DNA of 64,000 nucleotides, taken from NCBI RefSeq assembly GCF_023208195.1, contig NZ_CP060034.1:1550001-1614000 (forward strand). The letters are read 5' to 3'. The position numbers were made by a program, and so were the translations under genes. The stretch is from Nocardioides sp. InS609-2. Lineage in GTDB: Bacteria > Actinomycetota > Actinomycetes > Propionibacteriales > Nocardioidaceae. Below, in pieces: positions 1 through 64,000 of the stretch (position 1 is the stretch's first letter; each line of letters opens with the position of its first letter). Under the pieces are notes generated by a model, which searched no databases, was not told the origin of the DNA, and was given only the letters and a program-made list of their open reading frames with translations.

Positions 1-821
1 GTGATGCCCTCGATGGCCATGATGGTGGCGTCGACGCCGGGCTGCTTGGAACCCTTGAACAGGTCGGTGTGGTCGCCGGCCCAGGTGCTCACGCCGTTGA
101 GGTAGCAGCCGTCACAGTCGAACCCCTTGGGGAACTCCTTGGCCATCACCGAGCCCGGGCTGAACGGGAAGTTCTGCATGTTGCGCGGCAGGCTGATCAG
201 GACCGACTTGCCGGTCTCGGCGTCGACGCTGGCGATCGTCATCGAGTCGGGGCGCAGGCCCCACCGGCCGGCTCCGGAGTCGCCGCCGAGGAGCAGCACG
301 TTGAAGCGTCCGTCGTGGGCGCCGACCACCTCGCCGTCGCCGAACATCGTGATCATGAAGTCGCGTTGTACGCCGACCATGTGGGCGCCCATGAGCAGGG
401 TGCCGGCGACGGAGAAGCAGAGCACGCCGTTGACGCCGACCACGGCGAGCCGGTGGTTCTGCCGCAGGCTCAGTGGCTGACCGATCCGCCAGGCGTCGAC
501 GAAGAGGGCCGCCCAGCCGATGGCCAGCGCCATCAGGGCAAGGCGAAGCACCCCGAGCAACAAGGTGTTGGAGACCGCCCAGAAGGCGAAGTCCCTCGAC
601 GTGATGCTCGTGACAAGCGCGACCAGACCGAGCAGCACGAGGGCGAACCAGATGCGCAGCGCGATGCGCCCCACCCGACGGTTGCCCGCCACCAGCTGGG
701 CCGAACCCGGCAAGACGAGCGTCATCAGCATCAAAGACACGGCGCGCCGGAACCGCACGCGCGCAGCACGATCGACGACCCGGTTGTCGTCGCCGAGGGT
801 CTGGGTTGATGCGGAAGGCAT
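1..821 (-). CDS. LCP (LytR-CpsA-Psr) family protein, C-terminus outside window
   Basis: Partial gene; 273 codons are visible and the reading frame runs off the left edge. The N-terminus has about four hydrophobic segments (near residues 28-45, 54-72, 80-105 and 113-135), then an extracytoplasmic LCP domain beginning near residue 150 with NVLLLGGDSGAG and ISLPRNMQNFPF. In the family this domain binds a polyprenyl-phosphate-linked glycopolymer and transfers it to peptidoglycan at the outer membrane face. The ATG at 821 follows AGAGG by 8 nt. Four N-terminal membrane segments are more than the usual single anchor. A tandem GTCACA repeat lies 57 bp upstream (878-892). A second LCP gene is at 7116. 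Family identity is secure; the polymer substrate cannot be read from the sequence. Confidence 0.88.
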   Translation of the reverse strand, partial: MPSASTQTLGDDNRVVDRAARVRFRRAVSLMLMTLVLPGSAQLVAGNRRVGRIALRIWFALVLLGLVALVTSITSRDFAFWAVSNTLLLGVLRLALMALAIGWAALFVDAWRIGQPLSLRQNHRLAVVGVNGVLCFSVAGTLLMGAHMVGVQRDFMITMFGDGEVVGAHDGRFNVLLLGGDSGAGRWGLRPDSMTIASVDAETGKSVLISLPRNMQNFPFSPGSVMAKEFPKGFDCDGCYLNGVSTWAGDHTDLFKGSKQPGVDATIMAIEGI

Positions 822-877
822 CGAGGGCACCTCTGCTGGGGGGAAGGGGGCAGATGCGGTCCGGCCAAGTATCACCA

Positions 878-892
878 GTCACACGGGTCACA
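878..892. promoter_or_regulatory. Tandem GTCACA-N3-GTCACA site upstream of LCP gene (MtrA-box-like)
   Basis: GTCACA at 878-883 and again at 887-892, a 9-bp period, 57 bp before the LCP start codon. The same arrangement occurs at 44844-44858, 54 bp before the SpoIID/LytB gene and in the same orientation relative to the gene. Direct repeats of GTCACA-like 9-mers are the form described for the actinobacterial wall and cell-cycle regulator MtrA. That assignment is inferred. Confidence 0.45.
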
Positions 893-917
893 TCCGTGCA
901 GGCACGCCGAGCAACGG

Positions 918-1478
918 TCAGCCGGCGAACGCGCTCCGCAGCAGGGCAGCCTCTATCTCGCGGTCGGCAAAGACGAGGCGTACGGCGTCGGGGTCGTCGT
1001 TGCCGGCATCGGGCCCGCGCCAGACCAGCTCGAGCCCGACCTTGCCTGCGACGGCCGCCGAGGCGTGGTTGTGCTCGAGCAGGTAGGCGACGACCGGCCG
1101 CTCGGGTGCCACGTCGTGCGCCGCCTCGATCGCGGTGCGCGCCATCTCGGCGGCGTACCCCTGCCCCTGGGCGCTGGGCGCGAACCGGTAGTAGAGGTTC
1201 CACCACAGGCCGTGGTCGGGCACCGCACATCCGCCGCGGCCGATGACCGGGCCGTCGACACGTTCGCGCACCGACCAGTTGCCCAGCCCGTGCGCGTCCC
1301 ACTGGGCTTCGCCCTTGCCGACCATCTGCGCCGACTGCTCCCGCGTGGTGTGCCGGCCCTGCGGAAAGTGCCGCCAGGTGCCGGGGTCGCCGTGGATCGC
1401 GTGCAGGTCGTCGACATCGGCCTCGGCGGCCACGTCGAGCCAGAGCCGTTCGGTGCGGTGGTGACGCCAGTCGGTCAC
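918..1478 (-). CDS. GNAT family N-acetyltransferase
   Basis: 186 aa. A GNAT fold is indicated by a RimJ/RimL-like N-terminus (TERLWLDVAAEADVDDLHAI) and the acetyl-CoA-binding segment with SAQGQGYAAEM near residues 104-114, followed by a typical C-terminal segment (EHNHASAAVAGKVGLELV). It probably transfers an acetyl group from acetyl-CoA to an amine of a protein or small molecule; the substrate is unknown. The GTG at 1478 is chosen because it lies 2 nt after the CHAT gene stop; a TTG at 1484 would overlap that stop as TTGA. It is therefore the second gene of an operon with the TPR-CHAT protease, and might modify a component of that locus, though this is only contextual. Confidence 0.85.
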   Translation of the reverse strand: MTDWRHHRTERLWLDVAAEADVDDLHAIHGDPGTWRHFPQGRHTTREQSAQMVGKGEAQWDAHGLGNWSVRERVDGPVIGRGGCAVPDHGLWWNLYYRFAPSAQGQGYAAEMARTAIEAAHDVAPERPVVAYLLEHNHASAAVAGKVGLELVWRGPDAGNDDPDAVRLVFADREIEAALLRSAFAG

Positions 1479-1480
1479 AA

Positions 1481-4048
1481 TCAAACCCCCAGGGCAAGGA
1501 ACGCGGCAGCGGTCGCGGCGCGCGTCGGGTCGTCGGCCGCCGCCGTACGGGCACGGTGGAGCGCGGTGGGCAGATCCTCGCCGACGTCCAGGCCGGCATG
1601 GACGTCGACCATCACCTCGACGGTCGCCTCGTCGTTGACCACGGCCACGCTGGCCATGACTCCGGCGGTGCCGATCGCGAGCAGGGCCGACACCAGGCCC
1701 AGCAGCTCTCCGGCGCCGACCGGCGCGAGCACCCCGGAGTCGCACGCGGAGAGGATGACCCGATGCGGTGCCCGGACCAGCCGCTCGAAGTCGTAGACGG
1801 TCAGCGGCCCGTCAGCAAGGTCGAGCGAGGAGAACAGGGGCGAGTCGGCACGGAAGTGTCCGTGCGCGGCGAGATGCGCCAGCCCGGCTCCGTCGAGGGC
1901 CGCGAGCGCGCCGTCGACCGTCGCCTCCTGGTCGCGCAGGACGACGGCGTCGAGGTGGCGAGGGGCGACCACGCTGATCTCGGAGCCACCTGTGGTCAGC
2001 CCGGGTCCGGCCACGAACACCCGGCTGTCAGACGCTGACGTGCGCTCCCGCGCCCGCAGCCACAGCGCGCCCGACGGTACGACGGCGTGCGGCACGTCGG
2101 CCAGCACTGGCATGAGTCCCCACGGGGCGCCGTGCAGCCGGCTCGTCGGCGACACGACCACCGGACCCGGCAGTCGACGGGCGGCGACCCCCAGCACGGC
2201 GTGCTCGAGCCGGGCGCCGGCCTCCCCGAGCGGGGCCGGCCGACCGCGCGCGGCCTGTCGCAGCGTGAACCGCGCTGCCTCGGCGGCCCGCTCCGCATCG
2301 GCTACCGGGCCGACGACGTGCCGGCGTACGCGACCACCTGCGACGACGAGCGCGTGCAAGGTCCCGGCGATCTCCACCAGCTCGACGAACGAGCCCTCGC
2401 CCACGCCGGCAACGAGTGCCTCCGCGTCGAAGGCATCGGCAGAGCTGCTGTCGGCTCCCGACGCATGACGAAGCCGGGACCGCAGGTTCGACTCGATCCG
2501 GCGACGCTCCACCTCGAGCTGCTGGATGTCGCCACTGACCTCGCGTGCGGCACGCAGTCGTCGGGCGTTGTCGCGCAGGGCCGCGACGGGGCCGGCCACC
2601 TCGTCCGCGCCCGGGAAGACCCGCGGCTGCGCCAACGACGTGGCGCGCAGGCGCTCGCTCCACCCGAGCAGTCGTCGAGGACTTCCGTCGAGCGCCGTCT
2701 GCAGTGCGAGCTCGGCAAGGTCGACCCCATGACTGCTGGCCAGCGCGCGCAGCTCGGAGCTGCCCAGCGTGGCCCGATGCCGGTCGAGCTCGTCGAGCCC
2801 GCGCCGGCACGCGGCGAGAACACCTCGCCGATCGCCACGTTGCCCGCACTCCAGACCCTGGGCCAGCCATCCGGAGGCGCGAACCAGAGGCAGGCGATGG
2901 TCCGTCCGGTACGCCGCGCCGGCACGGAGTGCCTCTGCCGAGTCGTGCGGAGCAAGCCGCGCTACCAGCAACCACGCGTGCACGGCCTCGTCAGCACCCT
3001 CGGCCTGCAGAAGACGGGCCAGGTCGAGGGCACGCCGGGCGGTACGACGGTCGGCACCGTTGAGGGCCTCACCCGCACGCAGCTCGACCAGCTCGGCGCG
3101 CATCGCGAACCAGTCCCGACCGTGCTTGCGGAAGAGCCGGCTCGCCGTCCGGGCTTCTGCCAGTGCCACCTGGTTGTCGGCACCGGCGAGGAGCGCCTCG
3201 GCGCGTCTCAGCCGTAGGTCGGCCTCGCGGGTCGGTGCCAGCCCACCGCGGTCGAGGCGGTCCTGGGCCACTTGTGCGGCCTCCTCGGCCAGCCCGGCGA
3301 CGAGCAGGACATCCGCGCGATCAAGTGTCAGGTCGACCTCGTCGAGTCCGAAGCGTTCGAAGCGGGCGGAGGCCTCGTCGAAGAGTCGGAGGGACGTCGG
3401 CAGGTCACCACGCAGGAACGCGACGCCCGCGCGGTTGTGCAGCGACTGGGCGGCCTCGACCGGGAGGCCCTCCCGCTCGAACATCCGCTCCGCCCGGGTC
3501 GCGGCGCGAGCCGCGGCGTCCGGATCCCCGAGAGCCTGGTGGAGCGCGGAGACGTTGTTGAGCGTGCGCGCCTCCCAGACCCGGTCACCCGCGGTCTGCA
3601 CGCCCTCGAGCGCCCGTTCGAGGTCGGTCAGGGCTTCGCGGTGGCGCCCGAGGATGGTTGACAGCACGTACCCGCGGCGCATCAGCACCCGAGCCCGCAG
3701 CGCCGGGGACGGTGACTCGGCGACTGCGCGGTCCAGCTGGGCGAGCCCGGTGCGTCCACGTCCGGCCATCGCGTACGCCGCGCCGAGCGTGGCCCGCACG
3801 TCGGCGGACCTGTCGGCATCACGGGTGGAGACCGCCAGTCGCAGGGCTCGCCGCAGCTCAGGGAGCGCCTGCTCGACATCGCCCTGCTGACGGAGCGCCA
3901 GCCCGGCCGCATGGTGGGCGACCGACTGGAGCCAGGCACCGCGGGCCGACTGGGCGAGCTCACGAGCCGCTGCGTGCGCCGCGGCAGGATCGCTGATGGC
4001 GAGCAGCAGCAGGGCGTCGGCGACGGCCTCGTCACTTGCGCCTGGCAT
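1481..4048 (-). CDS. TPR-CHAT caspase-like cysteine protease
   Basis: 855 aa. Residues about 15-410 form an alpha-helical array of tetratricopeptide-like repeats (motifs such as QALPELRRALRLA, ALTDLERALEGV). A charged helical linker follows near 480-540 (QQLEVERRRIESNLRSRL), then a C-terminal CHAT domain from about 555. CHAT domains are caspase-fold cysteine proteases. The predicted dyad is present: His in HLAAHGHF (about residue 729) and Cys in LSACDSG (about residue 769). No signal peptide is seen, so it acts in the cytoplasm. The ATG at 4048 has GAGGAGG 7 nt upstream. It is divergent from a cytosolic S8 protease (gap 89 bp) and lies close to an ECF sigma gene. In TPR-CHAT proteins the TPR part usually senses a partner and the CHAT part cuts a specific protein. 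The substrate here is unknown; candidates are the neighbouring S8 protein and the 150-aa protein at 5425-5877. Confidence 0.9.
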   Translation of the reverse strand: MPGASDEAVADALLLLAISDPAAAHAAARELAQSARGAWLQSVAHHAAGLALRQQGDVEQALPELRRALRLAVSTRDADRSADVRATLGAAYAMAGRGRTGLAQLDRAVAESPSPALRARVLMRRGYVLSTILGRHREALTDLERALEGVQTAGDRVWEARTLNNVSALHQALGDPDAAARAATRAERMFEREGLPVEAAQSLHNRAGVAFLRGDLPTSLRLFDEASARFERFGLDEVDLTLDRADVLLVAGLAEEAAQVAQDRLDRGGLAPTREADLRLRRAEALLAGADNQVALAEARTASRLFRKHGRDWFAMRAELVELRAGEALNGADRRTARRALDLARLLQAEGADEAVHAWLLVARLAPHDSAEALRAGAAYRTDHRLPLVRASGWLAQGLECGQRGDRRGVLAACRRGLDELDRHRATLGSSELRALASSHGVDLAELALQTALDGSPRRLLGWSERLRATSLAQPRVFPGADEVAGPVAALRDNARRLRAAREVSGDIQQLEVERRRIESNLRSRLRHASGADSSSADAFDAEALVAGVGEGSFVELVEIAGTLHALVVAGGRVRRHVVGPVADAERAAEAARFTLRQAARGRPAPLGEAGARLEHAVLGVAARRLPGPVVVSPTSRLHGAPWGLMPVLADVPHAVVPSGALWLRARERTSASDSRVFVAGPGLTTGGSEISVVAPRHLDAVVLRDQEATVDGALAALDGAGLAHLAAHGHFRADSPLFSSLDLADGPLTVYDFERLVRAPHRVILSACDSGVLAPVGAGELLGLVSALLAIGTAGVMASVAVVNDEATVEVMVDVHAGLDVGEDLPTALHRARTAAADDPTRAATAAAFLALGV

Positions 4049-4137
4049 GGACCACCTCCTCAGACCTTCCCTGACCGGCCGGACATGGCTACGGTCCCAG
4101 AACCGGAGGCCCATCCTGACAGTGACCGGAGACAGCC

Positions 4138-5406
4138 ATGAGCGACTTCAAGATCGGCGACGACGGTCGGCGACGTACCACCGACCAGCTCCAGGCGCTC
4201 CGACGCGCCAACGACGACCGGGTGGCCTGGGACACCGAGGCCCCGGCGGACTTCACCTATCTCTACGACCCGGACCACGTCCTGGTCCGGGTCCGGGACG
4301 TCGAGGAGTTCGAAGCCGCACTCGGGCGCCTCGAGGGGATCTTCGACGGCAACGCCGAGCGTGGTGAGGACCCGGTGCCCGGCGAGCTGGCGCGGTACCG
4401 CCTCCCCGCACGTGCCAAGAACGAGACAGTCCCCGACATTCTCGACCTCCTGGACCTGGACGAGCGGTTCGGGCCCGGCCGGGTCACGCCCGACCACTGG
4501 ATCCACATCACGCCGGGGGGCTGCACGTGCTGCCCGGCGACCGAGCCCGAGGAGACCGGGCTCGTCGAGCCCTGGCCACCGGTCTGCACCGACCACGGCC
4601 GGGGCAAGGGCGTCAGCGTCGTCGTCGTCGACACCGGTTGGAACCCGCCCTCGGCGACCGACAACCGGACTCCCTGGCTCAAGCGCGTCGACGGGGACGA
4701 CGAGCTCAACGGCCCCGACCTGCGCGAGTACGCCGGCCACGGCACGTTCATCGCAGGCGTCGTCCGTTGTCTGGCGCCGGCCACCCGGGTCTTCGTCGAA
4801 GGCTTCGCGGTGGGCGGGGTCGGAGGCGGAGGCATCCTGGAGTCCGCCATGGTGACCCAGCTGACCGAGGCCCTCACCCACAAGCCGCAGGTCATCAACC
4901 TGTCCGCCGGCCTCCGGACGCGCGACGACCTCCCCCCGCTGAGCTTCGAGGTCTTCTACGAGACGCAGCTCCAGGGTCTCGACTGCGTCCTGGTCGCGGC
5001 TGCCGGCAACGACACGTCACCGGCGCCCTTCTGGCCGGCCGCCTTCGAGTGGGCGCTCGGCGTGGGCGCGCTCGACCGTGACGGGCGGGTGTCGGACTTC
5101 TCCAACTACGGGGTCTCCACCGACGTCTACGCCCTGGGCCGCAACATCGTCAACGCCTTCCCCGACGGCACCTACACGTGCTTCGAGACCCCGCACAAGG
5201 GCGACGTCCGCGTCTTCGACAGCGGCATGGCTCGCTGGAGCGGCACGTCCTTCGCCGCGCCCATCGTGGCCGGGCTGGTCGCCGCGGAGATCTCCGCCGC
5301 CGGGTGCTCGGCACACGAGGCCCGCGACACGGTGGTGGCCCGCGCCGTCAGGATGTCCGACCCCACGATCGGCCCGATCGAGGCGCTCCGCCAGCCCTAC
5401 TGCTGA
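4138..5406 (+). CDS. Cytosolic S8 (subtilisin-like) serine protease
   Basis: 422 aa with the complete subtilase catalytic set: Asp165 in VVVVDTGW, His201 in GHGTFIAG, oxyanion Asn291 in AAAGNDT and Ser371 in SGTSFAAP. There is no signal peptide or membrane segment, which is unusual because most S8 proteases are secreted. Residues 1-155 are an uncharacterised N-terminal region that ends in a Cys-rich patch (C129, C131, C132, C150) just before the catalytic domain; it could be a pro-region, adaptor or metal site. The ATG at 4138 follows CCGGAG. The gene is divergent from the TPR-CHAT protease and convergent with the sigma-factor pair (18-bp gap to 5425). A proteolytic cascade with the CHAT protein is an attractive but untested idea. 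Confidence 0.9.
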   Translation: MSDFKIGDDGRRRTTDQLQALRRANDDRVAWDTEAPADFTYLYDPDHVLVRVRDVEEFEAALGRLEGIFDGNAERGEDPVPGELARYRLPARAKNETVPDILDLLDLDERFGPGRVTPDHWIHITPGGCTCCPATEPEETGLVEPWPPVCTDHGRGKGVSVVVVDTGWNPPSATDNRTPWLKRVDGDDELNGPDLREYAGHGTFIAGVVRCLAPATRVFVEGFAVGGVGGGGILESAMVTQLTEALTHKPQVINLSAGLRTRDDLPPLSFEVFYETQLQGLDCVLVAAAGNDTSPAPFWPAAFEWALGVGALDRDGRVSDFSNYGVSTDVYALGRNIVNAFPDGTYTCFETPHKGDVRVFDSGMARWSGTSFAAPIVAGLVAAEISAAGCSAHEARDTVVARAVRMSDPTIGPIEALRQPYC

Positions 5407-5424
5407 GCACCAGAGGACTCGGCG

Positions 5425-5877
5425 TCAGAGGACGAACCACTCCGTGACGTACCTCGAGTCTCCCGACTCGATGGAGAAGCGCACGAGCCCGTGGTCCTCC
5501 CCGTCGAGGGTGAAGAAGCCGGACTTGTCAGGGGTGGTCGAGCGGAGCCGCCCATCTGCGGACTCGAAGGCCACCTCGGCGGCGCCCGGGCCGGTGAGCC
5601 GACCCATCACTTGACGGTTGACCAGCTCTACCTCGAGGCTCAGCTCGCCACCGGTGAACTCCAGCACGCGGGCGGCGCTGGCCCCGCGGACGGCGGGTCC
5701 CGCCTCCGTGTCGGAGTCGTAGGTCAGGGCGAGCAGCTCCTGGTCGATGGTGCGCCAGGCGAAGGCACCGCGAGCGGCCTCTCGCCAGCCCACCGGGACG
5801 GCAGGGTCCTGCCTGAGCGCGTCGCGTAGCTCGTCCATCAGGGCGTCATCGCCACTGTCGTCAGCATCGTGTGACAT
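5425..5877 (-). CDS. Small protein encoded with ECF sigma factor, function unknown
   Basis: 150 aa, not assigned to a named family. It has an acidic N-terminus, a helical stretch (DELRDALRQDPAVPVGWREA) and a segment GAFAWRTIDQEL. The C-terminal half, from about residue 68, is predominantly beta (ARVLEFTGGELSLEVELV) and could be a small Ig-like or carboxypeptidase-regulatory-like fold. The ATG at 5877 has GGGAGGG upstream and lies inside the sigma gene, overlapping its end by 17 nt, so translation is probably coupled. Equimolar co-production with a sigma factor suggests a sigma regulator such as an anti-sigma or adaptor. It has no zinc-binding HxxxCxxC anti-sigma motif and no membrane helix. 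It is also a candidate substrate of the nearby proteases. Confidence 0.75.
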   Translation of the reverse strand: MSHDADDSGDDALMDELRDALRQDPAVPVGWREAARGAFAWRTIDQELLALTYDSDTEAGPAVRGASAARVLEFTGGELSLEVELVNRQVMGRLTGPGAAEVAFESADGRLRSTTPDKSGFFTLDGEDHGLVRFSIESGDSRYVTEWFVL

Positions 5878-6469
5878 TGCGGTGCCCTCCCGTTCCTCCG
5901 GAGCCCATGGAGTCCGTCCAGGACCGCAAGGCACGAGTGCCGCGCAGCTGGGACAGTGCGCGGGCCCGGGTGGGCCCGATGCTGCCGACCGGGATGCCGA
6001 GCCGGCGGCTGATCTCGTCGTACGACGTGGGCGGGTCGGTGGACAGCAGGGTGAGCAGCTCGCGGCGCTCCACGGGAAGCTCGGACAGCGCCGCGTGCAG
6101 CACCTGGGCGCGCTCGTCGCGAAGCAGCGCCTCGGCGACGTCCTCGTCGTCGACGACGTCCAGCGTCGCGGCCTGCGGATCGACCGGCAGCGAGCGGTTG
6201 CGAACTTCCAGCAGGCGCAGCGACTCACGTCGCGCGGTCGTCATGAGCCACCCGGCCAGGGCTGCGGGCTCGCGAAGATCCGCGAGATGCTCGACCAATC
6301 GCAGCCAGACCGTCTGGTTGACGTCAGCGGCATCGGCCGGAGACAAGCGGTAGCGGGAGATGACCCCGTGCACCAGCGGCAGGAACCGGTCGACCAGCGC
6401 ATCCCACGAGGCGGAGTCCCCGTCGCGCGCGGCGACCACCAGCGCGGAGACTGTGGGGGTCGGGTCCAT
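5861..6469 (-). CDS. ECF-type RNA polymerase sigma factor
   Basis: 202 aa. Region 2 occupies about residues 12-95 (FLPLVHGVISRYRLSPADAADVNQTV core-binding and -10 region, ALAGWLMTTARRESLRLL). Region 4 is about 130-180, with helix-turn-helix YDEISRRLGIPVGSIGPTRA. It directs RNA polymerase to a dedicated promoter set. The start is taken as ATG 6469, preceded by GGAAAGAG; an upstream TTG at 6496 would add nine residues. The C-terminus has a Gly-rich tail (SMGSGGTGGH) encoded where the next gene begins. The downstream 150-aa gene overlaps by 17 nt. Its position beside two proteases suggests sigma output controlled by proteolysis, but the target promoters are not evident. Confidence 0.88.
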   Translation of the reverse strand: MDPTPTVSALVVAARDGDSASWDALVDRFLPLVHGVISRYRLSPADAADVNQTVWLRLVEHLADLREPAALAGWLMTTARRESLRLLEVRNRSLPVDPQAATLDVVDDEDVAEALLRDERAQVLHAALSELPVERRELLTLLSTDPPTSYDEISRRLGIPVGSIGPTRARALSQLRGTRALRSWTDSMGSGGTGGHRNVTRC

Positions 6470-6585
6470 CGAACTCTTTCCACGCGGCTTTGCCAAGGAT
6501 GGCGGTGTGGCTTCGATATGTCGTCATGACGATACAGAGGGCCGACGGTGCTTCTTGATACGTCTCGGGCGCGTCAGTCAGTCAG

Positions 6586-7092
6586 TCAAGCTTCTCGGCC
6601 GCGCTCGATCTCCTGCTTGCGAGCCAACCGGTGGGCGCGGCGGATCTCGGCCTCGCGCTGGCGACGTACCTCCGACGGCGTCTGCGGCAGCAGCTCCGGC
6701 ACCGGGCGCGAACGGCCGTCGGCGTCGATCGCGACGAAGACGAAGTACGCCGACGCGACGTGCAGCGGCTCGTCGGTCGCGCTCCCCCACGGCTGCGCCT
6801 CGACGCGCACGCCGATCTCCATCGACGAACGCCCGGCCCAGTTGACCTGGGCGAACGTACGCACGATGTCGCCGACGTGCACCGGCTGGAGCAGCGCCAT
6901 CTCGTCGAGCGCCGCGGTCACGGCGGGCCCACCACTGTGTCGCTGCGCCACGGCTCCGGCCGTCGAGTCGGCCAGCTTCATGATCTCGCCGCCGTGCACG
7001 TTGCCCAGCAGGTTGGCCTCGGTGCTGCTCGTGATGACGCCCAGCGAGACACGGGAGTACGACGGCGGCAGGGCGCTCCGCGGTTCACTCAT
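6586..7092 (-). CDS. Hotdog-fold acyl-CoA thioesterase (YciA/BACH type)
   Basis: 168 aa. A single hotdog domain is indicated by SLGVITSSTEANLLGNVHGG, where Asn and His of GNVHGG lie near the catalytic site, and by ALDEMALLQPVHVGDIV with the conserved acidic residue. The family hydrolyses short- to medium-chain acyl-CoA in the cytosol. The C-terminal tail is highly charged (RRQREAEIRRAHRLARKQ). The ATG at 7092 lies 6 nt after a TACCGT hexamer and has no Shine-Dalgarno sequence, so the mRNA is probably leaderless. It is divergent from the LCP gene at 7116 with only 23 bp between start codons. Confidence 0.9.
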   Translation of the reverse strand: MSEPRSALPPSYSRVSLGVITSSTEANLLGNVHGGEIMKLADSTAGAVAQRHSGGPAVTAALDEMALLQPVHVGDIVRTFAQVNWAGRSSMEIGVRVEAQPWGSATDEPLHVASAYFVFVAIDADGRSRPVPELLPQTPSEVRRQREAEIRRAHRLARKQEIERGREA

Positions 7093-7098
7093 GCGCGC

Positions 7099-7108
7099 AC
7101 GGTAGCGT
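7099..7108. promoter_or_regulatory. Overlapping divergent -10 elements
   Basis: The 23-bp gap between two divergent start codons (7092 and 7116) carries ACGGTAGCGT. Read on the minus strand this gives TACCGT 6 nt before the thioesterase ATG. Read on the plus strand it gives TAGCGT 7 nt before the LCP ATG. The two hexamers share the central TA pair. Both spacings fit leaderless transcription starting at the initiation codon, so only one gene could be initiated at a time from this DNA. Confidence 0.6.
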
Positions 7109-7115
7109 CTCGGCC

Positions 7116-8372
7116 ATGGCAGAACGTCCCCCGGGGAAGGGTGGCCCGGAGGAGGGCACACCCGAATACAACTGGCTCTACGGCAAGGGCAACGACAGCC
7201 CGCCCCCGGACGATGTCACGCGTGCCGTACCCCGCTCGACTCGTCCGCGCACCGACGAGACCCGGGTAATGCCGACGATGTCGCGAGGCGACCGCGCTCG
7301 CGGTGACCGCGAGCAGGGCGGCGCCACCCAGACCTCCCCCGTCTCCCCGCCGCCACCTCCGCGCGACCCCGGCACGAGCCGTGGCGCTGGTGGGCGGCCA
7401 CCGTCGTCCGGCCGGCGACTGCCCCGGTTCCGGCTGCGCTGGGTCAAGTATGTGCTCATCCTGTGGCTGATCTTCCTGATCGCGGTGCCCTTCTGGGCGT
7501 GGAGCAAGGTGACGAAGGTCGACGCGATGCCGGGCGGTGACCGTCCCGCGGACCAGCCGGGCACGACGTACCTCCTGGTCGGCAGCGACTCCCGCGCCGA
7601 CCTCACCGCGGCGGAGCGCAAGGAGCTCGGCACCGGCGGCGACGTCGGCCAGCGCACCGACACGATCATGCTGCTGCACACCGGGTCCGGCCCCAACCTG
7701 CTGATGTCGATCCCGCGCGACTCGATCGTCGACATCCCCGGTCACGGCACCACCAAGATCAACGCGGCGTACGCGTTCGGCGGACCCAAGCTGCTGATCA
7801 GCACCATCGAGCAGAACACCGGCATCCGCGTCGACGACTACGTCGAAATCGGGTTCGGGGGCTTCGTCGGCATGGTCGACGCCCTCGGCGGCGTCGAGAT
7901 CTGTCCCAACAACGCCATGAGGGACCCGCTGGCCAACCTGGATATCAAGAAGGGCTGCCAGGAGGCCGACGGCAAGACCGCACTGGGCTACGCCCGCTCG
8001 CGGCACACCTCCCAGAAGCTCGGCGACGTCAAGCGCGCCCAGCACCAGCGCGAGGTCGTCTCGGCGATCGGCAGCGAGGCGGTGTCGCCGTGGACCGTCA
8101 TCAACCCGGTGCGCTACTACCGACTCGCGATGGCTGCGTCGCGATCCTTCGACGTCAGCGACGGCACCAGCGCGTTCTCGCTCGGCAGGTTCGGCTTCGC
8201 GATGACGCGTGTCGATGGCAAGAACGGCCTGACGTGCGGCGTCCCGATCAGCGACCTGGCCGTCAACTGGGACGAAGACCGGTCGCAGGAGATGTTCAAG
8301 CACATCATCGAGGACGACACCGACGGCATCGCCAAGCAGTTGTGCACGCCGTCCGGCCTCCCACCTCGCTGA
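7116..8372 (+). CDS. LCP (LytR-CpsA-Psr) family glycopolymer transferase
   Basis: 418 aa. Residues 1-108 are a Pro/Arg/Gly-rich cytoplasmic region, followed by one membrane helix at about 110-130 (YVLILWLIFLIAVPFWAW). The LCP domain begins near residue 148 with TTYLLVGSDSRADL, then QRTDTIMLLHTGSG and LLMSIPRDSIVDIPG, which supply the conserved Arg/Asp residues for pyrophosphate-lipid and metal binding. It ends with LGYARSRHTSQK. The likely role is attachment of a wall glycopolymer to peptidoglycan at the outer membrane face. ATG 7116 is 7 nt after a TAGCGT hexamer with no Shine-Dalgarno sequence. It is a different paralogue from the gene at 1-821, which has several membrane segments. Confidence 0.93.
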   Translation: MAERPPGKGGPEEGTPEYNWLYGKGNDSPPPDDVTRAVPRSTRPRTDETRVMPTMSRGDRARGDREQGGATQTSPVSPPPPPRDPGTSRGAGGRPPSSGRRLPRFRLRWVKYVLILWLIFLIAVPFWAWSKVTKVDAMPGGDRPADQPGTTYLLVGSDSRADLTAAERKELGTGGDVGQRTDTIMLLHTGSGPNLLMSIPRDSIVDIPGHGTTKINAAYAFGGPKLLISTIEQNTGIRVDDYVEIGFGGFVGMVDALGGVEICPNNAMRDPLANLDIKKGCQEADGKTALGYARSRHTSQKLGDVKRAQHQREVVSAIGSEAVSPWTVINPVRYYRLAMAASRSFDVSDGTSAFSLGRFGFAMTRVDGKNGLTCGVPISDLAVNWDEDRSQEMFKHIIEDDTDGIAKQLCTPSGLPPR

Positions 8373-8437
8373 CCTCGACTCGAGCCCTGCCGGCTGTGCC
8401 AGACTCCTAGGCTCGGTTCACACGAGGGGATATTGAG

Positions 8438-9130
8438 ATGCGCCGAGCGATCCAGGGTCTGTTGTTCTGTCTGGTCGCCTCACTGCTGGTGGCCGCGCCC
8501 GCGGAGCTCGCGGCGGCGAGCCAGAGGTACGACTGCAACCCGGCAGACGGGTCGTTCACGACCCTCGACAAGCGCGTCTATCGGCATCAGCCGTCCGGGA
8601 GCATGGGCGTCTACGCCGACATCAAGAACAAGACCCGCACCTGGCGGACGCAGGTGCGGGGCCAGGTCTGCTTCTACGACAAGCGCGGAAGGGTGATCGA
8701 CAACGGTCTGGTGTACGCCGACCAGCTCGCCGTCGCGCCGGGGCAGAAGATCTCGTTCTACATCTCCGAGCACGCCCCCGCCGGCTGGCACCACTACACG
8801 CTGCGCTTCGTGAGCAAGAAGACCAGGCTGCGGGCGGTGACGAGCAAGGTCGACGTCACGACCGGTGAGATCGCGGTCGATCCCTACGGCTCCCTCGAGG
8901 TGCCGGTGAGCGTGCGCAACGACAACAGCTTCCCGATCGAGCACGTCGCCGTCTCCGTGAGCCTGTACGACGCCGACGACCGACTCATCAGCATCGACAC
9001 AACGAGCTACAACTACACCGACCCGAGCACCCTCGCTCCCGGGGCCACGGGCACCTACACGGCCGCCGCCTTCGCCAACTTCGAGGGCCTCAGACGGGTG
9101 CGGCTCAGCGTCGAGGCGTTCCGCCCCTGA
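8438..9130 (+). CDS. Secreted protein of unknown function
   Basis: 230 aa with a clear Sec signal peptide (GLLFCLVASLLVAAPAELAA, cleavage probably after the Ala run near residue 28). The mature part is predicted all-beta, with segments such as YADIKNKTRTWRTQVRGQV and VPVSVRNDNSFPIEHVAV that resemble FxLYD/NEAT-like Ig folds of surface proteins, though no family can be named with confidence. ATG 8438 has GAGGGGAT upstream. It stands alone between the LCP gene and a pseudogene. Confidence 0.75.
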   Translation: MRRAIQGLLFCLVASLLVAAPAELAAASQRYDCNPADGSFTTLDKRVYRHQPSGSMGVYADIKNKTRTWRTQVRGQVCFYDKRGRVIDNGLVYADQLAVAPGQKISFYISEHAPAGWHHYTLRFVSKKTRLRAVTSKVDVTTGEIAVDPYGSLEVPVSVRNDNSFPIEHVAVSVSLYDADDRLISIDTTSYNYTDPSTLAPGATGTYTAAAFANFEGLRRVRLSVEAFRP

Positions 9131-9133
9131 CCG

Positions 9134-9291
9134 TCACGCGACGCAGAACTCGTTGCCCTCCTGGTCGACGAGCGATGCGCCGTGCGGGTCGTCGTACCGG
9201 GCTCGCCGATATAGCCCAGGGCCAGCGCCCAGAAGGCGGCAAGCCGATGGGGGTCGTTCGCGTCACAGCCGAGGGTCCAGTACGTCGCCAT
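9134..9291 (-). pseudogene. VOC/glyoxalase-like protein, internally deleted and frameshifted
   Basis: The first 30 codons read like the start of a VOC-family (glyoxalase/bleomycin resistance fold) protein: MATYWTLGCDANDPHRLAAF followed by WALALGYIGEPG. Immediately after, a frame change is needed to continue with YDDPHGASLVDQEGNEFCVA and a stop at 9134-9136. That is the familiar family continuation and C-terminus placed directly after the N-terminal block. A normal member is about 115-140 aa, so the middle of the gene is missing and the two ends are out of frame. The remnant cannot encode a working fold. Confidence 0.75.
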
Positions 9292-9399
9292 GCGCGCATG
9301 GCTATGTGGCTGATATCCGGTTATCCACAGGCGGCGTCAGGAGCCGGGAGGGGACGACCCCATTGTGGAAGGCTTGCTGCCCTCTCGGAAGGAAAGCCC

Positions 9400-10101
9400 A
9401 TGAAACACCGCCTCGCCGCCGGCACGTCGACCGTTCTCCTCGCCGTCCTCAGCCCACTGGCCACCTCGACATCGGCGCACGCGGCGACGCCGACCGCCGT
9501 CGTCACCATGGAGGACTTCGTGCTGTGGGACGGCTGCAACGACTATCCGTACACCTACTCCGTCGACCCGGCAGGCAGTACGCGCTGGACCATGACGACC
9601 TATCACCACGAGGGCGGCTGGTGGGGCATCACCGATGGTCAGGTGGACAGCCGCGACAATGCCGCTGCGGGCACCGCCTACTTCCAGTTCTGTGACACGG
9701 GCACGCCTCTGGGGGCGTACCCGATCTTCGGCAGGCTGAACGCGGATGCCGGCCCCATCTTCATGACCACGTCCGACACCTTCACGGTCCGCCGGCCCGC
9801 GACCCAGACTCTCATCGAGGTCTCCGACAACACCCCCAGACCCGGCCAGCAGGTCGAGGTTCGTCTCGTGACGATGGTCGAGACCCCGACGGGCTTCGTC
9901 CGTGATGACTCCTCGGTCCTCCAGCTCCAGCAGAAGACGAAGAAGGGCTGGCAGAAGATCGCCAAGAAGAGGACCGACAAGGGCCAGGCCAAGACCGGAT
10001 TCCGTTACCGGGGCGGCAAGGTCACGCTGCGCGGCAAATCCGTCGGCTCGAGCAGCGACAACGACACCGGCTCCTTCTCGGTCAAGGTCACGTTCGGCTG
10101 A
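9400..10101 (+). CDS. Secreted protein of unknown function
   Basis: 233 aa. A signal peptide spans about residues 1-29 (TSTVLLAVLSPLATSTSAHA), with cleavage after AHA. The mature protein has two parts. The N-terminal domain is rich in aromatics with two Cys (WDGCNDYPYTYSVD, FQFCDTG) that may form a disulfide. The C-terminal domain of about 90 residues begins LIEVSDNTPRPGQQVEVRLV and ends [10 protein letters not shown], the style of an Ig-like repeat in actinobacterial exported proteins. The ATG follows GGAAGGAAAG. Its 3' end overlaps the convergent eda gene by 14 bp. Confidence 0.75.
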   Translation: MKHRLAAGTSTVLLAVLSPLATSTSAHAATPTAVVTMEDFVLWDGCNDYPYTYSVDPAGSTRWTMTTYHHEGGWWGITDGQVDSRDNAAAGTAYFQFCDTGTPLGAYPIFGRLNADAGPIFMTTSDTFTVRRPATQTLIEVSDNTPRPGQQVEVRLVTMVETPTGFVRDDSSVLQLQQKTKKGWQKIAKKRTDKGQAKTGFRYRGGKVTLRGKSVGSSSDNDTGSFSVKVTFG

Positions 10102-10735
10102 CGAGCGCCGCGGCGTCCCTCGCGAGCTCGGTGATCAGCTCCCAGTCACCCGCCGCCACGGCGTCCTTGGGCGTCAACCACGAGCCACCCACGCATCCGA
10201 CGTTGGGCAGCGCCAGGTAGCTCGCTGCCGTGGCCGGCGTGATCCCACCGGTCGGGCAGAACCGCGCGTCGGGCACCACCGAGGCGAGCGCAGAGAGGTA
10301 CGCCGCGCCACCCGAGGCCTCGGCCGGGAAGAACTTCAGCTCGGTCAGCCCGGCCTCGCGGGCAGCCAGCACCTCTGAGACCGTGGCCGTGCCGGGCAGG
10401 CACGGCAGACCCGTGTCGACCATCGCGGCCAGCAACCCCGGCGTCGCGCCGGGCGAGACGAGGAAGCGGGCGCCCGCGTCGTACGCCCGCTTCGCATGGC
10501 CGGGGCTCAGCACCGTGCCGGCGCCGACGATGATCTCGGGCACCTCACCGGCGATCGCGCGGATCGCATCGAGGGCCGCGGGCGTGCGCAGGGTGAGCTC
10601 GATGACTGGGACGCCGCCGGCGACCAGGGCACGAGCGAGGGGTACGGCGTGGGCGACGTCGTCGACCACCACGACCGGGATCACCGGGGTGAGGTCGAGC
10701 AGCGACTCAGGCGGTGACTCAGGCGTGCTCGACAA
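10088..10735 (-). CDS. eda: KDPG (2-keto-3-deoxy-6-phosphogluconate) aldolase
   Basis: 215 aa class I aldolase that splits KDPG to pyruvate and glyceraldehyde-3-phosphate, the last Entner-Doudoroff step. Family motifs: [15 protein letters not shown] with the catalytic Glu, [17 protein letters not shown] and the Schiff-base Lys in [12 protein letters not shown]. The phosphate site is in [12 protein letters not shown] at 10735 is chosen as start because GGAGG sits 6 nt upstream; it overlaps the end of edd by 17 nt, which implies translational coupling. No ATG or GTG gives a better start. It is the third gene of the zwf-edd-eda operon. Confidence 0.93.
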
Positions 10736-12578
10736 CGCGCACCTCCATGCCGTCCTGAGAAGCCGTGCCGTACGCCGGGAAGACACTCGCGCCGGCATCG
10801 GCCGGTCCGACCGTGGCGCGGAACGCGGCGAACAGCTCGCGGCCGGTGCCCGACCACTCCTCACCCTGCGGGGCGCGACCGGTCGGCTCGCGCGACGACA
10901 GGTCGGCGTCGATCTCGAGCACGCCGGCATCGGCGTCGAGGGTGACCCAGTCGCCGTCGCGGACCCGGGACAGCGGTCCCCCGACCGCCGCCTCGGGAGT
11001 CACATGGATGGCCGCAGGCACTTTGCCGGAAGCGCCGGACATCCGGCCGTCGGTGACGACCGCAACCCGTTGGCCGCGGTCCTGGAGTACGCCGAGAGCC
11101 GGCGTCAGCTTGTGCAGCTCGGGCATCCCGTTGGCGGCCGGCCCCTGGTAGCGGATGACCGCCACGAAGTCTCGGGCGTCGAGCTCACCGGCGCCGAAGG
11201 CCGTGAGGAAGTCGCCCTGGTCGTCGAAGACGATCGCGGGTGCGGTGACCGCACGATGCTCCGACCTGACCGCCGAGGTCTTGATGACGCCGGTGCCGAG
11301 TCCCCCGGTGAGCACCTTGAGGCCACCGTCGGGCGCGAACGGCACGTCGGCCGGGCGGAGCACGTCGAGGTCGAGGCTCGCCTTCGGCCCCTCCTCCCAC
11401 GTCACCTCGCCACCGGACAGACGCGGCTCCGTCGTGTAGTGCCACAGCCCGCGGCCTGCCACCGTGAGCACCTCGTCGTGCAGCAGACCCGCGCGCAGCA
11501 ACGTGTGCACGAGGAACGCCACCCCGCCGGCGGCGTGGAAGTGGTTGATGTCGGCCGAGCCGTTGGGGTAGACCCGCGCCAGAGACGGCACCACGGCCGA
11601 GAGGTCGGAGAGGTCCTGCCAGGTGAGGTGGACGCCAGCAGCGCGAGCGATCGCGACCAGGTGCATCGTGTGGTTGGTCGACCCACCACTGGCCAGGAGC
11701 GCCACGCACGCGTTGACGATCGCGCGCTCGTCGACGATCTCGCCGACCGGTGTGGGCTCGCCGCCGAGACGAGTCAGCTCGGTCACCCGTCGCCCGGCGG
11801 CGTCGGTCAGGGCCTCGCGCAGCGGCGTACCCGGGTTGACGAACGCGGAGCCCGGCAGGTGCAGCCCGAGCACCTCCATCAGCAGCTGGTTGGAGTTGGC
11901 GGTGCCGTAGAACGTGCAGGTGCCTGCCGAGTGGTACGACGCGGACTCGGCCGCCAGCAGCTCGTCCCGGCCGACCTTGCCCTCGGCGTGCAGCTGGCGC
12001 ACGCGCGCCTTCTCACCGTTGGGCAGGCCGGAGGTCATCGGACCGGCCGGCACGAAGATCGTCGGCAGGTGCCCGAACGACAGCGCCCCGATCAGTAGCC
12101 CGGGCACGATCTTGTCGCAGACGCCGAGCATCAGGGCGCCGTCGAACATGTCGTGCGACAGGGCGATCGCGGTCGACATCGCGATCACGTCGCGGCTGTA
12201 GAGCGAGAGCTGCATGCCGTCGCGGCCCTGGGTGATGCCGTCGCACATGGCGGGGACTCCCCCGGCGACCTGGGCGATGCCGCCCGCCTTGATGACGGCC
12301 TTCTTGAGCTGCCGCGGGAACGTCTCGAACGGCTGGTGCGCCGACAGCATGTCGTTGTAGCTGGTGACGATCGCCAGGTTGGGCTTGGTGCGCCCGCGCA
12401 GCGTCTGCTTGCCCGGCTCGTCGGCGGCTGCGAAGCCGTGCGCGAGGTTGGCGCAGGCGAGCCTGTCGCGCGCGGGGCCCTTGTCTGCGGCGGCGCGGAT
12501 ACGGCGCAGGTACGACGAGCGCGAGGCCGCGCTGCGTTCGACGACGCGGTCGGTGACGGCCTGGACCGTCGGGTTCAT
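10719..12578 (-). CDS. edd: 6-phosphogluconate dehydratase
   Basis: 619 aa member of the IlvD/Edd Fe-S dehydratase family. It converts 6-phosphogluconate to KDPG in the cytosol. Visible motifs include [32 protein letters not shown] and GVCDKIVPG (cluster-ligand cysteines), [15 protein letters not shown] (third ligand), [10 protein letters not shown] and the C-terminal [18 protein letters not shown]. Length fits Edd rather than the shorter IlvD. ATG 12578 lies 9 nt after the zwf stop. An in-frame GTG at 12590 overlaps that stop and has GGAG 8 nt upstream, so it is a real alternative adding four residues. Middle gene of the operon. Confidence 0.95.
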
Positions 12579-12586
12579 GGGTGTCT

Positions 12587-14083
12587 TCACTGGTCTGACT
12601 CCTGCCAGGTGCGGCCGTCGCGCTCGATGAGGGTCGCGGCAGCGGTGGGGCCGGACGTGCCGGCGGCATAGCGCAAGGGCCGGTCGGGCGACGTTGCCCA
12701 CCGGGTGAGGATCGGCTCGATCCAGGTCCACGCGGCCTCGACCTCGTCGCGGCGCATGAACAGCGTCGGGTTGCCCTTCATCACGTCCATGAGCAGCCGC
12801 TCGTAGGCGTCGGGCGAGGCCTGGTCGAAGGCCGTGGCATAGCTGAGGTCGAGCGAGACCGGCCGCAGTCGGTAACCGCCGGGGCCGGGCTCCTTCGCGG
12901 TCAGGTGGAGGCGCATGCCCTCGTCGGGCTGCACCTGGATGTGCAGGCTGTTGGGCTGCGTGACGCCCTCGCTGTGCGGGAACATCGCGTGCGGCGGCTC
13001 CTTGAAGACCACCACGATCTCCGACGTACGCCGGTCCATCCGCTTGCCTGTGCGCAGGTAGAACGGCACCCCGGCCCATCGCCAGTTCTGCACCTCGGCA
13101 CGCAGTGCCACGAAGGTCTCGGTCGTGCTGTCGTCGTGCCCCAGCTCCTCGGCGTACGACGCGACGGGCTGGCCGTCGACCAGGCCGACCCCGTAGCGAC
13201 CGCGCACCGTGTCGCGGTCGACGTCGTCGGCCGCCATCGGGCGCAACGCCTGGAGCACCTTGAGCTTCTCGTCACGCACGGTCTCGCGACCGACGTACGT
13301 CGGCGGCTCCATGGCGACAAGGCAGAGCAGCTGGAGCAGGTGGTTCTGCACCATGTCGCGCAGCGCGCCGGCGTGGTCGTAGTAGCCGCCGCGCTCCCCG
13401 ACACCGAGCGACTCGGCGACCGTGATCTGCACGTGGTCGACCCAGCGGAAGTTCCAGAGCGGCTCGAGGAAGGTGTTGGCGAAGCGGGTGACGAGCAGGT
13501 TCTGCACGCTCTCCTTGCCGAGGTAGTGGTCGATGCGGAAGATCTGCGACTCCTCGAACACCGACCCGACGGCGTCGTTGATCGCCTGTGCGGAGGCGAG
13601 GTCGTGACCGACCGGCTTCTCCATGACGACGCGGGCGTTGGCGTCGGCGGCGCCGATCTCGTCGAGGCGTCGGCAGATCGGGCCGAAGAGGCCGGGTGCC
13701 ACCGCGAGGTAGAACACCCGGACCGCATCGTCGTGGCGGGGGCGGTCCTTCAGCAGACCGTGCAGGTGGTGCCAGTCGTCGTGGTCGAGGACGTCGAGCC
13801 GCACGTGGTGCACCCGCACCAGCAGCCGGCTGATCGACTCGTCGTCGAGCAGACCCGGCGCGACGTACGTCGTGAGCGCGTCGGCGACCAGTGCGCGGTA
13901 GCCGTCGTCGTCCAGGTCGCTGCGGGTGACCCCGATGATCCGGGTGTCGTCTGGCAGATGGCCCTCGCGGTCGCGCAGGTAGAGCGCGGGCAGCAGCTTG
14001 CGCAGGGCCAGGTCGCCGGAGCCACCGAAGACGGTGAAGTCGCAGACCTCGGGGTGCGCGGGGGCCGGATGCGGAGCACTCAT
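12587..14083 (-). CDS. zwf: Glucose-6-phosphate 1-dehydrogenase
   Basis: 498 aa. It oxidises glucose-6-phosphate to 6-phosphogluconolactone with NAD(P)+, feeding the Entner-Doudoroff and pentose phosphate routes. The nucleotide-binding fingerprint is [20 protein letters not shown] near residue 18. The active-site signature is RIDHYLGKE, followed by [11 protein letters not shown] and [11 protein letters not shown], all at family positions. The ATG at 14083 is 7 nt after TAGCGT with no Shine-Dalgarno, so a leaderless transcript is likely; a GTG at 14089 is only 1 nt from the hexamer. First gene of zwf-edd-eda, divergent from a ROK regulator. Confidence 0.96.
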
Positions 14084-14090
14084 GTGCACA

Positions 14091-14126
14091 ACGCTAGAAA
14101 GGTCTTACGCTCTTGGCAAGCGTAAG
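14091..14126 (-). promoter_or_regulatory. zwf promoter with inverted-repeat operator
   Basis: On the minus strand TTGCCA (14114-14119) and TAGCGT (14091-14096) are separated by 17 nt, an ideal -35/-10 pair, with the start codon 7 nt further on. A perfect inverted repeat, CTTACGCT at 14104-14111 and AGCGTAAG at 14119-14126 with a 7-nt loop, straddles the -35 element and spacer. A repressor bound there would block zwf-edd-eda. The divergent ROK gene starts 74 bp away and is the obvious candidate. Confidence 0.65.
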
Positions 14127-14199
14127 TTCAAACTTTTTCAGACTTATCGGGCCGAGTACAGTGCCCCCGCGATACCCAAGTAAGCGAAGAGGAGCCGAG

Positions 14200-15357
14200 A
14201 TGGACCTCGTCCGACAGACCTCCGCCGGCGACGTGCTCGAGCTGGTGCGCACCGGCCAGGCCCGCACCCGCACCGAAGTGGGCCAGCTGACCGGCCTCTC
14301 CCGCACTGCTGTGCTGGCCCGCGTCTCGGCGCTGGTCGTCGCCGGGCTCGTGCTGCCCGGCGACGAGCTCACCTCCACGGGCGGCCGACCGGCGGCCTCG
14401 CTCGTGTTCAACCACGAGGCCGGGGTGGTGCTGGCCGTCGCGGTGGGCCGCTCACGCAGCCAGCTCGGGGTCCTCGACCTCACCGGCCGCGAGCTGGCCA
14501 GCGACTCCCGAGACCACGCCGTCGGCATCACCGCCGCCGAGCTGATGCCCACGCTCGTCGCCCGGCTCACGTCGCTGCTCGCCGACGTCGCTCCCCCGGT
14601 CCTCGCCGTCGGGATGAGCATCTCGGGGCTGGTCGACCAGGTGCGGATGGTCAGCGTCGACTCGCCGGTCATGCGCGGCTGGGACGGCGTCGAGCTCGCG
14701 CCGTACGTCGCGGAGATCACCGACGCCCCGCTCTTCCTCGTCAACGACGCGCAGGCGCTGGCGCGGTCGGAGCTGTTCGGCCGGCCCGACCCGCCGCGCG
14801 AGGCGCTGGTCGTGAAGGCGTCGACCGGCCTCGGGCTCGGCATCATCTCGGGCGGCCGGGTGCTTACCGGCTCCGCCGGGGCGAGCGGCGAGATCGGCCA
14901 CAGCAAGCACCCGCGAGCCGACGAGCTGCCCTGCCGGTGCGGGGCCACCGGATGCCTGGAAGCAATCGCCGGCGGCTGGGCGCTGCTCGCGACGTACGCC
15001 GACGGCGGCGGCGAGGCCGCCCACATCCGCGAGCTGGCGGCCCACGCCGTCGAGGGCGACACCCTGGCCCGGCGGCTGCTGCGTCAGGCCGGCCGGGACC
15101 TCGGCGAGCTGCTCGCCGTGGCGATCAACCTGCTCAACCCGCAGACCGTCGTCATCGGCGGGGACATGGCGATCGCGTTCGACACGTACGCCGCGGGCGT
15201 GCGCGAGGCGATCTACGCCGACGGCACCGCACGCAGCGTGCGCGACCTCGACCTGCGCCCGAGCCTGCACGGCGAGCATGCCGGGCTGGTCGGCTGCGCC
15301 GCAGTGGCGATCGAGGGCGTGCTGGCTCCCGCGTCGGTCGACGCGCGGCTGCGCTGA
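14200..15357 (+). CDS. ROK family transcriptional repressor
   Basis: 385 aa. The N-terminal winged helix (about 1-75) has RTRTEVGQLTGLSRTAVLAR as its helix-turn-helix. The ROK sugar-kinase-like domain follows, with the zinc motif CRCGATGCLEAIAGG near residues 246-258, ASGEIGHS before it, and NPQTVVIGGDMA near the end. ROK regulators of this type release DNA when a sugar or sugar phosphate binds. ATG 14200 has AGAGGAG upstream. Divergence from zwf-edd-eda and the inverted repeat over the zwf promoter indicate that it controls Entner-Doudoroff flux; the inducer is unknown. Confidence 0.9.
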   Translation: MDLVRQTSAGDVLELVRTGQARTRTEVGQLTGLSRTAVLARVSALVVAGLVLPGDELTSTGGRPAASLVFNHEAGVVLAVAVGRSRSQLGVLDLTGRELASDSRDHAVGITAAELMPTLVARLTSLLADVAPPVLAVGMSISGLVDQVRMVSVDSPVMRGWDGVELAPYVAEITDAPLFLVNDAQALARSELFGRPDPPREALVVKASTGLGLGIISGGRVLTGSAGASGEIGHSKHPRADELPCRCGATGCLEAIAGGWALLATYADGGGEAAHIRELAAHAVEGDTLARRLLRQAGRDLGELLAVAINLLNPQTVVIGGDMAIAFDTYAAGVREAIYADGTARSVRDLDLRPSLHGEHAGLVGCAAVAIEGVLAPASVDARLR

Positions 15358-15360
15358 GCG

Positions 15361-16338
15361 TCAGTCGAACAGGCGGGGCTGGGGAGGGCCGTGCGCCGGG
15401 TCGACCCCGTCGAAGAGGTTGCTCACGGACTCGCCGTCGTGGATGCGGTCGATGGCCGAGGCGAAGAGACCCGCGACGGTGCGGATCTTCAGGTCCGGCC
15501 AGTCGGCCGGCGGCGGCACCGAGTCGGTGGTGATCACCTCGGAGATCATCGGGTGCTCGCGCAGTCGCTCGAGCGCCTTGCCGACGAAGAGGCCGTGGGT
15601 GCAGGCCACCGCGGCCTCGGTGCAGCCCCGCTCGGCGAGCCGGTCGAGCAGCTCCACGATGGAGCCACCGGTGGCGATCTCATCGTCGAGGACGATCGCG
15701 CGCTTGCCCTCGACGTCGCCGACGATCGCGTCGATGACGACCTGGTCGTCGGCCAGCCGCTTCTTGCTGCCGGCCGCGACCGGGAGACCGAGGAGGCGGG
15801 CGAACTGGGTCGCCGTCTTGGCGTTGCCGAAGTCGGGTGAGACCACGACGGCGTCGGTGAGGTCCTGGCCCTGGAAATGGTCGGCCAGCACACCCAAGGC
15901 GGTGAGGTGGTCGACCGGCACCGAGAAGAAGCCGTGCACCTGAGGGGCGTGCAGGCTCATCGTGAGCACCCGGTGGACACCTGCCGCGACCAGCATGTCG
16001 GCGACCAGGCGACCGCCGATGGAGATGCGCGAGGCGTCCTTCTTGTCCGAGCGCGCGTAGGCGAAGTACGGGATGACCGCGGTGATCTGCTGGGCGGAGG
16101 CGCCGCGCGCCGCGTCCACCATCAAGAGCAGCTCCATCAGGTGTTCCTGGGTGGGCGGCGACAGCGGCTGCACGATGTAGACGTCGCGCTGGCGACAGTT
16201 GGCGAGCAGCTGGGCCTGGAGGCAGTCGTTGCTGAACCGGGTCAGCTCGACCGGGCTGAGCTCGACCCCGAGCGCGTCACAGATCGAGGTGGCCAGTGGC
16301 CGGTGTGCGCTGCCGCTGAAGACGACGATCTCGCGCAC
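15361..16338 (-). CDS. prs: Ribose-phosphate diphosphokinase (PRPP synthetase) paralogue
   Basis: 325 aa. PRPP synthetase makes 5-phosphoribosyl diphosphate from ribose-5-phosphate and ATP for nucleotide, His and Trp synthesis. Signature features: FSNDCLQAQL early, IPYFAYARSDKK (ATP-binding region), SLHAPQVHGFF and GSKKRLADDQV. The PRPP loop reads LDDEIATGGSI rather than the usual DDxIDTGGT or DDxIDTAGT, so the second Asp is replaced by Ala. This points to a divergent, perhaps secondary, paralogue. The GTG at 16338 has GGGAG 7 nt upstream. It converges on the ROK gene with a 3-bp gap. Confidence 0.85.
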   Translation of the reverse strand: MREIVVFSGSAHRPLATSICDALGVELSPVELTRFSNDCLQAQLLANCRQRDVYIVQPLSPPTQEHLMELLLMVDAARGASAQQITAVIPYFAYARSDKKDASRISIGGRLVADMLVAAGVHRVLTMSLHAPQVHGFFSVPVDHLTALGVLADHFQGQDLTDAVVVSPDFGNAKTATQFARLLGLPVAAGSKKRLADDQVVIDAIVGDVEGKRAIVLDDEIATGGSIVELLDRLAERGCTEAAVACTHGLFVGKALERLREHPMISEVITTDSVPPPADWPDLKIRTVAGLFASAIDRIHDGESVSNLFDGVDPAHGPPQPRLFD

Positions 16339-16467
16339 TCGCTGGCTCCCTCAGGGGCTGGTCGTAAGGACGGGCCGAGCGTAACCGCACCGGGCCCGCC
16401 CCGCCACGGCCAGTCGTCCAACGAGCGTCCAGATTCCCCTTGTGTTGCCCGAACAGTCGACGTACGC

Positions 16468-16483
16468 TCGCGATATATCGCGA
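16468..16483. promoter_or_regulatory. 16-bp perfect palindrome, probable PadR operator
   Basis: TCGCGATATATCGCGA is its own reverse complement and lies 39 bp before the PadR gene ATG. ATAT/CGCG-type dyads are typical of PadR-family operators, and PadR proteins usually repress themselves. A weaker inverted repeat, GACGC-N3-GCGTC at 16488-16500, follows. Confidence 0.6.
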
Positions 16484-16521
16484 CAGTGACGCGATGCGTC
16501 GTACAAAACAAGGAGATCGAG

Positions 16522-17277
16522 ATGGGACACGGGCGACAGCGAATGTGGCAGGACCTCGCCAACGAGGTGGTCCAGGGCCGCGCCCAGCACGGGCGAGGCG
16601 GCAACCACTGGCAGGGCTGGACCGACAACCCCGGCTGGGGTGGACGACGCGGTGGACCCGGCGGACCGCCGCCGTGGCTGCAGGGCTTCTTCGGGATGAC
16701 GCCTCCCGGTGCACCGCCGCAGCAGGCGGGCCCGAAGGTGCGTCGCGGCGACGTCCGGATGGCGATCATCGACGTGCTCCGGCAGGCCGCCGCCGATGAC
16801 GCGTCGGTCAACGGCTACCAGGTGATCCAGCAGATCGCCGAGCGCAGCAACGACGCGTGGCGACCGAGCCCCGGCTCCGTCTACCCGACGATCCAGCAGT
16901 TGCAGGACGAAGGACTCGTCGAGTCCGACGACGAGCGCGGTCGCAAGACGCTGCGCCTCACCGAGGCCGGCGCGACGTACGCCGCGGAGCACCTCGACGA
17001 GCTGGCCGCCGTGTGGGCGCCGTTCGAACGCCGTGAGCGCGCGGCCGCCGCCGCCGACTCGAGCCGCGGCGGGAGCCCCGACCTGAAGGCCGAGATCGGC
17101 CAGGTCATGGGCGCGGTCTGGCAGATCGTCACACAGGGCTCCGACCAGCAGCGCCGGGCGGCCGTCGAGACGCTCGTGGCCACGCGCCGTGACCTCTACG
17201 GCATCCTCGCCGACGGCGCCGACGCTCCGGCGGAGAACGATGTTGATCCCGACGACGACGAGGAGACCCGGTCATGA
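16522..17277 (+). CDS. PadR family transcriptional regulator
   Basis: 251 aa. Residues 1-70 are a low-complexity Gly/Trp/Pro-rich leader (WQGWTDNPGWGGRRGG). The PadR winged helix spans about 73-160 (DVRMAIIDVLRQAAADDASV, PSPGSVYPTIQQLQDEGLVE, DERGRKTLRLTEAG). A helical C-terminal region of about 90 residues probably mediates dimerisation. ATG 16522 has AAGGAG 7 nt upstream. The 16-bp palindrome in front suggests autoregulation. The stop overlaps the next ATG (ATGA), so it forms an operon with the DUF1707 gene, an arrangement in which PadR often responds to envelope stress or drugs. Confidence 0.9.
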   Translation: MGHGRQRMWQDLANEVVQGRAQHGRGGNHWQGWTDNPGWGGRRGGPGGPPPWLQGFFGMTPPGAPPQQAGPKVRRGDVRMAIIDVLRQAAADDASVNGYQVIQQIAERSNDAWRPSPGSVYPTIQQLQDEGLVESDDERGRKTLRLTEAGATYAAEHLDELAAVWAPFERRERAAAAADSSRGGSPDLKAEIGQVMGAVWQIVTQGSDQQRRAAVETLVATRRDLYGILADGADAPAENDVDPDDDEETRS

Positions 17278-17675
17278 GCCCCGCACTGCGCATCGGCGAC
17301 GCCGACCGCGAGCGCGCTGCCGGCGACCTGGCCGAGCACTTCGCGCACGGCCGGCTGACCAACGACGAGTACGACGAGCGTCTCGACGCCATCTGGACCG
17401 CCCGCACGGCGGCCGACCTGGCTCCCCTCTTCGAGGACCTGCCGCGTCAGCAGCCAGCGCCGGTCCCGCAGCGTCGTCAGCCGCGAACGGGATTCTCATG
17501 GTCCCGGCTGCGCGCGGTGCCGTTCTTCCCGGCGCTCGCGCTCCTGATCGTGCTGAGCGTGGTCACCGGCTTCCCGTTCTGGGTGCTCATCTTCTTCCTC
17601 GTGTTCGCCGGGAAGCGTCATGGCGCGCGGCACCACCACGCCGGATGGGGCTGCTCGACCGCCGGTCAGCGCTGA
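17274..17675 (+). CDS. DUF1707 (SHOCT-like) membrane protein
   Basis: 133 aa. The N-terminal DUF1707 domain (about 4-55) has its hallmark RIGDADRERAAGDLAEHFAH and LTNDEYDERLDAIWTARTAA. Two adjacent hydrophobic segments lie near 83-115 (FFPALALLIVLSVV, FWVLIFFLVFAG). The tail is His-rich (HGARHHHAGW). Function is unknown; the family occurs beside PadR regulators and in small actinobacterial membrane proteins. The ATG overlaps the PadR stop by 4 nt. Confidence 0.85.
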   Translation: MSPALRIGDADRERAAGDLAEHFAHGRLTNDEYDERLDAIWTARTAADLAPLFEDLPRQQPAPVPQRRQPRTGFSWSRLRAVPFFPALALLIVLSVVTGFPFWVLIFFLVFAGKRHGARHHHAGWGCSTAGQR

Positions 17676-17867
17676 GGCGCGGCTGTTCGTCAACCAGCGG
17701 ACCAATCAGCCCGTTCCAGCGGAGATCCAGGCTCACGACTCCGAGCCAGACCTGCGATTGCTCCGTCCGTTGCCGCGCGCCTACCTCAGTTCGTGGTGGT
17801 AGAGGCCGGCACGCCTTCACCGGTTTCGGGTCATGCGCACCGGCCGCTGCGGCCGTACGGTGAGGCG

Positions 17868-18341
17868 ATGGACGCGGATGACCCCAACGACCGCAAGACC
17901 CTCGACCGCAACTGGGACGAGCTTCTGCAAGAGCTGCGCGTCACGCAGACCGGCGTGCAGATCCTGACCGGCTTCCTGCTCACGGTGCCCTTCACCGAGC
18001 GGTTCGGCGACCTCGACCGGCTGCAGGTCGCCGCCTACCTGACCGTGGTCTCCGGGGGCGTGCTCACCACCGGCCTGGTCCTCGCGCCGGTGGCCTTCCA
18101 CCGCATCCTGTTCCGGCACCGGCAGCGCCGCTGGCTGGTCGAGGCTGCCAACCAGTGCGCCCGCGCCGGTCTCGTCCTGCTCGCTCTCACGAGCTCCGGC
18201 GTGCTGTTCTTGGTCTTCGACGTCGTGCTCGGTACTGCGCCCGGCCTGGCCGCGCTCGGCCTGGCACTGGCGTTCTTCGCGATCTGCTGGGCCGTCGTAC
18301 CGCTCATCGGGGAGCGCCAGGAGGAATATCCGGAGTCCTAA
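17868..18341 (+). CDS. DUF6328 family membrane protein
   Basis: 157 aa. An N-terminal soluble segment (NWDELLQELRVTQTGVQIL) is typical of the family. Four hydrophobic helices follow, near 30-45, 55-80, 103-125 and 128-148 (LALTSSGVLFLVFDVVLG, ALGLALAFFAICWAVVPL). Function is unknown. Its end overlaps the convergent gene at 18338 by 4 bp. Confidence 0.82.
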   Translation: MDADDPNDRKTLDRNWDELLQELRVTQTGVQILTGFLLTVPFTERFGDLDRLQVAAYLTVVSGGVLTTGLVLAPVAFHRILFRHRQRRWLVEAANQCARAGLVLLALTSSGVLFLVFDVVLGTAPGLAALGLALAFFAICWAVVPLIGERQEEYPES

Positions 18342-18664
18342 CGCCCGACTGCCTTCTCGAGCTCGGCCTTCGTCATCTTCGAGCGGCCCTTGATGTTCTT
18401 GGCCTTCGCCTCGTTGTAGAGCTGGTCCCGGGTGCGGCCACCCGACCCGCTGTGCGAGCGCAGGCCTCCGCGGCGACCCGACGAGATGTCGTCCTTCGAC
18501 AGGTCACTGCTCTCGGCGGCCTCGCCGGCGCGGGCGCGCTCCTTGTTCACGGTGCGCGCCGCGATCTCCTCGGCGGTGTCCTCGCTGCGGCCCTTGTCCT
18601 GGAGGCCTTCCTTGATGTGCTCGTACTGGCGCTCACGCTTCTTGCTCCACGCCTTCTGCGGCAT
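18338..18664 (-). CDS. Small highly charged protein, Rho-N/plasmid-stabilisation-like
   Basis: 108 aa, very rich in Lys, Arg, Glu and Ser. It starts MPQKAWSKKRERQYEHIKEG, continues with SEDTAEEIAARTVNKERAR and ends with a SAP/Rho-N-like helix pair (TRDQLYNEAKAKNIKGRSKM, TKAELEKAVGR). Proteins of this pattern are often labelled plasmid stabilisation proteins, without proof. The C-terminal motif suggests nucleic-acid binding. No operon partner is seen. Confidence 0.8.
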   Translation of the reverse strand: MPQKAWSKKRERQYEHIKEGLQDKGRSEDTAEEIAARTVNKERARAGEAAESSDLSKDDISSGRRGGLRSHSGSGGRTRDQLYNEAKAKNIKGRSKMTKAELEKAVGR

Positions 18665-18899
18665 GACGTCCTCCTCGCGTCGTCAACGGGTGTCGCGTGC
18701 CGTCGCGGGCCCCGCCCCTGCGTGAGTACACGCGGCCCGCGACGACAACGTCAGTCAGCCGGGCTGCGGCGGGAGCTCCTGGCCATGGCCATCCTTGAGA
18801 GACGGGCTCGTGGCTCCTGCACCGCCACGAGCGCTGGGCCCGACTCTGCCGCCCCGGCCGCGGCCGGGGCAACACCCGTTCGGACGAGCCCGCCGAAGC

Positions 18900-19165
18900 T
18901 CATCGCCCGCCGGACTCCAGCCACGCGAGCACCGCCAGCGTGCGGCGGTTGTCGTCGGACGACAGCTCGAGCGCGAGCTTGTTCAGGATCGACGCGATGT
19001 GCTTCTCGACGACCCCGGGCGTGATGAAGAGCTGACGGGCGATGCCCGCGTTGCTGCGCCCTTCCGCCATCAGCGCCGGCACCTCACGCTCACGATCGGT
19101 CAGGTCACGGACCCGGTCACGTTGCCGACGATGCGTGAAGAGCACCGAGACGACCTCGGGCCTTC
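18900..19165 (-). pseudogene. LuxR-type response regulator, only the C-terminal HTH remains
   Basis: The frame encodes an intact LuxR/FixJ output domain: LTDREREVPALMAEGRSNAG, IARQLFITPGVVEKHIASIL and the usual C-terminus DNRRTLAVLAWLESG. Upstream, homology can be followed only to PEVVSVLFTHRRQRDRV, the linker after a receiver domain. The frame meets a TGA just before (near 19185) and no receiver domain exists. A full response regulator would be about 215 aa. A GTG at 19145 could start an 81-aa protein, so a free HTH fragment is possible but unlikely to be regulated. Confidence 0.7.
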
Positions 19166-19191
19166 GACTGTTGCGTCATCCGACGCCGGCC

Positions 19192-19452
19192 ATGCGTGCC
19201 GGGCTGCGGCAGGCGGATGCCGTCTGCCGCTGGGCGCCCAGCGGGCGGGTCGACCTGTTGGTCACCCAATACGACGAGCAGGCGGTCGCCGCCAACACCG
19301 GCGCGTGCGCGCGCCGACTCCGGGCACGCGGCGCAACCGTGCAGGTGCGCGACCTCGGCAGCCCGATGGTCTTCGGCTCTCCGCACATCGGCACCAATGT
19401 CGCCGGCACTGTGGACGCCGTACGCCGCCTGGTCGCTGCGGGCGAGCGGTAG
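19192..19452 (+). pseudogene. C-terminal fragment, possibly of an alpha/beta hydrolase
   Basis: About 87 codons on the plus strand without a convincing start. The fragment reads RVDLLVTQYDEQAVAANTGA, then LRARGATVQVRDLGSP, then SPHIGTNVAGTVDAVRRLV. The order Asp-Glu, helix, beta strand, then His resembles the last quarter of an alpha/beta hydrolase, with its catalytic Asp and His, but this is a weak match. It lies back to back with the truncated LuxR gene; both have lost their N-termini at the same place (about 19166-19191), so one deletion probably removed both. Confidence 0.4.
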
Positions 19453-19549
19453 TCGCAGCGTTTCCCTCGAGGGGAATCACTCAAGTCCGCCGCCTGGTCG
19501 GCCGATGAAACGGGTGTAGCCACGACCCCCGGAAGCGGAAGGAAGAGCG

Positions 19550-19849
19550 ATGGACATCCGCATCAAGAACAACCTGTCGTTCCATCCTCACCACCCGTGG
19601 AGCTCGCGCTCGGTCGATCTCGACGGACACCTCTCGGACGGGCGCCAGGTGGATCTGTCCACCGTCGACGACACCGCCCACTGCGTCACGGGTGAGCTGC
19701 GCTTCCTGGCGACGGATGCGTGGCTGCACGGCAACGTCCTGGTCCTCGACGAAGCGGGTGCCCCGCCACGAGTCATCGTGCCGATCCCGCAGATCACTGC
19801 CGCCGTCGTCGGCGAGGCCCTGCGGCGCTGGCTGTTCGCGGCGGCCTGA
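19550..19849 (+). CDS. Hypothetical protein
   Basis: 99 aa, no family recognised. It begins MDIRIKNNLSFHPHHPWSSR and has a mixed alpha/beta pattern with a hydrophobic core (GELRFLATDAWLHGNVLVLD) and a C-terminal helix (VVGEALRRWLFAAA). No signal peptide. The ATG at 19550 is preceded by GGAAGGAAG, a good ribosome binding site, which supports a real gene. It is convergent with the flavin reductase gene (gap 11 bp). Confidence 0.6.
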   Translation: MDIRIKNNLSFHPHHPWSSRSVDLDGHLSDGRQVDLSTVDDTAHCVTGELRFLATDAWLHGNVLVLDEAGAPPRVIVPIPQITAAVVGEALRRWLFAAA

Positions 19850-19860
19850 GCAGGCTGCGC

Positions 19861-20496
19861 TCACGACTCCCGGCTGGGCGCCACGTCCTCAGTCCGTCTG
19901 GGTCGATCGAGGGCGAACACCTCGGGCGGCAGGCCCCACTCGTTGCGGCCGAGGCGCGACAGCGGCTGAAGGTGCTCCATGGCTGGATGGTCACCGTCGA
20001 GGGCGTCCTCCTGCACCGTGAACGCGACCACGTCGAGGAAGACCACCGTCGAGTCACCGAGCTCGACGGTCGAGTGCAGGGTGCACTCCAGCGATGCGGG
20101 CGACGCGGCCACCCGCGGCACGGACACCCGGACGCTCGCCTCCATCTCGATGCCCAGCCAGTCGGCCTCGTCCACCGTGGCGTCGAAGGGGGCGCTGGTC
20201 GCGTTGACCACGTCGGCCAGCGAGCGCGAGACCACGTTGACGACGGCCTCACCCGTCTGCTGGATGTTGCGCAGGGTGTCCTTCTTCCCGACCGAGGTGA
20301 ACTGCACGATCGGCGGATGAGCGCACGCCACGGTGAAGAACGAGTGGGGTGCGAGATTGAGTACGCCGTCGGCCGAGCGCGTTGCGATCCAGGCGATCGG
20401 CCGAGGCACGACCAGCGAGTTGAGCAGCGGGTACGGGTCGAGGTCCGGGTCGTCGGCCGCGAACACGCGGCGAAACCCGGCGGCGGAGGACGTCAT
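19861..20496 (-). CDS. Flavin reductase family protein
   Basis: 211 aa. The split-barrel FMN-binding fold of the flavin reductase (DIM6/NTAB) family is shown by NSLVVPRPIAWIATRSADG near residue 27, NLAPHSFFTVACAHPPIVQF, KDTLRNIQQTGEAVVNVVS and ECTLHSTVELGDSTVVFLDV. Such proteins reduce FMN or act as flavoprotein oxidoreductases, often supplying reduced flavin to monooxygenases. The substrate is unknown. No partner monooxygenase is adjacent; the upstream neighbour is an acyl-CoA dehydrogenase, 22 bp away on the same strand, so they may be co-transcribed. Confidence 0.88.
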   Translation of the reverse strand: MTSSAAGFRRVFAADDPDLDPYPLLNSLVVPRPIAWIATRSADGVLNLAPHSFFTVACAHPPIVQFTSVGKKDTLRNIQQTGEAVVNVVSRSLADVVNATSAPFDATVDEADWLGIEMEASVRVSVPRVAASPASLECTLHSTVELGDSTVVFLDVVAFTVQEDALDGDHPAMEHLQPLSRLGRNEWGLPPEVFALDRPRRTEDVAPSRES

Positions 20497-20518
20497 GCAC
20501 CGATCCTGCCCGGTCGCC

Positions 20519-21688
20519 CTACAGCTCGGACTGCACCCCGGCCAGCAGCTGGCGCGCGATCACGATGCGTTGCACCTGGTTGGTGCCTTCGTAGATCTGG
20601 GTGATCTTGGCGTCGCGCATCATCCGCTCGACGGGGTAGTCGCGGGTGTAACCGTAGCCACCGAGCACCTGCACGGCGTCGACGGTGACCTGCATGGCCA
20701 CGTCGGATGCGAAGCACTTGGCGGCGGCGCCGAAGAACGTCAGGTCCTTGTCGCCGCGCTCGGAGCGTCCCGCCGCGGCGTACGTCATCTGGCGGGCTGC
20801 TTCGACCTTCATGCCCATGTCCGCGAGCATGAACTGCAGTCCCTGGAAGTCGGCGATCGGCTTGCCGAACTGCTTGCGCTCCCTGGCGTACTCCAGCGCG
20901 TAGTCGAGGGCACCCTGAGCGACACCGACGGCCTGGGCGGCGATGGTGACGCGGGTGTGGTCGAGGGTCCTCATCGCGGTCTCGAAGCCCGTGCCCTCGG
21001 CGCCGATGATGCGGTCGGCGGGGATGCGGACCTTGTCGAAGTAGACCTCGCGGGTGGGCGAGCCCTTGATGCCCAGCTTCTTCTCCGGCGCCCCGAAGGA
21101 CACGCCTTCGTCGGACTTCTCGACGACGAACGCGGAGATGCCGTGGCCGCGCTTCTCGGCGTCGGTGACGGCCATGACGGTGTAGAACTCGCTCACGCCG
21201 GCGTTGGTGATCCACCTCTTCACGCCGTCGATCACCCACTCGTCGCCGTCGCGCACGGCCCGGGTCTTCATGCCCACCGCGTCGGAGCCTGCGTCGGGCT
21301 CGGAGAGGCAGTAGGAGAAGCCGCCCTCGCCCGCGGCAAGCTTGGTGAGGTACTTCTGCTTGAGCTGCTCCGAGCCGCTGATCATCACCGGCAGCGACCC
21401 GAGCTTGTTGACCGCGGGGATGAGCGACGACGCGACGCACGCACGCGCGACCTCCTCGATCACCAGGACGGTCGCGAGCGCGTCGGCCCCGGCGCCGCCG
21501 TACTGCTCGGGCACGTGCGGCGCGTGAAAGTCGGCGGCGAGCAACGCGTCCGCAGCCTCCTGCGGGTAGCGCGCCTCCTCGTCGACGACGGCGGCGTACG
21601 GCGCGACCTTGGCGTCGCAGACCGCGCGCACCGCCTCGCGGATCGCCTGGTGCTCCTCGGACAGGGCAAAGAGGGGGTACTCGCTCAC
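20519..21688 (-). CDS. Acyl-CoA dehydrogenase
   Basis: 389 aa FAD enzyme catalysing alpha,beta-dehydrogenation of acyl-CoA. Family signatures: [19 protein letters not shown] (residues about 123-141), [18 protein letters not shown] and the C-terminal [20 protein letters not shown] plus [13 protein letters not shown], where the Glu of IYEGT is at the position of the catalytic base in short/medium-chain enzymes. The GTG at 21688 lies 7 nt after TAGAGT and lacks a Shine-Dalgarno, so it is probably leaderless. Chain-length or branched substrate cannot be set from sequence. Confidence 0.93.
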
Positions 21689-21740
21689 GGGCCCAACTCT
21701 ACTTCCGGGTAACCGGACCACCGCGCCCTAGGGTCGAAGG

Positions 21741-22352
21741 ATGAACACCCGCGTCTTCGACGGCTCGATCGCCGGTCTCGGCACCACCTCGGGACTCCGG
21801 CTGGTGGTGGGCAGCTGGACCACCAGCTCGTTAGGGCCGTTCGCCGACGTGATGATCGAGACGGCTGCCGGGCATCGCATCCTCCTCGCGCCCACGGAGC
21901 GGGTCGCCGCGTTCGTGGCCGGCACCTACGTGTTCGACGAGATGCGCATCGAGCCGGTGGAGGTGACCGCCGGCCCCGTCTGGCAGGTCCGCACTCCCAG
22001 TCTCGACGTCACGTTCGCCGTCGGTCGCCCGCACCCGGTGTCACGTGCGCTGCGGCTCGTGCCGGGCGTCGTACGGGATCGGGAGACGTGGGCGCGGCTG
22101 TGCAACCCGTTCGCGCGGGTGCTGATGCCCGGCGTACGCACCCACGGGTCGGCCGGCACCGACAGGGTCGAGTGGTACGCCGCCCGCCGGGTGCAGCACA
22201 TCGACTCACTGGCCGGCACGTTCGAGGACCAGCCACTGGGCGACCTGGCGCCGCTGAGGCCGGCCGTGCGCTTCGGCTTCTCCAGCGCCCCGGCGACCCC
22301 GTCACTGACACGGGTGCGGTCGTTCGTGCGGGAGGCTCGCGACGGGTCGTGA
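21741..22352 (+). CDS. Hypothetical protein
   Basis: 203 aa, no named family recognised. It is mostly beta with conserved-looking segments: LGTTSGLRLVVGSWTTSSLG, VMIETAAGHRILLAPTERVA, LDVTFAVGRPHPVSRALRLV and an Arg/Trp-rich middle (DRETWARLCNPFARVLM). No signal peptide or membrane helix. The ATG at 21741 is 6 nt after TAGGGT, another leaderless-type start, and the codon usage matches neighbours, supporting a real gene. A hairpin terminator follows at 22362. Confidence 0.7.
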   Translation: MNTRVFDGSIAGLGTTSGLRLVVGSWTTSSLGPFADVMIETAAGHRILLAPTERVAAFVAGTYVFDEMRIEPVEVTAGPVWQVRTPSLDVTFAVGRPHPVSRALRLVPGVVRDRETWARLCNPFARVLMPGVRTHGSAGTDRVEWYAARRVQHIDSLAGTFEDQPLGDLAPLRPAVRFGFSSAPATPSLTRVRSFVREARDGS

Positions 22353-22361
22353 CGCACGAAC

Positions 22362-22393
22362 GCCCGGCCGGTGCCGAAGCACCGACCGGGCGA
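22362..22393. terminator. Hairpin between convergent genes
   Basis: Arms of 14 nt (22362-22375 and 22380-22393) pair with one mismatch around a CGAA loop. It lies between two convergent genes ending at 22352 and 22411 and could serve both. There is no long T tract, as is common in GC-rich actinobacteria. Confidence 0.65.
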
Positions 22394-22410
22394 ACGAGTG
22401 ACTGAGTGGG

Positions 22411-23334
22411 TCAGCCGACCTTGATCTTGACCTTCTTCGAGGTGGAGACCTCGGTGTAGCCGTCGCCCAGGTAGGAGACGGTCACCTTCGTGACGCCGAC
22501 AGGCAGCGTCTTCTTGAGCTTGACGCTGACCTTGCCGTTGCTGTTCAGCGTGCCCTTGCCGAGCACCTTCTTGCCCTTGAGCACCTTGACAGTGCCGCTG
22601 GGGATCTCGTTGTCAGCGGCGACCGCGACCTTGAGCTTGGCCAACTTGCCGACCGGGGTGACCTTCTTGGCGGTCTTGCCGGTGGTGGCGGACTCGTTCT
22701 TGGCCAGGGTGAGGCTGGCGATGGTGTTCTTGGCGCCGGCAGTCAGCGCGCAGGCGATGCCACCGGCCTGGGTGCCGTCCTGCTTGATGGCGGTCAACGA
22801 GAACGACGCCGGAGCGTTGATCGCGTAACTGCCGGCGTCAGGCATGTTGAACGCGGCGGTGCTGGCCGACTTGGCCGTGCCACCGGCGGCCGGGGTGACG
22901 ACCTTCAGGCTGCCGTCGCCGGTGTTGGCGGCGGGGATCGCAGCAGGCACGGTGACGACGTTCTCGAGGAGTACGTCGGCCGACGAGGTCGTCGAGCCGG
23001 TCTCGACAACGGTGGCCTTCATGTCGGTCGAGGTGGCACTGACGGTGGTGTAGCCAAGGTTGCGGAGCAGGTCGACAACCGGCTTGTTCAGGGTGGCCGT
23101 CAGGCTCAGGGGCAGCGCCGGGGCGTCGAGGCCGGCCGGAGCGGTGGGCGGCAGCAGCGGCGCGTCGATCTTCACGACGACCGGCTGGGCGCCGACGATC
23201 GGGAAGGTGCACGTGTAGCTGGTGTCCAGGGTCGCAGCGTTGGCCGCGGGAGCGGCCATGGCGACGAGGGCGCCGGCGCCGAGCGCGGTGGCGGCGACGG
23301 TGGCAGCGAGCCGCCGGGACGTGGTGTGAAGCAT
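22411..23334 (-). CDS. Secreted DUF6801-like / Ig-like domain protein
   Basis: 307 aa. A signal peptide spans residues 1-33 (LAATVAATALGAGALVAMAA, then ANAATLDTSY). A Cys pair (YTCTFPIVG and GIACALTAG) brackets a roughly 160-residue beta domain of the type seen in actinobacterial exported DUF6801 proteins. The C-terminal 90 residues form a Lys-rich bacterial Ig-like repeat (VKVLKGKKVLGKGTLNSNG, VTVSYLGDGYTEVSTSKK). It is likely an exported adhesin or surface protein without enzymatic motifs. ATG 23334 has GGAGGG 9 nt upstream. Confidence 0.75.
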   Translation of the reverse strand: MLHTTSRRLAATVAATALGAGALVAMAAPAANAATLDTSYTCTFPIVGAQPVVVKIDAPLLPPTAPAGLDAPALPLSLTATLNKPVVDLLRNLGYTTVSATSTDMKATVVETGSTTSSADVLLENVVTVPAAIPAANTGDGSLKVVTPAAGGTAKSASTAAFNMPDAGSYAINAPASFSLTAIKQDGTQAGGIACALTAGAKNTIASLTLAKNESATTGKTAKKVTPVGKLAKLKVAVAADNEIPSGTVKVLKGKKVLGKGTLNSNGKVSVKLKKTLPVGVTKVTVSYLGDGYTEVSTSKKVKIKVG

Positions 23335-23429
23335 CAGATATTTCCCTCCGTTGAAGATTTCAGGCCCCACCTAACCACATGCGACTCACCAGTACCACTA
23401 GCCACATGGTCCGCGTTACCGTTCGGTAC

Positions 23430-23846
23430 ATGACGACCCCCTGGCAGGACCCCACGTCCGTCCGGCTCATGCTCGACGACCTGGAGACCTGGGCAGTCGT
23501 GGGGCTGTCCGGCGATACCAGCCGGACGGCGTACCCCATCGCGGCGCTGCTGCAGCAGCGCGGCAAGCGCATCGTCCCGATTCACCCCGATGCCCCCACG
23601 GTGCTGGGCGAGCAGGGCTTCGCCACGCTCGCCGACGTGCCGTTCCCGATCGACGTGGTCGACGTGTTCCGCCGCTCGGACGCGGCCGGCGAGTTCGCCG
23701 ACCAGGCGGTTGCGGTCGGGGCGAAGGCGGTGTGGTTCCAGCTCGGCGTGATCGACGAGCCGGCGTTCGAGCGCACCGTCGCGGCCGGCGTACCGATGGT
23801 CATGGACACCTGCCCGGCCATCGAGTGGGCCAAGCCGGCAAGGTGA
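23430..23846 (+). CDS. CoA-binding domain protein (YccU-like)
   Basis: 138 aa Rossmann-fold CoA-binding protein. Motifs: WAVVGLSGDTSRTAYPIAAL with the Gly-rich loop, KRIVPIHPDAPTVLGEQGF and VPMVMDTCPAIEW at the C-terminus, matching the YccU/CoA_binding_2 family at normal length. Ligand binding is likely; a physiological role is not established for the family. ATG 23430 is 7 nt after TACCGT (leaderless-type). The stop overlaps the GTG of the next gene, so they form a two-gene operon. Confidence 0.88.
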   Translation: MTTPWQDPTSVRLMLDDLETWAVVGLSGDTSRTAYPIAALLQQRGKRIVPIHPDAPTVLGEQGFATLADVPFPIDVVDVFRRSDAAGEFADQAVAVGAKAVWFQLGVIDEPAFERTVAAGVPMVMDTCPAIEWAKPAR

Positions 23847-24271
23847 GGGAGCTGAGGGTCGAGAGCGGACCGGGGATCCCCAGTGGCGTGGTGATCCCCG
23901 CCGACGAGCTGGTCGAGCGGTTCTCGCGGTCACCGGGTCCGGGCGGTCAGTCGGTCAACACCACCGACTCACGGGTCGAGCTGGTCTGGGATCCCGCGAC
24001 GTCGTTGGCGCTCGACGAGGCGCAACGAGCCCGCGCCGCCTCGCAGGTCAGCGGTCCGCTCGCCGTCGTCGCACATGAGCACCGCTCGCAGCATCGCAAC
24101 CGGGTGGCCGCGAGGGAGCGGATGGCGGAGCGCATTCGCGCTCTGCTCGCTCCGCCACCGCTCCCCCGGGTCCCGACCAAACCGACCCGCGGCTCCAAGC
24201 GCCGCCGCGCCGACGCCAAGAGGCGCCGGTCCGACGTGAAGCGCCTGCGCGGCCGGGTCACCCCCGACTGA
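23843..24271 (+). CDS. arfB: Peptidyl-tRNA hydrolase ArfB (ribosome rescue)
   Basis: 142 aa. It carries the class I release-factor catalytic motif GGQ (residues 34-36, in SPGPGGQSVNTTDSRVELVW) and lacks codon-recognition domains. The C-terminal tail is strongly basic (KPTRGSKRRRADAKRRRSDV), as required for entry into the mRNA channel of stalled ribosomes. It hydrolyses peptidyl-tRNA on non-stop ribosomes. The GTG overlaps the preceding stop (GTGA). The family is well conserved; identification is firm. Confidence 0.93.
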   Translation: MRELRVESGPGIPSGVVIPADELVERFSRSPGPGGQSVNTTDSRVELVWDPATSLALDEAQRARAASQVSGPLAVVAHEHRSQHRNRVAARERMAERIRALLAPPPLPRVPTKPTRGSKRRRADAKRRRSDVKRLRGRVTPD

Positions 24272-24395
24272 CGTCACGATCTCCGTCCCGTACGACGCAG
24301 GCCGGCCTCGTCGGCGAGGACAGCCTCTCGCCCAACCCTGAGCACGAGCGCGCTCTGTGCCTGGCCGGGGAACACTGCAGAAATGAGACGCAGCC

Positions 24396-24938
24396 TCAGA
24401 ATCCGAGCTTGCGAGCCCCGCGCCCCGACTCCCGGCGCACGACGGCACCCTTCGCCCGGGCAGTCTCGGCGAGCGAGGCTTCGTAGTCGACCAGCTGTTG
24501 CTGCAGCGCGTCGTCGGAGGTGGCCAGGATCCTCGCCGCGAGGATGCCCGCGTTCTTGGCATTGCCGATGGCCACGGTCGCTACCGGGATGCCGGCCGGC
24601 ATCTGCACGATGGACATCAGTGAGTCCATGCCGTCGAGGTACTTCAGCGGCACGGGCACGCCGATCACCGGCAGCGGCGTGACCGAGGCGAGCATCCCCG
24701 GGAGCGCGGCTGCCCCACCGGCGCCGGCGATGATCACCGACAGGCCACGGCCGGCTGCCGCCTTGCCGTAGTCGAGCATCTCCTGGGGCATCCGGTGCGC
24801 GGACTGCACGTCCGCCTCCCAGGTGACACCGAACTCGTCCAGGATCTCGGCAGCGGCCTGCATCACCGGCCAGTCGGAGTCCGAACCCATCACGATGCCG
24901 ACTCTCACTCGCTGATCGAGCTTGTCGAGATCACTCAT
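24396..24938 (-). CDS. purE: 5-(carboxyamino)imidazole ribonucleotide mutase
   Basis: 180 aa class I PurE, converting N5-CAIR to CAIR in purine synthesis. Signature: [14 protein letters not shown] near residue 14 (phosphate site), SAHRMPQEM (catalytic His), [17 protein letters not shown] and [20 protein letters not shown]. It overlaps the end of purK by 4 nt (ATGA type), so purK-purE are translationally coupled; PurK supplies the unstable N5-CAIR. Confidence 0.97.
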
Positions 24939-26092
24939 TCGCTCTCATCTCCCAGATCTCCGCGGAACCATGCGGCAGCATGCCGCGCCCGCACCAGACA
25001 GTCGTCGAGGTCGTCGCCGTAGGCGTTGACGTGGCCGACCTTGCGACCGGGCCGCAGGGCCTTGCCGTACAGGTGCACCCGCAGGAACGGGTCGCGGGCC
25101 ATGGCGTGCGGGAAGCCGTCGTACAGGCGTCCGGTGTCGTCGGGCCCACCGAGGATGTTGACCATCACGGTCCAGCGTTCGCGCGGCGCGGGAGAGCCGA
25201 GGGGCAGGTCCATCACCGCGCGCAGGTGGTTCTCGAACTGCGAGGTGACCGCGCCGTCCTGGGTCCAGTGGCCGGTGTTGTGCGGCCGCATGGCCAGCTC
25301 GTTGACGAGCACCCGGCCGTCCGTGGTCTCGAAGAGCTCGACCGCCAGGATGCCCGTCACGTCGAGCTCGCCTGCGATCTTCAGCGCGATCCCCTGCGCC
25401 TGCCCGGCCAGCTCCGGCGACAGGTCGGGGGCGGGCGCGATGACCTCGTGGCAGATCCCCTCGAGCTGGGTCGAGGCGACGATCGGGTACGCCGCGGCCT
25501 GGCCGCTCGGCGAGCGTGCGACGAGCGCCGACAGCTCGCGCCGGAAGTCCACGAGCTCCTCCGCGAGCAGGCCGACACCCGCTGCGGCAGCCGCCTCGAA
25601 GGCGACGTCGGCCTCGGCCGCAGCGCGGACGACCCACACACCCTTGCCGTCGTAGCCACCACGGGTGGTCTTGAGCACGCACGGGAAGCCGAACTCCTCG
25701 ACCTCGGCCACGGTCGTCACCACCGCGTTGCGCGGGCAGGGCACGCCGAGCTCGGCCAGCCTGGCGCGCATGACGGCCTTGTCCTGGGCATGCACGAGGG
25801 CCTCGGGGCCGGGCCGCACCGCCAGGTCGGCCTCGAGCGCGTGGAGGTGCTCGGTCGGCACGTGCTCGTGGTCGAACGTGACGACGGCGCAGCCCGCCGT
25901 GACCGCACGCAGGGTGTCGAGGTCGCGGTAGTCGCCCACCACGTGGTCGGGGATCACCTGGGCCGCGGAGACGTCGGGCCCTTCGGCGAGCAGACGCAGC
26001 GGCAGACCGAGCGCGATGGCCGGCTGCGCCATCATCCGCGCCAGCTGCCCACCACCGATGACGGCCAGGGTCGGAGCAAGGGGCTGCGGCAC
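24935..26092 (-). CDS. purK: N5-carboxyaminoimidazole ribonucleotide synthase
   Basis: 385 aa ATP-grasp enzyme making N5-CAIR from AIR, bicarbonate and ATP. Motifs: [17 protein letters not shown] at the N-terminus, [33 protein letters not shown] (ATP-grasp loop), [14 protein letters not shown] and [17 protein letters not shown] with metal-binding Glu/Asn. The GTG at 26092 fits the usual N-terminus. It is co-transcribed with purE. Confidence 0.96.
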
Positions 26093-26225
26093 GCGGGAAG
26101 CCTAGGCCACCGACCGGGGCTGCCTCGGTTCGCCCTGTAGCGCGGAGTTATGGACGCTGAACAAGGCGCCTGCGGGGCACTCAGAGTCAAGAACACCGCG
26201 CACAGCACCGCTGGCCGCCTGACCT

Positions 26226-26552
26226 TCAGTTCGCTGCGGCCACCTCGACCGGCGCAGCCACCTCGAACCGCAGGCCACGGCCGCGATGGGTGGTGATCAG
26301 AGTGGGGTTGCGGGTGTCGTCACCGAGCTTGCGGCGTACCCACCCCAGATGGACGTCGATCGTCTTCGACGACGTGTAGAACCGGGTCTGCCAGACCCGG
26401 TCCATCAGCTCGTCGCGGGTCACGACCTCACCCGCGCGGACGATCAGTGCCAGCACCAGGTCGAACTCCTTGCGCGACAGCCGGACCTCCTCGGCGCCGC
26501 GCCAACAGCGCCGATCCTCGGGGTCGACTCGCACGTCCTGGACCATGATCAC
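26226..26552 (-). CDS. Stand-alone OmpR/PhoB-type winged-helix DNA-binding protein
   Basis: 108 aa consisting almost only of a trans_reg_C domain: EVRLSRKEFDLVLALIVRAG, VVTRDELMDRVWQTRF and the recognition helix SSKTIDVHLGWVRRKL, ending TTHRGRGLRFEV. No receiver domain and no adjacent histidine kinase. The GTG at 26552 lies 6 nt after TAACGT with no Shine-Dalgarno, so the short form appears to be genuine and not a truncation artefact. It follows the cyclase gene on the same strand but has its own promoter-like element. Targets are unknown. Confidence 0.85.
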   Translation of the reverse strand: MIMVQDVRVDPEDRRCWRGAEEVRLSRKEFDLVLALIVRAGEVVTRDELMDRVWQTRFYTSSKTIDVHLGWVRRKLGDDTRNPTLITTHRGRGLRFEVAAPVEVAAAN

Positions 26553-26630
26553 GAGCCAACGTTAGGAATGAGCGGGGCTCGCCACGCCGGAAACGCCCGC
26601 ACCCGTAGCCGGTGGTCCAGACCAGCGACC

Positions 26631-27614
26631 TCAGTGACGACGTACGGCGACGGGCTCGACGAGGCCGAATCCGCGCACCGGACGGGCCGGCAGCCGGCGC
26701 GTGTCGAACACGTCCGGCGGCAGCAGGTCGGCGGTCGCCTGGTCGATGATCACCCGGTTGCGGCGGGCCACGGCGGTGAGCCGGGCGGCCATGTTGACCG
26801 GCGGCCCGAACACGTCGCCCATCCGCATGACGACCGATCCGGTGGCCAGGCCGAGGCGTACGTCGGGCATCCGGGTGTCGCGGCCGATGACGTTGATGAT
26901 GCCCTCGGCGATCGCGACGCCGCGCTCGGCGTCGTCGCAGACGAAGAGCACCGAGTCGCCGATGCTCTTGATCACCCGCCCACCCTGCGCCGCGACCACG
27001 TCGGCGCAGCGACTCTCGAAGACCTCGACGAGGTCACCGATCCGGTTGGCCTCGATCTCGTTGCTGAGCTGGGTGAAGGCGACGATGTCGGCGAAGCCCG
27101 CCGTCACCTGGGTCGTGTGGAGGTCCTCCTCGTTGGCGCCGAGCGCCTCCATCCGCGACACGGCGGCGGCGAGGTGGCGGCGCCAGGCGAAGACCAGCAG
27201 GCTCTCGAACGGCTCGATGACCTGGTCGACCAGCCGGATCGCCGACGTCACGCGGCTGCCGGACTCCTCGTCGGAACGGGCCAGCTCCTCGACCCGGTTG
27301 ACCAGCGTCGCGACCTCCCAGTCGGCGAGCCGGGCCATCGTCTGGCCCACTGCCCGGGTCAGGTTGACGGCCATGTCGAAGTCGACGGCGCCGGAGTCGA
27401 CGATCGAGATCACGGTGGACACCGCGTCGACGTCGGACTGCGTGAACGCCACCTCGGCGACGTGCTCGGGGAAGCCGAGCGCCCGCCAAAGTCGGCGGGT
27501 CTGGTCGATCGTCACACCCGTCTCGGACGCCACCTCGACGGCGTTGAAGACCCGCCCCTCACCGAGGATCGCGCGTTCGAGGCGCTCGCTGGGCGAGGAC
27601 TCCTCAGGTGCCAT
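26631..27614 (-). CDS. Class III adenylate/guanylate cyclase with N-terminal regulatory domain
   Basis: 327 aa. Residues 1-150 resemble the helical regulatory domain of Rv1264-type cyclases (RVFNAVEVASETGVTIDQTR, ALGFPEHVAEVAFTQSDVDA), which senses pH and fatty acids in that family. The catalytic domain (about 155-320) has metal Asp in GFADIVAFTQLS, then GGRVIKSIGDSVLFVCDD with the second metal Asp, and FGPPVNMAARLTAVA. It produces cAMP in the cytosol, most likely. ATG 27614 overlaps the end of the PH-domain gene by 11 nt, so the two are probably coupled. Confidence 0.9.
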   Translation of the reverse strand: MAPEESSPSERLERAILGEGRVFNAVEVASETGVTIDQTRRLWRALGFPEHVAEVAFTQSDVDAVSTVISIVDSGAVDFDMAVNLTRAVGQTMARLADWEVATLVNRVEELARSDEESGSRVTSAIRLVDQVIEPFESLLVFAWRRHLAAAVSRMEALGANEEDLHTTQVTAGFADIVAFTQLSNEIEANRIGDLVEVFESRCADVVAAQGGRVIKSIGDSVLFVCDDAERGVAIAEGIINVIGRDTRMPDVRLGLATGSVVMRMGDVFGPPVNMAARLTAVARRNRVIIDQATADLLPPDVFDTRRLPARPVRGFGLVEPVAVRRH

Positions 27615-28122
27615 CGTCGGATCGCACCGGGTCTCCACCCGCGAGTCGGTGGAGCTCCTGGGCGACCTGGAGCTGCACCTGCTCGACCCGAGGGATGTCA
27701 TCGAGCTCGACCCGACCATTGGTGCTGGCGTCGGAGACGATCAGGGTGCCGCAGCCGAAGATCCGGTCGATCACGCCGATGTCGAAGTCGACGCCGCTGA
27801 TGCGGTTGAGCGGGATCGTGCGGCCCTCCTTGGCGATCAGCCCGGAGCGCTTGATGAAGCGGCGGTTGGTGAATGTGTACGTCGTCGTCAGCCAGTCGAC
27901 GAACGGCCGCACCACGAACCAGACCATGCCGAGCGCGGCCACGATCCAGACCACCAGGTGGAAGATGCCGGCCGCGTCGCTGTCGCCGATCCGGCCGAGC
28001 AGCAGCGCGACCACGAGGATCACGACCAACAGCAGGAACGGGCCGATCAGGGCCTTGGGGTGGGTGCGTGTCGAGACGACTACATGCTCGCCGTCGTTGA
28101 GCAACTTGGTCGGGTATGCCAC
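27604..28122 (-). CDS. PH (bPH2) domain membrane protein
   Basis: 172 aa. Two membrane helices near residues 26-43 and 51-70 (IGPFLLLVVILVVALLLG, HLVVWIVAALGMVWFVV) are followed by a bacterial PH domain with TYTFTNRRFIKRSGLIAKEG, TIPLNRISGVDFDIGVIDRI and GCGTLIVSDAS. Such proteins may act as membrane-associated stress or scaffold factors; their function is unclear. The GTG at 28122 follows CATGAT by 6 nt. The end overlaps the cyclase start, suggesting a PH-cyclase operon. Confidence 0.87.
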   Translation of the reverse strand: MAYPTKLLNDGEHVVVSTRTHPKALIGPFLLLVVILVVALLLGRIGDSDAAGIFHLVVWIVAALGMVWFVVRPFVDWLTTTYTFTNRRFIKRSGLIAKEGRTIPLNRISGVDFDIGVIDRIFGCGTLIVSDASTNGRVELDDIPRVEQVQLQVAQELHRLAGGDPVRSDDGT

Positions 28123-28350
28123 GAAGCGATCATGTCATCCGTCCAGCCTCGCGGACAGGTTCCCGCGTGGAGGAACGGCCGCCAAGTCGGTTGGTAACGC
28201 CTGAGCGTCTGCGTGCATGTGCAGGTGACGCGCGGAATCCCGGGCGTTGCGCTGCGAACTGGCCATGGAATGGACCAATCCGATCGTCTCGCGGTGACGA
28301 ACCACACACACAGCGTCTTAGTGACGACCCAGCGAAGGGAACCCAATCTT

Positions 28351-29121
28351 ATGCGTCTGAACACGCCTCGAATTCTCAAGGGCAAGAGGCCCTCCCCTGC
28401 CCTGATCATCTCCAGCCTGGCCCTCGTCGTCGCCACCGGCGGCACGTCGTACGCCGCAGTGATGATCACCGGCCAGGACATCAAGAACGGCACGGTGACC
28501 TCCAAGGACATCCGCAACAACACCGTCAAGAGCAAGGACGTCAAGAACAACAGCCTCAAGAGCAAGGACGTCAAGAACAACAGCCTCACTACCGAGGACG
28601 TCAGGGACAAGTCGCTCCTGGCCGACGACTTCCGCGACGGCGAGCTGCCCGGTCGCTGGGCGCTCATCAACGCCGCCGGCCAGATCGAGGCACAGTCGGG
28701 CGGGTTCACCGTGACCGCTGCATACCCGACGCTGGGCAACACCGCGGTCGCCCCGGCGCCCGACAACTCACTGCGCGCCAACGGCAATGTCTACATCAAC
28801 GCCAACGAGCCGCTCAGCAACAACGGCATCGTCGCCACGATCGCCCTTCAGAACACCATCGACCAAGACGGTGGCGGCATGGGCGGCCGGACAGCCGGCG
28901 CGGACGCCAACGCGGAGTTCTCCGGTGAGATCGCAGTCAGCCAGTGCGGTCTCCCCGGCACCGCCTGCGCCCCTCCGGGCACCGCCACGCCGAACCACTT
29001 CGTGGTCAGCCCGCGGCTGAGCGACGGTCAGGCCACCGGTCTGAACGGCGCCAACAACCGCAAGCGGTTCTACGTCGTCCTCACCGGCGACTCGTCGGAC
29101 TACGTGGCTCCGGCCGCCTGA
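28351..29121 (+). CDS. Secreted/surface protein with N-terminal tandem repeats
   Basis: 256 aa. A hydrophobic signal segment (PALIISSLALVVATGGTSYA) is followed by degenerate 10-residue repeats, roughly residues 46-90, of the form SKDVKNNSLK (IKNGTVTSKDIRNNT, KSKDVKNNSL twice, TTEDVRDKSL). This pattern is common in exported actinobacterial proteins. The C-terminal 150 residues look beta-rich, with two Cys (SQCGLPGTACAPP). ATG 28351 has GAAGGG upstream. A strong hairpin terminator follows at 29146. Role unknown; possibly a surface filament or adhesin. Confidence 0.75.
   Translation: MRLNTPRILKGKRPSPALIISSLALVVATGGTSYAAVMITGQDIKNGTVTSKDIRNNTVKSKDVKNNSLKSKDVKNNSLTTEDVRDKSLLADDFRDGELPGRWALINAAGQIEAQSGGFTVTAAYPTLGNTAVAPAPDNSLRANGNVYINANEPLSNNGIVATIALQNTIDQDGGGMGGRTAGADANAEFSGEIAVSQCGLPGTACAPPGTATPNHFVVSPRLSDGQATGLNGANNRKRFYVVLTGDSSDYVAPAA
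28528..28587 (+). repeat. Exact 30-bp tandem duplication within the repeat region
   Basis: Two adjacent identical 30-nt units (28528-28557 and 28558-28587) encode KSKDVKNNSL twice. Perfect nucleotide identity points to recent unit duplication or active slippage among otherwise diverged repeats. Confidence 0.85.
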
Positions 29122-29145
29122 TTCGACGATTTCAGCTGCACGACC

Positions 29146-29189
29146 GCGGCGGCAAGGTTCCAGACAGGGGTCTGGTGCCTTGCCGCCGC
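29146..29189. terminator. Strong hairpin terminator
   Basis: A 12-bp outer stem (29146-29157 with 29178-29189) plus an inner CCAGAC/GTCTGG stem form a long hairpin. It lies between the secreted protein gene and the convergent birA gene and can stop transcription from either side. Confidence 0.8.
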
Positions 29190-29223
29190 CGATTTCGCAC
29201 TTGGAACTCAGTGCGCAGTCGGG

Positions 29224-30012
29224 TCAGCTGGTGGCGCGCACGTGGATGACGTCACCAGCCCCGACCGTGAGCGCTCCGTCGGCCGAGCTCACCACGAGGG
29301 CTCCGTTGGCGTCGATGCCGATCGCCTCGCCGCGGCGTACGTCGCCTCCGGGAAGGTGTACGTCGACCTCGCGACCGATCGTCGAGCAGGCGTCGAGGTA
29401 CGCCGCGCGCAGCGCAGCGGGCGTGTCGAGCAGCGGCATCAACCCGTGCAGCGAGCCGAGGACGTGGACCAGCAGGTCGGTCCGGTCGAAGCTCTCGCCC
29501 AGCTCGAGGGCCAGTGACGTGGCCAGCGCGACGGGCAGGTCGTCGATCGTCTGGTTGACGTTGATGCCGATCCCGATGACGGCGACCGGACCGTCGGGTG
29601 TCTCGATCCGCTCGACCAGGATGCCGGCGATCTTGTGTTCCTCGACCATCACGTCGTTGGGCCACTTGAGCGAGATCTCGGGCACCCGGTCGGCGAGCGC
29701 AGCCTGGACGGCGTACCCGGTGAGCAGCGGTAGCCAGGTCCACTCCGTTGCCGGGATGTCGGGACGCAGCAGCACCGAGAAGGTCAGTGCCACGCCGCGC
29801 GGCGTCTCCCACACGCGGTCGAGACGGCCTCGACCCGCGGTCTGGTGCTCGGTGGTGACGACCAGGCCAGCCTCCTCGCCGGCACGGGCGCGTTCGGCGA
29901 CCACCGCGTTGGTCGACGGCGTCGTGTCGACGACCTCGACGCGCCACGGTCCGGCCAGTGCGGCGAGGCGGTCGGGGTCCAGGGGCGGGCGAGGTGCGAG
30001 GGGCTCACTCAT
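29224..30012 (-). CDS. birA: Biotin-[acetyl-CoA carboxylase] ligase
   Basis: 262 aa. It activates biotin with ATP and attaches it to the Lys of BCCP domains. Motifs: VVDTTPSTNAVVAERARAG, TTEHQTAGRGRLDRVWETP (the biotinyl-AMP loop GRGR), LKWPNDVMVEEHKIAGILVE and VIGIGINVNQ. It lacks an N-terminal HTH, so it is a non-repressor BirA. ATG 30012 is preferred over GTG 30018. It is divergent from the acyl-CoA carboxylase beta gene, and the window also holds two of its probable substrates, the alpha subunit at 39119 and pyruvate carboxylase at 44978. Confidence 0.95.
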   Translation of the reverse strand: MSEPLAPRPPLDPDRLAALAGPWRVEVVDTTPSTNAVVAERARAGEEAGLVVTTEHQTAGRGRLDRVWETPRGVALTFSVLLRPDIPATEWTWLPLLTGYAVQAALADRVPEISLKWPNDVMVEEHKIAGILVERIETPDGPVAVIGIGINVNQTIDDLPVALATSLALELGESFDRTDLLVHVLGSLHGLMPLLDTPAALRAAYLDACSTIGREVDVHLPGGDVRRGEAIGIDANGALVVSSADGALTVGAGDVIHVRATS

Positions 30013-30054
30013 GGGCACTAGATTGGCTTACGGACATCCGAGGAGGCCACACCG

Positions 30055-31649
<1,595 letters not shown>

Positions 31650-31653
<4 letters not shown>

Positions 31654-31883
31654 GCGAGTCCGACGAGGAGTCGGCCGAGCAGCCGAAGTCGGTGCTAAGC
31701 ATCGTCAACGCCGATGCGACGCCCGAGGAGATCGCCGCGCTCGTCGCGGTGTTCTCCGCTCTGCCGGCCTCGGCCTCGGCTCCGGCCGAGCCGGTGTCGG
31801 AGTGGGCCTCCCACCACCGCAAGGTGCGTCGTACTCTCCCGCACGGTCCGGGTGGCTGGCGCTCCAGCGCGCTGCCGCACTGA
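31650..31883 (+). CDS. Acyl-CoA carboxylase epsilon subunit
   Basis: 77 aa. Small epsilon subunits stabilise the alpha-beta complex in actinobacteria. The sequence has the usual layout: an acidic N-terminus ([20 protein letters not shown]), then [16 protein letters not shown] and a C-terminal [19 protein letters not shown]. The GTG overlaps the beta-subunit stop (GTGA), indicating co-translation. Confidence 0.9.
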
Positions 31884-32075
31884 CCGGGGGTGCGGCGGGG
31901 GCCGTGACACGACGGCGACACGACGTGGCAGAGCGGTCGTCAGGCCGCGCTCCGACCCCAACTTGGTGTAGCTCTCGTGCAGCGACGGTCAGGGCTCAGG
32001 TCGCTCGTTCAGCAAACTGACGAGTCGGGACACCTTGCCGTTCCCTGATTTCACCGCGGATGTGAGGGTGGGCGC

Positions 32076-33794
32076 ATGAGCGCACTCCTCCTCGGTCCAC
32101 TGCTGCGCTACGTCGACGAGGAGAGCGCGTCGGTGTGGGTGAAGACGGCGTCCGCCGCCATGGTGGCGGTGCGGGCCGGCAAGCATCGGGCCTCTGCCCG
32201 CACCTTCCGCGTCCACGACCACCACTACGCCCTGGTCGAGCTGGCAGGGCTACCGTCCGGAACGCACCTCGACTACGAGGTGATGGTGGACGACGAGCTC
32301 GTGTGGCCGACCTCTGACTCGTCGTACCCGCCGTCACGGATCGTCACGCTCGACCACTCAAAGCCACTGCGCATGGCCTTCGGCTCATGCCGTACGTCGG
32401 TCGCACACGACGCCGAAGGCAACGAGACACACGGTGTCGACGCGCTGCGGGCCTATGCGCTCCGGATGGCCGGCATGACCGACAGCAGCGCCGAGCACGA
32501 CCCAGATCCGGACGACGAGGTGCGCTGGCCCGACCTTGTGCTGTTCCTCGGCGATCAGGTGTACGCCGACGAGACCACCGCCGAGATGCGGGCGTTCATC
32601 GAGTCGCGGCGCGACATCGAGGAGCCGCCGTGGACCGAGCTCAAGGACTACGAGGAGTACACCCAGCTCTACGAGCTCGCCTGGACCGACCCCGCCAATC
32701 GCTGGCTGCTCTCGACCGTGCCGACCGCCATGATCTTCGACGACCACGACATCCGAGACGACTGGAACACCTCCCAGGCCTGGAAGGATGAGATGGAAGC
32801 CACCGAGTGGTGGCACGGCCGGATCGTGGCCGGCCTAGCGTCGTACTGGGTCTACCAGCACCTCGGCAACCTCTCGCCCGCCGAACGCAAGGCGGACGAG
32901 ATCTGGCAGCAGATCACTAGCCACGACGGCGAGGGTGAGTACGACGCATCGGCGCTTCTCGACGCGATGGTCGAAAAGGCTGACCAGGAGCCGGAGACCT
33001 ACCGCTGGAGCCACTCCCGAGACTTCGGTGACCAGGCCAGGCTGATCGTCCTCGACTCTCGCGCTGCGCGTGTCCTCGATCCGGAACAGCGCTCCATCCT
33101 CGACGACAACGAGCTGGCCTGGCTCGACGAACGCATGCGCGGCGACGTCGACCACCTCTTGATCGGTACGTCGCTCCCGTTCCTGCTTGCGCCAGGGCTG
33201 CACTATGTCGAGGCGTTCAGCGAAGCGCTGGCCGGCGGAGCGTGGGGTCGCCGCGGCGCCGCGCTGGGCGAGAAGCTGCGCACGACCGTCGACCTCGAGC
33301 ACTGGGCCGCATTCCAGGAGGGCTTCCAGACGGTCGCCGCAATGGCACTGGAGGTGGCGCGCGGCATCCGCGGCCGCGCCCCGGCCACCGTGACGTTCCT
33401 GTCGGGCGACGTCCACCACAGCTACGTGTCGGAAGCCCGCATCACCCGACGGGCCGGACGCGGCCAGCCACCACTGAAGAGCCGCGTCGTGCAGGCCGTC
33501 TGCTCCCCGATCCGAAACCCGCTGCCACGGCGGATGCGCTTCGCCACGGCTGCCCTGTCGTACGGCGTCGCGGGCCCGCTGGGCCACGTCGTCGCGCGGT
33601 CAGCCAAGGTGCCCAAGGCTCCGGTGCGCTGGCGGCTCCTGAACGGTCCGTGGTTCGACAACAACCTCGCGACGCTCGAGGTCACACCCGGCGGGCTGCA
33701 CCTGTGGTGGGCACGTGGCGAGGTGCACGACGGGGCCCACGATCGCCCGTCCTTCGTCGAGGTCGCGACGCTCGACATCGACGACCGCCGATAG
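32076..33794 (+). CDS. PhoD-like metallophosphatase family protein
   Basis: 572 aa. An N-terminal Ig-like domain (about 1-100) precedes a PhoD-type metallophosphatase domain: RMAFGSCRTS, LVLFLGDQVYADE, TAMIFDDHDIRDDWN and TFLSGDVHHSYVSEA contain the metal-binding Asp, Asn-equivalent and His residues. There is no signal or Tat peptide, so unlike classical PhoD it is predicted to be cytoplasmic. Probable phosphodiesterase or phosphatase; substrate unknown. It separates maf from the carboxylase genes. ATG 32076 follows GAGGGTG. Confidence 0.88.
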   Translation: MSALLLGPLLRYVDEESASVWVKTASAAMVAVRAGKHRASARTFRVHDHHYALVELAGLPSGTHLDYEVMVDDELVWPTSDSSYPPSRIVTLDHSKPLRMAFGSCRTSVAHDAEGNETHGVDALRAYALRMAGMTDSSAEHDPDPDDEVRWPDLVLFLGDQVYADETTAEMRAFIESRRDIEEPPWTELKDYEEYTQLYELAWTDPANRWLLSTVPTAMIFDDHDIRDDWNTSQAWKDEMEATEWWHGRIVAGLASYWVYQHLGNLSPAERKADEIWQQITSHDGEGEYDASALLDAMVEKADQEPETYRWSHSRDFGDQARLIVLDSRAARVLDPEQRSILDDNELAWLDERMRGDVDHLLIGTSLPFLLAPGLHYVEAFSEALAGGAWGRRGAALGEKLRTTVDLEHWAAFQEGFQTVAAMALEVARGIRGRAPATVTFLSGDVHHSYVSEARITRRAGRGQPPLKSRVVQAVCSPIRNPLPRRMRFATAALSYGVAGPLGHVVARSAKVPKAPVRWRLLNGPWFDNNLATLEVTPGGLHLWWARGEVHDGAHDRPSFVEVATLDIDDRR

Positions 33795-33803
33795 GGTCGC
33801 CGC

Positions 33804-34415
33804 GTGTCCGTGCCGTTCGTCCTCGCCTCCGCCTCCCCCGCCCGCCTCGCGACGTTGCGCAGCGCCGGCCTCGAACCACACGTCGTCGTCAGCGGCGTCG
33901 ACGAGTCGCAGCTGGTCGACCTGCCGCCGGTCGAGCTCGCGCTTCAGCTGGCCGAGCTGAAGTGCGCGACCGTCGCCGAGCGCGACGACGTGCCCGACCA
34001 GGCGTTGGTGCTGGGCTGCGACTCGGTTCTCGAGCTCGACGGAGCAGCCCTCGGCAAGCCCCACGACGCCGACGATGCGACGCGTCGCTGGCAGGCCATG
34101 CGCGGGCGGTCGGGGGTGCTGCACACCGGACACTGCCTCCGCGACACGGGCTCAGGCGCGGTCGCCGCGGCCACCGCGTCGACGACGGTGCACTTCGCCG
34201 ACGTGACCGACGACGAGATCGCGGCGTACGTCGCCACCGGCGAGCCCCTCCACGTCGCCGGCGCCTTCACAGTCGACGGTCTCGGGGGTGGTTTCGTCAC
34301 CCGCATCGACGGCGACCACCACAATGTCGTCGGCGTCAGCCTGCCCCTGCTGCGCGACCTGGTGCGTGAGCTCGGCCACGAATGGACCTCGCTGTGGGTG
34401 GCCCCGGCTGGTTAG
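33804..34415 (+). CDS. maf: Maf-family nucleotide pyrophosphatase
   Basis: 203 aa. Maf proteins hydrolyse canonical or modified nucleoside triphosphates to monophosphates, acting in housecleaning and septum control. Motifs: FVLASASPARLATLRSAGLE with the nucleotide site, VVVSGVDESQLV, VLGCDSVLELDG (catalytic Asp), GKPHDADDATRRWQAM and GAFTVDGLGGGFV. The GTG at 33804 lies 6 nt after TAGGGT (leaderless-type) and 9 bp from the preceding stop. Confidence 0.93.
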   Translation: MSVPFVLASASPARLATLRSAGLEPHVVVSGVDESQLVDLPPVELALQLAELKCATVAERDDVPDQALVLGCDSVLELDGAALGKPHDADDATRRWQAMRGRSGVLHTGHCLRDTGSGAVAAATASTTVHFADVTDDEIAAYVATGEPLHVAGAFTVDGLGGGFVTRIDGDHHNVVGVSLPLLRDLVRELGHEWTSLWVAPAG

Positions 34416-34425
34416 GGTCGGTGGC

Positions 34426-36108
34426 GTGACCAACGAACGCACCGTCGACGCCATCTGCAACGCCTACGTCGAGGACTACTGCGCCCTCGACCCGTTGACA
34501 GCCACCTTCATCGGCGTCGCCGGCTACGACGACCAGCTGCCAGACCTCTCGCCCGCCGGCAACGACGCCCGCGAGGCACTCACCGACAGGGCTTACGCCG
34601 ACATGGCGGCCGCGAGTCCAGTCGACGAGCGCGAGGCCGTCGCCCGCGATGCCTTCCTCGAGCGGCTCGGCCTCGAGCGAGAGATGACGGCGGCCGGCTA
34701 CGCCCGCTCGGAGTTCAACGTCATCAGCAGCGGCCTGCACGGCGTCCGCTCGGTCTTCGACCTGATGGCCACCGACACCGCCGACGACTGGGCCACCCTC
34801 GACCGGCGACTGGCCGCCATACCCCGGGCTATCGAGGGTTACCGAGTCACCCTCGCCGAGGAGGCGGCCAAGGGCAACGTGGTCGCCACCCGCCAGTACG
34901 TCGAGGTGGCCGAGCAGGTGCGCCGCTGGAGCGGCCAGGAGGGCGAGTCGGGCGACTTCTTCGTCGGCCTGGTCGCGCGCAGTGACATGGACGGCGAGCT
35001 GCGCTCCTCCCTCGAGCAACACGCCGCCGGGGCCTCGCGCTCGTTCGCCGACTTCGGCCTGTTCCTCGAGGACGAGATGGCGCCGCGCGGGCGCGAGAAC
35101 GAGGCGGTCGGCCGGGAGCACTACGAGCTGGCCTCCCGCTACTTCCTGGGTGCCGCCGTCGACCTCGACGAGACCTACGCGTGGGGCTGGGCGGAGTTGA
35201 AGCGGCTCGCCGACGACATGGCGGCGACGGCTGAGCGCATCGTGCCGGGCGCATCCGTGTCAGAGGCCGTCGCAGCGCTGGACGCGGATCCCACGCGCAC
35301 CGTCGAGGGGCGCGAGGACTTCCGTGCGTGGATGCAGGAGCTCGCCGACCGCACCATCGACGAGCTGGCCGACAGCTACTTCGACATCCCCGACCCGATC
35401 CGCCGTATCGAGTGCCGCCTCGCGCCCACCAACGACGGCGGCATCTACTACACCGGCCCGTCGGAGGACTTCAGCCGTCCGGGACGCATGTGGTGGTCGG
35501 TGCCCGACGGCATCGAGACCTTCTCCCCCTGGCGAGAGGTGACCACCGTCTTCCACGAGGGCGTGCCCGGCCATCACCTCCAGATCGGTCAGACGGCGTA
35601 CCGCAAGGAATCCCTCAACCGCTGGCAGCGGCTGATGTGCTGGGTCAGCGGCCACGGCGAGGGCTGGGCGCTGTACGCCGAGCGGCTGATGGACGACCTC
35701 GGGCACCTCGCCGACCCCGCCGACCGGCTCGGCATGCTCGAAGCCCAGTCGTTCCGGGCCGCCCGTGTCATCGTCGACATCGGCATGCACCTCGAGCTGG
35801 AGATCCCCCGCGACAACCCCTTCGGTTTCCACCCGGGCGAGACATGGACTCCGGCTCTCGGTCGGGAGTTCATCGGCCAGCACTGCTCGATGGAGGACGC
35901 CGTCATCGACTTCGAGGTGAAGCGCTACCTCGGCTGGCCGGGCCAGGCGCCGTCGTACAAGGTGGGCGAGCGGATCTGGCTGGAGGCGCGCGACGAGGCA
36001 AGAGCACGGGCGGGCGACACCTTCGACCTCAAGGCGTTCCACCGGGCCGCGCTGGACCTCGGCTCGATCGGTCTCGACCCGCTGAAGGCGGCGCTGGCGC
36101 GCCTCTGA
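34426..36108 (+). CDS. DUF885 zinc metallopeptidase-like protein
   Basis: 560 aa. DUF885 proteins are M3/M32-like zinc peptidases. The metal motif HEGVPGHHLQ (His377, Glu378, His382) is intact, with a later Glu in GHGEGWALYAERLM as probable third ligand. Other family segments: FNVISSGLHGVRSVFDLM early and EVKRYLGWPGQAPSYKVGER near the C-terminus. No signal peptide, so a cytosolic peptidase is likely. The GTG at 34426 is 7 nt after TAGGGT, implying its own leaderless transcript although it is close to maf. Confidence 0.9.
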   Translation: MTNERTVDAICNAYVEDYCALDPLTATFIGVAGYDDQLPDLSPAGNDAREALTDRAYADMAAASPVDEREAVARDAFLERLGLEREMTAAGYARSEFNVISSGLHGVRSVFDLMATDTADDWATLDRRLAAIPRAIEGYRVTLAEEAAKGNVVATRQYVEVAEQVRRWSGQEGESGDFFVGLVARSDMDGELRSSLEQHAAGASRSFADFGLFLEDEMAPRGRENEAVGREHYELASRYFLGAAVDLDETYAWGWAELKRLADDMAATAERIVPGASVSEAVAALDADPTRTVEGREDFRAWMQELADRTIDELADSYFDIPDPIRRIECRLAPTNDGGIYYTGPSEDFSRPGRMWWSVPDGIETFSPWREVTTVFHEGVPGHHLQIGQTAYRKESLNRWQRLMCWVSGHGEGWALYAERLMDDLGHLADPADRLGMLEAQSFRAARVIVDIGMHLELEIPRDNPFGFHPGETWTPALGREFIGQHCSMEDAVIDFEVKRYLGWPGQAPSYKVGERIWLEARDEARARAGDTFDLKAFHRAALDLGSIGLDPLKAALARL

Positions 36109-36130
36109 CGGGCAAGGGTCGTGGGCGTGT

Positions 36131-36193
36131 CGTGAGGTTCGTGGGGTTTGCACGGCCCTCGAAGTTCACGGTCCCCCGCCTAGGCGGGGGACC
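36131..36193 (+). repeat. Bipartite hairpin element, copy 1
   Basis: It has two parts. A 10-nt arm (36131-36140), 20-nt spacer and imperfect complementary arm (GAAGTTCACG) are followed by a perfect GC hairpin with 11-nt arms (36170-36180 and 36183-36193). The plan of 10-20-10 stem plus GC hairpin, and the sequence AAGTTCA at the junction, are shared with the element at 40907-40970 in the opposite orientation. It lies after the DUF885 gene and may terminate transcription. Confidence 0.55.
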
Positions 36194-36299
36194 ATCGACG
36201 AGTCACCTCACGGCTCGACGGCCATCACCCGACACGGCGCCTCCATCAGCAGCCGGGTGGCGACACTGTCGAGCACCGGTCGCCCGCTAGCCTTTCCCC

Positions 36300-36908
36300 A
36301 TGGGGGCCATCAGGGAGACCGCTGCCGATCCGGCCGCCGAGCGGTTGTGGACGTCGGCCACCGTCATCACCTTCGTACGCACGGCGATCGCGGTCTCGCT
36401 CGCCGCGTGGGCGGCGTACGACGGTGACAAGACCCTGCTGGTCATCGCACTGGTCGTCTATTGGGTCGGCGACATGCTCGACGGCTTCGTGGCGCGGCTG
36501 CGCGACGAGGAGACCCGCATCGGCGCGGTGATGGACATTTTCAGCGACCGGTTCTGTGCCGGCGCGTTCTACATCGGGCTGGCCTGGCTCGAGCCGCACC
36601 TCTCGCCGGCGATCTTCGTCTACCTGGCGGAGTTCATGGTCATCGACTGCTTCATCTCGATCGCCTTCCTGGCCTGGCCGATCCGCAGCCCCAACTACTT
36701 CTACGAGATCGACCGCCGCATCTGGCTCTGGAACTGGTCGAAGCCCGGCAAGGCCACCAACTCCGCGCTCTTCGCCGTGCTCCTGCTGGTGACCGGCTGG
36801 ATGTGGCTCGGGCTCGCCATCGCCACCGCCCTGCTCGTGCTCAAGTGCGTGTCTCTCGGCTGGCTGATGAAGCTCAAGCTGCCGGTGCCGGAGCGAGTCG
36901 TCTCGTGA
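36300..36908 (+). CDS. CDP-alcohol phosphatidyltransferase family protein
   Basis: 202 aa integral membrane enzyme that transfers a phosphatidyl or similar group from a CDP-alcohol. The complete signature D-x2-D-G-x2-A-R-x8-G-x3-D-x3-D is present (GDMLDGFVARLRDEETRIG followed by AVMDIFSDRF). Several membrane helices surround it (ALVVYWVGDML, AGAFYIGLAWLE, AIFVYLAEFMVIDCFISIAF). Product unknown: phosphatidylglycerophosphate, phosphatidylinositol phosphate or an archaetidyl-type lipid are possible. ATG 36300 is 6 nt after TAGCCT. Overlaps the next gene (GTGA). Confidence 0.9.
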   Translation: MGAIRETAADPAAERLWTSATVITFVRTAIAVSLAAWAAYDGDKTLLVIALVVYWVGDMLDGFVARLRDEETRIGAVMDIFSDRFCAGAFYIGLAWLEPHLSPAIFVYLAEFMVIDCFISIAFLAWPIRSPNYFYEIDRRIWLWNWSKPGKATNSALFAVLLLVTGWMWLGLAIATALLVLKCVSLGWLMKLKLPVPERVVS

Positions 36909-37363
36909 AGCTGCTGATCGGGACGTTCTTCTTCTCTTTCGGCTCGGCCCTCATCCCGATCCTCAACGCCGAGGCCTACGTCGCGGTCGCGGCCAACACC
37001 TACCCGGCGATCCTGATCGCCTCCGTCGCCGCCGTCGGTCAGATGGTCGGCAAGACGCTGTGGTACTACGCGGGCGCCAACGCCGAGAAGCTCCCGTGGA
37101 TCCACGCCAGGATGGACAAGCCCAAGTCGCGCGCCAGCATGGAGAAGTGGCAGGAGCGCACCCAGGGCCGGCCGTGGTTCACCGCTGCGCTGCTCTTCGC
37201 CTCAGCCTGGGCGGGCATCCCGCCGTACGCCGTGATGGCCGCGCTGGCCGGCGTGCTGCGGGTGAACTTCCTGGTCTTCCTGCTCACCGGCCTGGTCGGC
37301 CGGTTCCTGCGGTTCTGGATCGTCGCCGCGGCGGCGACGTCACTGTTCGATCTGCTGCGCTGA
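36905..37363 (+). CDS. Small DedA/VTT-like membrane protein
   Basis: 152 aa with about four hydrophobic segments (LLIGTFFFSFGSALIPILNA, YPAILIASVAAVGQMVGKT, AALLFASAWAGIPPYAVM, FLVFLLTGLVGRFLRFW). The pattern of a re-entrant start with Glu (LNAEAYV) and a later Pro-Pro-Tyr resembles YqaA/VTT-type flippase-related proteins. A transport role for lipids is plausible because it is translationally coupled to the CDP-alcohol phosphatidyltransferase gene (GTG overlaps its stop). Its end overlaps the convergent gtrA-like gene by 24 bp. Confidence 0.75.
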   Translation: MKLLIGTFFFSFGSALIPILNAEAYVAVAANTYPAILIASVAAVGQMVGKTLWYYAGANAEKLPWIHARMDKPKSRASMEKWQERTQGRPWFTAALLFASAWAGIPPYAVMAALAGVLRVNFLVFLLTGLVGRFLRFWIVAAAATSLFDLLR

Positions 37364-37804
37364 CACGAGTGCCGGCTCCGATCGGAAGACGTACCTGCGG
37401 AAGAGCCAGAAGCGCGCGGCGAACCCCAGCCCCAGGCCGATGACATTGGCCGAGACGTTGTCGGCGACGGCGTTCTCGATGCCGAGTCCGTCTCGGGTCA
37501 GCCAGAGCAGCACGACCGGGATCGCCATCGTGACGACGTTGATCAGGACGTACGCCGACCGGCCGCCGTCGGCATGCACCGGCGGGCGGTGCCGGAAGGC
37601 CCACGAGCGGGTGCCGCGGTAGCTGACCAGCATGCCGATGGTGTTGGCGAGGATGTAGGCGCCGATGGCGTGGTCGGCCATGGGCGCGTCGAGGGCGCCC
37701 CAGCCGTGCAGCAGGTAGTTGAAGATCACGAACGCCACGAGGGTGGCGGCCATGCCCACGGTGATGAATCTGCTGACCTCGCCCAGCAGTCGGCGTGCAT
37801 CCAT
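37340..37804 (-). CDS. GtrA family membrane protein
   Basis: 154 aa with four predicted helices (FITVGMAATLVAFVIFNYLL, AIGAYILANTIGMLVSY, SAYVLINVVTMAIPVVLLWL, NVIGLGLGFAARFWLF) and the family motif SYRGTRSWAFRHRP between helices two and three. GtrA proteins are proposed flippases for polyprenyl-linked sugars in surface polysaccharide synthesis. The 3' ends of this and the preceding membrane gene overlap on opposite strands. Confidence 0.88.
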   Translation of the reverse strand: MDARRLLGEVSRFITVGMAATLVAFVIFNYLLHGWGALDAPMADHAIGAYILANTIGMLVSYRGTRSWAFRHRPPVHADGGRSAYVLINVVTMAIPVVLLWLTRDGLGIENAVADNVSANVIGLGLGFAARFWLFRRYVFRSEPALVSAQQIEQ

Positions 37805-37829
37805 GAGGTGAAGGCTAGCGGGGTGGCCG

Positions 37830-39026
37830 CTACTCCACGGGGAGGCCGAGGCCTCGAGCGATGAGCATCCGCTGGACCTCGGAGGTGCCCTCGCCGATCT
37901 CGAGCACCTTGGCGTCGCGGTAGAACCGCGCGACGGGGTACTCCTCCATGAAGCCGTAGCCACCGAAGACCTGGGTCGCGATGCGGGTGGCGGTGACGGC
38001 CGACTCGGTGGCGTAGAGCTTGGCGACCGCGGCCGCCTGCTTGAAGTCCTTGGTGGAGACCGCGTTGCCGGCCTCCATCTGGTCCTTCATGTCGGCGGCC
38101 TTGTAGGTCAGCAGGCGCGAGGCGTCGAGCATCACCTGGAGGTCGGAGATCTGGAACGCGACGCCCTGCTTGCGGCCGATCGGGCCACCGAACGTCTGCC
38201 GCTCGCCTGCGTACTGCAGCGACAGGTCGAGGCAGGCCTGGATGCAACCGACCGCCAGTGCGGCGATCGCGACGCGGCCGTCGTCGAGGGTGGCGAGGAA
38301 CTGCGCGTAGCCGCGGCCCCGGTCACCAAGCAGGTTGGCCTCGGGCACGCGGACGTCCTCGAAGCTCAGCGGGTGGGTGTCGGAGGCGTGCCAGCCGAGC
38401 TTGTCGTAGGCCTTCTCGGCGGTGAAGCCGGGCGTGCCGCCGGGCACGATGATCGTGCTGAGCTCGGGCCGGCCGCCGTCGCGCTCGCCGGTGCGCGCGG
38501 TGACGGTGACCAGGCTGGTGATCTCGGAGCCGGAGTTGGTGATGAACTGCTTGGCGCCGTTGACGACCCACTCGCCGTCGGTCAGCACGGCCTTGGTGCG
38601 GGTCGCGCCTGCGTCGGAGCCGGCACCCGGCTCGGTGAGGCCGAAGCCCGCGAGCTTGTCGCCACTGACCAGCTCGGGCAGCCACGTCTGCTTCTGCTCG
38701 TCGGTGCCGTAGGTCAGGATCGGGTTGATGCCCAGGCCGACCGCCGCCTCGAGCGTGATGCCCATCGACTGGTCGACGCGACCGATCTCCTCGATGGCCA
38801 GGCAGAGGCTGGTGAAGCCGCCGTCCTCACCAGCCAGGCCGGCGCCGCCGTACTCCTCGGGAGCGGTGAGGCCCATCAGGCCCAGCGCACCCATCTTCTT
38901 CACGACGTCGATCGGGAAGTGGTGGTCACGGTCCCACTGCGCGGCGTACGGCGCGATCTCGGCCTCCGCGAACTCGCGGACGCTGCGGCGGAACATCTCG
39001 TGCTCGGGCGACAACTCGTAGGCCAT
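37830..39026 (-). CDS. Acyl-CoA dehydrogenase
   Basis: 398 aa. The FAD enzyme signatures are GFGLTEPGAGSDAGATRTKA (about residues 127-146), FITNSGSEITSLVTVTART and the C-terminal VFGGYGFMEEYPVARFYRD with VLEIGEGTSEVQRM, whose Glu (IGEGT) matches the catalytic-base position. ATG 39026 is 6 nt after TAACAT (leaderless-type). It is divergent from the biotin carboxylase alpha gene, with an 18-bp palindrome between. This pairing suggests branched-chain amino acid or propionyl-CoA-linked catabolism, perhaps isovaleryl- or short-chain acyl-CoA; the exact substrate is inferred. Confidence 0.93.
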   Translation of the reverse strand: MAYELSPEHEMFRRSVREFAEAEIAPYAAQWDRDHHFPIDVVKKMGALGLMGLTAPEEYGGAGLAGEDGGFTSLCLAIEEIGRVDQSMGITLEAAVGLGINPILTYGTDEQKQTWLPELVSGDKLAGFGLTEPGAGSDAGATRTKAVLTDGEWVVNGAKQFITNSGSEITSLVTVTARTGERDGGRPELSTIIVPGGTPGFTAEKAYDKLGWHASDTHPLSFEDVRVPEANLLGDRGRGYAQFLATLDDGRVAIAALAVGCIQACLDLSLQYAGERQTFGGPIGRKQGVAFQISDLQVMLDASRLLTYKAADMKDQMEAGNAVSTKDFKQAAAVAKLYATESAVTATRIATQVFGGYGFMEEYPVARFYRDAKVLEIGEGTSEVQRMLIARGLGLPVE

Positions 39027-39034
39027 GCTCCAAT

Positions 39035-39064
39035 GTTAGCCGGACAGGTTAGCGATCGCTAACC
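39035..39064. promoter_or_regulatory. 18-bp palindromic operator plus half-site
   Basis: GGTTAGCGATCGCTAACC (39047-39064) is a perfect palindrome, and an extra half-site GTTAGC lies at 39035-39040. It covers the region about 20-40 bp upstream of the acyl-CoA dehydrogenase start and is 54 bp from the carboxylase GTG, so one repressor dimer could control both. TTAGCG-N2-CGCTAA-type dyads are typical of TetR regulators of acyl-CoA catabolism. No TetR gene is in the window. Confidence 0.65.
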
Positions 39065-39118
39065 TTCGGGCCCGGACCTTCGGCCGGCGTCGGCCGCGCG
39101 GGCGATATGGTCGGCTCC

Positions 39119-40891
39119 GTGCCTGACATCAAGCCGCTGCAGAAGGTCCTCATCGCCAACCGTGGCGAGATCGCCGTTCGCGTGATCCGCGCCTGCAAGG
39201 ACGCCGGCATCGGCTCCGTGGCGGTCTACGCCGATCCCGACCGGGACGCACAGTTCGTGCGCCTGGCCGACGAGGCCTACTCGCTGGGCGGCGCGACGCC
39301 GGCGGACTCCTACCTCGACATCGAGAAGATCATCAAGGTCGCCGCCGACTCTGGTGCTGATTCGGTGCACCCCGGCTACGGCTTCCTCGCCGAGAACGCC
39401 GCGTTCGCCCAGGCCGTCCTCGACGCCGGGCTCGTCTGGATCGGCCCGCCGCCCGCCGCGATCGAGAACCTCGGCGACAAGGTCAAGGCACGCCACATCG
39501 CCGAGCGCGTCGGCGCCCCCCTGGCCCCGGGCACCAAGGACCCGCTCGCCAACGCCGAGGAGGCCGTCGCCTTCGCCAAGGAGAACGGTCTCCCGATCGC
39601 GATCAAGGCCGCCTTCGGTGGCGGTGGCCGCGGACTCAAGGTCGCGCGGGAGATGTCCGAGGTCGCCGAGGCGTTCGAGTCCGCGGTCCGCGAGGCCGTG
39701 AGCGCGTTCGGCCGCGGCGAGTGCTTCGTGGAGAAGTTCCTCGACAAGCCACGCCACGTCGAGACCCAGTGCCTGGCCGACCAGCACGGCAACGTCGTGG
39801 TCGTCTCGACCCGCGACTGCTCGCTCCAGCGCCGCCACCAGAAGCTCGTCGAGGAGGCGCCCGCGCCGTACCTCACCGACGAGCAGACCACCTTGCTCTA
39901 CGAGTCGTCCAAGGCGATCCTGCGTGAGGCGGAGTACGTCGGCGCCGGCACCTGCGAGTTCCTGATCGGCCAGGACGGCACCATCTCCTTCCTGGAGGTC
40001 AACACCCGGCTCCAGGTCGAGCACTGTGTCTCCGAGGAGGTCACCGGCATCGACCTCGTGCGGGAGATGTTCCGCATCGCCGCCGGCGAGGAGCTCGGGT
40101 ACGACGACCCCGTGGTGCGCGGCCACTCCATCGAGTTCCGGATCAACGCCGAGGACGGCGGCCGCAACTTCATGCCCGCCCCCGGCACCCTCTCGGCCTG
40201 GAGCCCGCCGGGCGGCCCGGGCGTCCGCCTCGACGGCGGCTACGAGAACGGCGAGACCATCCCGGGCTCGTTCGACTCGCTGATCGCCAAGCTCATCGTG
40301 ACCGGGCGCGACCGCACCCAGGCGCTGGAGCGCTCTCGCCGGGCGCTCGACGAGTTCGTCGTCGACGGCATGCCCACCGTCATCCCGTTCCACCGCGCGG
40401 TCGTCTCCGACCCGGCGTACGTCGGTGACGGCGAGAAGTTCCGCGTCTACACCACCTGGATCGAGACCGACTTCGACAACCAGATCGCGCCGTACGCCGG
40501 TGACTCGGCCGAGGCCGACGAGCCAGCCGAGCGCCAGAAGGTCACCGTCGAGGTCGGCGGTCGCCGCCTCGAGGTCGTCATCCCCGGTGGGCTCGGCGGC
40601 CTGGCCGCCGGTGGGAGCGCGGGCGCAAAGAAGCCCAAGCGCAGTGCCGGCAAGAAGGCCGGCGCCGCCGCGTCCGGCGACTCCGTCACCAGTCCGATGC
40701 AGGGCACCATCGTCAAGGTCGCCGTCACCGACGGCCAGGAGGTCGCCGAGGGCGACGTCGTGGTCGTCATGGAGGCCATGAAGATGGAGCAGCCCATCAA
40801 GGCCCACAAGGCCGGCACCGTCACCGGTCTCCAGGCCGAGGTCGGCGCGACGGTCACCCAGGGCGCGGTCATCTGCGAGCTCAAGGACTGA
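39119..40891 (+). CDS. Acyl-CoA carboxylase alpha subunit (biotin carboxylase + BCCP)
   Basis: 590 aa. Biotin carboxylase occupies about residues 1-445: [47 protein letters not shown] and [18 protein letters not shown] linker rich in Ala/Lys precedes the BCCP domain (about 520-590), with the biotinyl Lys near residue 555 in [10 protein letters not shown]. It pairs with a carboxyltransferase such as the beta/epsilon genes at 30055-31883. The start is taken as GTG 39119, 7 nt after TATGGT; the ATG at 39107 would lie inside that -10 hexamer. A tandem hairpin element follows the stop. Confidence 0.94.
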
Positions 40892-40906
40892 TTTCCGTTC
40901 CCGTTC

Positions 40907-40970
40907 GGAATCCCCGGCCGACCGGGGATTCCTGAACTTGTCGGCGCGTGCACGCCACGTCAAGTTCAGG
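40907..40970 (-). repeat. Bipartite hairpin element, copy 2 (terminator)
   Basis: Two hairpins share two bases. The first has 11-nt arms GGAATCCCCGG/CCGGGGATTCC (40907-40917, 40922-40932) with a CCGA loop. The second has CCTGAACTTG (40931-40940) and CAAGTTCAGG (40961-40970) with a 20-nt spacer centred on GTGCAC. It follows the carboxylase stop by 15 bp. Read on the minus strand it has the same plan as the element at 36131-36193. Confidence 0.7.
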
Positions 40971-41007
40971 GAAACCCCGCCCAGTCTCCCGAGATCGGGC
41001 GGGCCGG

Positions 41008-42300
41008 CTACTCGCAGAGGCGCGGGTACTCCGCGGCCGAGCAGGAGTCGGTGCCGCCCATCCCCCAGCTGGTGTCCTTGCCCTTGCCGCCGTCGAGCTT
41101 GTCGTTGAAGAAGCTGCCGTAGGCCCAGTCGCTGCCGCCGTTCATCTTGGCGTCGAGCGCGCCACCGCGGGCAACCCCGACGAGCTCGCCGGAGTTGGTG
41201 CCGTTGAAGTCGACCGAGACGTAGTCGTTGACGATCACCTGCTCGATGCCGCTGACCTTGGCCGACCCGCCGACACCGGAGTCGATGACCCCGCTCGCGA
41301 GGTTGACGCGGATGCCCGGCCGGCTGCCGGGGTCGCCGAAGGTCGTGGTGAGGGTGAGGATGTCGACACCCGAGGCGCCGTCGATCTTGGCGCCGCCGCC
41401 GCGGACCACGCTGACGAACAGGGCGTCGTTGCCGCCGCCGGCGCTGACGTTGGCCGGCTCGGGCGACCGGGCGTAGATCGAGTCGACCTCGGGGCCACCC
41501 GAGAGGCTGTCCTGGCCCTTGAAGCTGTAGAGGTAGTCGACTCCCTCGCCGCCCGACAGCGTGTCGTTGTCGTCGCCGCCTGGCACGGGCCCTTCGGCCC
41601 ACAGCACGTCGTTGCCGCCGAGGCCATTGATGGTGTCGCCACCGCCACCGCCCTCGAGGTAGTCGTCGCGCGGAGAGCCGTTGATCGTGTCGGCGAACTG
41701 CGAGCCGATGATGCCGACCGGGCCGGCCGTCGCGACGGTGTCGGTGCCGTCGCCCACTGCCGTGCCGCTGGCGCCCGCGGCACTGAGGTTGACCGTCACC
41801 GGCACCGAGGACGTGGCGTAGGTGACCCGGTCGGGGATGGTCTCGTCGCGGCTGTTCCGCGCGTCGGCGACCGGGTCGATGAGGTCGTTGCCGGGGCCTG
41901 GGTCGATCAGGTCGCCGACCTTGTGGTCGCCACGGCCGTCGATCCAGAACGCGTCGGCACCGGCATAGACGGTGTCGTCACCGGCTCCGGCCAGGATCGT
42001 GTCGGCACCGGGGCCGCCGCAGATCACGTCGTTGCCGTCGAGTGCGTCGATGGTGTCGTCGCCGTTGCCCGACGAGATGACGTCAGGCCCAGGGGTGCCG
42101 GTGAGCTTGTCGGGGCCCTCGGTGCCGACGATCGTGGCCGCCGCGGCCCCGCAGCTCTCTGCGGCGCGGGCGAGCTTGAACCCGGCCTGTGCGGTCGACG
42201 TGGACAGTCCTTGGCCCGTGGAGAGCTCCGCCGTTCCCGGCGCACCCCACAAAGTCGTGATCGTCACGGCCCCGGCCAGGAGAATGAATCGCTTCTTCAT
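41008..42300 (-). CDS. Secreted RTX-like calcium-binding repeat protein
   Basis: 430 aa. A signal peptide spans about residues 1-27 (FILLAGAVTITTLWGAPGTA). Hemolysin-type nonapeptide repeats GGxGxDxxx then occur in blocks: SSGNGDDTIDALDGNDVICG with GGPGADTILAGAGDDTVYAG near 80-125, GGGGGDTINGLGGNDVLWAE near 220-240 and DNDTLSGGEGVDYLYSF after it. In this family they form Ca2+-loaded beta rolls outside the cell. No protease or lipase domain is visible, so it is likely a structural exported protein. No type I secretion genes are adjacent; the Sec signal suffices in a Gram-positive. ATG 42300 follows AAGGGGG. Confidence 0.88.
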   Translation of the reverse strand: MKKRFILLAGAVTITTLWGAPGTAELSTGQGLSTSTAQAGFKLARAAESCGAAAATIVGTEGPDKLTGTPGPDVISSGNGDDTIDALDGNDVICGGPGADTILAGAGDDTVYAGADAFWIDGRGDHKVGDLIDPGPGNDLIDPVADARNSRDETIPDRVTYATSSVPVTVNLSAAGASGTAVGDGTDTVATAGPVGIIGSQFADTINGSPRDDYLEGGGGGDTINGLGGNDVLWAEGPVPGGDDNDTLSGGEGVDYLYSFKGQDSLSGGPEVDSIYARSPEPANVSAGGGNDALFVSVVRGGGAKIDGASGVDILTLTTTFGDPGSRPGIRVNLASGVIDSGVGGSAKVSGIEQVIVNDYVSVDFNGTNSGELVGVARGGALDAKMNGGSDWAYGSFFNDKLDGGKGKDTSWGMGGTDSCSAAEYPRLCE

Positions 42301-42377
42301 GGCACCCCCTTCGCGACGACCCACCGTACGTGACAGAAGTAAAGAACACGGACAGGTGGGGTGCCCGCGCGTTTCGG

Positions 42378-43526
42378 TCAGCCGGTGAAAGGCTTCCCGA
42401 CGGCGGCGCGGATCACGTCGGAGGAGTCCCAGTCGTTGACCTGCATCGCGGCCGAGACGATGCCGTCGTGCAGCCAGTAGGCCTGGAACACGCGGCCCGG
42501 AACATCACCCCGGGTGACGACCTCGTCGCCGCGGCCGGCGCGGCCGACGTACTCCATGCCGAGGTCGTACTGGTCGGTGAAGAAGTACGGCGCCCGGTCG
42601 TAGGTCTCGGACCCGCCGGCCAGGTTGTGGGCGGCCACCTTGGCCTGCTCGATGGCGTTGTCCCAGTGCTCGACGCGCAGCCGGCCCAGCACCGGGTGGT
42701 CGTGCGATGCCAGGTCGCCGACGGCCCAGATGTGCTCGTCGCTGGTGCGCAGGGTGGCGTCGACCAGCACGCCGTTGTCGACGTCGAGCCCGGCCTCCTC
42801 GGCGAGCGTGGAGTCAGGCACCACGCCGATGCCGACGACCAGCAGGTCGCCCTCGACGTCACCGCCGTCGGTGTGTACGACGACCGATTCGCCCACCCGG
42901 TCGAAGCCGGTGATCGTCGCGCCGAGGCGAAGGTCGACGTCGTGCTCGCGGTGCAGGTCGGCGAAGACGGCGGCGATCTCGTCGCCCAGCACGCCTTGCA
43001 GGGGCAGGTCGGCCATCTCGATGACGGTCACCTCCGCACCGGCGTTGCGGGCGGCCGACGTCACCTCGAGGCCGATCCAGCCACCGCCGATGACGATGAC
43101 CCGGGTGCCGGAGTTGAGGCGTGACTTCAGCTGCGCGCTGTCGTCGATCGTGCGGAGGTAGACCGCACCGGCCGCGTCGGCATCCGGCAGGTGTCGCGGT
43201 TGTGCCCCGGTGGCGAGCAGCAATGCGTCGTACGACGTGGTCGCGCCGCTGTCGGTGGTGATGGTGCGGGCCTCGCGGTCGACGGCAACGACGCGCTCGC
43301 CGGTGTGGAGGTCGACGTCGTTGTCGGCGTACCACTGGCGGTCGTGGCAGTAGACGGACGCGGGCTCCTTGTCGCCCATCAGCACGGCCTTGGACAGTGG
43401 CGGCCGTTCGTACGGCTCGTGTGGCTCCGCCGCAAACACTGCGACCTCACCCTCGAAGCCGGTGTCACGCAGTTCCGTTGCTGCGGTGGCTGCTGCGAGC
43501 CCTCCGCCGACGATGACGATGCGCAT
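42378..43526 (-). CDS. FAD-dependent ferredoxin/rubredoxin reductase-type oxidoreductase
   Basis: 382 aa. Two Rossmann folds: RIVIVGGGLAAATAATELRD (FAD, residues 2-21) and VIVIGGGWIGLEVTSAARNA (NAD(P)H, about 144-163). FAD motif HIWAVGDLASHDHP lies near 275. The N-terminal PYERPPLSKAVL is typical of class I-like ferredoxin reductases of mono- and dioxygenase systems (BenC/CamA-like). It likely passes electrons from NAD(P)H to a ferredoxin or rubredoxin. The partner is not encoded nearby. It is directly downstream of the SpoIID/LytB gene on the same strand, 10 bp apart. Confidence 0.9.
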   Translation of the reverse strand: MRIVIVGGGLAAATAATELRDTGFEGEVAVFAAEPHEPYERPPLSKAVLMGDKEPASVYCHDRQWYADNDVDLHTGERVVAVDREARTITTDSGATTSYDALLLATGAQPRHLPDADAAGAVYLRTIDDSAQLKSRLNSGTRVIVIGGGWIGLEVTSAARNAGAEVTVIEMADLPLQGVLGDEIAAVFADLHREHDVDLRLGATITGFDRVGESVVVHTDGGDVEGDLLVVGIGVVPDSTLAEEAGLDVDNGVLVDATLRTSDEHIWAVGDLASHDHPVLGRLRVEHWDNAIEQAKVAAHNLAGGSETYDRAPYFFTDQYDLGMEYVGRAGRGDEVVTRGDVPGRVFQAYWLHDGIVSAAMQVNDWDSSDVIRAAVGKPFTG

Positions 43527-43536
43527 GACGGCGACG

Positions 43537-44790
43537 TTACTCCGCGCGGGCCGCCACAGGTGCTGTCACCGCGGTGAAGGTGAACCACGTCGAGCGCAGC
43601 CCCAGCACCGAGCGCACGGTGTCGCCGGACACGGTGACCGTGCCCTGGTCGCCGACGATGGTGAGGTCGGCGACGCGGCCGCCCCACTCGCCGTTGCCGT
43701 CGCGGGTGTCGACCACGAGCTGGGTGAGGTTGCCGATCTTCGGCCACTTCGCCTCGAAGGTGGCGTCGGTCAGCTCCTTGGTCCAGGCATGGACCGGGTT
43801 GCCGGCCCAGCCGTCGTAGGGGTCCTCGCGGGCGGCGAGGTAAGGCACGGAACCTGCCGCGGTCCACCCGCCGCTGCTGGAGGCGAACTGCGCGAACGCC
43901 GGCTCCCCCGCGACTGTCAGCGCCTGCCCGGCGGTCGCCGCCACGGCCTCGTCGGACAAGGGGTTCTCGGCCGAGCGGCCGCCGTAGACCTGGCAGGAGG
44001 TGGTGTCGCAGACCTGGTAGTGGCCGGCCCGCGGGTGTGCTCGTTCGTACGACGCGTAGGTGCGCGCGGCGACGGCCTGGGCGCGCACCGCCTCGGGGCT
44101 CCACGACGCCGGGATCTCGAGCGGCACCACGCCGCGCACGTAGCGGTCGAGGCCGAGGATGTTGACGGTGTCGCGGGCAACGCTGCCCGGCGAGGGCGCC
44201 GCGGCGCGAAGCTTGCCGCGGTAGGCGACGGTGCGGGACGGCGTGACCAGCGCGATCGGGGCACCCTTGGCGAAGAACTCGCCGTCGCCCGCGAACGCCA
44301 TCAGCTGCTGCCAGCCTCCTGTGCCGGCGCGGTGCGAGACGACCGTCTTGTTGGCCTTGTTGGCGATCAGCCGCCACTGGGTGGCGCCGTTGGCGGGCAG
44401 CAGCCACTTCTCCTGCGTCGAGGTGTTGCGGACGCTGAGTCCCTTGCGGGTGAGGACCACGACGTCGTCGGTCGTGTCACCGCTGACCAGCACCTTGATC
44501 GGGCCGGAGGCCGTGCCCCACTCGGTGCCCGCGTAGTAGAAGCCGATGATGTCGCGGTAGCCGAGCCCGGTGCGAGCGGCGCCCTCGGCGCCGTACTGCG
44601 ACATGCCGTGGCCGTGGCCGTAGCCGTGACCGGAGACCGTGATCGACGCCGTCGGTGGCACGGCGAAGATCTCGTTGACGGCGATGCTCTGGGCAACCGA
44701 GGGCGAGTGCAGCAAGAACCCGAGCTGCAGCGTCAGCGCCGCGGTGGCGGCCATGAGCAGCTTGCGAGTGGGGGGTCGAACCGGGCTCAT
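43537..44790 (-). CDS. Secreted SpoIID/LytB domain protein
   Basis: 417 aa. A hydrophobic N-terminus (LLMAATAALTLQLGFLLHSP) acts as signal peptide or anchor. Near residue 50 is the GHGYGHGHGMSQYGAEGAA motif seen in actinobacterial SpoIID proteins. The SpoIID/LytB core follows, with YVRGVVPLEIPASWSPEAVR and AQAVAARTYASYERAHPRA, including the catalytic-region Glu. The core cuts denuded glycan strands in spore formers; in actinobacteria the role is probably wall remodelling. Two Cys (CDTTSCQVYGG) may form a disulfide. The tandem GTCACA site at 44844-44858 lies 54 bp upstream of the start. Confidence 0.88.
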   Translation of the reverse strand: MSPVRPPTRKLLMAATAALTLQLGFLLHSPSVAQSIAVNEIFAVPPTASITVSGHGYGHGHGMSQYGAEGAARTGLGYRDIIGFYYAGTEWGTASGPIKVLVSGDTTDDVVVLTRKGLSVRNTSTQEKWLLPANGATQWRLIANKANKTVVSHRAGTGGWQQLMAFAGDGEFFAKGAPIALVTPSRTVAYRGKLRAAAPSPGSVARDTVNILGLDRYVRGVVPLEIPASWSPEAVRAQAVAARTYASYERAHPRAGHYQVCDTTSCQVYGGRSAENPLSDEAVAATAGQALTVAGEPAFAQFASSSGGWTAAGSVPYLAAREDPYDGWAGNPVHAWTKELTDATFEAKWPKIGNLTQLVVDTRDGNGEWGGRVADLTIVGDQGTVTVSGDTVRSVLGLRSTWFTFTAVTAPVAARAE

Positions 44791-44843
44791 CGGCGCTCTT
44801 CCTGGGTCTGATGTGACGACTGTGGCTCGATGGGACCACGTGC

Positions 44844-44858
44844 GTCACAGGCGTCACA
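44844..44858. promoter_or_regulatory. Tandem GTCACA-N3-GTCACA site upstream of SpoIID/LytB gene
   Basis: GTCACA occurs at 44844-44849 and 44853-44858, 54 bp from the start codon of the wall gene. Spacing, orientation and distance match the site at 878-892 in front of the LCP gene. A shared MtrA-like regulator is inferred. Confidence 0.5.
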
Positions 44859-44871
44859 ACGGAATGTCGAC

Positions 44872-44889
44872 AATTACAGTCGTGTAATT
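44872..44889. promoter_or_regulatory. Inverted repeat in the SpoIID-pyc intergenic region
   Basis: AATTACA (44872-44878) and TGTAATT (44883-44889) flank GTCG. This AT-rich dyad stands out in GC-rich DNA, 89 bp before the pyruvate carboxylase start and 82 bp before the SpoIID start. It could be an operator for either gene; no regulator can be named. Confidence 0.4.
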
Positions 44890-44977
44890 CGTGTTCGATC
44901 GGCACGCGCCTGACCGGAGTACGGACCGGTAACCGGGAATACGGGTGCGGCCGTCCCGGCTCGATAGCCTGCGGCGC

Positions 44978-47900
44978 ATGTTCTCCAAGGTCCTGGTCGC
45001 CAACCGCGGCGAGATCGCCATCCGCGCGTTCCGTGCCGCCTACGAGCTCGGCGCCAGCACGGTCGCGGTCTTCCCGTACGAGGACCGGCTCTCCGAGCAC
45101 CGGCTGCGCGCCGACGAGGCCTACGAGATCGGCGAGCGGGGCCACCCGGTACGGGCCTACCTCGACCCCGACGCGATCGTCGCCGTCGCGGTGCGCGCCG
45201 GCGCCGACGCCATCTACCCCGGCTACGGCTTCCTGTCCGAGAACCCCGGCCTCGCCGAGGCGTGCGCCAACGCCGGCATCACGTTCATCGGTCCGACCGC
45301 CGAGGTGCTGACACTCACCGGCAACAAGGCCCGCGCAATCGCGGCCGCCCGCGCGGCCGGCGTGCCGACTCTCAAGAGCGTCGAGCCCTCCACCGACGTC
45401 GACGCGCTCGTCGAAGCAGCCGAGACGCTGCCGTTCCCCGTCTTCGTCAAGGCCGTCGCGGGAGGTGGCGGCCGTGGCATGCGGCGCGTCGACGACCCGG
45501 CCCAGCTGCGCGAGGCGATCGACACGTGTATGCGCGAGGGCGAGGCCGCGTTCGGCGACCCGACCGTATTCATCGAGCAGGCCGTCGTCGAGCCCCGACA
45601 CATCGAGGTGCAGATCCTGGCCGACGGTGACGGCCACGTCATGCACCTCTTCGAGCGCGACTGCTCGGTGCAGCGCCGCCACCAGAAGGTCGTCGAGATC
45701 GCGCCCGCGCCGCACCTCGACCCCGAGCTCCGCGATCGCATGTGCGCCGATGCCGTGCGCTTCGCCGGCGAGATCGGCTACCGCAACGCCGGCACGGTCG
45801 AGTTCCTGCTCGACCCGGCCGGCAACTACGTCTTCATCGAGATGAACCCGCGCATCCAGGTCGAGCACACTGTCACCGAGGAGATCACCGACGTCGACCT
45901 GGTGCAGAGCCAGATGCGGATCGCCTCCGGCGAGACGCTCGCCGACCTCGGCCTCTCGCAGGACAAGCTGGTCATCCGAGGCGCCGCACTCCAGTGCCGG
46001 ATCACCACCGAGGACCCCGCCAACAGCTTCCGCCCCGACACCGGCAAGATCACGACGTACCGCTCCCCCGGTGGCGCAGGGGTCCGCATCGACGGCGGTA
46101 CGACGTACACCGGCGCCGAGGTCAGCGCACACTTCGACTCCATGCTGGCCAAGCTCACCTGTCGCGGCCGCACGCACGAGCTCGCGGTGCAGAAGGCCCG
46201 GCGCGCGCTCGCGGAGTTCCGCATCCGGGGCGTCTCGACCAACATCGCGTTCCTCCAGGCCGTGCTCGACGACAAGGACTTCGTGGCCGGCCGGGTCACC
46301 ACGTCGTTCATCGAGGAACACCCGCAACTGCTGGCGACGCGTACGTCCGGCGATCGCGGCACCAAGCTGCTGGCCCACCTCGCGCACGTCACCGTCAACC
46401 AGCCACACGGTCCCGCACCGGTCAGCGTCGATCCGGCGAGCAAGCTGCCGCCCGTCGACCTGGCCGTGCCCGCGCCAGACGGCACCCGCCAGCTGCTCCT
46501 GGCGGTCGGGCCCGAGGATTTCGCCCGCCGCCTGCGGGAGCAGAATCAGGTGGCCGTCACCGACACGACCTTCCGCGACGCCCACCAGTCACTGCTCGCG
46601 ACGCGCGTCCGCACGCGTGACCTCCTGCAGGTCGCCGGCCACGTGGCGCGTACGACGCCGCAGCTGTGGTCCGTCGAGGCCTGGGGCGGGGCGACGTACG
46701 ACGTCGCGTTGCGCTTCCTGGCCGAGGACCCATGGGCCCGTCTGGTCGCGCTGCGCCAGGCCGTGCCCAACATCTGCCTCCAGATGCTGCTGCGCGGGCG
46801 CAACACGGTCGGCTACACGCCGTACCCGACGGAGGTCACACATGCCTTCGTGCAGGAGGCGGCGACCTCCGGCATCGACGTGTTCCGCATCTTCGACGCC
46901 CTCAACGATGTCGAGCAGATGCGCCCGGCGATCGAGGCGGTGCGGGCCACCGGCAGCACGGTCGCGGAGGTCGCGCTCTGCTACACCGGCGACCTGTCGA
47001 GCCCCGACGAGACGCTCTACACGCTGGACTACTATCTGACCCTGGCCGAGCGCATCGTCGACGCCGGCGCGCACGTGCTGGCGATCAAGGACATGGCCGG
47101 TCTGCTGCGGGCGCCCGCCGCGCGCACGCTCGTCACCGCACTGCGCGAGCGCTTCGACCTGCCCGTGCACCTGCACACCCACGACACCGCCGGGGGCCAG
47201 CTCGCGACCCTGCTCGCGGCGATCGACGCCGGGGTAGACGCGGTCGACGCCGCAACCGCCCCGATGGCCGGCACCACCTCGCAGCCTCCGCTGTCGGCGC
47301 TCGTCTCGGCGACCGACCACTCCGACCGCGAGACCGGCCTCTCGCTCGACGCGATCTGCGCGCTCGAGCCCTACTGGGAGGCGACCCGCCGCGTCTACGC
47401 GCCGTTCGAGTCCGGACTCCCCTCACCGACCGGCCGCGTCTACACCCACGAGATCCCGGGCGGGCAGCTCTCCAACCTGCGGCAGCAGGCGATCGCGCTG
47501 GGGCTCGGCGAGAAGTTCGAGCAGATCGAGGACATGTACGCCGCGGCCAACGACATCCTCGGCAACGTCGTGAAGGTGACGCCGTCGTCCAAGGTGGTCG
47601 GCGACCTCGCCCTGCACCTGGTGGCGGTCGGCGCCGACCCGGAGGTCTTCGCCGAGAACCCCGAGAAGTTCGACATCCCCGACTCGGTCATCGGCTTCCT
47701 CAACGGCGAGCTGGGCGACCCGCCCGGCGGCTGGCCGGAGCCGTTCCGCACCAAGGCGCTGGCGGGGCGCACCTGGAAGCCGCCGGCGTCCGAGCTGACC
47801 GAGGAGCAGTCGGCCCGGCTCGCCACCCACCCCCGCGAGACGCTCAACGAGCTGCTGTTCCCCGGCCCGACCAAGGAGTTCCGCGAGTCCCGCGCGACGT

Positions 47901-48355
47901 ACGGCGACGTGTCGGCCCTGCCGACGCTCACCTACCTCTACGGGCTGCGCCAGGGCGAGGAGATCGAGGTCGAGATCGCCGAGGGCAAGCGCATCCTGTT
48001 CGGCGTACAGGCGATCAGCGAGCCCGACGAGCGCGGCTACCGCACCCTGATGGCCACCATCAACGGCCAACTGCGCCCGGTCTCGGTGCGCGACACGTCG
48101 GTCGCCTCGCAGGTCACCACGGCAGAGAGGGCCGACCCGTCGGTGCCCGGCCAGGTCGCCGCGCCGTTCCAGGGCGCGGTGACGCCCGTGGTGGCCGAGG
48201 GTGACACCGTCGCGATCGGTGACACCGTCGCGACCATCGAGGCGATGAAGATGGAGGCCGCCATCACCGCCCCGATCGCCGGCACGGTGAAGCGGCTCGC
48301 CATCACCTCCACGCAGGGCGTCGAGGGTGGCGACCTGGTGCTCGTCCTGGAGTAG
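44978..48355 (+). CDS. pyc: Pyruvate carboxylase
   Basis: 1125 aa single-chain enzyme making oxaloacetate from pyruvate, bicarbonate and ATP. Biotin carboxylase (about 1-455): KVLVANRGEIAIRAFRAAYE, GYGFLSENPGLAE, KAVAGGGGRGMRRV. Carboxyltransferase (about 520-820): TDTTFRDAHQSLLATRVRTR, GGATYDVALRFLAEDPW, IKDMAGLLRAPAA and LHTHDTAGGQLATL. BCCP (about 1050-1125) with biotinyl Lys near residue 1091 in IEAMKMEAAI. ATG 44978 is 7 nt after TAGCCT (leaderless-type). It supplies anaplerotic oxaloacetate and needs BirA. Confidence 0.97.
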   Translation: MFSKVLVANRGEIAIRAFRAAYELGASTVAVFPYEDRLSEHRLRADEAYEIGERGHPVRAYLDPDAIVAVAVRAGADAIYPGYGFLSENPGLAEACANAGITFIGPTAEVLTLTGNKARAIAAARAAGVPTLKSVEPSTDVDALVEAAETLPFPVFVKAVAGGGGRGMRRVDDPAQLREAIDTCMREGEAAFGDPTVFIEQAVVEPRHIEVQILADGDGHVMHLFERDCSVQRRHQKVVEIAPAPHLDPELRDRMCADAVRFAGEIGYRNAGTVEFLLDPAGNYVFIEMNPRIQVEHTVTEEITDVDLVQSQMRIASGETLADLGLSQDKLVIRGAALQCRITTEDPANSFRPDTGKITTYRSPGGAGVRIDGGTTYTGAEVSAHFDSMLAKLTCRGRTHELAVQKARRALAEFRIRGVSTNIAFLQAVLDDKDFVAGRVTTSFIEEHPQLLATRTSGDRGTKLLAHLAHVTVNQPHGPAPVSVDPASKLPPVDLAVPAPDGTRQLLLAVGPEDFARRLREQNQVAVTDTTFRDAHQSLLATRVRTRDLLQVAGHVARTTPQLWSVEAWGGATYDVALRFLAEDPWARLVALRQAVPNICLQMLLRGRNTVGYTPYPTEVTHAFVQEAATSGIDVFRIFDALNDVEQMRPAIEAVRATGSTVAEVALCYTGDLSSPDETLYTLDYYLTLAERIVDAGAHVLAIKDMAGLLRAPAARTLVTALRERFDLPVHLHTHDTAGGQLATLLAAIDAGVDAVDAATAPMAGTTSQPPLSALVSATDHSDRETGLSLDAICALEPYWEATRRVYAPFESGLPSPTGRVYTHEIPGGQLSNLRQQAIALGLGEKFEQIEDMYAAANDILGNVVKVTPSSKVVGDLALHLVAVGADPEVFAENPEKFDIPDSVIGFLNGELGDPPGGWPEPFRTKALAGRTWKPPASELTEEQSARLATHPRETLNELLFPGPTKEFRESRATYGDVSALPTLTYLYGLRQGEEIEVEIAEGKRILFGVQAISEPDERGYRTLMATINGQLRPVSVRDTSVASQVTTAERADPSVPGQVAAPFQGAVTPVVAEGDTVAIGDTVATIEAMKMEAAITAPIAGTVKRLAITSTQGVEGGDLVLVLE

Positions 48356-48389
48356 GTTGGCCCGTCAGACCGCTTCGGGGGGGTTCGGC

Positions 48390-49058
48390 ATGGGGATCTT
48401 CGGACGGCGCAAGGCCGCCAAGCAGGCGGCGATCGAGCTCTTTCGCGCCAGGCGGCACTACCTGCGCGACGACGTCACGGCCTTCGGCGAGCAGCTCAGC
48501 GAGCTCCACGTCGACACGCTGACGACGCCCCTCGACGGGGACACCCAGGACGTCTACCGCCACGCCCTGGAGTCGTACGAGCGAGCCAAGGCTGCCTTGA
48601 GGGCGGCCGAGGACGCCGACGGCCTCGGGCTCGTGGTCACCGCCCTCGTCGAGGGCCGCTACCAGGCCGCGTGCGTGCTGGCGACGTCGGTCGGCGGCCC
48701 GATGCCCCAGCGACTGCCCGAGTGCTTCTTCAACCCGCAGCACGGGCCATCGAGCATCACGGTGCGCTGGACCCCGCCCGGCGGCACCGAGCGCGAGGTA
48801 GCCGTCTGCGCGTCCGATGCCAACCGGCTGGCCCGCGGCGAGGATCCGGCGGTGCGCATGGTGCGGGTCGGCGACCGGTGGGTGCCGTTCTTCGGCGGCC
48901 ACCGGAGCTCGTACTTCCCGGTGCTGGTGGACCCCGATGCGATCAACAACGGCGCCGGGCACGCCCGAGGTCAGGCGATGAGGTGCGGCTGGATGCCGAC
49001 CGGTGGCGAGGGTGCTGGCCTGGGTGGCAACACAGCGGGATTCGGCGGCGGGGGCTAG
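48390..49058 (+). CDS. Hypothetical protein
   Basis: 222 aa, no family recognised. The N-terminal 95 residues are helical (FGRRKAAKQAAIELFRARRH, ALESYERAKAALRAAED). The C-terminal half contains FFNPQHGPSSITVRWTPPGG and a HRSSYFPVLVDPDAINNGAG segment, and ends in a Gly-rich tail (GNTAGFGGGG). This Gly/metazincin-like tail style is seen in cytosolic actinobacterial proteins of unknown role. The ATG at 48390 is 35 bp after pyc with a G-rich stretch upstream. No signal peptide. Confidence 0.72.
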   Translation: MGIFGRRKAAKQAAIELFRARRHYLRDDVTAFGEQLSELHVDTLTTPLDGDTQDVYRHALESYERAKAALRAAEDADGLGLVVTALVEGRYQAACVLATSVGGPMPQRLPECFFNPQHGPSSITVRWTPPGGTEREVAVCASDANRLARGEDPAVRMVRVGDRWVPFFGGHRSSYFPVLVDPDAINNGAGHARGQAMRCGWMPTGGEGAGLGGNTAGFGGGG

Positions 49059-49062
49059 TCCC

Positions 49063-50457
49063 TCAGACCCGGTGCATCCTGCGCGCGGCCTCGGCGATCG
49101 AGCCGCTCATCGACGGGTAGACAGTGAACGCATGCGCCAACTGGTCTGCGGTCAGCGACTCGGCCACCGCGATCGAGACCGGGTGGATCAGCTCCGAGGC
49201 GCGCGGGCCGACGACGACGCCGCCCACCACGACGCCGGTGCCGGGTCGGCAGAAGAGCTTCACGAAGCCGTCGCGCACGCCCTGCATCTTGGCGCGCGGG
49301 TTGCCGGCCATCGGCAGCATCACCGTCTCGCACACGATCTCGCCTGCCTCGACGGCCTTCTGCGACCAGCCGACGGTCGCGATCTCGGGGGCGGTGAAGA
49401 CGTTGGAGGAGACCTTCTTCAGGTCCAACGGCGCCACGGCGTCGCCGAGGAAGTGCCACATCGCGATCCGGCCCTGCATGGCGGCGACGGAGGCGAGCAT
49501 GAGCACTCCGGTGCAGTCGCCCGCGGCGTACACACCCCGTGCGGAGGTGCGTGAGACGCGGTCGACCGTGATGAAGCCGCCCTCGTCGACCTCGACGCCG
49601 GCCTCCTCGAGGCCGAGGTCGGCGGTCTTGGGCACCGAGCCGAGGGCGAGGATGCAGTGCGAGCCCTGCACGGTGCGGCCGTCGGTGAGCGTGACGGTCA
49701 CGGTGTCGCCGTCGCGGGTGACCGACTCCATCCGCGACTTCGAGAGCACCTTCATGCCGCGCCGGGTCGAGACCTCCTCGAGCACGGCGGACGCGTCGGC
49801 GTCCTCGCCGGGCAGCACCCGGTCGCGCGAGGAGACGAGGGTGACGTCGATGCCGAGCGCGAGGTAGGCGGAGGCGAACTCAGCGCCGGTGACACCGGAC
49901 CCGACGACGATCAGATTCTCGGGCACGTCGTCGACGTCGTACACCTGTTCCCAGGTCAGGATCCGCTCGCCGTCGGGCTGGGCCGAGGGCAGGGTGCGGG
50001 GCGCGGCGCCGGTCGCGAGGAGTACGGCGTCGGCCTCGATGGTCTCTTCGCCACCGTCGTTCAGCGTGACGTGCACTCGGTCGGCGCCGGCCAGGCGACC
50101 GCGGCCGCGGACGACCCGGACGTCTTCCTTCTCGAGTCGGCGGGCGATGTCGGACGACTGGTCGGCGGCGAGCTGCTTGACCCGGGCGTTGACTCGCGCC
50201 AGATCGACCTGGATGGTCGTGGCGGCGTCGCCCTCGTGGTCGCGGAAGTTGACCCCGAGCTCGGCGGCCGAGGCCACCTCGGTCATCAGCTCGGCGGTTG
50301 CGATCAGGGTCTTGCTCGGCACGCAGTCGGTGAGCACGGCGGAGCCACCGATGCCATCGCTGTCGACGACGGTGACCCGCGCGCCCAGCTGAGCCGCGAC
50401 CAGGGCCGACTCGTAGCCGCCCGGGCCGCCCCCGACGATGACGACGTGCTCACTCAT
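49063..50457 (-). CDS. NAD(P)H-quinone dehydrogenase (Rv3303c-like flavoprotein)
   Basis: 464 aa, disulfide-reductase superfamily: EHVVIVGGGPGGYESALVAA (FAD), LIVVGSGVTGAEFASAYLAL (NAD(P)H) and GVYAAGDCTGVLMLASVAAM. At the redox site the sequence is GGSAVLTDCVPSKT, so only one Cys of the CxxxxC disulfide remains. The mycobacterial protein Rv3303c (LpdA) also lacks the pair and reduces quinones, not lipoamide. ATG 50457 with GAGAGG 6 nt upstream is preferred over ATG 50463. It lies downstream of a true lipoamide dehydrogenase gene on the same strand. Confidence 0.9.
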   Translation of the reverse strand: MSEHVVIVGGGPGGYESALVAAQLGARVTVVDSDGIGGSAVLTDCVPSKTLIATAELMTEVASAAELGVNFRDHEGDAATTIQVDLARVNARVKQLAADQSSDIARRLEKEDVRVVRGRGRLAGADRVHVTLNDGGEETIEADAVLLATGAAPRTLPSAQPDGERILTWEQVYDVDDVPENLIVVGSGVTGAEFASAYLALGIDVTLVSSRDRVLPGEDADASAVLEEVSTRRGMKVLSKSRMESVTRDGDTVTVTLTDGRTVQGSHCILALGSVPKTADLGLEEAGVEVDEGGFITVDRVSRTSARGVYAAGDCTGVLMLASVAAMQGRIAMWHFLGDAVAPLDLKKVSSNVFTAPEIATVGWSQKAVEAGEIVCETVMLPMAGNPRAKMQGVRDGFVKLFCRPGTGVVVGGVVVGPRASELIHPVSIAVAESLTADQLAHAFTVYPSMSGSIAEAARRMHRV

Positions 50458-50532
50458 GGGCATCCTCTCAGGTCAACGGGTCTCGACATGTCGGACCACG
50501 GCTTCATCCCTCAGCCACGCCGACTGCTCGTC

Positions 50533-51936
50533 TCAGAAGTTGATCATGTGGCCGGCAATGCCGTGCACGGATTCCTTGACGGCCTCGGCCAGCGTCGGGT
50601 GGGCGAAGATGTTGCGCGCAACCTCGTCGGCGGTGAGGTCCCACTGCTGGGCCAGGGTGAGCACCGGCAACAGCTCGGTGACGTCGGGGCCGATCATGTG
50701 GGCACCGAGGATCTCGTTGTACGTCGCGTCGGCGACCACCTTCACGAAGCCGACCGCGTCGCCGAGCCCCTGCGCCTTGCCGTTGGCCGAGAAGGGGAAC
50801 GTGGCCGTCTTGACGTCGTACCCCTTGTCCTTGGCCTGCTGCTCGGAGTAGCCGAACGAGCCGATCTGCGGCTGGCAGAACGTGGCCCGCGGGATCATGT
50901 CGAAGTTGATCTCCTGGGTGTCCTCACCGGCGATGGTCTCGGCGGTGACGATGCCCATCGCCTCGGCGGCGTGGGCCAGCATCATCTTGCCGGTGACGTC
51001 ACCGATGGCGTAGACGTTGGCGACGTTGGTGCGGCCGCGGGCGTCGACCTCGATGGCACCGCGGTCGGTGACCTTGACGCCGAGCGCGTCGAGGCCGTAG
51101 CCCTCGATGCGCGGTGAGAAGCCGAACGCGGCCAGCATCTTGTCGGCCTCGATGACCTGCGCGTCGCCACCGTCGGCGGGGCTGACGGTGACCCGGACAC
51201 CGGAGCCGGTGTCCTCGACCTGGTCGACCTTTGTCTTGAGCATGACCTTCACGCCGAGCTTCTTGTAGTGCTTCAGCAGCTCCTTGGACACGTCGGCGTC
51301 CTCGGTGGGCACCATCCGGTCGAGGAACTCCACGATCGTCACGTCGACGCCGAAGTTCTTCATCACGTAGGCGAACTCGACGCCGATCGCGCCGGAGCCG
51401 CCGATGATGATCGAGCCGGGGAGGTTCTCGTCGAGGATCTGCTCCTCGTAGGTCACGACGTTGTCGCTGACCGACATGCCCGGGAGCATCCGCACCGTGG
51501 CGCCAGTCGCGATGATGAGGTCGGTGAAGGTGTACGACGCGGTCTCACCGTCGGACTTCTTCACGTCGACGCTCGTGCCGCTGGTGAGCGTGCCCCAGCC
51601 GTCGATCTCGGTGATCTTGTTCTTCTTCATCAGGAAGTGGACGCCCTTGACGATGCCCGCGCTGACCTGGCGCGACCGCTTGTGCGTCGGCCCGAACGCC
51701 ATCGTGGCGTCGCCCTCGATGCCGAACTTCTCCTTCTCGTGCGCGAGCACGTGCGCGAGCTCGGCGTTCTTGAGAAGGGCCTTCGACGGGATGCAGCCGA
51801 CGTTGAGGCAGACACCGCCCCAGTACTTGTCCTCGATCACGGCGACCGACTTGCCGAGCTGGGCGGCGCGGATAGCGGCGACGTACCCTCCGGGTCCGGC
51901 GCCGAGGACGATGACATCGAAGTGGGATTCGCTCAC
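50533..51936 (-). CDS. lpdA: Dihydrolipoyl dehydrogenase
   Basis: 467 aa E3 component shared by pyruvate and 2-oxoglutarate dehydrogenase complexes; it reoxidises dihydrolipoamide with NAD+. FAD motif [20 protein letters not shown], intact redox disulfide [19 protein letters not shown] motif [20 protein letters not shown], and the C-terminal His-Glu dyad in [16 protein letters not shown]. The second of two consecutive GTG codons (51936) is 6 nt after TAGGCT and is taken as the leaderless start. No E1/E2 genes in the window. Confidence 0.96.
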
Positions 51937-52009
51937 CACTGCAGCCTATTGCCCGCCGGGGCAGACCCGCGAGCCGGTCTGCGGGCGAGGCGACGGATAC
52001 CCTCACCCC

Positions 52010-52462
52010 GTGACGCTCTACGCCGCATACGGGACGAACCTCGACCCCGCCCAGATGAGCGACCGCTGCCCGCACTCGCCATTGCACACCACGGGGTGGC
52101 TGACCGGCTGGCGGCTGACGTTCGGCGGCGAGGAGCACGGCTGGGACGGCGCGCTGCCGACCATCGTCGAGGACCCGATCGACCAGGTCTTCGTCGCCGT
52201 GTACGACGTCACGCCGGAGGACGAGACCGCGCTGGACGGCTGGGAGAGCGCCGACACCGGGCTCTACCGCAAGACCAAGGTGCGCGTCTCGACGATGAAC
52301 GGCGAGCTGCTGGTGTGGGCCTACGTGCTCGACGCCTACGAGGGTGGCCTGCCGTCGGCCTCGCTGCTCGGGCTGCTGGCCAACGCCGCCGAGGCGGCCG
52401 ACGCACCGGTCGACTACGTCGCCGGGTTGCGGCGTCGTACCTGCCGCTCGACGGGGCTGTAG
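52010..52462 (+). CDS. Gamma-glutamylcyclotransferase family protein
   Basis: 150 aa GGCT fold: LYAAYGTNLDPAQMSDRCPH with the YGTNL substrate loop at the N-terminus, LTGWRLTFGG, and YDVTPEDETALDGWES with the probable catalytic Glu. Such enzymes release 5-oxoproline from gamma-glutamyl compounds, though many bacterial members are uncharacterised. The GTG at 52010 is 6 nt after TACCCT (leaderless-type). It converges with the GNAT gene with a 1-bp gap. Confidence 0.88.
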   Translation: MTLYAAYGTNLDPAQMSDRCPHSPLHTTGWLTGWRLTFGGEEHGWDGALPTIVEDPIDQVFVAVYDVTPEDETALDGWESADTGLYRKTKVRVSTMNGELLVWAYVLDAYEGGLPSASLLGLLANAAEAADAPVDYVAGLRRRTCRSTGL

Positions 52463-52463
52463 G

Positions 52464-53027
52464 TCACGCCTGCGCGGGAGCCCACTCGTCGCGCAGGATC
52501 CCGAAGACCGCGGTGTCGGTCCACTCACCCTTGTTCAACCAGTCCTGACGCAGGTGCGCCTCCTGGCGCAGCCCCAGCCGCTCGCACAGGCGCGCGGAGG
52601 CCGCGTTGCGCGGGTCGAGCTGGGCCGTGATGCGGTGCAGCCCGTAGTGGTCGAAGCCGACGTCGACCATGGCGCGCGCCGCCTCGGTGGCCAGGCCACG
52701 ACCGGCAACGTCGGGGTGGAAGACCCAACCGATCTCGGCCTTGGACACCTCGCGGCCGCGCAGGATCAGCAGCACGTGGCCGACGTGGCGGCCGTCGAGC
52801 TCGGCGATCAGCCAGAGCGGCTGGCCGTCCTCTTGCGGGTCGACGCGGGTCGCCCACCCTTCGACCCTGGTTCGGCAGTCCTCGAGCGACACGGGCTCGT
52901 GCAGGAGGTAGCGGCACACCTCCGCGTCGGAGAAGTAGGAGTGCAGCGGCTCCGCGTCGTCCGGGCGGGTGGCACGCAGCACGAGGCGCTCGGTGGTGAT
53001 CGGCAGCGTGGGTGCGGTGAAGGTCAC
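52464..53027 (-). CDS. GNAT family N-acetyltransferase (RimJ/RimL type)
   Basis: 187 aa. Typical N-terminus LPITTERLVLRATRPDDAEP, central EIGWVFHPDVAGRGLATEAA (acetyl-CoA pyrophosphate loop) and ITAQLDPRNAASARLCERLG followed by EWTDTAVFGIL. RimJ/RimL-like enzymes acetylate protein N-termini or small amines. The GTG at 53027 is 7 nt after TAGGGT. It is downstream of the DUF2252 gene, 116 bp apart. Confidence 0.92.
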   Translation of the reverse strand: MTFTAPTLPITTERLVLRATRPDDAEPLHSYFSDAEVCRYLLHEPVSLEDCRTRVEGWATRVDPQEDGQPLWLIAELDGRHVGHVLLILRGREVSKAEIGWVFHPDVAGRGLATEAARAMVDVGFDHYGLHRITAQLDPRNAASARLCERLGLRQEAHLRQDWLNKGEWTDTAVFGILRDEWAPAQA

Positions 53028-53117
53028 GGCCGCCACCCTAGGGGCGGGGCTCCACCCCGGCTGACCTTCTCCCTCTCGTAGATCTCCCGCAACGGAGCGT
53101 CGATGTCGGCGGAGAGG

Positions 53118-53141
53118 CGACGGGGCGACGGGGCGACGGGG
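53118..53141. repeat. Three tandem CGACGGGG units
   Basis: The 8-bp unit CGACGGGG occurs three times without interruption in the gap just after the DUF2252 stop. It is probably replication slippage in GC-rich DNA; no function is suggested. Confidence 0.7.
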
Positions 53142-53143
53142 CC

Positions 53144-54463
53144 TCATGTCGCGCTGATGCCGATGTCGCCTTCACGGAAGGCGCCGACGAAGAGCGCGTG
53201 GTCGTCGCGCACGCGGTCGGCGTAGGCGAGCCCCCACTCCACGACGTACTCGGTGAACTCCTTGCGGCGGCCCTCGAGCGTCTGCGCGATGACCTCCTCG
53301 ACCTGGAAGTCGACGAGGTCCTGGCTGCTGTCCTCGTCGGAGGCGCAGTGGATCTTCGCGGTCGCCCGGCCGAGCTGGTCCACGACGGTCGCGATGTCGG
53401 ACGGGTCGTTGAGGCCGCCCCAGTCGAGATCCACCTCGTACGGCGACACCTCGGCGACGACGTACCCGACACCGTCGAGGCTGGTGTGCCCCAGCAGCGG
53501 GTCGGTGTGCACCTGCAGCGCCCGCTGGCTGACGACGGTGCGGTGGCCCTCGTGCTCGAAGTAGCCGTCGAAGGCCTTCGAGTCGACGAACCGGCTCAGC
53601 GCCGGGATGTTGGCCTGCTTGATCGAGAGCACTACGTCGTTGTCGAGGGCCTGGCTGTAGCCCTCGACGAGCACGTTGTACGCCGGCAGCCCGGCGCTGC
53701 CGATGCCGAACCCGGATTTCCCGACGACGTCACGCAGCTCGTAGAACAGCTCACGGTCGAAGCGCTTCGACTCCGGGATGGTCTCGAGGTAGCCCTCGAA
53801 CGCCTTCACGACCTTGGCGCGCTCGGCCCTGCCGAGGCTGCGTACGGACGCGTCGCCGGAGAAGCGACGCACGCCGTCGTGGAGCTCGGTCATGCCGTCG
53901 AGCAGGTCGGCCCGCTTGATGTGGCGGGCCGCGACCAGGGCCTCGAGCACCGCACCGGTGCTGTTGTCGAGCTGGAGGGCGAAGTCGTCGTCGTCCACGC
54001 TCTCGCGGTAGTGGTTGATCTGGGTGAGGTAGGCGCGTACGTAGCGGGCGATCAGCTGTCGCACGGTCTCCTCTGGCAGCGCCTTCTGCCAGCCGACGAG
54101 TGCGAGGCTGGCGGCAAAGCGTTGGAGATCCCACGTGTAGTGGCCGAGGTAGGCCTCGTCGAAGTCGTTGACGTCGAAGACGAGGAAGCCGTCGGAGTTG
54201 AGGTAGGTACCGAAGTTCTCGACGTGCAGGTCGCCATGGATCCAGATGCGCGAGCACGTGTCGTCGACGTACTCGTCGGGCTCCTCACTCACGTCGGCAT
54301 AGAACAGGCAGGCCGAGCCGCGGTAGAAGGCGTGCGGGTCGGCGGCCATCTTGCGGTACTTCGTCCGGAAGGCGACCGGGTCGGCCTCCATGAGGGGCGC
54401 GAAGGCGTCGCCGAGCGACCCCACGATCAGGTCGGCGCGGGCACGGGCATCGGCGTCAGTCAC
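53144..54463 (-). CDS. DUF2252 family protein (kinase-like fold)
   Basis: 439 aa. The DUF2252 signature RIWIHGDLHVENFGTYLNSD (about residues 73-92) and VFDVNDFDEAYLGHYTWDL resemble the catalytic HxDxxxxN and DFD loops of aminoglycoside phosphotransferase-like kinases. FYRGSACLFYADV and FGIGSAGLPAYNVLVEGYSQ are other conserved family blocks. Biochemical role unknown. The GTG at 54463 is 7 nt after TAGGGT. It is divergent from punA, which has its own leaderless-type promoter (gap 52 bp). Confidence 0.9.
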   Translation of the reverse strand: MTDADARARADLIVGSLGDAFAPLMEADPVAFRTKYRKMAADPHAFYRGSACLFYADVSEEPDEYVDDTCSRIWIHGDLHVENFGTYLNSDGFLVFDVNDFDEAYLGHYTWDLQRFAASLALVGWQKALPEETVRQLIARYVRAYLTQINHYRESVDDDDFALQLDNSTGAVLEALVAARHIKRADLLDGMTELHDGVRRFSGDASVRSLGRAERAKVVKAFEGYLETIPESKRFDRELFYELRDVVGKSGFGIGSAGLPAYNVLVEGYSQALDNDVVLSIKQANIPALSRFVDSKAFDGYFEHEGHRTVVSQRALQVHTDPLLGHTSLDGVGYVVAEVSPYEVDLDWGGLNDPSDIATVVDQLGRATAKIHCASDEDSSQDLVDFQVEEVIAQTLEGRRKEFTEYVVEWGLAYADRVRDDHALFVGAFREGDIGISAT

Positions 54464-54515
54464 GCTTGCGACCCTACGTTGGGCGATTTGGTGGGCGCGG
54501 TTCTAGAGTCGGCGC

Positions 54516-55337
54516 GTGACCGACACAGATCCCACCCCTGGCACCGCCTCGCCGTCCGAGCTCGCTGCTGAGGCCGCCCACGTCCTCGCCGACCTCACCG
54601 GGGTCGAGCGGCACGACGTCGCCCTCGTGCTCGGCTCGGGCTGGCTGCCCGCCGTCGACGCGCTGGGAGAGGCCACCGCCGAGATCGCGACCACCGACCT
54701 GCCGGGCTTCTCGGCCGCCGCGGTTGCCGGTCACAGTGGCAAGATCCGCAGCATCCGGACGGGCGACAAGAATCTGCTGGTGTTCCTCAGCCGCACCCAC
54801 TTCTACGAGGGCAAGGGCGTGCGCCCCGTCGTCCACCCGGTGCGTACGGCGGCCGCCGCGGGCTGTCGTGCCATCGTCTTGACCAACGGCTGCGGCGGGC
54901 TCAGGGAGACGTGGTCGCCCGGCACGCCCGTGCTCATCAGCGACCACATCAACCTGACCGCGACCTCCCCGATCGAGGGTGCCAACTTCGTCGACCTGAC
55001 CGACCTCTACTCGAGTCGGCTGCGTGCGCTGTGCAAGGAGGCCGACCCGAGCCTCGACGAGGGCATCTACGTGCAGTTCCCCGGGCCGCACTACGAGACG
55101 CCCGCCGAGATCGGCATGGTGCGCGCGATCGGGGGCCACCTGGTCGGCATGAGCACCACTCTCGAGGCGATCGCGGCCCGCGAGGCCGGCATGGAGGTGC
55201 TCGGCATCAGCCTGGTCACCAACCTCGCCGCCGGCATCAGCGGCGAGCCCCTCAACCACGCCGAGGTGCTGGAGGCCGGCAAGGCCGCCGCCAGCCGGAT
55301 GGGCGAGCTGCTCGGCAGCGTCGTCCCCCGCATCTGA
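54516..55337 (+). CDS. punA: Purine-nucleoside phosphorylase
   Basis: 273 aa, trimeric low-molecular-mass PNP type. It splits (deoxy)inosine or guanosine with phosphate. Motifs: [16 protein letters not shown] (phosphate site Ser), [51 protein letters not shown] and VGMSTTLEA plus [11 protein letters not shown] at the base site. The GTG at 54516 is 6 nt after TAGAGT. The last base of its stop is the first base of the next ATG (TGATG), so the epimerase gene is co-translated. Confidence 0.94.
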
Positions 55338-56125
55338 TGCGCGTCCTGCTCACCGGCGCCGGCGGCAGCATCGGCCGGATCCTCTGCGAAGGCCTCGCCG
55401 ACCGAGGCCACGAGGTCGTCGGACTCGATCTCGTGCCGGCGCCCGAAGGCGTCACCGGCGCCTGGCACGTCGCCGACTGTGCCGACCCCGACGCCGTCGC
55501 GGCCGTCTTCGCCGACGAGCACCTCGACGCGGTCGCGCACTTCGCGGGCTTCCCCGGCGAGCAGGGGCTTCAGGACTCGCTGACCTCGCATGCCGTCACC
55601 ACCGCCGCGCTGCTCGACGCGATGGTCGACCACCGGGTCACGCGGATCGTCTACGCCTCCTCCAACCACGCCGTCGGCCGCACGCCCCGCGAAGACCTCG
55701 TCACCGTCGACCACCGGCCGCGACCCGACACGTTCTACGGCGTCGGCAAGGTCGCCGCCGAGGCACTGCTCAGCCTGTACTCCGACCGCTACGCCCTCGA
55801 CGCCGTGAGCTGTCGCATCGGCTCGTTCACCGAGACGCCGGAGGACACCCGCGCCCTATCGACCTGGCTCTCCCACGACGACTGCGTCCGGATGGTCGAC
55901 GCAGCACTCACCACGCCCGCCCCCGGCTACGCCGTGCTCTACGGGATCAGCGCCAACACGCGTGCCTGGTGGGACCTCGAGCCCGGCCGGCTGCTGGGCT
56001 ACGAGCCTCTCGACGACGCCGAGCAGTACGCCGCCTCCGTCCCGGCCGTCGAGGGCGACCAGGACGCGGCCGCCCATGTGGGCGGCGCCTTCGCCGGGCG
56101 GTCGTTCGAGCGCCCGGCCTTCTAG
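55337..56125 (+). CDS. NAD-dependent epimerase/dehydratase (uronate dehydrogenase-like SDR)
   Basis: 262 aa extended SDR. NAD motif VLLTGAGGSIGRILCEGLAD at residue 3; Asp-containing turn GLDLVPAPEG; substrate region HFAGFPGEQG; catalytic Ser in VYASSNHAVG and Tyr-x3-Lys in FYGVGKVAAEAL. The RIGSFTETPEDTRALSTWLS and VLYGISANTRAWWDLE blocks resemble uronate dehydrogenases, which oxidise glucuronate or galacturonate to lactones. Coupled to punA (TGATG overlap), so a role in sugar moieties from nucleoside breakdown is also conceivable. Class is firm; substrate is not. Confidence 0.88.
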   Translation: MRVLLTGAGGSIGRILCEGLADRGHEVVGLDLVPAPEGVTGAWHVADCADPDAVAAVFADEHLDAVAHFAGFPGEQGLQDSLTSHAVTTAALLDAMVDHRVTRIVYASSNHAVGRTPREDLVTVDHRPRPDTFYGVGKVAAEALLSLYSDRYALDAVSCRIGSFTETPEDTRALSTWLSHDDCVRMVDAALTTPAPGYAVLYGISANTRAWWDLEPGRLLGYEPLDDAEQYAASVPAVEGDQDAAAHVGGAFAGRSFERPAF

Positions 56126-56330
56126 ACGGGTCGTGTCTCTCTTGGTTCAGCGTTGGATTCCTGCCGACAGGCGCGTGTTTGGTCAGCAGTAGCTTGGGCC
56201 CCGGGAGACAGTGGCCGTGGCACTTCGCCCAGTTGGACGCGGTCGCCCTCAGCCGGCAGGACCGCGACGATCACCGCGTCGTCGGCGTAACCGATCACCG
56301 AGATAGAGTCCGACTCCGACTCCGACACCA
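56126..56330 (-). pseudogene. DUF1232 (YkvA-like) fragment
   Basis: Minus-strand frame contains DSISVIGYADDAVIVAVL, close to the diagnostic DLIPVIGYADD core of DUF1232. The upstream part is missing, and after AVL the match can be followed only by changing frame (a second frame gives LRATASNWAKCHGHCLPG). The gene is thus truncated and frameshifted. Its lost N-terminal side borders the transposase remnant at 56340. Confidence 0.45.
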
Positions 56331-56339
56331 CGCTGGGCC

Positions 56340-56470
56340 CTCGGTCTCGCCCAGCAAACGGATGCTCTCCAGTGGCTGCTGCGCCAGCGTGTGGAATCGG
56401 TTATCGAAACGCTCAAAGACCAGCTCGGTATCGAACGTCCCGGGGCTCACTTCGCGCCGCGCAGCCGCGG
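56340..56470 (+). pseudogene. Transposase C-terminal remnant
   Basis: Plus-strand frame reads ALGLAQQTDALQWLLRQRVE then SVIETLKDQLGIERPGAHF. The R-VE-x-I-ET-LK-xQL pattern with GIERPGAR-type continuation is typical of the C-terminus of DDE transposases of IS5/IS982-like elements, including the last catalytic Glu. No DDE upstream region and no inverted repeats are seen. The remnant is enclosed between a DUF1232 fragment and the SnoaL gene, whose 3' end abuts it. Confidence 0.5.
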
Positions 56471-56471
56471 C

Positions 56472-56882
56472 TCACTGCCCAGGCGCCAGCACCGGGCTGT
56501 TGTGATAGGCGGCGATCAGCCACTGGCCGTCTCGCTTCTCGAAAACCCAGGTGCAGTTCACCTTGCCCGTGTCCGGCACCTCGGTCTGACCGACGAACAG
56601 GATGCCGGATTCGCTGACGACGATCGCGCCGTCCCGGCCGACGAAGCGGATGCTGAGCTGCTTGTTGTGGGTCGAGCTGCCCTTGAGTGGCCCCTCGAAG
56701 CCCAGGGCCATGTTCTTGCGGATCACCTCACGGCTGTCACGGAGCGAGCCGGTCATGATTGCGGTCGCGTCCGCGGTGTAGTTGGCGACCATGCCGTCGG
56801 CGTCGCCGGCCTCCCACGCCTTGTAGGAGTCAACCAGTACGGCCTTGATTGCGGCCTGGTCTTCTGCACGACTGTCTGACAT
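56472..56882 (-). CDS. SnoaL-like (SgcJ/EcaC type) protein
   Basis: 136 aa cone-shaped NTF2-like fold: AAIKAVLVDSYKAWEAGDAD at the N-terminus, MVANYTADATAIMTGSLRDS and WVFEKRDGQWLIAAYHNSPV at the end are typical of the SgcJ/EcaC group of ketosteroid-isomerase-like proteins. It likely binds or transforms a small ligand. ATG 56882 has AGGGAG 7 nt upstream. It follows a sigma factor that itself carries a SnoaL domain (113-bp gap), so the ligand or signal may be shared. Confidence 0.87.
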   Translation of the reverse strand: MSDSRAEDQAAIKAVLVDSYKAWEAGDADGMVANYTADATAIMTGSLRDSREVIRKNMALGFEGPLKGSSTHNKQLSIRFVGRDGAIVVSESGILFVGQTEVPDTGKVNCTWVFEKRDGQWLIAAYHNSPVLAPGQ

Positions 56883-56995
56883 CAAGTTCTCCCTTGTGAG
56901 CGGTTCGCCCGGGGTATCCGGCGAACTCGCCAATACATACCCGCGGTGGAGTCGAAACTCATCGCACCGGCGGAAAGAGATGTAGGCGTGCTCGG

Positions 56996-57988
56996 CTACA
57001 CACCATCCCCGACGTGGACATGTCCCTGGGCGTCGAGTCCGGCCGCCAGACCGAACGACGCGAAGACCTCGGACTCCTGGAACACCGAATTCCGGCTGAT
57101 GCCCTCGGCGGTGACGGTGAAGATCTGAAGCGTGTGCAGCTCGTAACCGCCACCGACGCGCCGGTAGGCAGCGAACCCGGGCTGGCCGTTGGCCGAGACC
57201 GCCTTCAGACACCAATCCGTTCCGGCCTTCTCGAAGACCCACTCCATGAACAGTCCGTAGTTGCCGCGGCCGACGAACCAGTTGAGCACCGGCGGCATCT
57301 CCATGAGCACGTCCTCGGTGAGCAGCCGCTTGAGACCCTCGACGTCGGCGTGCTCGAACGCTTTCATGTAGCGATCGACCCAGGCGCGCTGCTCGGCTGC
57401 GGACGGCTCGCTGAGAGGTTCTTGCCGGACCTCGACTTCCTTCAGCCGGGTACGCGCCCGTTGCAGGGAGCTGTTCACCGACACGGCGGTAGTGCCGAGG
57501 ATTTCCGCTGCCTCGGACGCGGAGAAGCTGAGCACGTCACGCAGGATCAGCGCACCGCGCTGACGCGCCGACAGGTGCTGCAGGGCGGCTGCGAACGCCA
57601 AGCGCAGGCTGCTGCGGTCGATCACGGCTCTAGCCGGATCGCCTGCGTCCAGCAACGAGTCCGGCAAGGGCTGGAGCCAGGCGGCGTTCTCTCCCTGGAC
57701 GAGCGGCCCGAGCGGGTCCGACGCGGCCACCAGCCCCGACGGCAGCGGTCGACGGCCGCGAATCTCCAAGGCGGTCAGGCAGGCGTTCGTCGCGATCCGG
57801 TAGAGCCAGGTGCGCAGTGAGCTGCGCGTGTCGTCGTACTGCTCCCGCGCCCGCCACGCCCTCAGGTACGTGTCCTGGACCAAGTCCTCGGCGTCGTGAG
57901 CCGAGCCGAGCATCCGGTAGCAGTACGCCAGCAGCTCCGTTCGGAACGGTTCGACCAGGCGATCGAAGCCTTCTTCTCTTACCGTCAC
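56996..57988 (-). CDS. SigX5/SigG-type ECF sigma factor with C-terminal SnoaL domain
   Basis: 330 aa. Region 2 (about 10-80): LLAYCYRMLGSAHDAEDLVQ with DTYLRAWRAREQ. Region 4 (about 130-180): ALQHLSARQRGALILRDVLS, SASEAAEILGTTAVSVNSSL. The C-terminal 130 residues form a SnoaL-like domain (RYMKAFEHADVEGLKRLLTE, PVLNWFVGRGNYGLFMEWVF). In this ECF group the fused domain replaces a membrane anti-sigma and is thought to tune activity by ligand binding. GTG 57988 is the only sensible start. Next gene downstream is a stand-alone SnoaL protein. Confidence 0.92.
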   Translation of the reverse strand: MTVREEGFDRLVEPFRTELLAYCYRMLGSAHDAEDLVQDTYLRAWRAREQYDDTRSSLRTWLYRIATNACLTALEIRGRRPLPSGLVAASDPLGPLVQGENAAWLQPLPDSLLDAGDPARAVIDRSSLRLAFAAALQHLSARQRGALILRDVLSFSASEAAEILGTTAVSVNSSLQRARTRLKEVEVRQEPLSEPSAAEQRAWVDRYMKAFEHADVEGLKRLLTEDVLMEMPPVLNWFVGRGNYGLFMEWVFEKAGTDWCLKAVSANGQPGFAAYRRVGGGYELHTLQIFTVTAEGISRNSVFQESEVFASFGLAAGLDAQGHVHVGDGV

Positions 57989-58488
57989 GCCCGTGCCCCT
58001 TCTCTGCTCCTACCAAGACCGCCATGCCCGAGGGCAGCGACACCATGGCGGGCTCCCACAGCACTGATGGAGGCTACCCATATGTCCATGAACGGCAGCA
58101 TTGCCGAGACCACCGACACCGCTGCACGGTCCGGTCACTTGGTCACTGGTCGCGCGTTCAAAGCGATCGACCCCGAATGATGACGTGCTCCATGTGCTGC
58201 TCCCGCCTGTACTCGATCCGATGGGAGGGCGAGCTGGGCATTGCTACTACGAGCAGGGCAGTCCCTTCTTGAGCCACGCCTCGTCAGCGGTGCCCGGCGG
58301 GACGCAGACCGATAGTGAGCCACACCCGGTCGACAGTGGGCAGCCGCATAGAGAGCCTCCCGCCGGACACCTGGACCGAGTCTGGCCAGACGTCGGCCCT
58401 ACCGGAATCGTCTGGTAGCCGCCTGTCGGCGTTGAAGCGACCGGATCCTCGATGAGAACGCGTCACCGAGACGCTAGGCGAGCCGGAA
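57989..58488. other. 500-bp intergenic region without a confident gene
   Basis: The region between two divergent-looking regulator genes has slightly lower coding quality than its surroundings. Only short open frames occur, on both strands, with none showing a recognisable family. One plus-strand frame (58082-58180) has a good ribosome binding site. A minus-strand frame near 58349 (MRLPTVDRVWLTIGLRPAGH) has GGGAGG upstream but only 21 codons. It may be remnant DNA of a lost gene. Confidence 0.5.
58082..58180 (+). CDS. Possible 32-aa ORF or gene remnant
   Basis: MSMNGSIAETTDTAARSGHL then VTGRAFKAIDPE. GGAGG lies 8 nt before the ATG, the only strong translation signal in this gap. No known peptide family. 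It might be the start of a gene cut short by mutation or a small peptide next to the sigma factor. Evidence is limited to the ribosome binding site. Confidence 0.25.
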   Translation: MSMNGSIAETTDTAARSGHLVTGRAFKAIDPE

Positions 58489-59352
58489 CTAGCCGCCCTG
58501 CACGATAGTGGCTAGAAGCAGCAGCGAGTGTCGGGCGGGACTGTCCGAGGCTGTGTAGGTCATGATCCGGTGGCCGGGGTTGTCGGGCAGGTGCAGCACC
58601 TCGAACCCGACCTCCACAGTTCCGATCTCGGGGTGGTTGAGCTGCTTCGTGCCGCTCATGCAGTTGTGGACGGGCTTGTGCGCCCACAACTCGGCGAAGC
58701 CGTCGCTGGCGATGCACAGCTCGCCGATCAGGTCGGTGAGAGCAGCGTCGTCGGCGTACCGGCCGGCCACGAGGCGCAGTGACGCGACGGCGCGGGAGGC
58801 TTCCTCGTCCCAGTTTGCGTACAACTCACGCGTGTGCGGGTCCAGGAACAGCATCCGCGTCAGGTTCGGCCGTGTCGCGGGTCGTTCGGGTGAGGCGTAG
58901 TCGTAATGCCCGGCGATCAGCGCATGACCTAGCCGGTTCCAGGCCAGCACCTCGGTCGCGCGTCCCAGGACGACGGCCGGGACCTCTGTCATGGCGTCGA
59001 TGAGGGTCTTGGTGCCGTTGCGCACTCGGTCTGGGGTGCTGCTGGGACGCGGCTTCGCCGGGGCGGGGCGCGCGAGGTCGTGCAGGTGAGCGCGTTCGTC
59101 TTCGGTGAGGTCGAGTGCGCGCGCCAACGCGTCGATGACGGAAGGGGAGGCGTTCGTGCTCTGGCCCTGCTCGAGGCGGGTGTAGTACGTGACGCTGACC
59201 CCAGCCAGCAGCGCCAGCTCCTCACGCCGCAGCCCCGGGACTCGTCGCGCACCGTAGGACACGATTCCCGCATCGTCGGGGGTCACCCGGGCGCGCCGAG
59301 ACTTCAAGAAGTCGCCCAAGGATCCGGTCCGGGTCTGCACGTCAGCTTCCAC
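58489..59352 (-). CDS. XRE-family regulator with MmyB-like ligand-binding domain
   Basis: 287 aa. N-terminal HTH (about 10-85): LGDFLKSRRARVTPDDAGIV, RVPGLRREELALLAGVSVTY and YYTRLEQGQSTNASPSVIDA. The C-terminal MmyB-like domain (about 110-287) has VLGRATEVLAWNRLGHALIA, LDPHTRELYANWDEEASRAV and FAELWAHKPVHNCMSGTKQL; in this group it binds a fatty-acid-like or aromatic ligand. GTG 59352 is used, with GGGAG upstream. Divergent from an MFS-SDR operon, with a long palindrome between them. Confidence 0.9.
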   Translation of the reverse strand: MEADVQTRTGSLGDFLKSRRARVTPDDAGIVSYGARRVPGLRREELALLAGVSVTYYTRLEQGQSTNASPSVIDALARALDLTEDERAHLHDLARPAPAKPRPSSTPDRVRNGTKTLIDAMTEVPAVVLGRATEVLAWNRLGHALIAGHYDYASPERPATRPNLTRMLFLDPHTRELYANWDEEASRAVASLRLVAGRYADDAALTDLIGELCIASDGFAELWAHKPVHNCMSGTKQLNHPEIGTVEVGFEVLHLPDNPGHRIMTYTASDSPARHSLLLLATIVQGG

Positions 59353-59383
59353 CCGCTCATTGTCTCCCGACGCGGGGCAGCTG

Positions 59384-59408
59384 TGCCTGTCCCTGTCAGG
59401 GATAGGCA
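59384..59408. promoter_or_regulatory. 25-bp palindrome between XRE and MFS genes
   Basis: Arms TGCCTGTCCCTG (59384-59395) and CAGGGATAGGCA (59397-59408) pair around a central T with a single mismatch. A further perfect 10-bp palindrome TGCCTAGGCA sits at 59414-59423. The pair lies between the divergent XRE and MFS genes, the expected place for the XRE operator. Confidence 0.6.
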
Positions 59409-59513
59409 GCGAGTGCCTAGGCATTACCGAGGTCTGGTTGCGCGTCAAGGGTTCCTCGAGGCTTCACCGCAGACCAGCCATCTCCCCATTTCCGTCTGGA
59501 AGGACAATCACTC

Positions 59514-60995
59514 GTGACTCACCTCGACGAGGGCGTCATGCCGCCCCCCTCGCCCGCTGCCCCACCGTCGGAGGTTGCGCTGAGCACGCGGGAACGGCTC
59601 ATCCTTGCGGTCTTGCTGACCGCCAGCTTCACCCTTGCGGTCGACTTCTCGATCCTCAACGTGGCATTGCCTGCCATCGGCACCGACCTGGGATTCTCGC
59701 TGGAGAACCTCCAGTGGGTGGCGACCTCGTTTGCGTTGTGCGCCGCCGGCTTCACGCTCCTGTTCGGACGCATCGCGGACCTCTTCGGGCGGCGCCGGCT
59801 CTTCCTGTTCGGCATGCTGCTGCTCGGTGCGTCTTCGCTAGTGGGAGGCTTGGCAAACACGCCGACGCTCCTCATCACCGCCCGGGTGGCGCAGGGCCTC
59901 GCCACCGCCGTCGTCACTCCCGCGGCGCTGTCGCTGCTCACCACCGCCTTCCCCGAAGGGCCGCGTCGCGCCCGGGCACTGGGCCTCAACGGTGCACTCA
60001 TGGCTGCCGGGTTCACCACCGGAGCGATCCTCGGTGGAGTCCTCACCGACCTGCTGAGCTGGCGGTGGGCGTTCTACATCAACGTCGCCGTCGCCGTCGT
60101 CGTCCTTGCCATCGCCCCGGCGGTGCTGACCGAGAGCCGTCCCGAGCGTCGCCCCCGACTCGACATTCCCGGCGCCGTCACCGTCACCTTCGGATTGCTC
60201 GCCGTCGTCTACGGCCTCACCGTCGCGGGCGAACAGTCCTGGCAGCACCCGCCCGCGATTCTCGCGCTCGTGGCCGGCGTCGTGTCGCTGCTCGTGTTCT
60301 GGGTCGTGGAGAGGCGCGTCAGCGAGCCGCTGGTGCCGTTCTCCGTGCTGGGTCGTCGCACCATCGGGTGGGGCAACTTCGCAGGTCTGATGGCGTTCGT
60401 CACCGAGACATCGCTGGTGTTCCTGCTGACCCTGTACCTGCAAGAAGTACTCGGGTACTCCCCGCTCGCCGCGGGCTTGGCCTTCGCCGTCCTGGGCACC
60501 GGCACGGTCATCGGCGGCCTCGTCGCCCCGAAGGTCATCGCCGCGCTCGGCACCAAGCGCGCCATCGTCGTCGGCCTCATCGTCCAGGCCGCGGCCACCG
60601 GCTCCCTGGTGTTCCTCGGCACCTCGCCCGCCTCTCTTGCCCTTCTGCTGGTGGCGACCTTCACCGGCGGCGTGGCGAACCTGGTGGCCATCGTCGGCTT
60701 CATGGTCACCGTGACCACCGGTGTCCCCGACCACGAACAGGGCCTCGCGACCGGCATCGCCACCATGAGTCAGCAGGTCGGCATCACCATGGGCATCCCA
60801 GTGATGTCCGCGATCGCGGCCACCACCAGCAACCGGCTCGACGTGACCACCCAAGCCAGCATCCTCACAGGCGTCACCGTCGCGATCGGTGTCAACGCAG
60901 CCCTGTGCCTGCTCACGGCCGCGCTCGTCCACGTCTTCGTGGGCACCGAGGGTGCGACCGAGGCCGCCACCGACACCGCGGGGGTCACCGCATGA
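59514..60995 (+). CDS. MFS transporter, DHA2 (EmrB/QacA) family
   Basis: 493 aa with about 14 membrane helices. Motif C region and family blocks: ASFTLAVDFSILNVALPAIG in TM1, LQWVATSFALCAAGFTLLFG, the loop 2-3 motif GRIADLFGRRRLFLFG, and GLNGALMAAGFTTGAILGGV. DHA2 proteins are proton-driven drug or metabolite exporters. GTG 59514 has GGAAGG upstream. Overlaps the next gene by 4 nt (ATGA). Probably repressed by the divergent XRE protein and induced by its substrate. Confidence 0.93.
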   Translation: MTHLDEGVMPPPSPAAPPSEVALSTRERLILAVLLTASFTLAVDFSILNVALPAIGTDLGFSLENLQWVATSFALCAAGFTLLFGRIADLFGRRRLFLFGMLLLGASSLVGGLANTPTLLITARVAQGLATAVVTPAALSLLTTAFPEGPRRARALGLNGALMAAGFTTGAILGGVLTDLLSWRWAFYINVAVAVVVLAIAPAVLTESRPERRPRLDIPGAVTVTFGLLAVVYGLTVAGEQSWQHPPAILALVAGVVSLLVFWVVERRVSEPLVPFSVLGRRTIGWGNFAGLMAFVTETSLVFLLTLYLQEVLGYSPLAAGLAFAVLGTGTVIGGLVAPKVIAALGTKRAIVVGLIVQAAATGSLVFLGTSPASLALLLVATFTGGVANLVAIVGFMVTVTTGVPDHEQGLATGIATMSQQVGITMGIPVMSAIAATTSNRLDVTTQASILTGVTVAIGVNAALCLLTAALVHVFVGTEGATEAATDTAGVTA

Positions 60996-62062
60996 ACGGA
61001 CTGACCAGCCCTGGGCGGGTCCTGATCATCGGTCCTCACGGCGTGGTCGGCGGGGCGGTCAAACAGCGACTCAACGGGAACGCGGCCTGGGACCTGGCGA
61101 CCGCCTCACGACGACCGGCCGAGCCCGGGCAGACGAGTGCGGTCCGGGCGGTCAGCGTCGACCTGCTCGACACCTCGACCGTCGCCGGATCGTTCGTCGA
61201 GTTGGCGGACGTGACCCATGTCGTGTTTGCGGGCTACACCGAACGGCCCACGATGGCCGAGATGGTCGAGCCCAACGTGGCCATGCTGCGCAACACCCTT
61301 GACGGGCTGATCGCGGCCGGCGCACGGCTCGAGCACGTCGTCCTGATCGGAGGCGGCAAGTCCTACGGCGAACATCTGGGCGCGTACAAGACTCCGGCGA
61401 AAGAGACCGACCCGCGCTTCCTAGGCCGGATCTTCTACAACGACCAAGAGGATTTGCTGCACGAGATGTCCAGTCGCCAGGGCTTCACCTGGACGGTGCT
61501 GCGCCCAGACCTGGTGCTGGGGTTCGCGCTCGGATCACCGATGAACATGCTCATGGCTCTCGGCGTCTACGCGTCGCTCTGCAAAGACGCCGGCGTCCCG
61601 CTCCGCTTCCCCGGCACCCCGACCGCGTGGACGGCGCTGCACCAGTTCACCGACGCGGACGTGCTCGCTGCGGCCGTCGAGTGGGCGCTGGACAGCCCGA
61701 ACGCGGTCGGTGAGGTCTTCAACGTCACCAACGGCGACAACTTCCGGTGGCAGCACCTGTGGGACGACATGGCGGGTGTCTTCGACATGCCCACCGCAGC
61801 TCCTCAGCCCATGTCCCTGACCGAGCAGATGGCCGACAAGGGCCACGTGTGGGATGCGCTGGTGCATCGGCACAGGCTCGTGGTCACCACCTACGACCAG
61901 GTGTCGGCCTGGAGGTTCGCCGACGCCGTGCTGGCCACCGACTTCGACATGGTCCAGAGCACGATCAAGATCCGCCAGGCCGGGTTCCACGGCTGCGTGG
62001 ACACCCACACGAGCGTCGTAGGCCATCTCCAGCGGCTGCGTGAACATCGCTACCTTCCCTGA
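60992..62062 (+). CDS. SDR-family NAD(P)-dependent oxidoreductase, PRISE-like
   Basis: 356 aa extended SDR. Nucleotide motif RVLIIGPHGVVGGAVKQRLN; DVTHVVFAGYTERPTMAEMV; VVLIGGGKSYGEHLGAYKTP followed by IFYNDQEDLLHEM, the altered catalytic segment (Tyr at the usual position, no YxxxK) seen in the PRISE (progesterone 5-beta-reductase/iridoid synthase-like) family. FTWTVLRPDLVLGFALGSPM is also family-like. Such enzymes reduce enone double bonds. Coupled to the MFS exporter gene, suggesting modify-and-export of an enone compound. Substrate unknown. Confidence 0.85.
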   Translation: MNGLTSPGRVLIIGPHGVVGGAVKQRLNGNAAWDLATASRRPAEPGQTSAVRAVSVDLLDTSTVAGSFVELADVTHVVFAGYTERPTMAEMVEPNVAMLRNTLDGLIAAGARLEHVVLIGGGKSYGEHLGAYKTPAKETDPRFLGRIFYNDQEDLLHEMSSRQGFTWTVLRPDLVLGFALGSPMNMLMALGVYASLCKDAGVPLRFPGTPTAWTALHQFTDADVLAAAVEWALDSPNAVGEVFNVTNGDNFRWQHLWDDMAGVFDMPTAAPQPMSLTEQMADKGHVWDALVHRHRLVVTTYDQVSAWRFADAVLATDFDMVQSTIKIRQAGFHGCVDTHTSVVGHLQRLREHRYLP

Positions 62063-62266
62063 GCTGCACGCGTCCCGCAGAGGCCACCACCCTGCGTGGC
62101 GCGCGTCCCCGGACGGACACGTCAGGGCGACGAGTGGACTGGCACCGGCGCCGGAGCGAGGGGTTCCACTCCGTGTCATCCCGCCGCGAACCAGGTGCTT
62201 ACTCCGAACGCCGGCTTCCCAACTGCGACATCAGACTCCACCGACGCAGATAGGAGCAGAATCTCA

Positions 62267-62297
62267 TTGACTTCGAGTGCGCTCGAAGAGTGACAAT
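62267..62297 (+). promoter_or_regulatory. MerR-type promoter with 19-bp spacer and dyad
   Basis: TTGACT (62267-62272) and GACAAT (62292-62297) are 19 bp apart, the over-long spacing that MerR proteins correct. The spacer carries the dyad CTTCGAG-TGCG-CTCGAAG (62271-62288). The MerR gene ATG lies 6 nt after the -10, so the transcript is leaderless. The same architecture recurs at 63100-63130. Confidence 0.75.
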
Positions 62298-62303
62298 CAC
62301 GGC

Positions 62304-62672
62304 ATGAGCCTCACCATCGCCGAGACGGCCGAGCGCACCGGGCTGACCGCGCACACGCTGCGCTACTACGAGCGGGACGGGCTGATGCTCTCCGTCGACC
62401 GCTCGGCCACCGGGCACCGGCGCTACAACGAGGGCGACCTCGAGTGGATCGCGATGATCACCCGGCTGCGTCGTACGGGCATGCCGATCCGCGACGTACG
62501 CCGCTACGCCGAGCTGGTGCGCGCCGGCGACGGCACCGAAAACGAACGCATGGAGATCCTGCGGAGGCACCGCGAGCAGGTGCGCGCGCAGCTCGAGGAG
62601 ACCCGGCAGCACCTGGCGCTGATCGACCGCAAGATCGACTGGTACGCCGGCCGCACGGAGTCCTGCGGCTAG
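62304..62672 (+). CDS. MerR family transcriptional activator
   Basis: 122 aa. The N-terminal winged HTH (about 2-70) is SLTIAETAERTGLTAHTLRY, YERDGLMLSVDRSATGHRRY and ITRLRRTGMPIRDVRRYAEL. A dimerisation coiled coil follows (EILRRHREQVRAQLEETRQH). The short C-terminus ends GRTESCG with a single Cys. This size and pattern fit small-molecule or oxidative-stress MerR proteins that regulate aldo-keto reductases. ATG 62304 is positioned for leaderless translation. It converges with the cupin gene (4-bp overlap). Confidence 0.93.
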   Translation: MSLTIAETAERTGLTAHTLRYYERDGLMLSVDRSATGHRRYNEGDLEWIAMITRLRRTGMPIRDVRRYAELVRAGDGTENERMEILRRHREQVRAQLEETRQHLALIDRKIDWYAGRTESCG

Positions 62673-63046
62673 CCCGCGGCCCGTGGGCCCTCGAGCCAGT
62701 CCGTGATGAACCGGTCGCTGGCGTGGATGTGGGTCGCGCGGTACCGGTCGGGTCCCATGACCTCGAACTTGTGGGGCGTGAGCTCCGGTACGACGAGGAG
62801 CATCCCGCCTTCACCGACGAGCTGCTCGCCCGCGACGGTGAACAGCGCCTTGCCGCTGTGGATCACGAACGTCTCCGAGTAGGGATGCTGGTGGAGGAAC
62901 GGGCCGGCACCCTCCACGTCGGTCTCCTCGATGATGATCGAGACGCCGGCGCCGTACGCGAAGCCCTGGATGTTGTCGAGGACCTTGCCGTCCGGCTGGG
63001 CCGAGGCCCGGGTGTCGATGATGTGGAACGGCTCCGTTGCGGTCAT
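62669..63046 (-). CDS. Cupin domain-containing protein
   Basis: 125 aa single-domain cupin. Cupin motif 1 is GPFLHQHPYSETFVIHSGKA with His-His-Glu ligands (FLHQHPYSE); motif 2 is VVPELTPHKFEVMG with the last His. It probably binds a metal and a small ligand. ATG 63046 has GAGGGG 9 nt upstream. It lies divergent from the aldo-keto reductase, sharing the MerR-controlled intergenic region, and overlaps the merR end by 4 bp. Confidence 0.9.
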   Translation of the reverse strand: MTATEPFHIIDTRASAQPDGKVLDNIQGFAYGAGVSIIIEETDVEGAGPFLHQHPYSETFVIHSGKALFTVAGEQLVGEGGMLLVVPELTPHKFEVMGPDRYRATHIHASDRFITDWLEGPRAAG

Positions 63047-63099
63047 CGCTTGTCCCCTCAGCTTGCTGGTGTCGGTGCCCCCGAGTGTGCCAGCAGTCC

Positions 63100-63130
63100 T
63101 TGACTGCGAGCGCGCTCGAACTCCCAGACT
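63100..63130 (+). promoter_or_regulatory. Second MerR-type promoter, before aldo-keto reductase
   Basis: TTGACT (63100-63105) and CAGACT (63125-63130) are separated by 19 bp; the spacer has the perfect 12-bp palindrome CGAGCGCGCTCG (63107-63118). Sequence and spacing match the site at 62267-62297, so the MerR protein probably activates both. The ATG is 7 nt beyond. Confidence 0.75.
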
Positions 63131-63137
63131 CGGCGGC

Positions 63138-64000
63138 ATGACGACGCAGACCACTCCCCTGGCCACCCGCACCCTGGGCACCGACCCCGCCCGCACCCGC
63201 ACCGTCAGCACCATCGCGCTGGGCGCGATGCTGATGGGCACCCGCACCGATGAGGACACGTCGTTCGCGATCCTCGACCGGTTCGTCGAGGCCGGCGGCT
63301 CGTTCATCGACACGTCCAACAACTACGCGTTCTGGGTCGACGGCACCCGGGGCGGCGAGAGCGAGGCACTGCTCGGTCGCTGGCTGAGGAGCCGCGGCAT
63401 CGGTGACGAGATGACGATCGCCACCAAGCTGGGCGGCCAGCCGAACGCACCGACCAAGACGTTCTCCCTCGACATCGAGGTGCAGTCGGCGGCGGGCATC
63501 CGTGCGGCTGCCGAGCAGAGCCTCGAGCGCCTCGGCCGCGAGCGGATCGACCTCTACTACTCCCATGTCCCCGACGACCGGGTCGAGATCGAGGAGCAGG
63601 TCGAGGGTTTCGCCGCGCTCGTGGCCGACGGCCTCGTGCACCTCCTCGGCGTGAGCAACCACTGGACCTGGGCGGTCGAGCGAGCGCGCAACCTGGCCGC
63701 CCAGCGCGGGCTGCCGTCGTACGACGTGCTCCAGTACGCCCACACGTACCTCGCCTCGCGCACCGACCAGCCGACACTGCGCTCCCCCGACGGCCAGATC
63801 GGCATTGCCGACGGCAGCGTGCTGAGCTACGTCCGCACGAACCCGGGCCTGACGCTTGTCGCCTACTCACCCTTGCTCAGCGGCGGCTACGTGCGTGACG
63901 ACAGGCCGCTCGGCTCCCGGTTCGACCACGTCGGCACCCCTGCCCGTCGTACGGCGCTCGACGAGGTCGCCGCGGAGACTGGCGCGACGCCCAACCAGGT
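63138..64000 (+). CDS. Aldo/keto reductase, C-terminus outside window
   Basis: 287 codons visible; the frame is open to the right edge. TIM-barrel AKR features: GAMLMGTRTDEDTSFAILDR, SFIDTSNNYAFWVDG with catalytic Asp and Tyr, MTIATKLGG with Lys, SLERLGRERIDLYYSHVPDD with the His region, LLGVSNHWTWAVERA and VAYSPLLSGGYVRDD. AKRs reduce aldehydes and ketones with NADPH. Transcription is probably activated by the neighbouring MerR protein from the 19-bp-spaced promoter. Substrate unknown; a role in carbonyl detoxification is likely. Confidence 0.92.
   Translation, partial: MTTQTTPLATRTLGTDPARTRTVSTIALGAMLMGTRTDEDTSFAILDRFVEAGGSFIDTSNNYAFWVDGTRGGESEALLGRWLRSRGIGDEMTIATKLGGQPNAPTKTFSLDIEVQSAAGIRAAAEQSLERLGRERIDLYYSHVPDDRVEIEEQVEGFAALVADGLVHLLGVSNHWTWAVERARNLAAQRGLPSYDVLQYAHTYLASRTDQPTLRSPDGQIGIADGSVLSYVRTNPGLTLVAYSPLLSGGYVRDDRPLGSRFDHVGTPARRTALDEVAAETGATPNQ

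Follow-up and report, generated by a model that had tools for sequence, protein, structure and literature searches.

An ECF54-type gene module of Actinobacteria as a possible proteolytic switch that controls a self-amplifying sigma factor without CRISPR

Can a TPR-CHAT protease, a caspase-like enzyme, govern an ECF sigma factor through proteolysis where no CRISPR system takes part? The question is raised by a four-gene locus of Nocardioides sp. InS609-2, which lies within the 64,000 nt stretch of DNA that we analysed (the window). The initial annotation proposed that the TPR-CHAT protease (CHAT), once triggered, cuts a 150 aa protein (P150) or activates an S8 protease (S8), and so releases the sigma factor (SIG); overall, this interpretation is partly supported. 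Our preferred reading, that the ECF54-type module is a CRISPR-free proteolytic switch acting on a self-amplifying sigma factor, is one that we hold tentatively, with slightly more doubt than belief.

The placement of all four genes was borne out by ORF coordinates and Pfam. The longest ORF of the CHAT gene (1481..4048, minus strand; 855 aa; Pfam CHAT E 9e-22, TPR_12 E 3e-14) starts at 4114 and encodes 877 aa. The ATG at 4048, preceded by GAGGAGGTGG, is the likelier start, and the gap to the divergent S8 gene is therefore 89 bp (4049..4137), not 23 bp. The catalytic cysteine had been numbered correctly: His729 (codon 1862..1864, minus strand) and Cys769 (codon 1742..1744, minus strand) of the 855 aa form correspond to residues 751 and 791 of the 877 aa ORF. 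The S8 gene (4138..5406, plus strand; 422 aa; Pfam Peptidase_S8 E 2e-26) encodes the triad Asp165/His201/Ser371. On the minus strand, the genes for P150 (5425..5877), a putative sigma partner, and SIG (5861..6469; 202 aa) share the 17 nt overlap previously claimed (5861..5877), and SIG carries the sigma2 and sigma4 regions of an ECF factor (Pfam Sigma70_r2 E 2e-12, Sigma70_r4_2 E 1e-6).

Recurring linkage of the four genes, which the initial annotation had made one test of its proposal, is plain. We examined 152 loci (the window, L019-L035, L096-L115, L146-L179 and L180-L259), of which 122 hold all four genes, representing 118 distinct actinobacterial loci. Of the 80 named loci retained when SIG alone served as the search profile, 63 are complete, so the linkage exceeds chance. 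Both proteases retain their active-site residues in the four-gene loci, and the CHAT cysteine and histidine are each conserved in 58/58 of the aligned loci that hold the region. Gene order is variable, with 15 arrangements among the 118 loci. The coupling of the small protein to the sigma factor is confirmed, with P150 encoded downstream of SIG in the same orientation in 115 of the 118 and a possible 4 nt ATGA overlap between them in 35/59; in the other three, including the ECF54 model species, P150 lies on the strand opposite SIG. On this comparative evidence, the four genes are genuine and belong together. The ORFs of the 152 loci yielded no natural fusions of the four proteins, as the only two with two domains (L035 and L101) proved to be out-of-frame read-on in frameshifted genes.

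This grouping is not new, as it has already been published, in the available text of a 2022 review, as the genomic context of ECF54 (CHAT, subtilase and 'carboxypeptidase' proteins), with a mention of untested proteolytic control (PMC8999054). The ECF54 model protein, SFT86700.1, comes from Geodermatophilus amargosae. The G. amargosae locus holds all four genes, and the single strong sigma-family match in that species (E 5e-61, the next being 1e-17) is a candidate for SFT86700.1. Judged by this link, SIG probably belongs to ECF54. The remaining context agrees, with S8 and CHAT recognized by Pfam and the carboxypeptidase-like member only weakly, through a P150 relative (L025) that matches CarboxypepD_reg below the cut-off (E 0.05).

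Within the module, sequence co-variation separates two pairs. Values are 0.72 for SIG and P150 and 0.77 for S8 and CHAT; a bridge between P150 and CHAT reaches 0.35 with plain distances and only 0.07 with ranks, so only the two pairs are robust. SIG and P150 form a locked pair, and the two proteases make up the other co-varying pair. These values bear on an alternative suggested by the ECF54 review, which describes such a mode for this class of regulation in its available text (PMC8999054): the proteases would hold the system off by degrading SIG, with P150 as a co-factor, chaperone or adaptor. With P150 taken into account, however, SIG retains no residual co-variation with either protease (-0.13 and 0.00), and the inseparable extra gene, which also bears an invariant linker arginine, is P150 and not SIG. 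We consider SIG degradation unlikely.

The arginine in question, Arg64 (codon 5686..5688, minus strand), is invariant in 108/108 non-redundant P150 sequences and sits in a linker that is modelled with low confidence. The AlphaFold2 model of P150 (pLDDT 81) predicts two N-terminal helices and a beta-sandwich with no peptidase domain, and Pfam gives no peptidase match. A Foldseek search with this model returned nothing at E 0.001 or better, and no anti-sigma chains were among the fold matches listed; these matches mostly cover residues 46-150, so that the helices were barely probed. Arg64 could alternatively be a docking or structural residue.

What SIG might transcribe is suggested by a promoter-like element, GTATCA-N16-CTC, at 6537..6561 (minus strand) upstream of SIG, which is found near the module in other genomes too. 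In its relaxed form, GTATC[A/T]-N16-CTC, the element precedes the module in 82 of the 118 loci and is missing from 36, while a reversed control gave 0. Across genomes, an excess of the element is confined to those that carry the module's CHAT. The exact form has two matches in the 4.52 Mb window genome, one of them upstream of SIG; the relaxed pattern shows no excess there (16 versus 20 in the control), and a search by element matches found no wider regulon in this genome.

The position of the element is relevant to whether SIG lies upstream or downstream of the proteases. Among the 118 loci the gene that follows the strict element is SIG in 37 cases, S8 in 18, P150 in five and CHAT in none; a single relaxed site was attributed to CHAT. 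The absence of the strict element before CHAT fits a role for CHAT as the upstream sensor. Conversely, the 18 cases before S8 would suit a scheme in which the protease pair is the output of SIG and acts elsewhere, with P150 as a protease inhibitor or chaperone, as would a strict element before a trypsin/Nal1-like protein in one locus (L153), whose Pfam scores are below the cut-off. A comparable Nal1-like identity for a gene in L202 was rejected, as Pfam gives no match. Against this scheme, the strict element stands directly before CHAT in 0/118 loci, the window has it before neither S8 nor CHAT (GTATCA is absent from their shared gap), and it is SIG, rather than a protease, to which P150 is tied. 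The scheme appears improbable to us.

The suggestion that S8 is a zymogen looks correct on the predicted fold. The AlphaFold2 model (pLDDT 89, pTM 0.91) has unprocessed pro-subtilisin E as its closest structural match and aligns with pro-subtilisins over residues 45-422; its secondary structure places a predicted prodomain, of the inhibitory kind that precedes the catalytic domain in subtilisin zymogens, at residues 42-123 (4261..4506, plus strand). As S8 resembles self-processing subtilisins, activation by CHAT may not be required. No signal peptide was seen by eye in the window S8. The S8 proteins of two other loci (L160 and L217) have apparent Tat-like signals, also judged by eye, which fit a cytosolic step poorly.

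Both proteases have weak PADLOC matches to defence proteins (for CHAT, BovA at E 0.005; for S8, a subtilase model at E 6e-9 and IetS at E 3e-6), and CHAT proteases function in CRISPR defence according to the available text of PMC10028731; an anti-phage or programmed-death system, with the sigma response secondary, might be imagined on these grounds. However, the window P150 used as query found no relatives at E 1e-5 among 50,697 phage records; a set of 72,556 plasmid records gave a single one, located on an 11.85 Mb replicon, and the window genome itself has one P150 match. A primarily anti-phage role is, in our estimate, very unlikely.

Returning to the proteolytic switch, our data are consistent with a model in which P150 would keep SIG inactive until CHAT perceives a trigger through its TPR portion. 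The P150 linker would then be cut, most likely at the invariant Arg64, either by CHAT itself or by way of S8. Released SIG would start transcription at GTATC[A/T]-N16-CTC promoters, beginning with its own, and fresh P150 made together with fresh SIG would reset the system. A bolder version, which we regard as doubtful, is a widespread CRISPR-free cascade of Actinobacteria in which an arginine-specific CHAT cuts both the pro-subtilisin linker (a tandem array in some genera) and the anti-sigma P150 after Arg64, freeing SIG to amplify its own operon from these promoters.

To the published grouping our work adds a probable promoter signal and a probable site of cleavage, both absent from the available text of the literature; the published ECF54 classification may itself contain a motif. 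In that available text, the ECF54 sentence is the only mention of a non-CRISPR relay of this kind. What is there a context prediction without mechanism thereby gains testable parts: a promoter sequence, a single arginine, a predicted non-enzymatic partner and a predicted zymogen.

Among the closest known systems is ECF54, whose sigma factors share the module's carboxypeptidase-like, subtilase and CHAT neighbours; the published account is a gene-context prediction and, in its available text, treats the carboxypeptidases as peptidases, whereas P150 is predicted to lack a peptidase domain (PMC8999054). S8 differs from zymogens such as pro-subtilisin E and pro-Tk-subtilisin in its apparent lack of a signal peptide in the window and, in other genera, in short tandem repeats ahead of the catalytic domain; seven copies of PFTRGA form one such array. 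The cleavage of RseA by DegS and RseP likewise releases an ECF sigma factor through a protease cascade (a comparison drawn in the available text of PMC10028731), but the four window genes include no membrane anti-sigma factor and their products look cytosolic by eye.

In Craspase, as the same text describes it, Csx30 is both the substrate that Csx29 cuts and the protein that binds and inhibits CASP-sigma (PMC10028731). The likeness of design that had been drawn to this relay stands: a TPR-CHAT protease with a His/Cys dyad, an ECF sigma factor and a two-part partner protein are common to both. In sequence the resemblance is slight, as the 150 aa P150 finds no Csx30-named PDB chain by profile at E<=1 and CHAT matches Csx29 structures weakly (E 0.005, residues 745-831 of 877). 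The module also adds a second protease. The claim that CRISPR is absent held up, with neither Cas7-11 nor another CRISPR component found with the CHAT gene: the window genome has no RAMP or Cas1 match (PF03787 and PF01867, for which 4 and 9 of 14 control genomes were positive), and window positions 1-20000 hold no family of direct repeats of at least 20 bp. On the best reading, the module works in the manner of Craspase without belonging to that system. Should the proposed switch prove right, sigma control by TPR-CHAT proteases would be a bacterial design of general reach, independent of CRISPR; were the bolder cascade true, Craspase would be the CRISPR-captured version of the same design.

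The sigma gene of the window (SIG, 5861-6469, minus strand) overlaps P150, the 150-aa gene for its putative partner (5425-5877, minus strand), by 17 nt, and the subtilisin-like protease gene S8 (4138-5406, plus strand) is convergent with P150 and divergent from the TPR-CHAT protease gene (CHAT, 1481-4048, minus strand). The host genome is a single contig of 4.52 Mb, of which the window spans 1550001-1614000. The window is a mosaic. Its S8 shares 64-68% identity with one Nocardioides subgroup and 41-50% with a second, and SIG reverses this order, with about 32-37% identity to the S8-near subgroup and 53-62% to the other.

As a lone query, the window P150 found matches in 18/149 Nocardioidaceae genomes, and a P150 profile did so in 41/296 genomes across the phylum. 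All four genes were present in 16 of the 17 Nocardioidaceae loci located by P150, the exception being genome G120, in which SIG-P150 is found at about 2.57 Mb and S8-CHAT at about 3.45 Mb. The set was complete in 18/20 loci selected among CHAT matches in 60 genomes (the incomplete ones being the second half of G120, and G068), in 24/34 loci drawn from 48 phylum-wide P150 places outside the window, some of the incomplete ones stopping at a contig edge, and in 63 of the best 80 named loci of a SIG-only search with at least 564 candidates; seven of those best 80 carried SIG without the other three. Pooled, 122 of 152 loci were complete, 118 with distinct sigma DNA; because the loci were chosen through module-gene matches, these fractions do not estimate how often random genomes carry the set. 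The 118 loci displayed 15 gene arrangements, and in 115 of them P150 was the gene immediately behind SIG, in the same orientation. A set kept together despite scrambled gene order constitutes a functional unit. Some genomes carry several copies, including G190 (three P150 places) and G245, where locus L148 (contig C7) has two matches each to P150, S8 and CHAT. S8 was not found in L158, where its usual place is occupied by a protein divergent from CHAT (10335-11906, minus strand) that matches NAL1_N below threshold (E 0.0015).

Partial correlations of distance matrices, computed on 46 loci dereplicated from 62 well-covered ones, were high for SIG-P150 (0.72) and S8-CHAT (0.77), and low for SIG-S8 (-0.13), SIG-CHAT (0.00) and P150-S8 (0.10; 0.12 with ranked distances); P150-CHAT gave 0.35, or 0.07 with ranked distances. 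Such pairs are by themselves no proof of contact, because adjacent genes are also co-inherited. The halves of G120 (L030 and L097), about 0.9 Mb apart, are the same two pairs.

In an alignment of the first 59 four-gene loci, CHAT keeps its His and Cys in 58/58 (L028, in which a contig end cuts the region, was excluded) and S8 its Asp, His, Asn and Ser in 59/59; across 102 non-redundant S8 sequences, each of these four residues was conserved at 98-99%. S8 is predicted to be a pro-form. Many S8 genes (L100-L115, L148, L151, L153, L154, L156, L159, L165, L168, L172 and others) encode 3 to 11 tandem hexapeptide repeats of variable sequence N-terminal to the catalytic domain, with units such as PFTRGA, NPYHSG, DPIHEP, PVTSGH and PFWGGH. 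By eye, the S8 N-termini in L160 and L217 carry a twin-arginine-like signal (SRRRxLA plus a hydrophobic stretch), from which the window S8 differs.

The 250 nt preceding SIG contain a GTATCA motif in 14/14 loci of the order SIG-P150-S8-CHAT and in 29/31 loci sharing the window's gene order. Among 87 GTATCA sites near module genes, in 86/130 loci, 45 had CTC at a spacing of 16 and 15 at a spacing of 17, where the mean per spacing was 3.8; Lentzea and relatives have the variant GTATCT-N16-CTC. The strict form of this element occurred in 60 of the 118 loci (50 shuffles: mean 0.44, largest 2), preceding SIG in 37, S8 in 18, P150 in five and CHAT in none. Its relaxed form, GTATC[AT]-N15-17-[CG]TC, was present no more than 400 bp ahead of a module gene in 82/118 loci, compared with 0 for the reversed pattern; one relaxed site, in L171, was assigned to CHAT. 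Genome-wide, GTATCA-N16-CTC had 264 matches versus 107 for the reversed control in 53 Nocardioidaceae genomes with CHAT (classed by a CHAT match below 1e-20 alone, not by all four genes), and 203 versus 261 in 89 without (Mann-Whitney p 3e-10, ignoring kinship and counting the module's own sites); seven ambiguous genomes, set aside, had 16 versus 19. This excess, together with the occurrence near the module, ties the element to the module at the sequence level and makes it the likely promoter of the module's sigma factor.

Other upstream features were seen. In L238, GTATCT is repeated four times at 16-nt steps upstream of SIG, the final copy being followed by N16-CTC. In L207 and 13 other loci of the Lentzea group, the perfect palindrome AGCTTGATCAAGCT lies within an operator-like block in the CHAT/S8 divergent gap that is identical in 14/14 aligned loci. 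The window has a palindrome, TCGTCATGACGA, upstream of SIG (region 6541-6556), after the -10-like CTC of the putative SIG promoter; the aligned relatives showed no such palindrome.

The element precedes the same four dispersed genes in G056, G088 and G134, which represent three species of genus g19, in regions chosen by eye among the matches listed: candidate targets encoding a hemerythrin-domain protein, an FAD-linked oxidoreductase and an acyl-carrier-like protein (the last two named by eye), plus a secreted protein whose S55 match falls below threshold. Several g19 sites lie within long open frames, and intergenic position is not proven for all. Beside modules, element-preceded genes encode a trypsin/Nal1-like protein (L153; Pfam scores slightly under cut-off), a nucleotide-cyclase domain (L196), an animal-type haem peroxidase with GTATCA upstream (L239; An_peroxidase E 2e-91) and a HopA1-family domain protein (L103:2831-3580, minus strand; Pfam E 2e-18), among others. 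Sigma relatives without module genes in L223, L231 and L243 adjoin long proteins that by eye resemble the L239 protein. Thirty element sites inspected in seven further genomes revealed no common theme of downstream genes; several downstream proteins looked secreted, and some sites were apparently coding. The window genome has two exact matches, one being the SIG site, and its relaxed matches show no excess over control (16 versus 20); for this genome we therefore do not propose a regulon.

The sequences establish a four-gene unit, two pairs within it, kept catalytic residues and a module-linked element. Our data are consistent with a model in which P150, predicted to be non-enzymatic, inhibits SIG. 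CHAT may be the sensor and first protease, because the strict element never directly precedes it. A cut at or near P150 Arg64, made by CHAT itself or perhaps by way of S8, would release SIG, and the freed sigma factor would switch its own operon on again.

In Craspase, according to PMC10028731, Csx30 binds and inhibits CASP-sigma, and the TPR-CHAT protease Csx29 cleaves Csx30. That relay is CRISPR-based, whereas the window genome has no Cas1 or RAMP match, and the window CHAT matches Csx29 weakly; what links the two is a working principle. The genome of Geodermatophilus amargosae, source of the model protein for the published sigma group ECF54, contains a single strong match to the window's sigma family (E 5e-61; next 1e-17). 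This match sits in L251 together with P150, CHAT and S8, and the sigma gene there is likely that of SFT86700.1. Since the ECF54 model species carries its strong sigma match within a four-gene locus, the window module belongs to a known but uncharacterised kind, probably ECF54.
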